A DNA stretch of 60,732 nt from Chromera velia (lineage: Eukaryota; Sar; Chromeraceae). The position numbers were made by a program, and so were the translations under genes. Location: contig JAHBMJ010005912.1 of assembly GCA_018398765.1 (NCBI GenBank), positions 7,501-68,232 on the forward strand. The letters run 5' to 3'. This document shows, in pieces, positions 1 through 60,732 of this stretch. The notes below the pieces were generated by a model. The model made no database searches and was not told where the DNA came from. It saw only the letters and a list, made by a program, of their open reading frames with translations. Numbering within the stretch: the stretch's first letter is position 1; each line of letters opens with the position of its first letter.

Positions 1-507
1 CGTTCAGGGGATCAGAAGGAAGCGGTCAGTAGCACTGGGGACTGTATCTGATGATTTGTTCCCTCGATCCGCATGTTTTGCGGTCGCTGTACGTGACGGC
101 AATCTTTGCAACTCAAAGACTTCGTTGAGAATGCAGGACCATCAGATCGGGCAGGAACGAACAAATCGTCAATACGTCTTCGCACAAAACTTTGCACTTG
201 GTCTATTCTGTTTGAGCTTCAGGCGATTTTGCGATCTTGATTTCTTTCTTGTCCTGCAAGAATACAGGTGAAACTCTGGTTTTGGCATTTCTCTGCGTGC
301 AGTTAGAGTCACTCGAACGTCTGGCGGATCACTGGGACCTCCAGATTCCCCATTTTCTCCGAGAGTTCGAGGGACCAGAGGTCTACGATAAATTTGATTT
401 GTTCCTAACAAGGAGCCTTTCTGCGCGATTGGACTCGGAGGATCTTCCTTCTTTGGACACGGTCAGTCAGTCAGTCAATTCAGTCTTCCAATGTCTCTCT
501 CCCTCTC

Positions 508-561
<54 letters not shown>

Positions 562-2147
562 CCTCCCTTTCTCCCTCCCTCTCTTCCTGCCTCCCTCCCT
601 CTCTCTCTCCCCTTTTTCTGTCTTCTGCACGCCTGTTTTCCGGCCCTCACTGTGCCTCATGCATACAGCCCCACGCCCCCCAACCACCCTGGCCCCGTCT
701 GTTCCCAATGTATCTGGAGCATCCTTTGGTCATCATGTGTCTGCGCGTCTTTGTTGCTGCAGGTGGTCCGCGTTCTCCAAAAAGCAGTTGCCAAAGTAGA
801 GGCGGTGGAACGGGGAATGCAGGAGGAGCTTCTTGCCGAGGTGCGGGAGAGAAAAAGGGGTTCTGCTGCACGTCAGGGGTTGGAGAAAGAGAAAGAAAAG
901 CCCCCTGGAGAGGACGGAACCTCTCAGCCTGTGCCCCCAGAGTCAGACTTTCAAGTTGAGCAGACCAGAAAGAGCCTGCAGGAACCTGAGCCCTCCACAG
1001 AGTCCCCACTGGCAGCTCCAGAGAGACCGGGACAGACCTTAAAGAGACCGCAGGGTCAAGGGAAGGAACGTTCATACCGTCGGAGAGGCACCAAAACCAA
1101 AACGCTTCCTGCCAAGGGGCTGCGGTCCTCTTCCTCCAGCCCTCGTACCCTCCAATTTGGGCTTCCTCTCAAGGTCACAAAGCGGAAGGGGTTGCGGAGG
1201 GAGAAGCAAGCGCAGGGCCGTCCTCGGAGGTTGGGGAAGGAAGAGAAGGGTTCGCTCCGCCCACTGAACAGTGCAGATTCAACACAGGATGGGTCGCAGC
1301 TTTCCTCCTCTTCTGCGAGTACGAACGACAGTCGACGGTCGTCCTTGGAGCCCTCCAACTCGGTGAGGAATTCGTACACGCTTTCTCTTACTCATGTCTT
1401 TGTGTTTTTTTTTCAGCCTCGTATACGACGCCTTTTCTACGCAATGATCCGTTTTCGCGTAGTTCCATCTGGCGTCTCCCCATATCATTTGGATCCCTTT
1501 CGGCCCGTTTGTCTCGTCGATGCACCTAGAAGACTCGTCATCGAAGACCGTACGTGGCGCCCCTATATTTTCAGTACACCTCTAGACCGCTCTACAGCTT
1601 TCTGCATGTCTTGATGGGATGTTTTTCGGTGCGTCTCCTGAAGCTTTTAATCATTTCTTGTGCTTTTGCTTGCAGCTCTGTGGGGCCGTCAAGCGGTTTT
1701 TCAGCGCACAGTACTGGCAAGAAGACGTGCCGCGTTTCTGGGCCAGAGAGGTGCCGAAATTCTTTCAAGAAGACGTTCCGAAGTGGTGGGAGGAGAAGCG
1801 TGAGGAGCTTTCCAGCAACATGTGCGTGGGCCGACGAGCGCGCTCATGTGCTTTTTGGGGTTGATCTGTGCGGGGGTGGGGACAAAGAGGCGTGCAGAGG
1901 GAGAATCGCCCGAGCCGCGATTTTGGATCACGGAGACGACACAAAAGGGAAAGGACAGAGGAAGAAGAGGGAGAGCAGAAAGCACCTTCTCGGGCAGCTC
2001 TAAATGCATGGATTCGAAATCCTTCCCATACATATATCATTTAATCAGATCGCCGAGTCGTTGCATGAACAGCTGCACGGGGCCCTGGAAGAACTCATTG
2101 AAGTCATCAGCCCAGAGGACGTTGGGCCAACGAAGCTGGGAGTCTGA
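1..2147 (+). CDS. 3' part of an unrecognised multi-exon gene (5' end outside window)
   Basis: I do not recognise this protein. Probable coding exons are the end of one at about 1-24 (before GTCAGT), then 303-461, 763-1362, a piece from 1417 to about 1515, possibly 1575-1628, then 1676-1825 and 2049-2147. Exons 303-461 (53 codons) and 763-1362 (200 codons) are phase 0 at both ends and flanked by TGCAG and GTCAGT or GTGAGG. The 200-codon exon begins with a short amphipathic stretch (VVRVLQKAVAKVEAVERG) and becomes Lys/Arg/Ser/Pro-rich, so probably disordered and basic. Exon 1676-1825 holds a Trp/Phe-rich amphipathic repeat in which EDVP recurs (EDVPRFW, then EDVPKWW). The last exon ends in an acidic helix (LHEQLHGALEELIEVI) and a TGA at 2145-2147. 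The junctions between 1417 and 1676 are uncertain, because the frame only closes with a weak donor near 1516. Further 3' exons are possible. Confidence 0.55.
491..613 (+). repeat. CT-rich microsatellite in intron
   Basis: Nearly pure (CT)n/(CCCT)n tract in the intron 462-762 of the first gene, on the sense strand. Confidence 0.9.
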
Positions 2148-4861
2148 GGTTTCTTGTTCTGGTACGTGAATTGGGTGCATTCTGGGTTTGCTGCATCCCC
2201 CGACAAGTGTCGCAAAGGCCGTCCGGCTGTAGATTGAACCACGTGCAGTGGCCCTAAAGGCTGCTGGTGCTCCCGTCTGTCCTCCCAGAAGAGGAGGGGA
2301 CAGGGGGAAGGGAATAAAATGGAAAAGAGCGCGGAGACCAAAGAAATCCCGGTAAGAGAGTGAGACGAACACCACGTGTCGCTCTCTTCCTGTCGACAGC
2401 TGCGGGGGAGGGGGGGGTTGGGTTTGTGGTTGTTGGTCGCGAGTTCCCAAGGGACCCGGAGACAGGCAGTAGAATTACAAGGGGCGGCAGCAGAGAGCAG
2501 AGAAGTTTCTCTTTTGGTTGCCTCGGGGAAGAGAGGGGATTTGAAGGAGACGGCAGATGAAGCTGCCACTGAGGACTACCTGTTCGTTTATGCGTCGTCT
2601 GCATGTGAGTGGGTGTTCATGTTTATGTTCGTGGAGAGACCGACTGCCCCACTGTTTGACGAGAAGCGGCCTCGCCCCGTGTGTGAAATTTTATGATGAC
2701 TTCTCTCTGACTTACACCACTCTCTGGGCATTGAGGCTGTTGTCAGTAGTGTGCAGCGTGTGGGGTGAGAAGGGAGACTGGCCTTAATTCATTCACGAAC
2801 TTCTCCGATTCAATTCACGTCTTGGATCCCCCCTTCTTTCCCCTCCCCGTCCCTGCATGACATGATGCGCGACAGAGCCGACAACTGATGACTTCATTAC
2901 AAATGGATATAAAGAAAGACTTTGTTTTTTAAATTTCGTAAGCAGGGAAGGAGAGGAGGGAGGCAAGGGAGCAGTTGAAGTGTGTTTGTACCGCCGCTGA
3001 GACGAGAGGACAGAAGACAGAGATGTCTGCTGTTCAGACTTGCACTTCTTGTTTCTCCGCTGCAAAGTGAAAACTCCAGCTTCTCAGAATGAAGGGACAA
3101 GACATCGCTCGCATACAGCTTTTGCGGACGGCAGGAAAAGGACACCGTCGCAGACGTACACGCCTGTACAAACAGCTCGACTTTCTTTTCCTGTGTCCAA
3201 CTGTTTTCTTCTTGGCTTTGCTTTGGTTACTCCTTTCCTCCTTTGTTTGCGGAGTGACTGTCAAAAGAGCAACTGAGAGATCGTCAGGCGATCAGAACCT
3301 TTGAATGACCGTATCGAGCATGGTCTGTCTGTTGGTAAGTCTCGTTGACTTTTTCCTTCTTTTGCTTTTCCTTGTATGGGTCAGGAGAGGCAAAGCTCAT
3401 TCTGTTCGTTCTATTCACTCCGTATCCCCCCAAAGAGAAGCGAGAGTTGCACTTGTAGCGTGCGTACGTTCTGGAGAGAGAGGATAGGCCGACGACCAGA
3501 CAGACAGACACTTACACAAACATGTAGACGCTTTGCGGCGTCCGTTCGTCTGTCCGTTTGTCTGTCTGTCTGGCACATCACTCTTCGCGGGTACCGGGGG
3601 ATGCCTGTGGAGAGCGGAAGGCTGTAACGCGCTACAGATCATGCTGGCCTGGAAAGCAACGGTTTTTAACCGCTTCTCTTCCCCCACTTCCATCTTCGTC
3701 TCCGCCTCTCCATCTGCTCCTCTTCCCTTCATTCCAACTGCTGAAAGATTTTTCAAGAAATGTCTGCTCGGTCCGTTTCAGATCGTTGCAGAAAGGGAAC
3801 GGACGTTAATTTAAAAGGTGAGCATGGTGCCTCTGTCTATAGCACGTCCCTTGTACTTTTGATTTTCTTTCTCTCGCCTCATTTCCGTTTTCGTTTTATT
3901 TCGTTTCCTTTCCTTTCCTTTTATTGTGCGTCGTCAATGGATCAGACAAAGACCCTTTTTTGGTTCTGAGACGATGTCCTTGCTTACCTGTTGTCTTCCG
4001 GAAGGACACTCCTTCATAACGGGTTCCTGTTCGCAGTTCTCTGGGAGGCGTTTTGACGAAAAGAAAAAAGTAAATACAGCCCGCACATGGAGGCACGTCT
4101 CCCACATCTGTCTCTCTGTCAATGGCTTCTCTCTGTTTTGTGTATCCCTTCACATCTACGCATGTTCGTGTGCTTATCTGCGCTAACTTTTGAGTCTTCC
4201 ATTCTCAACTCCGCTTTTCTTTCCCTATCTTTCTTTCAACTGCCAGTGATCTTACTCTCTTTGGTGTTCCTTGATTTGATGCAACGATTGGCTGAGAGAC
4301 GGGTCCACGAGGCAAAAAGGGGGCAGGTGGGGCAGGTCAGGCAAAGCTGTTTAGTACAAGAATTCAAAGCGTCAATGGCATGCAGAGAAAGATGCCCTCC
4401 CTCTGAAAAGAACTTTCATGGAATGGAGCTGTTTGCTCCTCTCACCAGGCGGTCAATGTGTTGCAGTGGAAATAGACACGAAATTAACTGGTCTGATCGC
4501 TGCATTTCGTCATGCTCATTCATCCATCGACAGCTTAGCTGAGCTTCCGTCTGAAATTTGCCCTGACACATGACATGCAGACCTGTTCGATTTTTAGAAG
4601 CGGAATATGGGAGCGGAGGTCCCCCTTCCTTCTTTAATCGATCAGTCACTAAGGTGTGTCTGTCTTTTTTTCTCTCCCTCTTAACTTTTATCAGCCTTTC
4701 TCTCTCTTGAATCTGAGATTGCAAGCTGCATGTTTAAATCAATGCAAAGCAAATTTTTCAGCACTTGAGACATCATGCAGGGATGCGTTGGTTTGTTTTT
4801 TACTGCAAGCAAGTTTTCCTAATTTTACATGCGAAAGTGGATCATCCGTTGAATGGGCACC
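2148..4861. other. no convincing gene; possible small membrane ORF
   Basis: This stretch holds intron-like or intergenic sequence with pyrimidine tracts on the plus strand. The only ORF that looks non-random is 3089-3304 (plus, 71 codons): a basic N-terminus rich in Arg, then one hydrophobic segment of about 22 residues (LFLCPTVFFLALLWLLL region), then a short tail. A GTAAGT donor follows at 3334, so this area could instead hold more exons of the upstream gene. I could not build a model with consistent phases. Confidence 0.3.
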
Positions 4862-6300
4862 AAGTTGACCGGTCGACTGTAAACCCCCTCCACGGTGATA
4901 CGCGGTGAGTTATAGTTAGTTACTGTCTGAGATATATTCAAACAAATACCACTGGCAAGAGGCCCACGGCCATCGTATACCGCGGCAAGTGGGGCACGTG
5001 TACTGAGATGCTTTTTTTTTGTACAATATATGTAACATGTGCATCGTGTCGATATGATCCGCTGGAGTTTTGTCTAATTAAAAGACAAAAGGAATTGTAA
5101 TCTTATGATGTTCACTTATGTTCAGTTATAGAAAGGCAGGATTGATTAGATAAATAGACATTTCAAGGAAGATGAATAAAAATATAACTGAAAGTCTAGG
5201 TTAAGGTATATTTGAGTGTATAACTTAAGTTAGGCCTCAGGCTCGCCTAAGAGGGCATGCAAAGCGATTGATTGATGCAAGGTGATGGTTAAGCATGATT
5301 GAGCTAATGATTGAGGGCTAGATTAAAAGTTTTTATCTACGCCGGTTTTTGTGTCCATGTATGACATCGTCTGCCTATATTTAAGGGGTGGATCTAGGGG
5401 TGGATTTAGCTTAGTTTGTCAGAAAGTTCCGTTTTTTCTAGCGTTTTTTTCAATTAGTAGTCTCAAATCTAGCTAGAAGCAACTCTAGGTATCGATCATT
5501 TTTAATACGCGGCTTATCACTCGTGGCATTGCTCAGTATGACTCGTGGCTTTAACGTCAGGGAGAGGAGAGATGGATAAAGGCAAGACAACACTTTTATA
5601 ATTCTTGTTATAATTAACATTTCTTTCCATTGGCATGCAACTACATGGTACATATGCCTAGAGGGCCCTAGACATCATGATTGAGGGTTTAGACGTATGA
5701 AGGCAGACACCAAAGATCATTAAGATCTTTTAGTTTTTCGCTTGTTGGTTGGACTGCTCAGTCCGCTCTGGCTGTCAGCTCTAGATGACCGCAAGGCCTT
5801 GCCACGCGGCGCCCCGAGCACCTTTTCTAGAGTGGCGGCGTGGCACCTCAAGGTGATGCCCCAGGTCGGAGATAGTATTCCGAACCAGAACTGGCGGCAG
5901 GCTTCCTAAACCCTCAATCATCATTTCTAGAGCGGTTATTTTTAGCACCGCGGCGCAGCCGCAGTTCCTTCCAGGCCTCTCCACAGCGAGGCCCCCCCCA
6001 TCTATATAGGACATGGCCCCATATGTATACCGTAAAAACTTTTTTTCTGAGCGCCGCAGGCGCCAAATTTTTTTTTTTAAGGTGTTTCAATGATAAATTT
6101 GATCAATTGTTGATCAATTTGGTTCACTTAGAAAGGTAAAGACCGGAACAATCACGCCGCGGTTCCCCCCCTTTCTTCAAGGTTTTACAACCGCGGCGCG
6201 CCGCGGTGCGCCCTTCGGGCGCTCCGCGGCACCGCGGCGTTTGACCGTAAACGCCGCGGTCTAGAAAGCCTGACCGGCGGGCATGCAATCATGGCCAGGG
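4862..6300. repeat. AT-rich repeat island with GC-rich hairpins
   Basis: AT-rich, non-coding DNA that differs sharply from the coding flanks. It carries several copies of a short motif, ATGATTGAGGGTTTAG or a close variant, at 5307, 5677, 6311 and in reverse at 5907. It also has an inverted repeat of TTGATCAA type at 6096-6120 and two strong GC hairpins at 6200-6230 and 6231-6260. The same motif and a GGATCTA...TAGTTTGTC stretch recur near 22.2 kb, so this looks like a dispersed element. No transposase or reverse transcriptase reading frame is visible. Confidence 0.6.
6200..6260. repeat. two adjacent GC-rich hairpins
   Basis: The first hairpin pairs GCCGCGG-T-GCGCCC (6200-6213) with GGGCGC-T-CCGCGGC (6217-6230) around a TTC loop, with one T-T mismatch. 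The second pairs ACCGCGGCGTTT (6231-6242) with AAACGCCGCGGT (6249-6260), a perfect 12-bp stem around GACCGT. They sit inside an AT-rich island. Confidence 0.85.
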
Positions 6301-6596
6301 CAATCAGACTGATGATTGAGGGTTTGGTGCTCAATGGTGCTCATCTTTGCTCATGTATGCTCATCTTGCGAGACGTATATGTACACCATTGTACACCTCT
6401 TCTCGATCAGTGAAGCCAGTGAGTGGCATTCTGGATGGCGCTTCAATCTAGGCAGAATAACTCAGAAAACAACAGTAGGAGAGCAGTCGGCAGTTGTCTC
6501 GCTTGCACAGACTGGCGCGCTCGCAGCACGCACAAACAGGAGGAGAGAGTCTGACAGTGATCTCACAGCTGGGCAAGGCGGAACGGCTTCTCTGCA

Positions 6597-8842
6597 ATGG
6601 CACTCCTGTTAACAATCCTCCTGTGCGCTTTGATTTCATTTATCTGTTTGTTTCTTTTTTTCCTCTGTGCCGTCGTTTCCCGAAGTATCCATGCCCTGCG
6701 GCGTCTCCCACAGACTCCCGTCTCCTCTTCTTCTCCAGGAGACGCGAAAAGGAAACGAGTCGCAGTGGTCGTTCTCGGAGACATTGGAAGGAGTCCAAGA
6801 ATGCAGAACCACGCACACTCCATCGCCACCTGCAAAGAACTGAATTCCGACGTCTGCCTGGTCGGATATGACTCCTCGAAGCCCCACGCACGAATTCGGA
6901 CAAACCCAAACATCACCGTGTGCCCCCTTCTGCCTCCCCTAGTGGACCCGTACCGAAAATTGTTTCCGACCAAATTGGGTTTTCTCGTTTTTGCCTTCTT
7001 GAAGCTTTTTGAACAGACAGCCGGCCTCTTCCTAGTCCTCGCCCTAATGCCCAGACTGACTGCGATAGTCGTCCAGAATCCCCCGTCTATCCCCACTCTT
7101 CTCGTGGTCAACCTGGCCGCTCTTGTGAAGAGAGCCAAAGTCGTGATAGATTTCCACAATTACGGTTTCACCATCCTCCAGTTGGGTGTTGGAAAAGGCA
7201 CCATTGTGAGATTGGCAGAAGCATTCGAAAAGCTCTTCGGCAGGAGGTGCGACGCCTCGTTCTGCGTCTCTGATGCGATGAGGTCCGACCTGAAGGAGGC
7301 TTGGGGGGTGGAGAGACCCGAAGCGGTCGTCCTCTATGATAAACCGTCTGAAGTTTTCCGTCCCTGCAGCCTCCTAGAGACACATGAAGTCCTCTTCAGG
7401 TGTGGCCTCAGACCGAGTTTGAATTCTCCTCTGCCGCTGTCTGAAGGGACCCGACCGAAGAACGTTGATGTCCTCTCCCTGGAAGGGGGGCCGTCACAAG
7501 TGACTGAGATGGTGAAGAAGAAGGAGACAGCCTTGTCAAAGGACCACACAAGTTCAAATTCGAGTCAGCGTGCTGTGAGGGAGACGTTCGTTTTACCCGA
7601 GGGCAGTGCTGTGAGACCCGTAGGAAGGATGAGAGAAGAGGAACAGGTGGCAGAGGTGACTGTGTGCACGCGTCTTGTGCACGTGCGAGATGAAGGAACA
7701 GGCACATATGGGCACAGCTGTGTGGAACGTCTTGCTGAGAGTGGAGGAGGGAAAGGGCGGACAGACGTTCCTGTGCTTCTGGTCGGTCTCTTTCTTTCAT
7801 TCTTGTGTGTGTGTGTGTGTGTATGTGTGTGTGTGTGTGTGCATGACACAGAGAGAAAAAGAGAGAGGGAAAGGAGATAGAGACAGAGACAGGCAGACAG
7901 ACAAGCAGCGTGTTGGAAACGGATTAGCTTTCTCACGTTGACGTTGTTCTTCTCAGCTTTTCCTGTTCCCCTGTCGTTCTCTCGTGATGCATTTTTTAGA
8001 CTTGGTCACTTTGCCCGCCCGTCTGGAGTCTTGCGTACACCCTCTCCTGAAAGCGTTGGTGTGAATCAGTGCAGCCTCCCTCCAGAAGAAAATTTGTATT
8101 GAGAGAGCTGCAAATGTCTCAGTCTCTCTTCTCTCCTCTTCTCTCTTTTTCGTGTTCTGCTCTTCAGATGAGCTCGACCAGTTGGACAGCAGACGAAGAC
8201 TTTGACCTCTTCTGGGAGGTCCTCAAGATCTTCAGTGCAGAGAGGGAGAGAAGGAAAAAAGAAAACGAAAATGAGGGGTCGGATAAAGGTCAGTCAGCTC
8301 GATCAGTGGTTGATTCGCCTGATTGACGCACGCCGAGAGGGGATTCGATGGCCCTCTTTATTTCAGTGCTTCCCTCTTATCCCCTCTTGCGAGGACACTC
8401 ACTCTCTTTTCCGGTTTGAAACTGCACTTAACTCTCCTTTTCTGCGCTCATCTCTCCCTTCTCCCCCCACTCCTTCTTCTGTACGAGACAAGACGCAAAT
8501 GCAGGACAAGGGGGAAGAGGGGGGCCCCTCCCCTCTCTGATTGTTCTGATCACTGGCAAAGGCCCGATGCAGAAGGCGTTCATCGACAGGGCAAAGGAAA
8601 CGCCGCTGTCGGGAGTGCGGCTCTTCACAGGATTCGCCCCTGCAGAGGACTATCCTCGGTCGGTCGGTCAGGAGGGGGAGAGGGGTTCGTTTGTGCATGG
8701 GTGCGGACAGCAACGCATGAGGGGGCAGGATTCCTTTATGCATTCAGTCTTCTTTTCCCTCTGCGCAACCGATTGATGGGATGATCGATCGAGAGGTCTG
8801 CATCTGTCTCTTTCTCTTTCTCTCTGTTTGCGCTTGCGCTTT

Positions 8843-8878
<36 letters not shown>

Positions 8879-8889
8879 TGCGCGCGCGC

Positions 8890-8924
<35 letters not shown>

Positions 8925-10810
8925 ACAGAGAAAGAGAGGAAGAGAGGGAAGGGGGGCGGTGGGGGGCGGGGCGTGTGTGAGAGAGATAGTATGAGTTTGC
9001 GTGTTCTCGTGTGTGTTCTCGTGTCGCTTCTATAGCGCTCCATTGTCCTCTGTGTTGGAAGGTACTTTCATAGCTTTCGTGTGGATCGAGCAATGAAGCC
9101 TTATCACACATTTGAAACGGTATCCTCACTCATGTACGATCTCTTCTCTCTCTTCTTCCGAACGTGTGTTCCTGCAAATATGCATGCAGTCTCCTGGCAG
9201 CAGCAGATCTCGGCGTCTGCATGCATTTCTCTTCCTCGGGTCGGTCAGACGGATCGAGTAAGGAGGGAGGCGGGGATCGAGGTTGGATGTTGATATATAT
9301 GTTAGATGTAGTGTGGACGTTTCCAGCATGCTCTCTTGATTCTCTTCTGGGTGTTGATGGACTGGGGCATCTTGTAAGTTGCTTCAGGAGAGGCCTGCAT
9401 GTCTTCCTGCTTGGTTGAGGAAAGCATATCGAAAGCTGGGGTCGATTGATTGATTCATGCTGAGGCTGAAGTTTGGTTTGTTTGTTTGTTATCTCTGTCA
9501 ACCCAGTGCACTGTCATGCACAAAGGTCAATCTGCGTGACCTCCATTCATTCAATTTTTTTTGTTTTCCTTCTTCAAAAAAAGGATACCTTCTTCCTTCT
9601 TTCTTGTTTCCGTCATTGTTTCGTTCCTTCCTTTCGGTTGGACAGCCTTTCTTTCCCAACCCCCTGCCTTGTTTTCTTCCGCCTTTTGTTCCGTCCATTT
9701 CTGCCTTGCCCCCCTGAGCCTCCTCTCTTTCCTCCACTCCCCTTCGATTCCCTCCCTTTCCCTCCCACCTCACTTCTTCCTTCCTTCCTTCCCTTCCTTC
9801 AGGAGTGGACCTCCCCATGAAAGCCGTCGACATGATCGGAAGCGGGCTTCCCGTTCTCGCAAAGTTCTATCCTGCAATCCGGGAGGTTCGTTGCTTCTGT
9901 TGCATGTTCTCTTCACCTGTTTGTCTCTCTCGCGTGTCTGTACATGAAAAGGACAAGGAAAAACACACGCGACCTTATCTGAGAAAGAGAAGATATTAAA
10001 AAGTGACGTCGTCTGTCTGAAAGAAAAAAAAGGGGAAGAGGGGAGCAGTGTCCTCCAATCAATTGGAAAAAGAATGTTTTGAAGGGATTGCGCTGCAAGG
10101 GTGGGCTTCCTCCGATGCACCAAACGGTGCCCGTCTACTTTCCCTTCGCTTCTGTTATTGCTTGCGTTGAGGCAGTTGCATATGTGCATCGGTTCTGTGT
10201 GTATTTATTATTCTTATTTCGCTCAGCGCTTTCCGTAAATTGCAGTTGCTGAAGGACGACGGCAACGCGGTCCTCTTTTCTGATGGTGCGACGATGGGGA
10301 GAAGGTACGTGAGGTTGTTGCTTCGTTCTCGGGGGTCGTTCTGGGAGGGTGTATGAGTGGAGGCACGCTGGGTTGGTGTTTTGCTGGCAGGGTGCAGAGA
10401 CACTGTGTCCATGCAGGTGATGGATGACAGTATCTTAAATTCAGGTCTGGCTTTCTGCCTGACGGCGTGCCTCCCGACTCGTAACAATCCTTTTCGTCTT
10501 TGCGGTTGACTGGAAGATGTTGTCAGAACAATGCTTCGGTTCTTAGTGGTTTTGCGGTTGAGCTTGAGTTGAGGATATTTCGGTTTGTTGCAGGTTGATC
10601 GAGACTTTGGAGCGCTTTCCGCAGGCAGTGGAAGGATGTCTTCAGAAGCGAAACTCCGAGGCGCAGTCATGTCGACAAGCGAGCAAGAAGCAGGAAACAG
10701 TCGCACTGGAAAAGCTGCAGCAGTCAGCTCGCGAGCTCTTTCGAGAATTCGGAAGTTGGGAGTCGGAGTGGAGAGGAAAAGCACTTCCGGTGATGAGAAG
10801 TGTTGTTTAG
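6597..10810 (+). CDS. ALG1: ALG1: chitobiosyldiphosphodolichol beta-mannosyltransferase
   Basis: Transfers the first mannose from GDP-mannose to dolichol-PP-GlcNAc2 on the cytosolic face of the ER (GT33 family, GT-B fold). Coding exons: 6597-7781, 8168-8288, 8505-8658, 9190-9239, 9803-9885, 10246-10304, 10594-10810. All phases agree and give 622 residues. Residues 2-28 form an N-terminal membrane anchor. The family signature GDIGRSPRMQ is at 61-70 and FHNYGF at 186-191. Exon 2 begins with SSTSWTADEDF, then come ITGKGP, ADLGVCMHFSSSG split across an intron, and GVDLPMKAVDMIGSGLP, all in ALG1 order. The family is usually about 450 residues. The excess is mainly a polar, low-complexity insertion at about 275-395, just before SSTSWT. 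The stop codon at 10808-10810 opens a set of TAGATACC repeats. The neighbouring convergent gene encodes another dolichol-cycle enzyme. Confidence 0.93.
7805..7842 (+). repeat. (GT)n microsatellite
   Basis: Interrupted GT run just inside the first ALG1 intron, 23 bases after the donor at 7782. Confidence 0.9.
8846..8926 (+). repeat. (GA)n(GC)n(GT)n composite microsatellite
   Basis: Consecutive GA, CG and GT dinucleotide runs in the ALG1 intron 8659-9189. Confidence 0.9.
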
Positions 10811-12371
10811 ATACCTAGTTAGATACCGGGCTAGACCCAAGTAGATACCGAGATTCCAACAACTTCAAAAACAAAAAATCATTAAGATTTAGAAAGCACT
10901 AGCTGTTCATGAGAGAGATGCAAAATGTTACAAAATGTTTTAAAGTCAGACTCTACAACATATATCAATTAGCAATACACGTAAAAATCTCTTTTATGTT
11001 ATCATCACATCATCATACGCCGTCGATCGTCGTTTGCCCAGATTATAGTGGCTTAGCCTTCAAGATTTCTAATGTTCGCTAGAACGTTTGGTAAGAGACG
11101 AACTAGGAGACAAACTTGGCAATCCTCCTCCATACAAAGGAGGAAGCACACGCAAACGTCGCAAAGATACGATAAATGACCCCCAGCGGCTTAAAAAGGG
11201 CTTATCACAATAAATTGAACATAAAAAAATTAAGGTTGCCTTAATTAAAATAGAGTTGTTAAATACCATTAGTGTCGTATGTCGACACTTTCAATTACTA
11301 AAGTATCGATCGACACTGACACTTATAACGATACTTTTAAACAAAAACGGCATTTTTGGTAGTATACAGTACATTTTATGTACTAACCGCCCCCAACTAT
11401 GCCTAGAACTGTGCATGCAGCTCCTTAAAAACTCGTAGGAAGTAGTAGGAAGCCAGTTAATTTTATTTACAAAACGTTTTATCAATTTGAATTTTTGCTT
11501 ACCATGTTTAAAAATCAATGAATGATTATAATTTGAAGGTTTAGGTGATAGGAGGTTTGACTTAAGCTCACTTAACAAACTTTTTGCCTCATTATTGCCT
11601 CAAAAGTTCAAGTATAAGGTGATAACAAATGAAAAAAGGTAAGTGTTAACACTGTACTAAAATATAAATGCGACAGATAGACATAGTGGGAAGGCCCTAG
11701 GGCGAAACGTATCAATCAATCAATCAAATCAATCAAATGTCATTAACACTTAGTGTCATTCCAAGCTCAAGTGTTAACACTAACATTTGTCGCCCATGAT
11801 ATTTAACAACTCTAAAAAAAAAAGCTAGTAGTCTGTATACGGTTAAAACATAAGCGGCTGTCCGGTTAGCAATTATTATGTTTTTAACACTTTTTTAAAT
11901 GTGCTAGTAAATATGTGTGTGAATGTGTGTGCGTGTCTGCAAGTGTGAATTTGAACGCGGTCGAGGTCCAAGCAGCCTCTCGGCCTGACTTTCTCTCCTT
12001 CGGACAGAAGACAAATGGACCCACCAAATAAAACGGGTAAAGTCAAGCGCGCTGCCTGCTTACATCCTGATTCGCCGAGATGCAGACACACCAGAGAGGG
12101 CTGCTAGCCTAACGCCATCCCTAACTTCTCGAATCCATTCTCTTCATCAATTAGTGCGCGCAATAAACGGCCAGCGGCACTCTCTGTCCTCCTGGTCCTT
12201 AAATTCTCTCTCTCACAAACATTCCGACAATGCTTCTTTGGCAAGGCAAGCACGTCCAGCGTCTGCGCACCCTTTGAGACTCTGCCTTCCATTCCTCCCG
12301 AGAGCCTTCTTGTCCGGCCGTCTTCCTTCCTTCCTTCCTTTGACTGCATGCATGCGGTGTCGATCGGTCGA
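10811..12371. repeat. AT-rich intergenic island between convergent ALG1 and DOLPP1
   Basis: Low-GC, non-coding sequence. It begins with three TAGATACC copies (10808, 10819, 10841) that overlap the ALG1 stop. It contains an (ATCA)n run at about 11711-11740 and a repeated phrase, AAGTGTTAACACT or similar, at 11640 and 11770. No open frame with coding character was seen. The last 250 bases are 3' flank of the minus-strand DOLPP1 gene. Confidence 0.6.
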
Positions 12372-12725
12372 TTAGTGCGAGTCGTGACCGAGGCCGAAGC
12401 TCAAAGGGACGTGGTCTGTCAGAGGGACTCCCGGAAAGAAGTGTACCCTCACAAAGTAAGAACTGACACCAAAGATGAACCCTGAAGGCACATGCATGCA
12501 ACAGAGAGAGGACACCAGCCAGATGACTTCAATAAATCAAGATGCTCCAACAGGATTCCCTCACGAGAAGCAGAAATCGAAGCAGGAAATCAAAACTTAT
12601 GAAGGAAAAGCCTTCACGTGCATGTCTGTGTCCAGGCGTTTGCACACAATTTTCGAGAGGCATCAAACCACACAACTCTCACCAAAAAACCCTCTTTCAA
12701 GCTTCATTTGTCTCCTCATCTGGCC

Positions 12726-12800
<75 letters not shown>

Positions 12801-14543
12801 TGTACGTGCGAGACTCTTTCTTTCTGTTGGCTCAATGCATCGCCTGTTCCTGTCTTTCCATTCAGTTCTTTCTGTGAAAAGGCCACCCCAAAGGAAAACG
12901 TCCTCCCTCCCCCGTGCGTTCTCAAGGGTGCAGACAACAAACACATCAGAGGCGCCACTAACTGACCGAGTGCAGACCCCACACAGATTTGCCGCAGACT
13001 GTGGTCCTCCAGATACCAACGTGCTGCAGGACAAAGGAGACAGACAGCCGGGAGGGGGGGCATGGGGGGACAAGAAAAGGGAGAGAAGAGAAACTTGCAC
13101 GGCAGTAAGGCAGGACAGGAGAACATTGGGGGAAGGCAAGCAGGGAGGGAAAGCCAGAGGGAGCAAGGGAGGGGGAGAGACAGAAGGAGAAAGAGAAACG
13201 GAAAAGAGGTGATGCGGCAGGGAAGGGAGGGTGAGGGAGGGATGATTACGGCGGGGCAGGCAGGAAGGATTTCTTAGTGCAATCAGCAGAGAGAAATGAG
13301 AAGAAAGGCAGGACCATGGGGATAAAGAGCGAATTTGATCTTTTTGGCCTTTCACATGTCGGTGTTCTGTGTGGTGAAACAAAAGAAGAAAGCGGGAAAA
13401 GGAGAGGACACGAGAAAAAAAAAGAAAAGGAGGAAAGAGGAAAAAGGAATGGAAAAGCAAATGAGAACGGGGAAAGCGAATGCAAAACCCACCCACCCCA
13501 GGGCACCGGAGCGAGTGCAACGACTGTAACGAAGACTGCCAAGGTCAACTGCAGGGCCGTCCAGTGCGGCTTCACGCCCTCGAACGGAAAAAGAAGTTCG
13601 AACACAGTGTAGAACAGAAGCCCGATGCACGTGCTGCTGTGGGAACTCGGCATTCCATAGGACTTCACAGCTGAGTTCTCGGGTCTGGGCTCTCTGACGA
13701 TGTGTTTCAACCCAATCTCACCAACTAGTGAGACTGTGATCAGCGTCAACTGCACACAAATGGAGGGAGGGAGGGACGCATTAGCTAGATGGAAACGGCA
13801 ACAGGAACCCATAGGTGGACCTGAACCCTCATTGTTGTCAACCTTAGTGTTTTAATACGTTGCTGAACATGCAGACAAAAAATGATGCAAGGACGACGAT
13901 TCGGCACCACACGTTGATTCAAGGGGCCTGTTCAGTCCCCGGACAGACTGTCAGAGCACTGGTTGATCGATCGGTAGACGAAATAGGGAAATTGTTGCGA
14001 TTGGGGGGCTGCCAAAAGACGAGAAAGGGGCATAAAAGGCGCAGCGATTTCCCACACAAACGGAGACTAAAGGGCGAAAAAAGGGTCAACCAAGGACAGA
14101 TCGCTTTGAGGGACGAAGAGAAAGGAAAGGAAAGCAAGGAGACGGACCGCTGCCCAAAGAGGATAGATGATATGGTCGAGGACGAACCAGATGGAGAAAC
14201 CCAGACAGACCAAGTAGGGCAGATAACTGTAAGCAATCGCAATACCAGAGACAAGAGTGATGGGTTTTCTGATGGTCACCGACATGACTGCGATTCCCTT
14301 GTCTGAATCCACAGCAGGGATTGGTCCTGCCTCCAGATCCGGCGTCGTGTCTTCATGTTGCTTTGCGTTGATCAATCCTTGTGACTCCTCCGTGACGCTG
14401 GCCATTTTTGGAAACTGGCAGACAGGAGAGTGGACGTCAGAGGAAGCGGTTGTGCTAGGATGTGAGACAGGAGAAGGGGAGGGGGATGTGGATCGTCTTT
14501 TCCCTCCCGGAGGCAGCTGAGCAACGGTACTCTCACCAGTCAA
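12372..14543 (-). CDS. DOLPP1: dolichyldiphosphatase (PAP2 superfamily)
   Basis: Hydrolyses dolichyl diphosphate, released after N-glycan transfer, so that the carrier can be reused; family members act in the ER membrane with a lumenal active site. Coding exons in transcript order: 14543-14148, 13749-13497, 13023-12943, 12481-12372. Phases 0, 1, 1 agree and give 279 residues. PAP2 motif 1 is K147-x6-R154-P155 within KHIVREPRP. Motif 2 is PSSH at 166-169, preceded by YGM. Motif 3 is R218-x5-H224-x3-Q228, created by the splice at 13497/13023. The C-terminus begins WFIF and ends in a polar tail, like known dolichyldiphosphatases. Residues from the first membrane segment to EPRP match the family length only if 14148 joins 13749 directly. 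The N-terminal 46 residues are Ser/Pro-rich; a start at the internal Met (14405) is possible. Confidence 0.9.
12726..12800. repeat. (CT)n(GT)n(GA)n composite microsatellite
   Basis: Three abutting dinucleotide runs in the last intron of DOLPP1 (12482-12942). Confidence 0.9.
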
Positions 14544-15182
14544 GAGACAAGAGTCCCTTATGGGCTGTTCCCTTGCGGAGGGGGGGAGCGCTAGTCCAAG
14601 CGTTTTGCAGACCGAGCACAGAAGAGAGAATCAAAGCCAATTAAGATGACCTTACTATGGCAAAATACTGTGGAATAAAGGTCGATAGAGGTCCTTTGAG
14701 GGTAGTGAGCGAGGTTTGGATATGGAGCTCACTGCATCTCACAGATCGATCATCTCAGCGCTCAAAGGCTCAGTCTGAAAAGTGCATGCTGATCGCTATT
14801 GCAATTGCGCCGCGGGGCGCGCGGGTCGTGCATGCATTGCATGCATGGGCGGCGGCCGGTCCGGCCATGTCCGGCCGGCAGCGCCGCGCGCCATGCAGCA
14901 TGCGCATGCAGTCGCAGGCAGGCTTAAACTGAGGCTTTTGGCATAACTTTGGCCATCGTTGACCCTCTGCTCCTTGTGTGCCTCAACTACCAATTCAGAC
15001 TTGCTGAAGATTCTCTGCTCTGTTTTCTAGCGTTCATCGAGCTGGCTTAGAGACCTGCAGGTAGACACTGGCTGAAGAAGGTGATGTCGGAGGCTTGACG
15101 AAACGGCATTCAGGATACTTTGTGGAGACAGACAAGTTGCACTCTTGTAGTCAAGAGGCTTTGGAACGCCTCCCGAGGCAGG
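14544..15182. promoter_or_regulatory. divergent promoter region with TGCATGCA pair and GC palindromes
   Basis: This 639-bp space separates the DOLPP1 start (minus) from the 802-residue gene (plus), so it probably holds both promoters. It contains two copies of the palindrome TGCATGCA at 14829-14836 and 14838-14845. They lie inside a GC-rich block (14810-14910) with nested palindromes such as GGCCGGTCCGGCC and TCCGGCCGG. TGCATGCA-like words are known targets of some ApiAP2 factors in apicomplexans; their use here is inference. No TATA box was convincing. Confidence 0.5.
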
Positions 15183-17807
15183 ATGTCCTCATCTGGATTT
15201 GCCATTTCTCTTCCGTTCCTGCGCGTTCAGCAGGACGGGATTCATTTCAGGAAACAGATCGCGCTGGGTTTTGAGGGAAAGATTGGAAGTCGCTTTGCGA
15301 AAATGTATGGTGGATTCGATATTGGAAGTCGTGGGGGTCTGCATTGTGGTCTGTACAGCACTGTTGGGTCATCCAGCGGCTGGGTGGACGTGCAGAATGC
15401 TGAGGGGTGTGAACGGGCGTTTGCCGACGTTGTAAGCGACAAAGTCGAGCAGATGATCAGAGAACTCTCAGTTCCTGTCTCCGTTTGCAGTGCTGCCAGA
15501 CTTCTCGTTTCAAAAGTCCTCTCCTTCTCCAATGCCGAGAATGAAGATGAAGCATCTCAGAGACGTGCCAGACAGGTGGCTGCAAGTGCAGAGATTGCGG
15601 GAGTGAGTTCTTTCGAGAACTTCTCAGTTGCCCGTCTCCGTGTAGAGCCCTTCGTCTCTTTTGGGCATTCAATTGGCATCGGGATGGGGTTGACTGACTC
15701 GGAGGGGTATCGCATGGTGGGGGGAGAGCTTGCGAAGGACTTTTTGCTGAGGGTCGGAGGAGCGTTTTATGTAGGGGGGAAGGAGGGTCGAATGAAGTTC
15801 ATCCTCTGGTTGGCCAACCTGTCGATAGAGATCGTTGCATGCAAGCAGCCGCTCTCCCGAACAGGTGGGGGTGAGGCGGTTGACAGCGAAGGAGTAGGAG
15901 CAAGTCAGAGTACGGCATCAGTCTCTCCATCGGGGGGGGAAAGGGAAGAGCGTGAAAACTCAAATGGCAACGCATGCTCATCCAGAAGAGGAGGGGAGGG
16001 TTCAATGGAGGAGGAGGAAAGGGAACAGGATTCGGAGGTGGGGGGGATGCGCCGTGCACGGAAAAGGAGAAGTCAGGGCACTTCCCGCTCGTTGTACCGT
16101 CACCGTTCTCTTCCTGCTTTTGAAAGCGAGACCCGAAGCGCCGGCCGTCGTTCTTCTGCGTCCTTCTCCTCCCTTCCCCATTGCTCCCCCTCCCTCACGC
16201 CAGAGGCCATTTTTTGGACCAGTGTGCAGGAGCAAATTCGTCAATCAGAGCGACGACAGTTTTCTGCAGGTGAAGAGACCCGTCCCCTTCCGTCTGTACC
16301 CTGCCCTCCTACTGATGGTGGGCACCCTCCTGTATTCTCCAAGGAGGAGGGGGAGGGGGTTCATCTGGGACGCGCTGTAGAGACTGTCTCCCCTCGGCCC
16401 CCCCCCTTGTCAGCGTGTGCTTCTCCTTCGGCTTCATTTTCTGAAGGTCGGCTCATTTGGCGCTCCCCTTCGTCACTACAGGGCTTCCTTTTCCCCTCCA
16501 AAACGAACACATTTTCTGCGTCCTACTGTCTTTCCGATCTCGGGGTCCGTCACTGAAGTTCTAGATTTGGACTCTGTGAAGTTTTTTGCCACACACAGCT
16601 GCCACCCCAACATGGTTTTTGATCCTTTTTCCTCTCCTTGCTTGTGCGTTGCTTCTTTGCAGTAGTCCACGCGCTCCTCTGTGCGCGTGAAAAGGAGAGG
16701 CGGAAGGGGGGAGAGAAGGACCGTGCTGTACACCATCATTGCCGCCGTCCCCCGCGAGAGAGAGGCGGTGTCATCGGAGAGAAGAGGACCGCATTGACAA
16801 AGGAAGAAAGAGGGAGGGAGGAGGAGAGAGGCGCCTCTCCGTGTGTCCACCTGAATAACGCACTGCTCTCCTCTTCTTCCCTGTGCTCATCCGCCTCTTC
16901 CCTCACCTCTGTGGCCTCCTCAAGACAAGAGCATCCGAACACGCCCATGCCCAGCCCCCCCTTCCACAGACGTAGGCAACGCAAACACAAACACCGCACC
17001 GGAGCATGTGAGAGAGACGGAAAACAGCTCCCCCCTCCCACCCAGAGCCCCGTCTGGAGCAGCAGAGAGAGAGAAGAATTTAAGCTCGAGCTGGGCATAG
17101 AATCTCTTGACCTCCCCTCCGCTGTCTGCCTGTCTAGAGAGAGGGAAGGGGATCATGGAAAGCAAGAAGCCCGGAGTGTCTCCTTGGGTCATGAGTCCGA
17201 CAACGAATCTGAAAGCATCTCGTCAGACTCCTCTGGCACCTCTTCCTATTCTTCCATCGAAATGTGGACACACAGAGAAGAGATTGTGGGAGGAGATGGA
17301 AACAGAGACAGAGACAGAGAGAGGGCGTCACCCCCTGCGACTCCATTGTCCGCTTCAGTCGTTCCCCTTCCTTCCTCTCATCCTTTCTCTTTCACGACTT
17401 CCAACGAAAGGAACGACGAGGACGACGGAGAGACTTTCTCTTCGCCCCTTCCCTCTTCATCACTCCCTCTCTCTGTCTTCGACGATGCCTCCCCACCTCC
17501 AATTGTCCAGTCCCCCCTTCCCTCCTCAACAGAACACACTCAGTTCCCCTTCATGGGTCATCTCCCTCTTCCCTTCTCCATTTCGAGAGATGCTCTCAGG
17601 AGTCACGCAACTCCTCCGTCAGACCTTCCTCGCGCCCCTGAGGCAAAGACACCGACGGTAGCGTCTCTTTGGAAAGGACCCAAAGCAGAAAGCCTGGTTG
17701 AAAGGGAAGGGCGGCAGAGGAGAGAGAGACAGAACCCGTCCGGCCAGCAGCCTGAAGGGGCGGGTGCTGCAGCGGTTTTTTCTTTTTTTGACTGGCAGCC
17801 TTCGTAG
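15183..17807 (+). CDS. 802-residue protein: Gly-rich globular head, long Ser/Pro-rich tail; function unknown
   Basis: I do not recognise it. Two exons, 15183-16446 and 16663-17807, join at phase 1 (GAAG|GTCGGC ... TTTGCAG|TA) and give 802 residues. The start is the first ATG in a frame that is open from upstream; a longer 5' part is possible. Residues 1 to about 230 are compact and low in bias, with alternating hydrophobic and Gly residues (RFAKMYGGFDIGSRGGLHCGLY and VGGAFYVGGKEGRMKF regions), suggesting a beta-rich domain. From about residue 240 the chain is almost wholly Ser, Pro, Glu and Arg in short clusters and looks disordered. The very long exons are unlike the intron-dense neighbours. 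No signal peptide or membrane segment is clear. Confidence 0.7.
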
Positions 17808-18174
17808 GTCAGCGCCGAAGAAAATCATGAGGAGAATGGAGGCAAGCAGGGAGAGGGAGAGAGAGAGGAAGAGAAAGAGAAAGAAAGAGAGAATGAATGA
17901 AACAACTCCTCTAAGAGCGGGAGACTCGGGGCGGGGGGGGGGAAGATGGCATGTCCCGTGCAAAGGGAAAGACAGAGACTAGAGGAAAGAGACGTAGAGT
18001 GACCGAAGCCTGCCTGCCTGCCTGTCATTCCGTTGATTTGGACTGCCTACGTTTTTGCCTCCTGCGTTCCTTTCTTCCTTTTTTGCTTCACTCCTTTTTA
18101 GCTGAGGGATTATTTGATCTCCTGTCCGCCTTCATTGGCAGGTGGCTCGATTGGTCGTCAACTGGGACTTGGCT

Positions 18175-18175
<1 letters not shown>

Positions 18176-18207
<32 letters not shown>
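18176..18207 (+). repeat. (GT)n microsatellite
   Basis: Pure GT run in the flank between the 802-residue gene and the AT-rich island. Confidence 0.9.
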
Positions 18208-18208
<1 letters not shown>

Positions 18209-20844
18209 AAAGAGAGAAAGAGAGAGAAGACGGGAAGGGAGTGTGCCTCGGTCTTTAAGCTGCCCTCGCCTTTCCCACTGGAGTTCCTCGCAGGGACGGG
18301 GATGGGTCCTCTTCGGAGGCCGGAGCTCTTGTGGATGGATAGTATCGCTGCATGCATGCATGTGCGTCTGGCCGCTTTCTACGGCTAGTGCTGCTCCTTG
18401 TAATGTTTGTTCCCTCCATGCTGTGTGGTATCTGTCGTCGATCATGCACGATGGTGCGGAGTGAAACTGTAGCAGAAATTCTTTGCTGACGATGCGCTGC
18501 GCATGCCGCTGCCCAGTCAAATGTGTTGGTCGGATGGATGTATGTATGAATGGATGCGATGGACGAAATTCACCCGTCTGCGAAAGCAGTTGGTGAACTG
18601 TAATTTTAGGGCGCTCCGTGTTTGTTTGACTACACTATTTTGATGCAGAGACATAAGGCCGATGGGAGTCTTGGTCTGTCTTTTTCTCATTGCAGTTGTA
18701 TTCAGTGAACAAGAAAGAGGAGAGAAGAGCAGGACGCAATGCCTGTCTTCCTGTCTGCCTTTTTTGTGGTGCAAGTGAGAATAGTGTTCGATAGGGCGGC
18801 TGTCCGTCTGTCATTTTTTTCAGTCAGTTGAGTTCGATTTATTCAAGCAAAGCAAACATACAACAATCAAAACTGCCAAGAGGGGATGCCTGGAAAGCTG
18901 TGCGGGCAGATTTTTTTAACAAAACTAGATTCTATCTTTAATGATGATGACTCGGATGGCCTTAATCATGAGTCATGATTTCTCTCATTTCCGTTCATTC
19001 TAAAAAATTCCTAAAAATTCATACTCATAAATGTTTAAATATATTGAAATACATACTTCAAAAGTAAATTTAAATTTTTTATCTTTAATGCGTAAGATGA
19101 GGAAAAATATTGATTGATTCATTGATTGATTGATTAGCTTCACAAAAGAATCGATTGAAAAGATGTCTTCCCGTTATGTTATTTGGTATTCTAAGCTAGT
19201 TTGGCGGGTTGTTCCCTAACTTACCCTCACCTTAGTACAATAGGCTATCAAACCCTACCAGGGCCCACTTTTGGGGTCTGCCAGACTTGTTTGCACTGAC
19301 TAGCCATGACTAGCTCTGATGTCTATTTCTTAACTAATTATGATTACTTTGATTTAAGTAGATTTGAGTTGGTTAAAGCCGCGAGCCGTCTCTACTATTT
19401 CTCTACTACTAAGCACTCTAGCTAATGTATTTTCTGTGTGGCCCTCGGCTCTTGGCCTTCAAGTTGTCTTGTCTTGTCTTGTCTAGTGTCTTATTTTAGC
19501 AGACTTTCGTCCACCATGGGTTTGTGGCTATCCACTGGGATACACTTTGCTAAGTCAGTCCCATACCCGATATGCATGTCTGTTCCCCCATCCACTGGGG
19601 CAGTCTGGTAAAACTTCAGTTGTGCAGGATGTTAAATCTACTTCCCTGGCTTCACGTCTCCCCTTCACCCCTGTGTCTTCCACATGACAGTTCTATCTGA
19701 CTATCACTGCCTTGAAACCTACCCTACTTTATAACCCAAGAGCCTGATCAAGACGGTGTTATCATGTTCCAGGTCTCTCCCGCCTCTCCCCTCTCAGTCG
19801 TCTGTTATGCATCATCTCCAGCCTTAGACCAACAATATGACTGAGTCTAGTGCTCCACCAGTCGCCGCGGCACTGTATAGTACCTCCACCCTCCTATCCA
19901 TCACCACCCTTTCTTTTTCTCTTATATCTTTCTCTTCCCCCATATCTTCCTTTAATTCTCTTCCTATGTTTTCTTTCTCTTCATCCTGCCCAAAGAAAAC
20001 CAGACCTGCTGCTTGGCACCATTAATTGTGGTCCCAAGCCCGCCAGTGGTTCCTCCTTAGCAGACTTACTGCATGGCCTGAGTCGCATGCGCTCGAACAT
20101 GTATGTGCGCGGTCCGGGATCGACGCTTACTCAGTTTTGTCACAATGGTATGTACATCCATAGACGTATGCCGTAGCCCCCGGCCATGGTATCTGTTCAG
20201 GCCCTGAGCCGCACCGATGAAAAAAAAAAAGTCGAATTACCAATAAATCGGGTTATATTTGCCTTTCGGGACCCGCTTTCCGGCAACTGTATACAGCGCG
20301 TGGCGAACATGCACGCACCTTTTGTCTAACCTTGATGTATCGGTACATATATGCAAAAACACACATGGAAAGGAATTGTACGTAGCTAGATTCGATCATC
20401 TGTGTAGTTTTCGAGGAAGGCGATAAAGCATACCGTCTAAGTGAAGCTGTTCTGAATTGCTCCATTGTTTGACTATGCTACCAAGCTCACTGGCACGTTA
20501 AGACATACCGCCTTACAGAGTCAAAAGTAAGCCACACCACGACTGAGTGCACTTGACAAAGAGGAAAAACGGTTAATTTGATCTGCAGGAACCTCTTTTT
20601 GCCCATCTTCTTTCTCTCTACTTAGCCCCTCTTGTTGTTCTTCAGCACCTGGTTTCTCGACTTCCTTCTACCTCTGGTTTCTCGACTTCCTTCTACCTCT
20701 ACTTAAGGATTTAGGACGTAAAATAATGCAAAATACTGTCTATATATAGTGTGTGTCGCTGTGGATGCTATAGTATTCGCTTTGAAATGTTGTGGAGAGG
20801 CTCACCGTGTATGGGTCCAGTGTTTGGTGCGTTCAAGAAAGAGA

Positions 20845-21480
20845 GATGTGAGCAGAAACCGTTTGGGCCTGTGGATAAAGCTAGGTAAGCAAGTGTGTGA
20901 ACAGAAGCCATTTGGGGGTGTGGGTGAATGTTTGAGCATGTGGGTGCACGGGCACAGAAAGTGTATGTGCAGTAACAAAATCTGCTTAGGCCTACAGGTG
21001 GATGAATGAAGAGAGACAGAGAGGGCGAGCGTGTTTATGAGTATGTATGAGTTTGTGAACAGAAGCCGTTTGGGCGTGCGGGCGAGACAAGGAGAACGAG
21101 TGTATGAACAGAAGCCACTTGGGCCCGTAGATGAATGAAGAGAGATCAATTGTGTGTCATTGAAGGAAAGCTGCTTATGCCGCTGGTTAAGCCTGTGGAT
21201 GAATGAAGAGAGATCAACTGTGTGAACAGAAACATACAGAAGCCGCTTGGGCTTGTGGATGACAGTCACTGAAGAGAGACAGGCAGAACGAGTGTGTGAA
21301 CAGAAGCCGTTTGGGGCCCGGCGTATGGGTGAATGAAGGGAGAAAAGGAGATACAAGGAGAGCGAGTGTGTGAACAGAAGCCGTTTGGGCGTGTGGGTGA
21401 ATGAAGGGAGACAAGGAGATATAAGGAGAGCGAGTGTGTCAACAGAAGCCGCTTGAGTGATCGAAGAGAAACAAGGAAAA
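20845..21480. repeat. degenerate minisatellite
   Basis: At least eight diverged copies of a unit built on ACAGAAGCCGTTTGGG, followed by GTGGGTGAATGAAGGGAGA and AGGAGAGCGAGTGTGTGA. Copies of the core begin near 20852, 20901, 21060, 21109, 21233, 21300, 21374 and 21442, at uneven spacing, mostly 50 to 75 bp. It ends in a GTGAGTGA-rich tail up to about 21600. Confidence 0.75.
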
Positions 21481-22694
21481 TGAGGGAGTAAGTGAGTGAG
21501 TAAGTGAGACAGTGAGTGAGTGAATGAGTGAGGAAAGCAAGAATGACTTAATGAGTCAGTGACTAAGTATATTAGTGAGTGAGTAAGTGGACACAGTCAA
21601 CTACAGCAACTAATACAGCAAGCGTAGCAAGCGTGTAGTTTTGGTTTTATATAACGTTGTATTCAAACATTTTATAGACTAGCTAAGACTAGCTCACAGT
21701 CTCAGTCACAGATGATTTAAAAGAGTAAGTTGATAATAGAAAGCATATATAATGTTTGGCTACTATTAGAATGATCTATAAATGAAAGTAAATGAAAGAT
21801 AATGAAAGAAACTTTAAGATTACAGCATGTGTGTCCGTATGTAAAAGACCTATATATTGACTCCGTAAATAAAAAATGAAAATGTAAGTAGATTTAAGCG
21901 GGGAGCATTATGATTTTTATTTTATATATTTTTTAATTTTTTTATATAAGCAAAAATAATTTGTTAAAGATTTATCAGTAATATGTTGGTGCGATTACAA
22001 TTTCATTTTCTTTTTCACGCTTATTCACGTTAGCACCATCTGTTAGCGAAGTCCTTGTACGTCATTAATTTTCTTATTAGCAAACGTATCTAATAACAGA
22101 GCTCTTCTTATTTCTTCGATCTTCTCAATCGCCTTGAAGCCCGTCCAGCCGTCTCCAGCCCTCTGTCGCATTTTCGTGATGATTGAGGGTTTTTTCATGC
22201 ATGCCGCGTCCCCATATATGAGAGGCGGATCTAACCTAGTTTGTCGATTTGTTCCTTCTTACGACTACCAGCGACGAAAATAGGCGTGACTTCGATCACT
22301 CTCTCCCCCTGGGGGCCACGGGATGTCCCGTAGGGACATTACAATAGACTGTATACCTGTGACACATCAGGATCGAGCAAAGTGCAGACCATGCAGATAC
22401 CTTGCACCGAGTCCAGTGGCTGCTCCCCTTCCACACACCCTCCCGTCATTAGTGAGTCTCACAAGCTTCTTATGGCTCGAGAAAGCCTGTGCGATCTTTG
22501 CAGGCAGCAGACTGAGTTGAGAGTCGAGGGCAGGCAAGAGTCTTAGCTATACGTCTCTATCGGCAGCCAGGGATCTGAAGCGCGTCGGGTTCTTTTCTTG
22601 GGCGGCTGCCACTGCTTCCACTGGGCAGCATTCTTTCGCCTTCGGACTATGTGACTCATTTTGTCAAAGACACTGACCATCTTTTTCTGTCTCA

Positions 22695-23215
22695 ATGTTT
22701 GCCGTCTCCCTTATCTTGACGGCACAAGTCTTCCTCCTTCTGATGACTGTGTGCGGAAACCCTCCCGTACCACACCATCATAGAGGGGGATGGATGGGTA
22801 ATTTGCTGCGGAACAGAAGGATTACGCAGGCGGAGTTTGTCTGCTGCTCCGGTGAGGACTCCTCAAGGGATCCAAAATACTCTCCCGTCTCTTCTCATCA
22901 TCCGTCTCCCTCCTGTCGGACGAGGCGTTTGGGGTTTCTCTGTGGAAGCGTTCGTCCCTCCTTGCTCAGACCGCGCAGGCATTTCCCTCTCTCTTCTCCT
23001 TCTTCCTTCTCGAAAAGGACCCGTTTGAGAGCGCAGGTGACGGCAGGGCCTCTTTTGCCTGGGGGAATCGACACATACGAATATATGTTCCAGAAATTGG
23101 TCAACGGAACATCTGATTTGCTGGTAAAGGTAAGTCGTTTAACAGAAACGCAGCATGGCAGGCACCCAATCAGCCATTCGGTGTGGTGCCAAACGTCACG
23201 AAAGACCCATGGAGG

Positions 23216-23256
<41 letters not shown>

Positions 23257-24220
23257 CTGACGTTTCTGCCTGCTTTCCTTCCTTCAATGTGTGTTTCTTT
23301 CCGTCGGGAATCTTTCCGTGTTTCTTTCCAGTTGTCAAAAGGCCGAGCTATTTTTTCTCTTCTTGACGCGGTGGTTTTCACTTTGCGTCAGGGATTTTCT
23401 CTCTCTCTCTCTCTCTCTCTCTCCATTCTTCGTTCTTCGTCTGCTTCCCCTTCTTTACTTGGGCTAATGCGAGAGCGATTTTCAAAATCGTGTCTTCTGA
23501 AAGCTTGGATGGTGAAATATCTGTTGATCTGTCTGCGTCCGTGGTAGAATGAAAGGGGAGAAGAAAAGGGAGAGAAAGGAAAATACTTGTAGCAGGGAAA
23601 AAGAGGTGAGCGTCTGGTTTTCTGATTGATGCAGAACCTCAACGGATCAGAAGTCTTTGTCCTCAGACAGAGAGAAGACAGGGACCTCGGGCGGAGAAAT
23701 TTTGGATTTGTCCGATGGCTGGAGGAATCTTTGATCATCTCGTCAGTCAGTCAGTGAGTCTATCTATCTATGCGAACAAGTGTCCGATCAGGCAGACATT
23801 TTCTCGTCAGCCTGTGAATGGACATTTGCTAGATTGTCTAGAGGGTCCGCGAGAATGTTGTCATTAGTTGTTTAGTCAACGTTTGGGTATCACTGTTCCT
23901 TTTGCACTTTCTCTTGTGTGATGGGGGTACAGCGAGTGATTCTCCGTGATTCTCCAGACGTTAAGGAGGAAAGAGGCAGGGACGAGCAAAGGAAGGGAAA
24001 CAAAGCGAGCGGTGAAGACGCCCCCTTGGATCCGTTCCTCCTCTTGCTTCCTCATTTCTGCGTGTCTCCTTCTTAATTTGGCCTCAGATGAGTGCTGAGT
24101 GCTGTCCATGTACTCTGTCTGCCGTCCTTCCTTTCCGTCTTTTTTTTTGTCCCTCTTTTTTGCCCTTAGAGGCCTTCACGTTTTTCCATATTGTCTGTCT
24201 GTCTGTCTGTCTGTCTGTCG

Positions 24221-24254
<34 letters not shown>

Positions 24255-24507
24255 GTTTACGATTCAACCTGGTGGAAATGAATGTCTGGAATCAAGAGGG
24301 GATGCTTTTCAAGAACGCTTTCCCTTGTCACACCCGTCCCGTAATATTCTTTCTGCAACAAAAGCCCCCATTCCATTGGGCGTCTCTCTCTATCGAAAGA
24401 AAGTGGAGAGACGTCCTCGCGTCCTTGTCCTCTTCGAAGGGAGGCTCAAAGAAAATCATCTTGTTGGTTTGTTTGTTTGTTTGTTTGTGTGTGTGTGTGT
24501 GTGTGTT

Positions 24508-24551
<44 letters not shown>

Positions 24552-26883
24552 TGTGTGGACGGATGGAGAAACATGCAGTTTGGTGAATCGGATCAGCGAG
24601 TCCTGTGAATCTGTGTTGCCTCGAGTCATTCCCTGGCGGGTGAGGGGAATCCTGGGGGGTCTTTTCCACGCATTCCGGGATCCTGACAGCGTCGACGAGA
24701 AGGTTCGTTCGTTCGTTGGTTGACTGGTTGGGTGGATGGTTTGTTCGCTGCATCGTTGGCGCGCGTGATTGAGCTCAATCACGATGATGATTTGCAGCAG
24801 TCATGAAAAGTGAAGCTGTCATGCCTCCTGTTCCATCAGAGCCCTGCACGGAAGTGACAGGGGAACAAAAGAAAAAGAAGTCTGTCTGTTTGGACAATCA
24901 ATCTATCATGTGATCAGCACCAGCAAGAGAGAGAGGGGCGAAGAAGAATTCATTTTCCGAGCATGGCCACCCTACTTCGCCGTTTCTCTTCACCCCCTTT
25001 TTTCTTTCGAGAGGATTGAGGAGACGGTTTCCCTCCGTTTCAAGACTGCCCAAATGCATTGTCCATCCCTCGATCCCCTTTCTGGAAGCAGACCGAGCTC
25101 CCCGTTGCGATCGACCCAATCAGCGTGAACATCACAGACTTCCAATCGAGGGCGTTCGCAGTCTCCAAAGTCTATCTGGAAATTCATAAGTCAGCATGCA
25201 GCCAGGAAGACACGCAGACAGACAGACAGGCAGGCAGGCAGGCAGGATGGATTCATGAATGAATGAATGCATGAACAATGAGTGAATGAATGAATGAATG
25301 AATGCATGAACAATGAGTGAATGAATGAATGCATGAATAATGAGTGAATGAATGCATGAATGAAGTGTCGATCCGGTGACGTCACCATTTCATTCATTTT
25401 CTGTCTTTGGGTCCCTGGGCATCGAAGGGGTATCTAGATGTAGTTGTCTGTTCAGTCTGTTTGTAGTTCAGTTGCATGGGTTCTCCCCTTGTCCCACATT
25501 TTGTTTTCAGACTGGAGAGCGGCAGCAGGCAAGACGGACGCCTTTCTTTTTGTTTGCATAAAGACTGGCAGGGAAGGAAGGACACACGATTTGGATTTTG
25601 AACAAATGACGACGAGGAGGGACAGAGGAAACAAAAGGCTTGGAACAGCAGAAGCACGATCGTCAACTTCTTCGTACTCATGCCCCACGTGAGATAAGAA
25701 CCGGGCGCACTGTGTGACCAAATCTCTAGAGTTGATCTGAATGAGGAATCATGACAGCACATATATTGTCTGTATGTTTAAACGCAGCGTTACCGTCACC
25801 CCTCGAGCAATCGCGCGGTTTCGAAGGAGGGCGCTTCTTCAGACGTGGAAGCAACTCGGGAACTGGACGAGGCTGTGGCCTGTTGAAGACGGGCCCATCA
25901 CCGATAAAAGTCTGGTCGGTCGGTTCATGAGAATATTCCTGTGGGGGCAAACGAACATTCTCTTTGATGTTGTTTTGGTCATTTTGGACAGGGAAAAGAC
26001 GGTTTTTCTTTCGTCTCCATCCGTGGTCTCTGGCATTTCCTTTTCAGCTCAAATTCGTGTTGCTTGCTTTTCTGAACACCTTTGTTCCCACGTCCCTGAG
26101 CGGTGTTCTTGTTCCTGTGCTTGACTCGCTGGCGGAGGTGTGTGCGTGTGTGGTTGAGCGAAACAATGTTGCAGGTTGCACGTTTTGTCTGTTTGTCTCA
26201 ACTGTCTGTCTGTCCGTCTATCTGTCTTGTTTGTTCGTTTGTTTGTTTGTCTTTCTGCCCACCTCTGCCCCCCGGGTTTCCCTTCAAACACGCGTTACTG
26301 AATGCGGACACGATTTTGCTTGCATCCACTCATTTAATTCGATCATTCGTTAATTCCGCAGTTGGAAGAGGAAATCTTCGGAGGACCCTTTAACGTCATC
26401 TTGGCTGCCTTCGTCACCCCAAATGACATCGCCAGATCCCCGTGTAAGTCAAGAGACGGAATTTAAGGGAGAAGAAGAAAGAAAATATGTTCTGTCTGTC
26501 AGACAGTCAGTCAGGCAGTCTTTCACTCAGCTCTCTGAGGGAAGGAAGAAGGGATGTGTTGGGGCATGAGAGAAGAAACAGAAACATTTGGAAAGAGGGT
26601 GTTGCCCTGTCTGAGGAGGGCACGCGAAGTGTCTTGCGAAGACCAGAAGGAAATCGAAAAAAAAAGCCAGAGAGAGAAAGAGTAGGACAAAGATCCGACG
26701 GAGAGTTTTTGGCCTTACATTTCACCCTGCTTCCATAAGGAGGGGACCCCATGTGAATGTTCAAGTACACACAGAATTGCACGCCCCTTTGAACCCCCAA
26801 AGATTTTTCCTTTGGCGAGGGCCGCGACTGATGCACGATCGACAAAGGACCTCTGCCTCCTTTCTTTGGAGAGAGACAGTCAG

Positions 26884-26929
<46 letters not shown>

Positions 26930-27198
26930 CGCGCGCGTGTGCGTGTTTAGGTGTCCAACATTGAACCAATCGCATGCCTGCAGGGTTGAGGACAAAGGTC
27001 CAACTGCTGATAAATCGGATGTTGGACAGATCGGGATTTCAAGGTGCCGTCACGGTCTGTCTTTGTCTGGCTGTCTCTCTTTGTCTGTGCGTCTCTGCAG
27101 GGTTTCCTTTCATTCCTGTCTGCTGCCGTCTCTGTTCAGTTCACACTTTCTGAGATTCGGTGTGACAGGGGGTCAAGGAGCGAATAGGCATACCTCTG

Positions 27199-27258
<60 letters not shown>

Positions 27259-28473
27259 TGTGTGTGAGTGTGTCTGCCCCAATCTGTCTATCTATCTGAT
27301 CATGTATCCATCTTCGGCGGTTTTTCTCTCTCTTTCTATTTCAATTCTGATCAATCTGGTCCAGTCATATTGTGTCTTTGCCGATGCGCACTTGTGTGTC
27401 TACCTGTTTGCCCTCTTGGAGACGCTCCTTTCTTGCCTGTCCGACAAACTGGAGGCAGGGAGGGAGGAAGCAAGAATACTTTCTCCTTTCCAGTTCAGTC
27501 CAATTCCCCCCCTCTCTTTGCTTACATCAGTCACTCTTCTTGATTGATTTGTTTTTTTGGGGGCCCATTCATTCCCTCTCGCAAATGGCTCTGACTGACC
27601 CGACGGAAAAAGAACGCGAATGATCCACTGAGCTGCATGATGAATGAATGAATGAATGAATGAATGAATGAGTGAATGAATAAGTGCATGCGCATGCAGG
27701 CCACCGTGACAGACCTCAGTGTCGAAAACGACTGCTTTGTGGCCGCGGTCGACATTTGTGAAGTGGGAACGATCAAACGGAGCAATAAGTCAGTGCGTCT
27801 CTTTAATTCTCTCATGCACTCCTCTTGATTCTCTCTCTGTCTCCCTCTGTTGCAACGAAAGGGAAACTTTGTTGGCTGGCTGGCTTTCGTGGAAGGCAAA
27901 GCTCAAGGGGGAAAGAGAGGCTGGATGAAATTGAGAGACAGAGGATCGATTCTCTTTCCCCCCTGTCTGTCTGTCCTTGTGCGTTTCTCCACTTGTTCTC
28001 TTTCCTCCGCCCCTCCTGCCTCTGGTTGCTTCCATGCCTGCCTCCCTGCCTGCCTGCCTGCAGGGTAGAATTTCGGGTCGAAAACATACAAAACAAGGGC
28101 GGTCAGGACGTCCTCAGGGTGAAGTCAGTCAGTCAGCCGTTGGGGCGAAGTGGCTAAACAAAGCACGATCGAGAAATTTTTTGCTCATTGGGATGTGTGA
28201 GAGTGCAGCGCTCTCTTCAGAAGTGCACGAGCTTCATGATTGCGACGTTGGGGGATTGACAGTGACTGTGAGGAGCTGCTGTGAGAGCGTGCAAATTTTC
28301 AGCATCAATTGTTGTGGTCCACTGGAAGGACGCCGTATGTGCAAGAGAGGCGTCATGCAAGACTTAATTCAGTCAGTCAGGCAGGCAGCAGGTGTTCTTC
28401 CTCCTGGCCTTCTGCGAACACGTAGAAAGTCCAAACTTCCTTGCTTACGCGCACACACCCCTTCTCTCTCCGC

Positions 28474-28524
<51 letters not shown>

Positions 28525-29026
28525 TGCAGAGATCTGAAACCTATCGGTAATATGTTGAGGTTCAAATTCAAAGAGACGGTAAGTCGAGTCGCTTCGAGGT
28601 ACATGGGTTGCGCAGAACTAAAAAGGGCGGCTTGGTGAAGTAAGGAGAAGGGCCTCGAAGTATGAGCCGCAGGAAAGAAGGCGAAGGAAGGCAAGAGAAG
28701 AGGATTGAAAGGAGAGACAAAGAAAACCGGCGAAGGGAAAAGAAATGTCGAATGTGCAGCATCATGTCTCTGAATGACTGTCTCTCTCCCTCTTCTTCCT
28801 CCTCCCTCGCCTTGCCTCTTTCAGCAGTGACGTTTCTCTCTCTTCGTTACTGCATGCGTGTACTGTTTGTTGTCTTTTCTTTTTTGCAGGACATCTCGGT
28901 CGGAATCGGGCGAGACACAAAGGCAGACCTTCACTTCACCGACAATGGGGTGGGTGGGTGGGTGGGTGGTTCGATTTGTCTGTCAGTGACTGCATGGTCG
29001 GGGGCTGTCTGTCTCTCCGTTTGTCC

Positions 29027-29067
<41 letters not shown>

Positions 29068-29778
29068 GATGGATGGATGGATGGATAGATGGATGCCTGT
29101 CCTGAATTGCTTTCTGACAATATGTGTTTGGAAGGGCAGGCGCAAGAGGTGCATAGGTTAAATGAGTGCGTTCGAGGCTCTGCCCCTCAATTGTTCCTTC
29201 CATTTGATTATGTCGTTAGTCGCTGCACCGACGCGCTCTCTCTCTTGTCTCTCTCCGTTCTAAGTTTCACTCTCTGCTTCTCTTCACTCTCCGACAGTAC
29301 CGTGACTCCTGCTTTTCCTCCCTCCAGCGTTTTGTTTTGTTCTGTTTTTGCGAGGGAAGGAGGAGATAAGGAAGAGACCAACTATTATTCACACACTGTC
29401 TCTCACTGATCGATGGACGAAGGGACGGAGGGATGATCGGATGAGTACTTAGATGAGTAATTACTTGCATGCAGGTATTCGTGCTTGCAAAGCTCAAGCT
29501 GGCTGTGCCTGATCGGCGACTGGTTGGTTGGCTTGCTCGAGTTCTTTCTTCTCTGCATTGTTTTTTTTGTGTTTTCTGTTTTGTACGCGCCGATTTTCTT
29601 TTGGGATTTGGTCGCCTCATTTTGGCTTTCTTCTCGTTTTTTTTTTTTTTCGGGACCTTCTTCCGTCTCCTTGTAGACTGTGTTTAGGGGGACTGCAACT
29701 TTTGTTGATTTCTTGGGTGGCGCACGCATTGCCCTGACACGTCTCCCGGTCCAGACATGCATCAGGAAGGAATTTTGA
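22695..29778 (+). CDS. probable secreted glycoprotein, 513 residues, 14 exons; family unknown
   Basis: I cannot name the family. Exons: 22695-23129, 23635-23741, 24579-24702, 25092-25189, 25788-25914, 26048-26137, 26362-26443, 26984-27054, 27700-27788, 28064-28123, 28530-28578, 28890-28949, 29475-29522, 29677-29778. All phases agree. Residues 1-20 form a signal peptide ending near TVCG. The first 100 residues are Arg/Ser/Pro-rich. After that the chain is globular, with hydrophobic helices (LKFVLLAFLNTFVP; ESVLPRVIPWRVRGILGGL) and, toward the C-terminus, alternating strands (DISVGIGRDTKADLHF; VFVLAKLKLAVPD). N-glycosylation sequons are visible at NGTS, NGSE, NITD, NVTV and NWTR, consistent with the ER route. 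A lipid-binding, BPI-like fold is one idea to test by structure prediction; there is no motif proof. The weakest joints are the GTCTGT donor at 27055 and the last exon. Confidence 0.72.
23219..23254 (+). repeat. (GA)n microsatellite
   Basis: Pure GA run in the first intron of the secreted-protein gene; a (CT)n run follows in the same intron at 23398-23423. Confidence 0.9.
24195..24253 (+). repeat. (TGTC)n microsatellite
   Basis: About 14 units of TGTC in the intron 23742-24578 of the secreted-protein gene. A (TTTG)n(GT)n array follows at 24464-24556 in the same intron, ending shortly before its acceptor. Confidence 0.9.
25216..25365 (+). repeat. (CAGA)n(GGCA)n and (GAAT)n array
   Basis: Intron repeat: CAGA units, then GGCA units, then GAATGAATG units interrupted by GCATGAACAATGAGT phrases that recur about every 40 to 50 bp. 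Confidence 0.85.
26886..26943 (+). repeat. (GT)n(GC)n microsatellite
   Basis: GT run followed by a CG run, shortly upstream of the acceptor at 26983. Confidence 0.9.
29024..29092 (+). repeat. (TGTC)n(GGAT)n microsatellite
   Basis: TGTC units followed by GGAT units in the intron 28950-29474, whose own donor is the start of a GTGG repeat. Confidence 0.9.
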
Positions 29779-31256
29779 CAGGAAGAGAACAACACCAGAC
29801 GCATGCAGTCTATCTGTGGGCTGAAACGTAGGTGCCTTGTGATGTTGTCCCTTTGACTGTGTCTAGGTGCTTCGGGGACTCAATTTTCTCAAGCTGCATG
29901 GAGGAGTCTCTCTAACTGTAAAGCGCTCCGAGGAATGAGAGAAGAATTCGAGACACCTTTGACGAGAAAAAACATCTGGCGGCTATTGTCCTTGCTTTGT
30001 GTTGAACTCCATCTGTGCATGACGATGCATGCAGCCACAAGGAGATGAGGGGAATTTTGATTTCGATGTTGCGTACCTCTTCTCTACTTTTCTTCGAAAG
30101 TGAGTGAGTGAGTGAGTGAGTGAGTGCAAAAGGGCTGGCTGTATCGTTCGACTTGCGAGATGTGTCTGCCTGGTATTTCGTTCTTGCTCTGCATGCGTCT
30201 CCGTGTCGCACCGCTTTCTTGTCTGCAGGCTGTGCGTTCAGGCGGCTCTTCAGCCTCTCTGTAAATGATCCTCTTTCATTTACTTACACAAAGACGCTCT
30301 TCAGCCTCTCTGTAGATGATCCTCTTTCATTTACTTACACAAAGACGCTCTTCAGCCTCTCTGTAGATGATCCTCTTTCATTTACTTACAGAAAGACGCT
30401 CTTCAGCCTCTCTGTAAATGATCCTCTTTCATTTACTTACACAAAGACGCTCTTCAGCCTCTCTGTAGATGATCCTCTTTCATTTACTTACACAAAGACG
30501 CTCTTCAGCCTCTCTGTAGATGATCCTCTTTCATTTACTTACACGAAGACGCTCTTCAGCCTCTCTGTAGATGATCCTCTTTCATTTACTTACACAAAGA
30601 CGCTCTTCAGCCTCTCTGTAGATGATCCTCTTTCATTTACTTACACAAAGACGCTCTTCAGCCTCTCTACTCTCTGTAGATGATCCTCTTTCATTTACTT
30701 ACACAAAGACGCTCTTCAGCCTCTCTGTAAATGATCCTCTTTCATTTACTTACACAAAGACGCTCTTCAGCCTCTCTACTCTCTGTAGATGATCCTCTTT
30801 CATTTACTTACACAAAGACGCTCTTTAGCCTCTCTGTAGATGATCCTCTTTCATTTACTTACACAAAGACACACACTAAGACAACGAAACCGAGTGAAGG
30901 ACACGGTTTGACGGTGACCACCCTCACTTGAGACACATGAAGGCCTCTCTCCCGTTTTTTTCTTTTTCTTTCTCGCTGCCCATTTCCTTTTATGTGCGGT
31001 CCACCCCATGGCGTGCTCCCAGATCTCCCCCTTTGTTTCTTGCCTGCTTCCTTCTAAAGGGAAAAGAGGAAACTCGAAAACATTTGAAGCAGGTGGAGAC
31101 TCAGTAACGAGAAACACCGACTGGCAGCTAAGTAGGAAAGAAGAAAACAAAATGCTGCGGGCGAGAGAGACAGAGACAGAGAGAAAAAGAGAAATCGAAA
31201 GCGAGGGAGGGGGACAGATGTCTTTCGGATCCCCTACCTGTCTGTCTGTCTCTTTG

Positions 31257-31315
<59 letters not shown>

Positions 31316-33470
31316 GTGTGTGCATGAACGAGTAAATGCAGACGAATCAACGGTGTGCTGCTTGCGGGTCCTCGGGCTCCCGACGAGGTTGTAGGCGACG
31401 ACTTCGACGAGAGGAATCTCACAAAAGTCAAGCTGGGGACCGAGACGGAGACAGACACATCCGAACCACCACGATGACGCCAAGCTGCCCGCCTCGGTCG
31501 GCCGGCTGGCTGATTGAAGAGGGATAAGAGAACAGAAAGAATGAGAGAGAGGAGAACAGAATCTGTGAGAGAGAAAAGAACAGAAAGAATGAGAGAGAGG
31601 AGAACAGAATCTGTGAAAGAGAAGAGAACAGAAAGAATGAGAGAGCCGAATCCAGTCAAGCCGTCGGTAGTCAGCTAGCTGGACTGGACTGAAATGGTCT
31701 AATATCTATCAATGAATGCACCGTTTTTCTGTTCATTGTTTGTCTGTGTGTGTGTTCCTTTGCGAAAGTTACTCGTTCAAAAGAGCGTACGCCTGGAACG
31801 GCAAAGCTGCAAACAACGGGATGGAAAAATTTGGCGATTTTGTTCCAAATGGATCATCCACTTTTGAACTGAGTAGACACACGGACGGGTGGACGGACGG
31901 ACTACATAGAGACCAAAGGAAAGCATGTCAGAGTGACCCATCCAGTGAATTATTTATAATGATTTGTGGGACGAACCAGTTGACAGCAAAAGTGCAAGAT
32001 GACAATGCATGCCCACAGATCGGTCTTTTGATCGACTCTGCAGTCGCAGTTGATGAAAGTATCCCTTGCAGACCGACTGTGAAAGGTCAAATTTCAGAGT
32101 ATATCGTGGCAATTGGTGAGAGATGGACCAAGAGATCGATTGATAAGCTTGCTTGCTTGTACATTAATTCACGCCCGCAGGAGGTCGATCACAAAAGTTT
32201 GGTGCCAAAGGGGCTCAGGCTTAGCTCGCTGTATTGATTCTAGTATTAATTGCACGAGTCCGCATAACTTCCAACTTGAGTAAATCATGCCTTCTCCTAG
32301 GTCTTCTCTCTGGTACTTCAATTCGATCATGTACTATTTTTTATATCTACAGTGGTAAATACTAATTACTAATTATACGATTTTGGCTGCATTGAATTGA
32401 ATTGAATTGAATCAAATTGCATGAGCCAGATGTAGGCTACGATAGCGAATAGTGAATTGGGCGGACAGTGTTTCAGATTTCAGTAAATTTGCAAATATTT
32501 TCTTTTCATTGATCAAATTTTACAAAAGTAAAAAAAAAAAGAATCTGATCAAATCGATTATATTTATTTAAAATTATAAAATTCTTAACTGCAAAAAATA
32601 TAAATGAATCTTGCATCGAATCAATTTTTTATTCATTGTCATCATCATCAAATATTATTTAAAAAAAAAAAAAGTTATAAAAACATTTTTTTGTGTTTTT
32701 TCCCTCTTTATCTGTCATGCAAAGCCTAGTAAATATGACTAAATCACTATATAAATGACTTACATGGGAAGTGACTTAGACTTGCCTACGGTGCCTTTTT
32801 CTAGGCTAGCTTCTCTACATTCTATGATTCCAAAATTGAAAAATACTAAAATTTCAAGATTTAAACCTTAAGTGTGATAAAAAAAACTTCCGGTTACAAA
32901 ATTTGGTCTCCGTATACAATACATGCATGCATTGGTATACAAATTACTACCTGCCTCATTCTGCCAGGGTGTAGACACCGTCACTGTCGGCGTCACCCCG
33001 GCACAAAGAAGGTGATATGTGACTTTAACCGTCATCAAATACAAGTGCGACACGCCACAATGGTCATCATTCTTACATTCACTTCGAATGGGTACAGATG
33101 TATTTGTTCATTCATCTACTCACATCTATGAGGTCTCGGGGCAGATTGATCAGATTTCTGTACAACAAGGCAGCCTGTTGATTTCTGCCACTTCAAGGCA
33201 GATGCAACACTTACATTGATTGCAGCTTTAAACACTCCAATAAAAGCGTGCCAATTCATGCCTTGCAATCCCAATTGACAAGGGGCTTGGAGAATTTTCT
33301 TTGGCAAGCGAGTCCAACGAGCCGCCACTCATTCACTGAGTGCTTTATGCTCTGTTTTACCATGATTTCTTCGTTTTGACTATACAGTTCTTCATCCCAG
33401 CGGATCCGTCACCAGACTCTTGAAGACAACAAAAGGAAGTAAAGAAGGCAAGGACAACGAGGCGCTCTCT
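29779..33470. other. intergenic: minisatellite, simple repeats, AT-rich island; one doubtful ORF
   Basis: Contains the 51-bp minisatellite (30240-30870), CT/GT arrays, a roughly 53-bp tandem at 31530-31645 and an AT-rich island at 32240-33390. An ORF at 31716-32237 (plus, 173 codons) is not built of repeats but has no recognisable motif and no clear promoter. I treat it as unsupported. The two flanking genes converge here. Confidence 0.5.
30240..30870 (+). repeat. 51-bp minisatellite, about 12 copies
   Basis: The unit starts GACGCTCTTCAGCCTCTCTG and ends TTTACTTACACAAA. Copies are nearly identical; the variation is GTAGAT versus GTAAAT, plus single changes such as ACAGAAAG and ACACGAAG. Because 51 is 17 codons, eight units stay open in one frame (30120-30683). 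Two later units carry a 7-bp insertion that breaks the frame, which argues against a protein repeat. Confidence 0.9.
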
Positions 33471-35420
33471 CTACCGATTACTCAAAGCGCTGGGAGATCT
33501 CAGACTGGCCACACCGGGCGGACTGATGGCAGTGGTGGACCTCCGCGTGGCCCCCAGAGCGGCAGCCGCCCCTACTGCCCCCCTGCCCGGAGAGACATCC
33601 AGTCTGCTACTGCTCCTTTGGAGTAACATCGACTTCCTTCCCCCCACAGACCCTCCGCCCCCCCCCACTCCCAGCAGAGAGCGCGTGGGACTGCGAGAGA
33701 GAGTGGCCCCCCCTCCCCCCCCCACCGCAGAGACAGGCGACGTCGGACGGTCTCCCGAGCTGACCCCCAGGCCCGTCGTTCCGTCTCCCTGTCGACTCTG
33801 GGGACTCAGGGAGATGATGGACTTCACGCGGGTGCTGCATCCATCCATCCATTCATCCATCCATGCATGCAGGGATCGAATTAGGTGTGAATCGAATCCC
33901 TCGATGCATACGAAGCCGTTTGGAGAAAGAAAGGGAAACAACCACGAAGCGAAGCAAGAAACAGAAGAAGAAATCCACTCGCGCCCCATCTGACTAAGAG
34001 GGCCAAAGCCGCCAGCCAGACGCACAAACTCGAGACAAAACAACAAAGCAGGCTAGCAGTCGGGACCAACAAAGAAGCCACAGAAAAGAAAAGGCAGCAC
34101 AAATAGACAAGTAGACAAACAAGCATACCATAAGACAAGCAGAGAGACTGACGCAGAGACACAGACAGACAGAGACAGACAGACCGACAGACAGACAGAG
34201 ACAGACAGACCGACAGACAGACAGACACAGAGAGACAGACAGACAGACAGACAGAGACAGACAGACAGACAGACCGACCGACAGACAGACAGACAGACAG
34301 ACCTGAGACGGTCTGATGCTGCGAGAAGCGTGTCACTCTCCCGTAGGACTGCAGGAGGAATTGGGGGCAGAAGAAGCAAAAGTTGGTGGAAGGGGCGAAG
34401 GAAAGAGGGGCAAAGCGGCAGAGAAGAGACTGTTAAGAGCAAAAAAAAGCGAAAGAGAGACTCCAACGAAAAACAAAGAACATGCCCTTTCATAGACCAG
34501 CGGATGGAAAGAGCTCTGTGTCAGTAGGCACATCAAACATTCACTCCCTCTGCTCGGCTCCATATGAGGACATTCAAGTTGACAGAAGAGCGACCGACCA
34601 TCTCCCCCCGGTCTGCTCTGAGTGGATTGCAGAAGTTGTTGCAGTCTCTCCTGCAGGCAGGCAGGCAGGCAGACACAAGCATCTCGTGCAAAGCGCAGTT
34701 AAACCTTCGCTCAATTCTTTAGACAGACAGAGTTCACAGACAGACAGACAGACAGACTATATGTTTCTTCTTCTTCTCCCTCTTTTTCTTCATGAACACC
34801 ACAGACAAAAAGAAAGAAAGAACAAAGACAAAAGAACAGCACCAACAATCAAACAGCGTGGGCAGGGGGCCCGAAAGGTGAGAGTCAAGCGCCCCTTGCC
34901 TCTCCACAGACAGAGACAGACAGACAGACTACATATTTAGTCTTCTCCCTTCTTGTCTTCATGTACTTACAGACAAACAGAGAAGACAGACTTCCTGGAG
35001 GCTTATTCATACCAACAAGCAGGGGTTGACCATCACGCAAGCAGAACGAATGCATAGACAAAGACGGACAAGCAGAACGAATGCATAGACAAAGACGGAC
35101 AAGCAGAACGAATGCATAGACAAAGACGGACAAACAAAAGCAACTTACGTCCTCCAGCCTCTGCCGGTCTCTCAACTTCTCTCGTGCTGCCAGCGCCTTC
35201 TTCGTTGCGTCTTGTGCTGCCTGCATGTTGGCGAAGAGAGAAGAAGAGAAGACGCGAGCAAACGAGACGGAGTTCAGGAAGCAAAAGGAAATGATGCCCT
35301 CTAGGACGAGGCTTCGGTTTCATTCAATAACGAAAAGCGGCCCGCTTCTTCTGTGTATGTTCTCCCTCTCTCTCTCTTTTTCTCTCTCGCACGCACGCGC
35401 GCACGCACACACGAACACAT

Positions 35421-35458
<38 letters not shown>

Positions 35459-35491
35459 GCACGCACGCACGCACGCATGCATGCACACACG

Positions 35492-35532
<41 letters not shown>

Positions 35533-37986
35533 GCGCACACTTTTCTGGGCGTGGATCCACTTCTGCTCTCTCTCCGCACAGACTTCGACCCGATCTACAA
35601 ACATGCTGCATGGATCGTTCACCTTTTTCGTCGCGTGCGCCCTTTACCTCACCTGCACATCTCTCTCCCGTGCCCTCTGCAGCTCGCTCAGTTGCGTTTC
35701 CCTCCTCACTGCTGCCTCCTCTGCACCCTTTCGTTGCCTTGTCAGATCCTCCACCTGCATTGAGTGAGCACAGAGAATATCAAGAAGACACAATGTCAAC
35801 ATTCCAATCTGATGAGCAGAAAATTTACCTTGCTGTATCTCCTTTTGCCGTGCCCAATTTTCCACTTTCATGGCAAGGAGACCATGCAAAAATGACCTTT
35901 TCTGTCACAGAGAGGACGGACGCCTTCAGCAAAAGGGGCCGAGGAGGAGACGAAGCAGCCGAAAGGAAAGGAAAGAAACCAAACGAAAAAGAGAACAGTT
36001 AAGAAAGAAAATCGACGACTCTCGACGACTCACTTGCGAGACCAGTTTCCTCCTCGCTTGTCTCAAAGACTCCACCTCCCCTTGAAGTCCCTGCATGCAT
36101 TACACAAAAGTGGAGAGGCAAGGAGAAAAGTAGGAGCAAAATGAAGAGATTTGCCGGCAACGTAAAAAGAAAAAGGGCACAGACGGGTAGAATAGAAGAG
36201 GAACGAACGGAACATGCAGGCAATGATTGCATTAATTGTTTTTTCCCACACACACCGAGGAGGGGAAAAAGAGCACAACCTCGCACTTCAAAAGAAGGAT
36301 GAAATGGAAAATCTGCGCACAGACAGACAGACCTTCAGTTGGTCCCTCAGATCGTTGTTGCGACGCTCCGCGCTTTCCACCTGGGCTCTGCGAAAACGCT
36401 CAAAGACACACACACACACACACAGGGGAAGTTAATCAGACGAATCCCGCAACGACAACACAGCACGTGACGGTCAATTCGGACGAACAGACAGGCGAAC
36501 TGTTCTTTCCATCGTTTTTGGTCAAGAGGGAAACGAAAAAGGGATTGGAGTGGCATAACATCATCCGTTTTTTTTTTCAGACTGATCACAATGCCTTGAA
36601 AGCACCAAAATGGAGGTTTGACTCACTTTGTTTTCTCTGCCATCTCTTGCATTCTCTGCCGAGCTTTCTCTGTCTGCTTCTCGGCCTCCTGAATCATTTT
36701 GTCCTTTTCAGCGACAACCGTCTTCATCCTGCACATGCAACCCAGCATCAGCAATCATGAGACAAATCTGTGCTGTCGCCGTCTGCTACCAAGTCCTCTC
36801 TTTCAGATCGGTTCTGTAAAGCCAGCCCTGAAGTTCTTACTGATGCTCCCTTCATGAAAAAAGCGGATTGGAAAGGAGCGAACGGGGCAAAAGTGAAATG
36901 CAAATCACATAATGTCCCTTCGCCTCTCTGGCTCACTGATGCAAGCTGAGTCTCTCTCTCTCATGACGCACCTACCCTCACAGCACAGGAATCACACAAC
37001 GCAGGAACACAAGATCGCAGACAGCCGAAAGAAAACTTCTCATAATGACAACCTCGAACGACCAACAAGCTGACTGACAAAAGAAGAGCCCCCACCTCCC
37101 CCTCTTTCTCTCTCTCTCTCTCACAGCGAGGGGGAGAGAGAGAGCACAGAACGACTCACTCACTTGTTGTCAGCCTGTTTGAGGACGTGTAGCTCTCTCG
37201 CTTGGGCTTCGTGTTCTGCGTGGGTCTGCAGACGCTCATGACAGAGGACAGGGTGGCAAGGGACTGACTGAGAGAAGGGTCTCATGTTCCGATCAAAAGG
37301 TGCATCCTGCTCTGTCTGTCTGGGCTGTATCCACTTGCACGAGATCAAGTGTTTGTACATACGCGTGCCGGTCTGTGTCGGTACACAAAACGTACATCGC
37401 TTTTTCTCATCAGATTTCCTTCCACCCAAGCATGCGTGTGTGCATTTCCCTTTTTTGAGAGAGCCCGCCCCCTGATCGACCTGCAGTTCTTCCAGTGCGG
37501 TCTGCATTGTCCTCAGCTGTCTCCTCACTTGTTGCTCTGCCTCCTGACGAGTCATGTCGACAAGAAGGTCAGCCTCTTTCTGCACACTCAAAAAAAGGAA
37601 TTTCACAATGGAAATAAGGGCTTCAGGGGCATCAAAGGAGGAAAAAGAGACGGGTAGTCACATAAGGCAGATCCGTTTCTCTTGTTTTCGTTGACGAGTC
37701 AAATAATTTTGCGCGCAAACTACTGAGGGACCATCAAAGCACCGTTCTGCTGCAGATTTCAGGCCAAGAAACATTCCACGCTTCCATCCCTTTGTGTGGT
37801 TCGCTCCTGATTGAGAATTTCAAGCAGACTCACAGATTTGATCTTCCCCCTGACTGCCCCTCTGGCCGCCAGACTTCCTGATAGTTAACTGACTTTTGTT
37901 GTCATTGCCTTCTTCTCCAGAGCCACGTTCTCTTCCCCAATCTCCTCCATGTCCTTCATCGATTTGGTCAACTGCAAAAAGTGGAT

Positions 37987-38024
<38 letters not shown>

Positions 38025-41000
38025 ACAAGCAGAAGAGAAGGAAAGCGTGTTCATGTACATGTCGGGCGAATCCGAATGTCTTGTTCGACCTCCTACAGAA
38101 GCGAACACTTGGCAGGAGGTCCTCCCGCAGCCCCGCATGAACAAAGAGAGGTTGGATCTAATTCAAGAGACCGACTGAGAGAGAGAAGACGCGCGCCATT
38201 TTTCTCGCTAAGCAGTCTCCTCCCTCCCACCCTCCCTCCCTCCCTCACGCACCGACCTGCCCCTGAAGGTCAGACAACTTCCGACGGAGATCCGATGCCT
38301 CTCTGCAGGAACACAGACAGACAAATGATTTGACAGGCAGGCAGGTAGTCAAACGGACACGCAGGAAAGGCATCTTCACTCTAACAGTACAGACAGTGGA
38401 GTCGGAGGGTACCACGGTTTCTTCTTCATGTCTCAAGGTTGTATGAAGGCTTAATGAATGAAGGAAGCACGTCGCCAGAGACACTCGTATTTCATCGGCT
38501 CCCTGCCCCCCACTTTCCCTCCTCTTTCCTTCTTTCACTGAAAAAACCAACAGCTTCTTCTCCTACCTCTCCGTCCCTTCTTTGCCTTTGGTGACCAACC
38601 GTTCCGCCTGTGCGCTGACAGGAGCCACCGCCTCGCACCCGATTCTCTCCACTGCGTGTTCGAGGAAGGTCTGCAGTGTGAGTGAGGGTCATACAAATTA
38701 CCGATGCATTCAGGCGTACGTGTGTCGCTCGCTTCACGCCTTTTATTTAACCTACATGCATCATGACCATGAGCAAAAGAAAAGAAGGAAGGACAAGTGC
38801 GGGCGGAGGACCTGCAGACGAAGAAAGACCCGAACTGCCGCGAAAAGACACCCAATAGCGAAGGAAAGAAAGGCAGAAATGCAGAGAGAAGGGAGGACGC
38901 AAGTTATCCAGACAAGGGATGCGAAAGGCCCCTGCATGCAGACTCTGTCCAAAAGGGCATGCATGGACAATATGGAGAAGATCTAGCTGACATTCTCGAA
39001 TAGAAATTGCCATCTCAACTTCAGGCCCCACCTGAAAATCCTTCATCAGTTGCGGAAAGTCGTGGTGCCTCTCCGTTGCAGGGGCCGCGAATCCCGCCAG
39101 TCTCGGCGCCGCCTTCCAGATCGACACATCTGCCCCTGTCCACTCCGAGGTTCCCCCCTTTGCCCTCCCCGCCCCCTGAGTGAAATGTCCGGCTGCCTGT
39201 ATGGACAGAGGAACCGCAGCTGCAGAGGGAGACACGATGCGCGTCCTCAACCCCTCGTCCATGCGCAGGCCAGAGGAGAGAATGCCGAGGAGTTTGTCGA
39301 TGTGGGTGCGGAATTGGACGGCACCCTCCACTTCCTGCAGAGAAAAAGGAAGGATCTTGTTGCGTTTTTGTGCTTGCAGATAGCTGGTTGAAATGACATA
39401 AGGAGAAGGGGGAGGAAGAACGCGATCGTGTGTTTACACGGGTAAGGCCAGCGGAGGCATGAGGCAAAAGTAGAAAAAAAGAGAGGAGTACACGATGATT
39501 CTGTCTTTCTTTGCATTTTGTGAGACTTTTCTCTGAGGTCATCGGGCTCTCTGGAGTTTGTGGAGAAATCACGATACCAACACTTGCAGAGGAGGCCTTC
39601 TCTTCTCTACTCATTGGACATAAGAGGGAGGATGCATGACAGAAAAAGATAGAATAAAAAAGAGAGATAAAAAAGCTGAGAGCTGCCTTCCCTCGACCAA
39701 TTCAGAGAAAATAGAGAGGAAGAGGAAAACTGAATAGAGAATAGTCAACCTACCGCGAGAGCCTCCCTGCAGGTGTCCTTCACCTCTTGGAGCTCTTCCC
39801 GGAGACGTGCGTGCTCCTGCACGTAGACAGGCAGAGAGACAGACAGACAGACGGTCAGAGGGCAATTCAGAGAGGTCGAGAGATTTTGAGGGGGTTAAAA
39901 GAGATGGACAAGCAATATGAACAAGGAAAACCAATTGACGACACAAGATGAAATTGAGAGATAGAAGTCAGAAAAGAAATGAAGGGGACTAAAGTCGATT
40001 TTCAAAGCTTCAATTACGAGCCAAAAACAGAGAATCACGAGAGAGACAAGTGTATCCAAGAAGTGAAATTTTTTGGGCATGACCTAGGATGGGCCTGGCC
40101 TAATCTAGAGGGCATGCGAGGTATTTAACAAATAGCGAAGAAGGACAGGACACATGCCTAGACAAAGATGCATACCGGCCCGATGCAGGACCGGAGAGAC
40201 ACTAAAAAAAGTATCCAAGAAGAATCTCCCATAAGCCCATGCACCCCACCTGCGCCATGGTCCCTTCACTCTGCCTCTGGCGCTCCTGCTGCAAGGTGAC
40301 TGCTCGTTGCAGTACCAGACCTGCATGAAAGGGATGGGGGGCAAGAGAGGGGGGAAACAAGCTTCGGCTACAGCAGTAGGACGGAAGGCTGACTGATGCA
40401 CGACTTCCTTCCTTCCTGTACGTTTTTCCATTGGGAGACGCGACACATTCCTTCCTTCATTTTCAGAAGAACGAACGGCAGCTTCCGATGTGTGTGATCA
40501 GGAAGGCTTCTTTTTGCTTTTGCTTTTGTTGAAGCAGAGGAAAGCCTAGAAGGTCAAGACCTTCTTCAGAGAAAGAAATTCTGCTTTCTCTTTTCATGTG
40601 TGAGCTGCACCGAACCGACACACACAGGAAGAGACGCTCTTTTCTTTCTATTGTCGATCACACCCTCTTTTGGCGCTGAAGCCTTTTTCATTTGCACGCA
40701 GTAATCTTTTGATCTCACTATTCCTTTTCACATTCAATATACGGAAGCCTACCTGTATTGGCCATCAAAGTCTGCACCTCACTTTCCACGTGCAGACGGA
40801 CGTACGATGCCTCCCTCCCCAAGGCTTCTATCTGGGCCCTTGCCACTGTGCGGAGACGCTGGAGGGCATCCGCCATCCTCCTGTGCCTCTGACCGAGAAC
40901 GCGCAGTTCGCTGCTCGTGTCTCTCTGCTCATTGGCTGCGTCCTCCAAACGGGCACGCAGACGGTCGCACTCAGCCAGGGAGGCCTGCACGCAGAGCCAC

Positions 41001-43793
41001 TCGCCACACAGATAGAGGTGACAATTGCGTTCAGCGTCTTTCTTTGCACCTCAATTCCATTTTTGCACGACGGGTTCTTTCCGTGTGCTCTCTGGTGGAA
41101 AAGATGATGAGATTCTTTCGAGTGTGTTTGCCCGTCCTCCCTTTCTGAACGTGTTAGGGTCGAGAGGCAGCTGTACAAAATGGAACAAGCACTGAGAGGG
41201 AAAAAACAAAAAGACAGGACCCTCCCTCCGTCTCCTCCAACCAAACTGCCATCGGAACTTTAGCCTCTGAGATACACACATTCCCTCCCTCCCCCCCTCC
41301 CTCGTTCCCTCACTGACTGACTGACTGACTGACTGACATCGAGTCTCTCACTGAGGTCGTCTGCCTTCTCCCTCAGGATCGCATTCTCCCCTCCCAGACG
41401 GTCGCAGTCTGATCTCACAGCCGCGGTCTCTGCACTCAGACGCTCTATCTCTACAGTGTGCTTCCTGCAAGGAGGGAGGGAGGGAGACCGAAACAGAAGA
41501 AAGAGAGGTTTCACTCTCAATACTTCTGCCGCTGTGTCCATAGAATAGTCTTCTGGCGACTTCCCCTCCCTCCGACCCTCTCTGCCTTCTCAAAAGAGAG
41601 CCATGCGTACTCGAAGTCACCCTGGCGACACCCTTGAAAGAAAATCCCAAACCCAGAAAGAACACCGAGCCTTCAGTGTCACACATGCAGGTAGAAAGTC
41701 CTTTCTTTTGATGCACAGATGCCGATACAGCCCCGCATCGAAAAAGAAAGTCAGAAATTCGCACAAAGCCCGTGTCGATTGAAGAGGGGCATTGAGACTT
41801 CATGAGAAGGAAAACCGAAAACGATAGGCGACGCAAAAAACTGACGCTGCTGCCGCCTCTGCCGTCTGGGATTGGACCTGCTGCACCTGTGTGCAGAACT
41901 CCAGCTCCGTGTCTCGCAGACGGGCCTCGACGTCCTGCCGAAACAAGACACAAGACACAAACAAACAAACAAACAAACAAAGAAACAGGGGAGGGAGGTA
42001 CGAACATGCATGTCCGGCATGCCTGTTAGCTTATGCAGTTGCAAACGACAAACTGATGTTGACAAGAAAGCCAGGAGGTTCCGAAATGAGATGGAGAGGT
42101 CGTGACTCAGATGAAAGAGCTGATGCACTGCTGTGAGATCGATTATCGAAAAACCTCCTTTCCATGCATCTGACCGTTCTCTTTTTCCTCTCCTCCTCTG
42201 CCAGTGTTCTGGTTGCCCTCAAATTCTCTGCCGTCTCCTCCAGAGATGAGGCCAGGGCCTTGCGGGAAGTGGCAATCTCGGCGTTGTTCTGCTCTGCCTG
42301 TTGGAGTCTGCATCCATCCATCCATCCATCCATCCATCCATCATCTTGCAAGAAGCCACAGGAAGTAAAGAGAATTGATTCAGGCGCTTCCTTTGGGTGT
42401 CCTCAGCGTCCTTCCCTTGCAAGCAACACACTCGCTTCGACTTCAAGAATGGTGGAGGTTCGAAGCCACGAACAACACACTGAACAAGAGATAGATGGTT
42501 TGGGGGAAAGGGGAAGGGGAGAGAGACGACAGACGTCTGCACAGAGAGAGAGAGACAGACATTCTATTCGTAAGAAAGGAAAGAAAGATTCAATGCGACT
42601 CCTTCCGTTCGTCTACCCCGGCTCTCTTCCCTTGTCTCCCCAAATTCTCTCTAGCTCTCTGACGCACCTAGCACGGAGTGCCTCCCTCTCCTTCCACGCT
42701 ACCCCTCTGGACTCCTCAAGAGCCTGCACTCCTCTCCGGATCTGCTGCAGGGCCCCTGCAAACTCGGTTCTCTTCCTCTCCTCAGCCGCCCTCACCTTCT
42801 CTCGGACCTGCATGATCATCTCATCAGATAGACAGGAGGGAAGGGAAGAAGGGCACATGCAGAAAGAAAAAGTCTGCATGTTGTGAGAAATAAGAATCTG
42901 GTTTCCATCAGACATGGGTGACAAGGAGTGCATGACGGAAAAGGGGGGCGCCCACTCGCACCAACTACTCCTCACCACCCTTGCGTCGTAGCGTGTTTTT
43001 CTGGGTCACCTGTGCTTGCAGTTGTGTAGATGTACACATATACACACAAGTGGACTCGCGCGCGCAAAACGAGAGAGCAGGAAGAAAAACCGACGGCAAC
43101 AAAGTAACCAACCAACCGACATACCTCATACTGGAACTTCTCCTCGAGAGACCTCAAGGACTGCCTGTGGGAAGCGTCGGCCTGCTCCATCCTCTCATTC
43201 AACACCTGCTGGTGTTTCTCTAGAGAGATGGACCCACGCAGCTGCAGACAGCAAGACGGACGGACTCGATCAATCCTTTCATTCGTCGTCATTCTTCGGA
43301 ATGAGTCAAGAGGCGATGGCACTGATTTGAGGAAACAAACTCCCCACTCGTGTACAAGGAGCTGAATGAAGAACAATCACACAAAGAGCTTCGCTGGAAG
43401 GCAGGCAGCCAAATAGACTGACGACGGACAGAGCCTGTACTGTTTAGAGGACTTTATGAGCAACACCTGTCAGAAGAAATCGCCAACCCACCTGAGAGGT
43501 TGCTTGTGCCTCCACCAGTGCCAATCTTCCCTGAAGTGCAGCCCTTCCCTTCTTTGCCTTCTCAAGCTCCGTCACCTGCAGAAAGGGAGGGGAAGAAAGC
43601 GAAAAGGACGTAGAGGAATAAAAGAGGAACACACGGGGGAAGAAAGCAACGAGCAACGGGGGGGGGGGAAAGCTCTCTGTCTCCTGCTACATAATTCAAA
43701 TATGAATGGTGGAGTTGTGTGCGTCCACAACAGAGAAACGCATGTCTGTTTCCAATCGAGCGCACAGAAACATACACACACACACACACCATT

Positions 43794-43834
<41 letters not shown>

Positions 43835-46800
43835 AGAAAGAAAGACAAAGGCAGACCGACCTGATCTTTCAATCTTTGGAGAGATGCCTGCGGGCAGGGA
43901 GAGAAAGAGAGCAGACAAAATTGGAGAATGATGTGCGCTGACAGAGAGAGCGGGAGACAAACTCAATTTCTGTTCTCTAGCTCTCGTCTCCGTTACTCAT
44001 CCACCAGGTTCCCATGGAAAAACAAACAGACCGAGAGACCGAAAGGCGGACAGACAGACAGACTGCATTTTTCCTTCTTCTTCTTCCACATTGAAATCTT
44101 TGCATGTCCTCTCCACTTGCCCCCCCACAACTGAAATAAATATCCACCAAGGTTTTAGTTTGTCTCCGTTGACCAGGAAGGAAAAGAGAACTGACACAAC
44201 ACATGCACAACAAGGCACTTACCTCCAGAGTGGCCCTGTGCTTCTTTTGGAGTTCTAGTTTCTTCTGCAAATCGGAAAATAACGCAAAAAAATGTGCAGA
44301 ATTCTACATGGAAGGACACACAAAAGGATGAAAGGGTAGGTGGGTGTGTGGGTAGATCAATGGGGATGCGGCAAACGGCCGGGTGACTGGCAGGAAGCCT
44401 TCGGGAGGTGCACGGGGCTGCCCCAACGAATCTGATGCAGAGACAGTGGCCCCTCTGTCCTCTGTCTCGGAGGGGAACTGAATGACTCACTCTCTCACGG
44501 ACACGTGCACCCATGCATGCACCCACCTTTGCGTCCTTCACCTTCCCCACCAACAGCCTGATGGTCTCGCTGGCCTCCCTTCCCTCCTCCTCGAGATATC
44601 TGCAGACAGGCAAGGAGGGAGGCAGAGAGACAGAGAGACAGAGAGGAAGATTTCCTTCCTGTACTGTCTGTCGAGTGTTTGTTTGTTCGTTGTGTTTGTT
44701 CATTGCGTACACTCACTCCTTCTGCCCTTCCATGTGTGCGCGTTTGTCTCCAGATGGCTTTCTGTCTTTCTTTCCGCTATAGCCTCCACGGGCTTTCTTT
44801 CTCCTTTCACTTCTGAGATCCCCCAGACACATTAATTCTTGCCTTCTCTCCAGGACACTCGGCTAAGGTGGGGACACCAAAATGAAACCACCACCACCAA
44901 AAACAACGAAAATCCAGTGCCCGCCCACCTCTCCACGTGCTTGTACTCCACCTCAAGAGATCCCTTACTCTCGTTGGCCTCTCCCAGAGATTTCTCTGCA
45001 GGGAAAGTCGAAGAAGGGGAGTTAGAGAAAGAGGGAAGGAGGCGGAACACAAGGAGGACAGGGATAGGTGAAAAAGCACGAAGCTAGAGAGTTGACAGAC
45101 AAATAGGGAAAGAGAGAAAAAAAAGGACGCATGAGGAGGTCTAGAATGGAGAGCGGCGAGTCTTTCTTGTGGATCAGCAACTTTGACTGACTACCCAAAT
45201 CAAGTCAGGCGCTCTGTCGATAAGCGAACGAACCACTACGCATGTTTGAGACCAACGCGCGCAACAGAGTTATTTGACATACTTAAATTTTGAAACAGGC
45301 ATTTATTTTTCCTCTCACTCACAGAGAAGCTCAACCCACCAACCCACCCGCTTCCTTCAACCGGAGCTCCAGGTCCTTCTCCCTCGAGGCGCACTCGTCC
45401 AACTGCTCTGCCACCTGACGCCGCTCTGCCACTGAAGCCTCGTACCTGCATCCATGCACCGATGTATACCCACCAGCATGCAGGATGCATTATACACGGG
45501 GGGGGTGGAATTCGTTCTGGATGTGTCCATCTTTTTTTTTTTGCGCCTCAGCCACACGAAGATGTTGTGCTGCTCTAGCTTCGAACGTGCAAGCGCGAGC
45601 GCTGTGTCAGTCTCGCTCCCTCTCTCTCCTTTCTCTTCTCCGTGATTGTGTGTGTGTGGGGGNNNNNNNNNNNNNNNNNNNNNNNNNNNNNNNNNNNNNN
45701 NNNNNNNNNNNNNNNNNNNNNNNNNNNNNNNNCGCATGTCGGCTTGCAAGACGGCTCGCATAAATGCTCGTTGGTTTGCTTGCTGTCTGCTTGGCTACCT
45801 GCCGGTGTGGCTGTTTGCATCTCTGTGCATTCATTCATCTCCACGTGCCTCAATGCCCCCGTTTTGCGTCGGTCGTCTCTGTGGAAAAGAAAAAGACGAT
45901 CTAAGACAGGCGTCTATGCAGTCGGCGAGGTTCTTTTACAAGATTCCCCCCGACTGACCGTCTCTTGTACTCCAGCGCTTCGGCCTGCGCACTAATGACC
46001 TCAGTAGCCTGAGAGCATCGGTCGAAAAAGGGTTCGGAAAAGAAAGCAACTATATCCAAACGGAAGAGGGAAAGAGAGAAATGCATCCACGCAAACACAA
46101 AACCAAGAGAAAGAAATTGGGGCCTCATTCAAACAAACTGTGGTCTTTTTGTCATTTGCTCCTCTCCTCTCTTGGACTCTAATGGACATTTCCTTCAAAT
46201 ACAGGGAGATCGGCTTCCCGGTTCAATGGTTTCCCTCCCACATTTTGTCTTCTTGGTGCTCAGACGAATGCTGTGTTCATTGATGGATCACTACACATCC
46301 CTGTCCAGTTCTCATACCCACAGTTTGCTGTTGTTCCGTTCGAGTTGTTGCCAGCTGCAGTACAGCACAGAGAGGCCAATAGAAACACGTACGCACTCAT
46401 TTCTACATGTATGTATTTGAAAAGAGACAGGCCGGAGCACAGAGCAGAAGCGATGAGCCGACACAGGGAGAGAAGAAAGGAGAAATTCCTGAAAACAAAG
46501 ACATTTTTGGTGATGTGCAAGAAGGAATGGAAGAGCCGATACGAAAGGAACCGAAAGAAATGGAATCGACAGGATACAAAGAAAGAAAAAAGAGAGAGAA
46601 AAGCATGCGAGAAGCACACCAGAGAGGCGAGGGAGAGAGGGTGCCGAGCGAGTGGATGGGCTCTGGCGTCGTTTGTTTCGTTATTGAAAACCGGAAAGTA
46701 CAGTCGAATCAAACAGAAGAGAAGCTGACCTGAGAGTCTCTCGCTTCCAAAAAGGCAACACGCTGCACAATCAAGTCGACAGGAAGAAGCACAAGACATA

Positions 46801-47458
46801 CAGGAAGGCAGAAAGGTTCGGGGCAAGGGGGAGGTCTGTCAAAGAAAGAACGTGGGATGGGAGAGCCAAATGGAAACGAGATGGATGGAACTCTGGGTTT
46901 GACAGACTGTCACACCGTCTCATCCGCCCCATAACTCAGCCTTCCCTCTATCCCATCATTGTCTCTCAGTCAAAGGGGGCAAGAGGTTTCAAGAAGAAGG
47001 CCAAAAGGCAAAGGTGTTCACAGACGCTGACTGAGCAATCAGAAGAGCAGAAAACGTGCAGGGTTTGCGCGAGAGTGCGGACCTTCATGAGTGTCTGTAT
47101 TTGCGCTTCCCTCTCAGCAGCCAGGTTGGATTCCACCACCTCCTGCATCCTGTCTGGTACGAATGCCTGGCTGTTGGGGTCCTCTCTTAACGCTTGGAGG
47201 GCCTCGTCTGTCTGGAGTTCCCTGTAGATCTGCCGCACTCTGTCGGTGAGGGACTGGACCCTCTCCTCGTACAGCCGCTGCAGATGCTCCATCTGCTCCT
47301 GCACCGGTGGGTAGCAGAGAATAGATTAGAAGCGGGAGAACGAAATGCAGTCTCAAGGCCTCTCCTTCGAGAGCAAAGCAACAGTTGTAGGATGGCTCAG
47401 TCTGACTACACACGTAGGACGAACAAAGACCGACCCTGTAGAAGTCTTGCTGCTCCAT
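33471..47458 (-). CDS. 1093-residue coiled-coil protein, 32 exons; function unknown
   Basis: Exons in transcript order: 47458-47435, 47298-47083, 46762-46730, 46008-45959, 45445-45348, 44995-44929, 44812-44717, 44599-44527, 44264-44223, 43887-43861, 43575-43492, 43241-43125, 42807-42668, 42307-42175, 41934-41846, 41464-41338, 40984-40753, 40320-40250, 39816-39754, 39334-39032, 38670-38567, 38302-38257, 37971-37894, 37579-37481, 37225-37164, 36728-36627, 36387-36333, 36090-36034, 35754-35653, 35220-35149, 34650-34595, 33834-33471. Every phase agrees and the sum is 3282 bases. The protein starts [14 protein letters not shown]. It is almost entirely heptad-like, rich in Glu, Lys, Arg, Gln and Leu, and broken by one globular-looking 101-residue exon (39334-39032). 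It ends in a Ser/Gly-rich basic tail ([16 protein letters not shown]). This resembles structural proteins of centrosomes, cilia or cytoskeleton in general style only; no family is claimed. Confidence 0.87.
34145..34305. repeat. (GACA)n array
   Basis: Long GACA/GACC array on the plus strand, that is (TGTC)n on the sense strand of the coiled-coil gene, in its last intron. Confidence 0.9.
35038..35130. repeat. perfect 31-bp tandem, three copies
   Basis: Unit CAAGCAGAACGAATGCATAG followed by ACAAAGACGGA, repeated three times inside an intron of the coiled-coil gene, close to the donor at 35148. Confidence 0.9.
35396..35532. repeat. (CA)n(GCAC)n array
   Basis: CA and ACGC units in the intron 35221-35652 of the coiled-coil gene; sense strand is (GT)n(GCGT)n. 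Confidence 0.9.
43778..43829. repeat. (CA)n and (GA)n runs
   Basis: Short CA run followed by a GA run in the intron 43888-44222/43576-43860 area of the coiled-coil gene. Confidence 0.85.
45663..45732. other. assembly gap of 70 N
   Basis: Lies in the intron between exons 46008-45959 and 45445-45348 of the coiled-coil gene. The left flank is a GT run ending GGGG, so a collapsed microsatellite is likely. Phases across the gap agree, so no coding exon need be missing. Confidence 0.95.
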
Positions 47459-48433
47459 GGATCCGATTGTCTAAGCACGTGGAGGCCTTTGCCTTACTTG
47501 GAGAAGACAGATGCACTATGAAGACCCGCGAATAACTTCAAACGCCATCCATCCACCTTAAACGGAAGAGACAGCAGGTGGAGAGGACGAATCCAGGAGA
47601 CGTCAACCACAAACCTCCAGACCTCTCACGCCACTCTGACCAATCTGCAAGGGCAATCAACCGCGGACGCACTCGTGGTGGATTGGCTGATTCTAGCTGG
47701 CCATGCCACGCCCCACACTCGCACGGAGCTAGCGACTTTCCCCATTTCTGCAAGATTCAATTAAGAGCTATATATATTAATAGGTCGCTCGGCGTAAAGG
47801 ATGCGTAAAGGTGCCCCATGGTGCCCCCTGGGAGAATCAACTCCGCGTCCATACTCCGCGTCCATGCACGATGCACGATCATGCATGCACGCGCATGCAA
47901 ACACGCTTCATGCAATTATTAATAAGCCACGCTCCGCCCTCCGCGGGGCCAAAATTTAAAAAGTCGATGATCCAAATTAATGATTGAAAGTTGCTCAATG
48001 TTTGAAAAAGATCGACTGTAGGGATTAAGTGTGCTTGAATGCAGTTGCTCGTTCAGATGGGTACTTTCACGTCCCTTCTATCGATCGGTGCTACGAAGTG
48101 AGGCTTCTACAGCCGTGAGTCAATGGGGCGACCTTGAGGTTGATCGTCTCCTTTTCGAGCACTCCAGGTAGATCCTTCGTTCCTGGTGTTGTTCTCCGTG
48201 TCTTTTTGTAGTCCTCCTGTCTTTTCGGCGTGATTCTCCTTCCCTATTTGAGACCGTCTTCATATCTCAACGCGTCACAATCCATTGCTGCAGCTGCGGA
48301 GAGAAAAACGTGTGGACCGGGAACTCTCCAGCGGGTGTGACTCCGCACTATTCCACCTTATCTTTTGTCTCTACTCTTCCACTAGAGAAGCTCAAGGAAG
48401 GGTTCCAACAGAACTGTTTGGAGGCGGTCAGTG
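47459..48433. promoter_or_regulatory. divergent intergenic region between coiled-coil and J-domain genes
   Basis: 975 bp separate two start codons that point apart. Around 47850-47915 there is a cluster of GCATGC-type words (CCATGCACGATGCACGATC, ATGCATGCACGCGCATGCA), similar to the pair upstream of DOLPP1. 47940-48050 is AT-rich. A possible 5' non-coding exon lies around 48100-48160, before a GTAGAT or GTGAGT donor. The promoter role is inferred from position. Confidence 0.45.
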
Positions 48434-50981
48434 ATGAGCACTGAGGATCCTCTATGCAGCCAGATCCTCGAGTGCGTCTTCCGGGGTGCTCTTCCTGGAG
48501 ACGTTACTTGGGATCTCAAGATTCGAAATGTTGCTACAGCCATGGAGATGCGCAACCCCTCTGCGTTGGCCTCTCTGAAGAAAAACCTCTCCACAAAAGC
48601 CGCTCCCCCAGGAGCAGCTCCACTCTTTGAGGAATGCGTGCGGCCTACCTGCTCCCTGTCCAGTCTCCTGAAGGTCTCCTGTGCGGTGTTGGGCACACTC
48701 AACTCACAGACAACCGAAGTAAGTCATGCAGTCAGTCTGTCAGTCAATTGGTACACATTGTTCTCGCTTTGTGCACCCTCCTTCTCTTTGAGTGTGCGTG
48801 CATATGAATAAGTATGTGTGTGGGTTTTCGCCTCGATGTGTGTGACACATGTCCCTCAACGCCCGCCCAATCTGACAGACAGACAGGCGGACAGACGAAG
48901 ATAGCTGGATCCGTCTCCGTCTCTCCCTGCTCTCTCGACAGGGCCTCGTGCAGTCATGCCCCACATCTGTTCCCCCCCCCATCCTCTATCTGTCTGGGTC
49001 TCTGCTGTAAGTTTTCTCTCACCCCTACTACCCTTCCTTGTCCTTCTTTCTGTGACCCGTCACTCTGCCTCTTCCGCCTGCCTGCTGTCATCACCCTCTG
49101 CAGACCAAAATGGAAATTGCCCGCTGGTTCCTCTCTGCACTGGAGACAGACGCCCCCTCTGCAAAGTCCCACCAGCCCCCCCCCACAAGCAGCACGAGTC
49201 CCAAACTGCGCAGTTCTTCGCTTTACGGGGCCGCATGGAACCCCGGCCGTCTCCGTCCCCCGACTTCCTCTTCCCATCAGTCAGGCTCCTCTACCCGATC
49301 CCCCCTGGTGTCCGTTCTCTTGGACCAGCAGGGACTGCACTCTGTGTCCGAGTCTGTGGGGGCCTTTGTGTCCTCCACAGGACCGGCAGTGGAGTCCCTG
49401 AAGGAGTATCTTCGGGGGGGCGAGGAGGGGAGTGAACAAGCTGTGGGTGTTCACAGAGCGTTGTTGGAGGATTTCGGTACCTGGGCCCGTGATGTGGAGG
49501 TAGAGATGCAGGCTTCCAAAGAGGGGGGACAGCAGGGGTGGGGGGCTGACGACATCGATCTCGCAATTGGTGCCCGTTTGTTGGGAGAGGACGGGGGTCG
49601 GGATCGGGAGACGAGAGAGAGGGAGAACAGGAAGGACCAGAAGAGGGAGCCGCCTTCGGTGCCGCTGCCTCCGTTTGCGGAAGTGTGGAGCAGCCTGATG
49701 AGAGGAAAGCCTGCGGATCTGCGTGCGGATATGCAGGTGAGAATTGAGAAATTAATCACAGACTCTTCTTCTCAGGGTGATAGTGGTTCTTGTCTTTCTC
49801 GGTCACAAATGCGTGTTAAGGAGCGACAGCTGTTGAGCACTTGTGAAAGCGGCTCGGTTCTGTTGTTTGGATGTTCTTCTACTGAGCGCTTGGTAAGATG
49901 GACTGTAGGTTGTTCTCTTCGGTGGGAGCGTTGATTGTTTTCCTGCTGGCCTTGTCTTTTCTGTGGAGTATTCATGTCTACATGTGTGTTCTCTGTGTCT
50001 GTTTATGTCCATGTTCAGGTGAGAGCAGAGATCGCTGCTTTGGAGACAGCTTTCGAGGAGGCAGGAGAAGGAGGGGAGGGTGAGGATGGTCAGTCACAGA
50101 TGGCGAAAGACAGATGGGCAAACCGAAAAACATTGTGCTCACATCCTTTTGCTACGCACCTTTTGTGGGCCATAATGTCAGTAGTTGTGGGCTTCCAAGT
50201 TGCTGCAGGCCTGTTCTTTCTCAAGCGAAGCCTGCCTGGCTGTGGCTACGCACGGTCCCTTTCGTGCATGTCTTTTTTTGTAAATGTAATGCTAATGATC
50301 GTGCACTCCGGGCAGGCGAAGAATCTCTGTGCATGTTTCTTTTGTGTTCTTTCCCGCAGATGCGAAGTCTGAGAGATCCTGTGGGGCTTCGGAGAGTGGA
50401 GGAGGGCTTTTTGAGACGGGGGGTGGGGGTCTGCGCTCCCAGTCACAGTCTTCTTCCTCCGGTGTACGCTCTGGTTCGAATGGTGCCGCGGGGTTACTCT
50501 CTTCGTCTGTTGAGAGGGAGAGGGAGAGAGAAGGGAAACCTCCTCCTCCTTCCTTCCCGCCCCCCTCCTGCAAGGCCTTTTCTTCAACTGCTGGGAGCGT
50601 CCGCAGTGAGCACACTGCGGGGGGCTCTTCTTCCTTCTCCACCTGCTCCTCCTCTGCATCTGCATCTGCAAGCAGACTCTGCCCCTCGTCTGTGGGTCTT
50701 GCAATGGCATCAGCAGGGTTCAAGGGGGTGGACGTGGAGTCTGCCGTGTGCGGGTCTTTGGTGGGATTGGGGTCCAGTTTGAAGAAAGGTTTGTGAGGTT
50801 GGGGTGAGGAGCGTTTTTCTTTTCTTCCGTGACTTCTGTTTAGCACTTTGTCTTTCTTTCTTTCTTGCTGCCTTCCTTTTCTCTCTGTTCCAACCATCAA
50901 TTCTTTCTTCCAGTCAGGACCGCGACGTAAGTATCTCCTTTGCCTTTTTCCCATTCTTCGTTTTCTGCTTGTGAAATCAAG

Positions 50982-51017
<36 letters not shown>

Positions 51018-54000
51018 AGAGAAACCTTTCTGCTAGCCTGTCTGCCTTCTTCTCGGCCGAAAAAGAAGTCCCAAGAGAGCCAATCAGTCAGGGGAGCCCC
51101 CCGTCTGAACATTTTGTTCTTCCCCTTCCCTCTGCACGTCTCCTCTTGATTTCCGTACGCCTCCACATGATGATCAACTTTCTCCATCTCCATTCCTCGA
51201 TCCTTGTCTCCCTCCCTCCCTGCATCTGCCTGCAGGACCGGCCCCGAAGGCGAAGAGCGAGAACGACATGGTTGCCGGGATGCTCGGGTGGAACTCTGGT
51301 TTCTCCAACCCTCTGGACTTGGCCTTCCTGGACTCGCTGCCTGAACTCGGAATCGCAAACCCAACCACAAGGGCCCTCGTGCAGAAATTCCAGGACGCCA
51401 TGGAGGTCGGTCCGTCGGTTGGTTGGTTTTCTTGGGGGGGTGAGGGAGGGAGGAGGGGCATGCATGTCCTACAGGCTGTTCTTTTTGGGTGGGGCGACAC
51501 ATGTAATTCGCTGAACGGTATCTGCCACTTTCGCCTTTTGATTTCCTTTCATCTGAGGAAGAAAGGGAATGAACCAGAAGGTCTGCCTGCCTCACATGCC
51601 TCACATGCATCGGTTTCCCTTCCCCCTTTTGCTTTTTGCTTTTGCTTTTGCTTGCTGCAGGATTGTCGGGTCCGGTGCTCCTCTGAACAGCGGTCTTCTG
51701 TCGTGAATCTGTTGACGAAATTGTTGGGGTGTGTGGAGCAGAGGGATAGAGAACAGAGGGCGAGGGAGGGGGGAACGGAAAAGGACAAAGCAGGAGAGGG
51801 GTCCTCTTCTTCCTCTTCCTCTTCCTCTTCTCCTGCGGCTCCGAATGCTGCGAATTCCAATTCCTCCTCTGCGTTTGCGGTCTCACTCGAAAGGGCTGAA
51901 AGGGCGTTTGCACAGAAGGCGAGAAAGAAGGTCAGCGTGCGGTATGTGCGCGGTTTCTTTTTCTTCTGATCTTCCAACATGGATTACACTTTTCCTGTTT
52001 TCTGACATTCAGCTTCTTTTAACTTTGGTGTTCTATTTGTGTCTGCATGTTCTTTTCGTCTCCCTCCGTCTGTTGTTCTGTGCCCTTCCCAGCTCCTTGT
52101 TGCGGTCAACCCAACGACGCTCCATCTCGATTTTTCCTGCTTGCTTGCTTTCTTGCTTGCCTGTTTACAGGTCCGTGAGCTTGCAAGACAGCGAAAGGAG
52201 AAAAAGGAAGCGGCCCGAAAGGCACAGAGAGAGGCCACTGCCCGAGCGGCACGGAAGCAAGAAAGGGCCGCTTTGAGGGAGGTGAAGAGAAAGGAACGGA
52301 TAGCCAAATTGGAGGAGAGGGCGAGGAGGAGAGAAATCAAGGAGGAAAGGAAACGCATCAAGGAGCTGCAGAAAAGGAAGAAGGCGTTGGATAAACAAGC
52401 AGAGAGACTGCGGAAGAAATTGCGTGACAAGTCAGAAGAAAGGGAGAGAGAGTTGTACATGAAGGCGGCTGAAGAGAAAAGGCTTCTGTCGGAAAAGAGA
52501 GACAAAGACCTGTGTCCAAAATTGAACTTTGGGCTGGGTGAGGTCAGAAGAGTCGAGGAGGACCTTTTACAGAAAGAACGACGAGCAGAAGCTGCTGCCT
52601 CCCTGTTCGGCAGCAAAGCCTCTGAACGTGTTGCCGCTCTACCCCCCAAAAAGGCCCCGGCAGCATCTGCAGATGAGCGGGGGGGCATGCCGGGGTCCTC
52701 TTATCTTTTGTCAAGAGACGGTTCGACGTCTGTTGGTTCTACGTCGGTTGCTTCCCGTCTCTCCCGGTCCCTTGGCACTGGCGTGAATGCACAAACAGGA
52801 ACGGGGTCCGGTGCCTTGGAGGAAGTGGGAGGGAAAGATTTGGGAGGGAGTCTTGGTCGAAGTGGTGCGGGGAGGGTGGGGGGCTCTGTGAGTTTCCCTG
52901 GTGGACAACTGGGGGCATCAACGGGGAAATCGGTCTATACGGTCAGTCAGAGGAGTCTGCGCTAAGTCAGAGTGTTGGGGTATTCGTTTATGTTTTTCTT
53001 CGTCGCGTGCTTCTTTTTTGCGTTGCCCTCCCCGGCTTGCTTGCCAGAATAAGCTTTTACACTCTCACAAGGAAAAGAGCCCTCTTTCTTTCCGTCTCTG
53101 GTCTCCTTGGAAAGGAAGAGGGACTTTCACTTTTATGTCCATAAGCAAGTGAAATGATCTGCACACCATGCAATGCATTCAATGGGCAGACCGGAGGGGC
53201 GCTTCCGTCGACTCGTTCTCTTTTTTTCCGACTCCTCTTTCTGCTTTGAACGTCGCCCTTGAGTGAGCAGAAAAGAAACCACACACAGATCAATTATGTG
53301 CGTCCTGGTCTTTCTGTTCTTTCCTTTTCTGTCTTCTGTCTCTCACCTGCCTTCAGGGAGGAGGTCCCTCTTCTGTCCTTTTTCGGAATATCCAGAAGCC
53401 GTCGTCTTCCTCTGCCCTGGAGACGGGAAAATGGAGCAAGGGGGGGGTAGAGGAGTCGTCGGAGAGGGGCGGGCGTCGTCTGGGGGGTGTTTCTCTTGGG
53501 TCTGTGTCTGTTTTGGATAAGGACAGAGAGGAGGAGGAGGAGGGGAATGAGAGGGAGAAAGGGTGTACCTTCAAAGAGATAGAGGCAGAGAGAAACCCGT
53601 TGAAAAGGAGACAGTTGCTTGAGGACAGAAGGAGACGGATGGAGGCCAGCATCGCAGGGAAACTTGCTGACGCTAGAGCTGCTGCTCTGGGTGTGGATGA
53701 GGACCTCGATGATCCGAAAGGAGGGGGGCGTCGTTCAGGCAGTAAGGAGGGGGACCGTGATCCCTTGTTTCGTGTGCACAAGTCGCATCATCCTATTCGG
53801 ACAGACAGCATAGGAGGTCTCTCTTCTTCAGATTCGATTTCGAGAGCGAGTTTGTTGAAGTCCCAGCAGAACGACCTCTCCTCCTCTTCCTCGTCCTCTG
53901 CCTCCTCGGGGACTTTGGGGGAGGTCCGGAGAGGCCAGTGGTCCATGCCACCTCCTCCCTCTGCCTTTCAATCCCAAGCCCCCCCCTCGGGTTCCTCTGC

Positions 54001-57000
54001 TGCCCGATCTCCTCTCAGTGGGTTCGGACGGAGGCTCATGGAAGGGCAGGGGCAGGCTCATCAGGGGGGGGGGGAGGGGTCTGGAAGATCTAGTCGGGGA
54101 ATGGCTGTGCAGAGTAGGAGGGAAGGGCGAGAGTACGGGGACGTGGGGGATTCAGTCGAGAAGGAGAAGAAGGACTCATGGTTGACTGGGCTGAGTGTGG
54201 AAGAGGAAGAAAAGATGAAACAGCAGTTTCCTGCAACTTTCGCTTTCCTGTCGGGAGTCGGTCGAACTGAGTCGGGGTCCTCGATAAAGGGGGAGGGAGG
54301 GGGGAGTCGCATGCATTCAGCAGAAGCGAACAGGAGGGAGGGGATTGAAGGACGTGCAAAGGAGAGAGGGGGGACCGAGACGCCCCCCTTCCTCTTCCTG
54401 TCCTCTGACGAAGTTTCTGATCCTGTCGGCAAAAGAAGAGACTCTCTGCTGAACCCTCCGTCAGTCGGAACAAGACGAGGGGGATATTTGGAAAACGAGA
54501 AAGAGAAGGAAAGAGAGAAAGAGAAGAAAATGGATTTGGATGGAGACTTGGATCCTCTCGACACCCTTTTGGGTCTCCGAAAGCGTCTCGATAGAATTCG
54601 CCTTGGCAGGACGGCCGCTGAGGGGGGTGCTTTAGATGCGGAGGGGGGAGAGAAGGACAGAGAGGGGGGTATAGGTAGTCGTGGGAGTACAGGAAGTGGA
54701 GGAAGTGCGGAGGGAATTTTGCAATTCGACCGGTGGATGTCTGCAGCGTCTAACACGGGGGGGCGTCCTCCAGTGCCCCGCAGGTTGTTGGGGTCAAAGA
54801 GGGTAGAGGAGTTGCCTTTGGGTGGTTCCGATGCTGCAGATGATTTGATTGATTTGATGCAGAAGCACAGGATGGAAGCCAGAGAACGTCTTGATGGGCT
54901 GGAAAGGGAAAGGGAGATTGAGAGAGAGAGGGCGAAGGATGAAGCTCGAAGAGTGTCGATGTTTGTTGATTCTCCGGTGGATGGGGATGAGGGGGTAAAA
55001 GAAGGGAACAAAGGTCGATCGTCCCATCTTGACTTATCAGATCTTCATTTAGATTCAGAGGAAGACGAAAATAAGGAAGGGGACTCAGACGATGATAGTT
55101 CGTCTAGTGACGAGGATGATCACCTTGAATCGATCCTTGCAAGTCTGGGGGGCATTGGAGAAGAGAAGAAAAGGCAGAGACGGAAGAAGGGAAAGAAGAA
55201 AGGGGAAGATAGTGAGCTGCCTTCGTGGCTTCGCTTTGCCCTTGGAGAAGACAAAAAGGGACGGTCCCAGAAGGCAGGTCTGCATGATGAGGACGAAAAC
55301 GAAACCGATCCTTTACGTCTCGTGACCCCCTCTTCAGTTCTTTCCTCAGCGTCTTCCCAGAGTTCTTCCTCCTCCTCTTCCACCCCCTCACCCTCAGAGG
55401 ATGAGCTTGCAAGGGAGCTGGAGGGTCTCTCGGATCCCTCAGACGAAGAGGAGGAGGCAGCAGGGGGGGCAGAGGGTGCAGCTGGGGGGCTGTCCGCCCT
55501 TGGGGGGGGGCTCTTGGGAGGAGACGGGGCAGGGGATAGCGACGAGGACGAGGGGGGGCAGGAGGAAGGAGAGGCAGCGCCTGTGGACTGGCAGAAGACC
55601 CTGGAGAGGGCACTATCTCTGCTCAATACTGAGGTCAGCCGGATGCATGGATGGGGTTGCAGAAAAGAAAACCAAAAACAAAACAAATGGAGAGGTGCAG
55701 TTGTATGGTTCATGTGAATGCTCGGACGATATCGGAAGAAGCCATGCTCTCTTTCAATAGGTTCTGTAGGTCAAGTTTTTTTCTCAAGAAATCTCTCTGA
55801 CATTCGCTCACTCGATTCTTCTCGTGCTTTTGTCTGTCTCGCCATTCTTATTGATTATCTTCCCCGAAACAGAGAAAAGGGTCGATGTAGGAAGAAGTGT
55901 TTGAGTGGTTGAAAGCGTTCAGCAGATAGTCGGATTCTCTTCTGTTTCCTTTCTGGCTGGTGAAGTTTACCTCGCACTTATCACCGCCCTCCCTAGCCTT
56001 TCCTTCTGACTGGCTGTCTTCTGCCCCCCTTCTTTTTCTTCCACCGTTTCTCTTTCCCTTCTTCCCTCCCTCCGCATGCCTGCAGGGTCTGTGTCAACTG
56101 GCGTCGATTGCTTCTGCGTTCATTTCCTTCTGCGAGAAGACGGCGGAGGCCATCGAGAGGACCTACAGGGGACTGGAATTTGAAGTCGCACTGGCATTGT
56201 CAGTCTGTCTGTCTGCCTGGTGTCTGGCCGGTTTTCACTGAAGCTTCTTTTTCCCTGCATCTGCCGGCGCGTTTTCTCGTATTCTCTCTTGCACCCTCGT
56301 CTCTCTACTCTCGCCTCAAGGCTTCTTTCGACTCGCCAGCCAAGGGCGCATTTCCTCTTTCTGATGACCTGCCTGCCTGCCTGCCTGCCTGCCTTCCTTG
56401 TCTCTTTTTCGAAGCGTGTGTTGCGTGCGTCGATGGGCATGCTGATGAAGAGGGCATTCCTATCCATCCAGTGGATACCTGTTCCGTTCCCTTTTTTATC
56501 TTTTTACAGTTTCGGCTTGGAGCGGCTGCCCAAGAGTAAGAAGGAGCTTCGACGGCGCTTCCTCGAACTGTCCCTGAAACTGCACCCCGACAAGAACCCG
56601 AACGCAGACGCACAGGCAGCAGAGGACTTCCAGATGTTGCAGGTCTACAAGGAACAACTGGATGTGAGTCAGTCAGTCGAGTACCGATTGATTCATTCAG
56701 AAAGGCAAGCTGGCAGGCAATTGAGAACATCTGCAGATCCGTCCTGTGTTACATGGTCGGGAGGGAATCAGAATACGGGCCTTCGATGAGTCTAGTCTGG
56801 TCCGCTTTTTTGTTCTGATGCATGATGTTTCTCTGCTTGGGTGCGTGGGTGAGTGAAAGGAGAATTCAGAGGAGCTGTGTCGAAGCGCAGGCAATGTGAC
56901 GCACTTTATTTATAGCGTTGCTCAGAGGTGCGGGCAAAAAGCCTCTATCATCGATCGACTGAATTCACTCCTCTCCTCTCTGCATGCAGAACGAGATCGA

Positions 57001-59474
57001 GAGACGAGAGCGCTGGGGCCTCATCGGACAGTCGGAGGAGGACGCGAACGCATCTGCTGATTGTGACTCGGCAGCTGCGGGACTCTCGAAACTAAACCAA
57101 CATCTGAACAGATGCGCAGACAGCATGCAGCAGGTGCGTCGGGAATCACAAGCAGGGAGACTAGATGGATGGATGGATGAATGGACGTAAGCGAGACACG
57201 AAGGAGGAGAACGAGAGGGACGTTTTCTCTGCCTCCCTATCTGACCTCTTTTCTGGGTGGTTCATACATCGGTGTCTACTTTCCAAAAAAGCAAAGCTGA
57301 AAATATTCCAATGAGCCTGTCTGCCTGCCTGCCTGCCTGTAGGGGTTCGTGTTTGACATCCAGAAGGACGCGAACGTCCTGAACACGTTCATGAAGATGG
57401 CAAAGAGCAGCGAGGCCCCCAAAGACATCCTTCTGCTCTTGCTCATCACCACCAGGTGAGTCGATCGATCGATGCATGAGGGGAGAAGGCCTTGCAAGAG
57501 CCAGACGCAGATAGCGAGACAGAAGGATAGCCTGACCGGGGGTTGCCTCATTTTCTAGAAATCAACGCCTTTTCAATTTGAACCTCCCTTGCCCCCATTT
57601 CCGTCGTGCTGCTTCACGACTTCATTAAAGAGAGATATTGATAGAATCTCGATTGTATTCCCTGTGTCGATGACATGCGATCATTCGTCTCTGCACGATC
57701 ATCTCCCTCCCCCCCCCCTGCAGGATGGACGTCCCCCTAGAGGACGCAGAGAGGGGAGAGAACGGAGAGCCCGTGGGAAGTTCTGAGGGGTTGTCAGCTG
57801 AGGAGAAGGAGAAGAGGGAGAGAGAGGCGAAGGAGAAGGAGGAGGCAGCGAAGGAAAGAAAGGCCAGAGAGGAGTTTGAAGCGGAGATGAGAAGAAAGGA
57901 GGAGGAAGAGGAGGAGGAAGCAAAGAAAAAGAAGAAAGCAGGAGAGAAGGAAGACAAAGACGAGGAACCTCCGAAGGAAACGCCAAAGAAGGAACCTCCA
58001 AGAAAAGGTCCGACAGATAGACAGACAGAAATGACATAGTCAACATGCATCTCTGTCTGGAAAATGGGGAGTCAAAAATTTGTGAAAGAGACAAGAACAT
58101 GCAGCAATGCAGGAAGTGCATTTGAAATGCCACCGTGCATCCATTCCCCCTGATATTGCCAGCCCTGTCTATTTCATCTCAATCCTTCCGGCTATTTCTT
58201 TCTTTTTGGCCAATGGTCCGCTTGTCTTTCTTTTTTCATGTCTCTCCCTCGCCTTTTCTTTCTCTGGCTTTCTTCTCTGTGATGCCTGTCTGAGAGAGGG
58301 CCTTCAAAACATAAGACGCAATGCTGTCTGCACGCCTTCACGCGTGCACTCATCATGCGATCGATTGACATCCCTTATCTCCATTCTCTTCCCTCCCCTC
58401 CCCCTGCAGTCCCCATCACCACCCGGGAGAAGGTGATCCACGCCGTCCACTCCTCCATGCCTGCCTGTCTGTCCTCCGTCCAGTCGATTCACGCACGCTT
58501 GGTCGACAGGTCGGTCTTCGTCCCCTGTCTGTCTGCCTGCCTGCCTGCCTGTTTGTGTGTTGGCTGGACACATGGCGAATCTTCTGGCATTCCGGCAGAT
58601 GACTCCTGCCTGCCTGTCGAATGCCGTCCGGGCTAGAAATGACACGAATAGCTCTTCTGCTTTTCCCCTGTCTCCACGAGCTGTCTGTCTGCATACCCTG
58701 TGGGGTCCTTGGTCAACCTCAGGGGTCTTATGTGGATGTGGCAACACCCCGGCCTCGAAGGAAGCTCCTTGGATCTGTTCGATCGATCAATTTCGTTTTT
58801 GTTTCCTGACCTTGTGCTTGTGCGCACACATGAGTGGATGGATGGATGGATGGATGCAGGCAATTGGAAATCGCCCAAAGCAAGGCGAGACGGTTCTTGT
58901 CCGCTACCTTCAGGAAATTGTGTGCTTCACTGGATACCGTCAGTCTCTTTTCCTCTTTCTGTCCCTCTCTCTTGCTTGTATGTCCGCATGTGTGCGTCTG
59001 AAGCTTTGTTCCTCTTCAGGCGATATTTTTTTTTTTTCCAAAACGATCGATGGAATGAGTTGACGGTCCGTTGGGGGTTCGTGACCTCATCCGTCTCTTT
59101 TCCTCTTTTCTGCCTCTGTCTGATTTGGAGTTCGCTTTTTTGTATTGTGTCATTCGTGTGTTGATCGAGATTCCGATTTTTCTTGCTGCGCATTGGGTCC
59201 TTCTCTTAATCAACTTCCCTGCGCAACTCCCTCTGTTTCTGTTGCGACTGTGCATTCACTCTCCTCTCTCTGCATGCATGGGGGGATGCTGCAGTTTGTG
59301 AAGGAAGTGAAGCAGAAAATGGACAAGAGTGCCAGGGGAGCGATGGAAGGGGGAATAGGTTTCAAATGTCGGGTCAGTTGGGTCTGTATCCCTCTCTCTC
59401 TCTAGTCCTCTGTCTATTTCTCTCCCTCTCCTCTCTCTCTCCCTCTCTGTCTCACTCCCTCTCTATCTGTCCCT

Positions 59475-59506
<32 letters not shown>

Positions 59507-59517
59507 CTCTCTCACTC

Positions 59518-59551
<34 letters not shown>

Positions 59552-60141
59552 ATGTGTGTGAGTGTGAGCGTGCGTGAGTGTGTGTGTGAGTGAGTGTGTG
59601 AGTGTGTGTGTGTGTGAGTGCGAGTGTGTGAGTGTGAGTGCGAGTGTGCGAGTGTGTGTGTGTGAGTGTGTGTGTGTGTGTGTGAGTGTGTGTGTGTGTG
59701 TGTGTGTGCGTGTGTGTGTGTGTGAGTGCGAGTGTGTGAGTGTGAGTATGAGTGTGTGTGTGTGTGTGTGTGCAGGTGGCGTCTCTGGCCCTTGACCTTT
59801 TGCCTCCGGAGTTTCTTTCTGCCGCGCGTCTGCTGGCCCTGTCTGAGCCCGGAGGGGCCCAGAAGGTCGGTGATGTCTTCGAGAAGCGTCTGGCGGGACC
59901 TTTGTTGGAAGCGGTGGGAGGGGGAGGCACGGGGGCAGGCCCTGGGGGACCTCTGAGTCCTGCAGGTGCCTCCAGACAGAGGGGTGGGACGCGACTGACT
60001 GGAGGAGTGGGAGGGACGTCGAAAGACAGGGAGAGAGCGGCAGTCGAGGCCCTGAGGGAGAGACTGGACGCCTGGAAACGGGGGATGGAAGCGATCTCTC
60101 AAGGAAGAGAAGGAGCCGAGAAGGGAGGATCAATGCGGTGA
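48434..60141 (+). CDS. giant J-domain (DnaJ/Hsp40-type) protein, about 2111 residues, 17 exons
   Basis: Exons: 48434-48718, 49104-49736, 50019-50088, 50360-50788, 51236-51405, 51661-51930, 52171-52941, 53357-55633, 56086-56198, 56510-56663, 56990-57133, 57343-57455, 57724-58007, 58410-58509, 58860-58938, 59295-59372, 59776-60141. All phases agree. The J domain lies at about residues 1665-1724: [32 protein letters not shown], then [17 protein letters not shown] is at 1698-1700, the tripeptide that stimulates Hsp70 ATPase, so the protein probably recruits an Hsp70. The rest is unlike standard DNAJ classes: Ser-rich segments, a long charged helix (start of exon 7), a 759-codon acidic and Ser-rich exon 8, and a second Glu/Lys helix (exon 13). 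No signal peptide, zinc-finger domain or membrane segment was seen. The start is the first ATG after a stop at 48383; an upstream exon is possible. Confidence 0.88.
59395..59774 (+). repeat. 380-bp (CT)n(GTGA)n(GT)n array ending at an acceptor
   Basis: Fills almost the whole last intron of the J-domain gene (59373-59775). It passes from CT-rich to GTGTGAGT-type units and then to pure GT that abuts the CAG acceptor at 59773-59775. Confidence 0.9.
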
Positions 60142-60732
60142 TACTTTGAATAATGAACAAAGAACTTCTTAGAGCAAATTGTTTGCAATTTCAATTAAAT
60201 TTAGAGAGCATGAAATTTACGTATATATAATTTTGTGTTCGAATGGGCGAGTATCATGAGTGGAGGAACATAACATATGATATCGATATAATTAGAAAAA
60301 AAATATTAATATGTATCGTTGAATGAATTTTGAATAAATATTGTAGATTTAGTACATGCATTTAGATCTATACCCTGCATGTTCGGGCAAATTAGCTAGC
60401 AATTTAGATAAGTAATTTTTTAATTTAATTTTTTCACTAACTTAGTTAAAGTAATTTAAAGGAATTAATTTAAAATAGTAAACTCATTCTAAAAGTAACT
60501 TACCTAGTAATTTACAAAAACAAATTGTTAATTTACGTTAAACTTTGGAGTACTTGGGACGTTGATTCAATTCAAAAAAGTTTTTCATGAACGATTAGTG
60601 ATTAATGATTAGTCATTAGTGGTGCCCTAGATAGTGACCACGTTTGATTTGATTATATTTGATTTGATTTGATTTGATTTGATTTGAGCTTCAACCTCAA
60701 ATATTTGATATTTGAGGTAAGATTTGAGGTTA
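60142..60732. repeat. AT-rich island with (TTTGA)n run
   Basis: Non-coding, strongly AT-rich DNA starting directly after the J-domain gene stop. It ends with a (GATTT)n array at about 60647-60687 and a GATTTGAGGT duplication at the window edge. Confidence 0.7.

What the first reader, a model, noticed from the sequence alone, without database searches (positions are those of the whole stretch)
41312..41337. Introns that begin with a tandem tetranucleotide repeat of their own splice donor
Several introns start with a 4-bp repeat whose first unit is the donor. Seen directly: (GTCA)n at 462, 23742, 28124 and, on the minus strand, from 41337 down; (GTTC)n at 24703; (GTGG)n at 28950; (GTCG)n at 8659 and 25915; GTTG units at 29523; GTCT units from 36332 down; GTGAGTGA from 37163 down; GTGAGTCAGTCAG at 56664. 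Phase analysis fixes the exon end exactly at unit one. Four-base spacing would give a ladder of alternative donors, each shifting the frame. The repeats may have been seeded by slippage at the donor or left by intron birth. I know of no described class of this kind.
Basis: partly seen in the sequence, partly recalled or inferred. Interest (0 to 1): 0.78.

Follow-up and report, generated by a model that had tools for sequence, protein, structure and literature searches.

The report
Four-base repeats that abut splice donors
Some introns in this genome really do start with a four-base repeat of their own splice donor, but much of its non-coding DNA shows the same four-base rhythm, so the donor repeats are best read as ordinary repeat slippage that happens to start from a normal GTNNGT donor.

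Summary
The strings are real: all 12 cited places read as stated. A self-trained gene finder gave 203 distinct introns of at least 100 bp; 143 of 203 donors are GTNNGT and 10 of 203 start a perfect tetranucleotide array of at least 12 bp. Conserved proteins (CCT gamma and delta, threonine synthase) put exon ends at unit one.

The 'class of introns' reading is only partly supported. Arrays start at donors 25 times as often as at a random intron position, but intronic GTNNGT sites that are not donors start arrays about as often (27 of 501 against 4 of 89). Hexamer-matched expectation is 6.6 against 7 seen; stricter controls are mixed, so a mild donor excess is not excluded. Lag-4 identity is 0.371 in intron interiors (shuffled 0.267) and 0.336 in unassigned DNA, against 0.257 in exons. 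It is significantly higher near acceptors, not near donors.

LHC paralogs share an intron position but carry different units: arrays grow on existing donors. The U1 5' end is canonical. Best account: genome-wide tetranucleotide slippage, seeded by GTNNGT and stopped by the exon. Use of downstream units needs RNA.

The parts
462..477 (+). (GTCA)4 at a candidate donor
   Evidence: unit one best among the units but 2.0 below the best path
8659..8669 (+). GTCGGTCGGTC at a donor of an ALG1-like gene; exon ends at 8658
   Evidence: the gene finder prefers unit 3 by 2.8, recalled ALG1 protein favours unit one
23742..23755 (+). (GTCA)3.5 at a candidate donor; unit uncertain
   Evidence: unit 2 preferred
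24703..24717 (+). (GTTC)n at a candidate donor
   Evidence: unit one best among units, 4.8 below best path
25915..25924 (+). GTCGGTCGGT at a candidate donor; unit one or two
28124..28136 (+). (GTCA)3 donor array
   Evidence: on best path at unit one
28950..28969 (+). (GTGG)5 at a donor; unit one or the in-frame unit four
29523..29531 (+). GTTGGTTGG donor
36319..36332 (-). (GTCT)3.5 donor array in a coiled-coil gene
37154..37163 (-). GTGAGTGAGT donor
41312..41337 (-). (GTCA)6.5 donor array, 26 bp, the longest at a donor in this set
   Evidence: unit one preferred by 4.4 over the next best unit (unit 4)
56664..56678 (+). GTGAGTCAGTCAGTC at a donor of a J-domain gene

Best explanation
The donor repeats are microsatellites that grew by replication slippage from the donor itself. 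The donor consensus of this genome is close to AG|GTSAGT, so about 70% of donors are GTNNGT, which is already one and a half units of a tetranucleotide repeat (shown). The genome slips strongly in four-base steps throughout its non-coding DNA (texture shown; slippage as its cause inferred). At a donor such growth runs into the intron only, because the exon on the left is held by the protein (exon side shown free of the texture; selection inferred), so the array starts at unit one. Added units give further U1 matches of similar strength (U1 is canonical), with the first presumably still used because that keeps the frame (inferred). Splice sites elsewhere in the intron texture look the same: any intronic GTNNGT starts such arrays about as often.
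For: Period-4 texture: lag-4 identity 0.371 in intron interiors, lags 3 and 5 0.281, dinucleotide-shuffled 0.267 (sd 0.001), harmonics at 8, 12, 16 and on to about lag 48; 164 of 193 introns have lag 4 above the mean of lags 3 and 5. It survives masking of perfect arrays: 0.337 against 0.284 at lags 3 and 5. Unassigned DNA with N left out: 0.336 against 0.275 and 0.274. Exons 0.257. Whole genome: (GTCA)4 occurs 9397 + 9356 times and (CTGT)4 19301 + 18524 times, overlapping hits counted, against 5 + 1 for one period-5 word of equal length (its reversed control 18 + 11). Donors: GTNNGT in 143 of 203; GT at offsets 0, 4, 8, 12, 16, 20 in 1.00, 0.73, 0.25, 0.18, 0.15, 0.12 of 158 model-A donors, mostly 0.03 to 0.08 off phase; hexamer-matched decoys show the same (0.25, 0.24, 0.19, 0.20 at 8 to 20). 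In situ growth: different units at one shared intron position. U1 5' end AAACUUACCUG. Exon ends at array donors inside gapless conserved protein: CCT gamma, 22-bp array, C3586:14831; CCT delta, C809:38361; threonine synthase residue 268.
Against: With left-edge controls a mild donor excess appears at some lengths (at least 10 bp in models A and B; at least 16 bp in A and B) and not at others. The donor model of A and B includes letters +3 to +6, so those models favour GTNNGT; model C, without them, still has GTNNGT in 64 of 141 donors. No RNA was available, the gene finder was trained on about 0.3 Mb with unknown accuracy, and slippage itself was not observed: no polymorphism data. Intron lengths show no period of four (47, 44, 43, 39 by remainder), though texture that decays within about 50 bp would not force one.
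Confidence: 0.75

Rival explanations
1. A real donor class: arrays at donors are kept by selection because several stacked GTNN units raise U1 occupancy or give a tunable ladder of alternative, frame-shifting donors.
For: 25-fold excess over random intron positions; left-edge controls give a two- to three-fold excess at 10 bp in two of three models; donor arrays use a distinct unit spectrum (GTCA family 7 of 30 against 3 of 128).
Against: No excess over hexamer-matched sites at 12 bp in three models or in the final set (4 of 89 against 27 of 501); donor-zone periodicity not above mid-intron (p 0.21); paralogs at the same position with no array.
Confidence: 0.12
2. Scar of intron birth: introns arose in or from tetranucleotide arrays or by tandem duplication, and the donor array is what remains.
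For: Both intron ends carry a phase-locked comb: GT downstream of donors and TG upstream of TGCAG acceptors (TG at -5, -9, -13, -17, -21, -25 in 0.77, 0.39, 0.25, 0.27, 0.22, 0.23 of 158).
Against: Shared LHC intron positions with different units or no array; no donor-acceptor direct-repeat excess (k 6, 7, 8: 61, 30, 13 of 150 against 63.7, 27.4, 9.6 shuffled); unassigned DNA has the same texture.
Confidence: 0.06
3. Introner-like mobile elements whose ends are the repeats.
For: Introners with direct and inverted repeats are reported in alveolates (Amoebophrya, PMC7789003, passages seen).
Against: No donor-acceptor complementarity: 52, 21, 5 of 150 against 55.7, 22.2, 8.3 shuffled at k 6, 7, 8; many different units at donors. 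Shared intron-body sequence families were not searched for.
Confidence: 0.02
4. Gene-finding artefact: donors are drawn to GT-rich repeats.
For: Unit choice is uncertain at 4 of the 12 cited places.
Against: Gapless homologous protein across array junctions in CCT gamma, CCT delta and threonine synthase; the comb appears also with a donor model of GT alone and with the exon side only.
Confidence: 0.05

Closest known systems
GYNNGY tandem donors (human and mouse; PMC4267661, passages seen)
   Same: Two GY dinucleotides four bases apart at the exon end; use of the second shifts the frame. Very common as sequence: 122,198 human sites, of which 796 (0.65%) are alternatively spliced.
   Different: Here the motif is often extended to three or more units in a genome with a period-4 texture. 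Use of a second unit is not shown.
Tetranucleotide microsatellites and cryptic simplicity (concept recalled; one search gave only a listing)
   Same: Tandem period-4 arrays with degenerate surroundings in non-coding DNA.
   Different: The period-4 signal is in most introns examined (164 of 193) and remains after perfect arrays are masked.
EMAST, tetranucleotide instability in MSH3-deficient human tumours (abstracts in the listing)
   Same: Instability biased to four-base units.
   Different: Somatic in tumours; here a germline texture. MSH3 status of this genome not resolved.
Introner elements of Amoebophrya (PMC7789003, passages)
   Same: Repeats at intron ends in an alveolate.
   Different: Those have inverted repeats pairing the intron ends; tested here and not found.

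Membership tests
GYNNGY tandem donors | second GY four bases after the donor GY | tested here: met
   GTNNGT in 143 of 203 predicted donors; with a donor model blind to +3 to +6, 64 of 141
GYNNGY tandem donors | both sites used in vivo | not testable with these tools
   no RNA data
Tetranucleotide microsatellite | tandem period-4 array | tested here: met
   10 of 203 donors start an array of at least 12 bp
Tetranucleotide microsatellite | length polymorphism between individuals | not testable with these tools
   one assembly only; paralogs differ in unit
Introner elements | inverted repeats joining the intron ends | tested here: not met
   52, 21, 5 of 150 introns against 55.7, 22.2, 8.3 shuffled
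Introner elements | many near-identical copies at unrelated positions | not tested
   no all-against-all intron comparison was made
Introns born by tandem duplication or from an array | array present from birth, so shared by homologous introns | tested here: not met
   L025 GTCC-type and L028 GTTG-type at one position; other shared positions with and without arrays; few cases, predicted gene models
Separate class of donor-phased repeat introns | donor-phased 4-mers enriched over mid-intron sequence | tested here: inconclusive
   enriched over random positions, not over hexamer-matched sites at 12 bp, mildly over left-edge controls at some lengths

The most novel reading that the evidence does not exclude
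The genome has an inherited bias to slip in four-base steps (for instance through altered MutS-beta mismatch repair), and because the spliceosome reads GTNNGT at the donor and TG-N-N-TGCAG at the acceptor, splice sites here sit in phase with that rhythm: donors can gain or lose whole U1-matching units in one step, giving ladders of frame-shifting, and every third unit in-frame, alternative donors that evolve by slippage.
Probability: 0.15. Interest if true: 0.65.

Novelty: new variant of a known kind. Interest (0 to 1): 0.4.

Why it matters
The arrays show a plain route by which the common GTNNGT donor can turn into a many-step ladder without any new machinery. The wider observation, a period-4 texture in most introns and in unassigned DNA of one genome, gives a natural test of what sets the step size of microsatellite slippage, and warns that donor repeats must be compared with consensus-matched intron sites, not with shuffled sequence, before a new intron class is named.

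Tried and rejected
First gene-finder run had reversed seeds, because loci of minus-strand matches are not turned round (mended). Looser penalties gave many false introns. Intron length modulo 4: flat. Pairing or direct repeats between intron ends: none above shuffled. Altered U1 as the reason for GTCAGT: rejected, the U1 5' end is canonical. Raw lag-4 value of 0.373 for unassigned DNA was inflated by 8,565 N in 154,921 letters; replaced by 0.336. MSH3 loss as cause of the texture: not resolved. MutS_V matches lie on five contigs (12 matches at E up to 1); MutS_I gave none at 0.001 and three at E up to 10, best 0.002, on two of these contigs; sequences could not be fetched, so MSH3 and MSH6 cannot be told apart. 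Organism: 177.8 Mb in 4040 contigs, 58 LHC matches, a uL15 protein whose shown alignments include a close match to 5xxb (which I recall as Toxoplasma) suggest a photosynthetic alveolate. Chromera velia is my guess; the published assembly is 193.66 Mb in 5953 scaffolds and its authors note many low-complexity regions (PMC4501334, passages). Not proven; an rRNA search failed and was not repeated. Literature: searches listed no paper that I recognised as describing donor-anchored tetranucleotide arrays; I saw listings, and passages of three papers only.

Full report
What was checked. The window is C3983:7501-68232 of a 177.8 Mb eukaryotic assembly. No Rfam family reaches its gathering score in the window.

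How introns were found. No annotation or RNA was at hand, so I wrote a small exon-intron dynamic-programming gene finder with codon-phased Markov models, trained on LHC matches and then on itself. The sequence was the window, 30 LHC loci, and 15 ten-kilobase-class stretches; four CCT gene regions were added later. These stretches were chosen on contigs already named by earlier searches and are not a random sample; several of the contigs carry LHC genes. With a donor model of GT alone, GT at +5/+6, +9/+10 and +13/+14 emerged unasked. With the exon-side model the same comb remained.

What the donors look like. In the final set of 203 distinct introns of at least 100 bp, 143 donors are GTNNGT, led by GTCAGT (49) and GTGAGT (21). 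Perfect period-4 arrays from the donor of at least 8, 10, 12, 16 and 20 bp occur in 38, 20, 10, 5 and 3 of 203. In loci of recognised families (a label given by locus, so a few genes may not belong) the counts are 23, 13, 6, 3 and 1 of 108. The comb of GT in phase with the donor fades by about +40.

Exon ends are real at several arrays. CCT gamma: the junction at C3586:14831, with a 22-bp GTCA array, lies within a gapless stretch of the alignment to human-type CCT gamma. CCT delta: C809:38361, gapless nearby. Threonine synthase: residue 268, gapless against two solved structures; residue 304, gapless against one and next to a one-residue gap against the yeast one. uL15 residue 98 and LHC L043 residue 164 lie within a few residues of small alignment gaps, so they fix the end less tightly.

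Is it special to donors? Against a random intron position, arrays of at least 12 bp start 25 times as often at the donor (10 of 203 against 176 of 89,931). But the donor is chosen for GTNNGT. Against intron sites with the same six letters there is no excess at 12 bp in any of three models, and left-edge GTNNGT sites give 4 of 89 donors against 27 of 501 interior sites. Left-edge, hexamer-matched controls show a mild excess at 10 and 16 bp in models A and B but not C. I read this as no separate class, with a mild excess not excluded.

The wider phenomenon. Lag-4 identity is 0.371 in intron interiors, with harmonics, against 0.281 at lags 3 and 5 and 0.267 after dinucleotide shuffling; 164 of 193 introns show it. 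It remains after masking perfect arrays (0.337 against 0.284), is present in unassigned DNA (0.336 against 0.275) and absent from exons (0.257). It is strongest just upstream of acceptors (0.462 at -40 to -6; excess 0.151 against 0.086 in mid-intron at -56 to -17, p 0.0004) and not significantly raised at donors (0.104, p 0.21). Acceptors read TGCAG with TG repeated upstream every four bases. In introns the arrays are strand-biased: CTGT 635 bases against ACAG 185, CTTT 554 against AAAG 42. Genome-wide, (GTCA)4 has 18,753 overlapping hits and one period-5 word of the same length has 6; one word is a weak control.

How arrays arise. At one shared LHC intron position and phase, L025 has GTCCGTCCGTC and L028 has GTTGGTTGGTTGG; at other shared positions an array faces a plain donor. 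GTCA-family arrays are concentrated in the first 60 bp (7 of 30 against 3 of 128). Both fit growth in place from the donor's own first letters. The exon side stays free of the texture (0.255 in the last 40 exon bases). U1 snRNA has the usual 5' end, so GTNNGT is explained by ordinary pairing at +5 and +6 (pairing recalled).

Limits. Gene models are predictions; no RNA, no relatives, one assembly. Statistical tests are not corrected for their number. The mechanism step 'slippage' is inferred from sequence alone. The cause of the four-base bias is unknown; a mismatch-repair change is an idea that I could not test.

Noticed in passing
intron acceptors, several loci: Acceptors read TGCAG and carry a phase-locked TG comb every four bases upstream; period-4 identity peaks there rather than at donors.
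   Followed up: partly
window 12726-12800, 27194-27273, 28463-28526, 31241-31322: Composite microsatellites in the order CT repeat, TG repeat (once followed by a GA repeat), reported by TRF; CT and GA arms could pair.
   Followed up: no
window 30245-30870: A 51-bp minisatellite of 12 copies, 93% matches.
   Followed up: no
window 6561-10800 (+): ALG1-like glycosyltransferase gene split by several introns; Pfam glycosyltransferase models match the joined protein.
   Followed up: partly
window 31769-47458 (-): Predicted long coiled-coil gene of 29 exons in model A; extent differs between models.
   Followed up: partly
window 53639-59998 (+): Predicted gene with a J-domain.
   Followed up: partly
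L054, L055, L056: One U1 snRNA gene above the gathering score with 5' end AAACUUACCUG, and two weaker copies, one lacking the 5' end.
   Followed up: yes
contigs C3485, C1317, C3611, C3475, C2838 of G000: MutS ATPase-domain matches on five contigs; a mismatch-recognition domain is weakly seen on two of them.
   Followed up: partly
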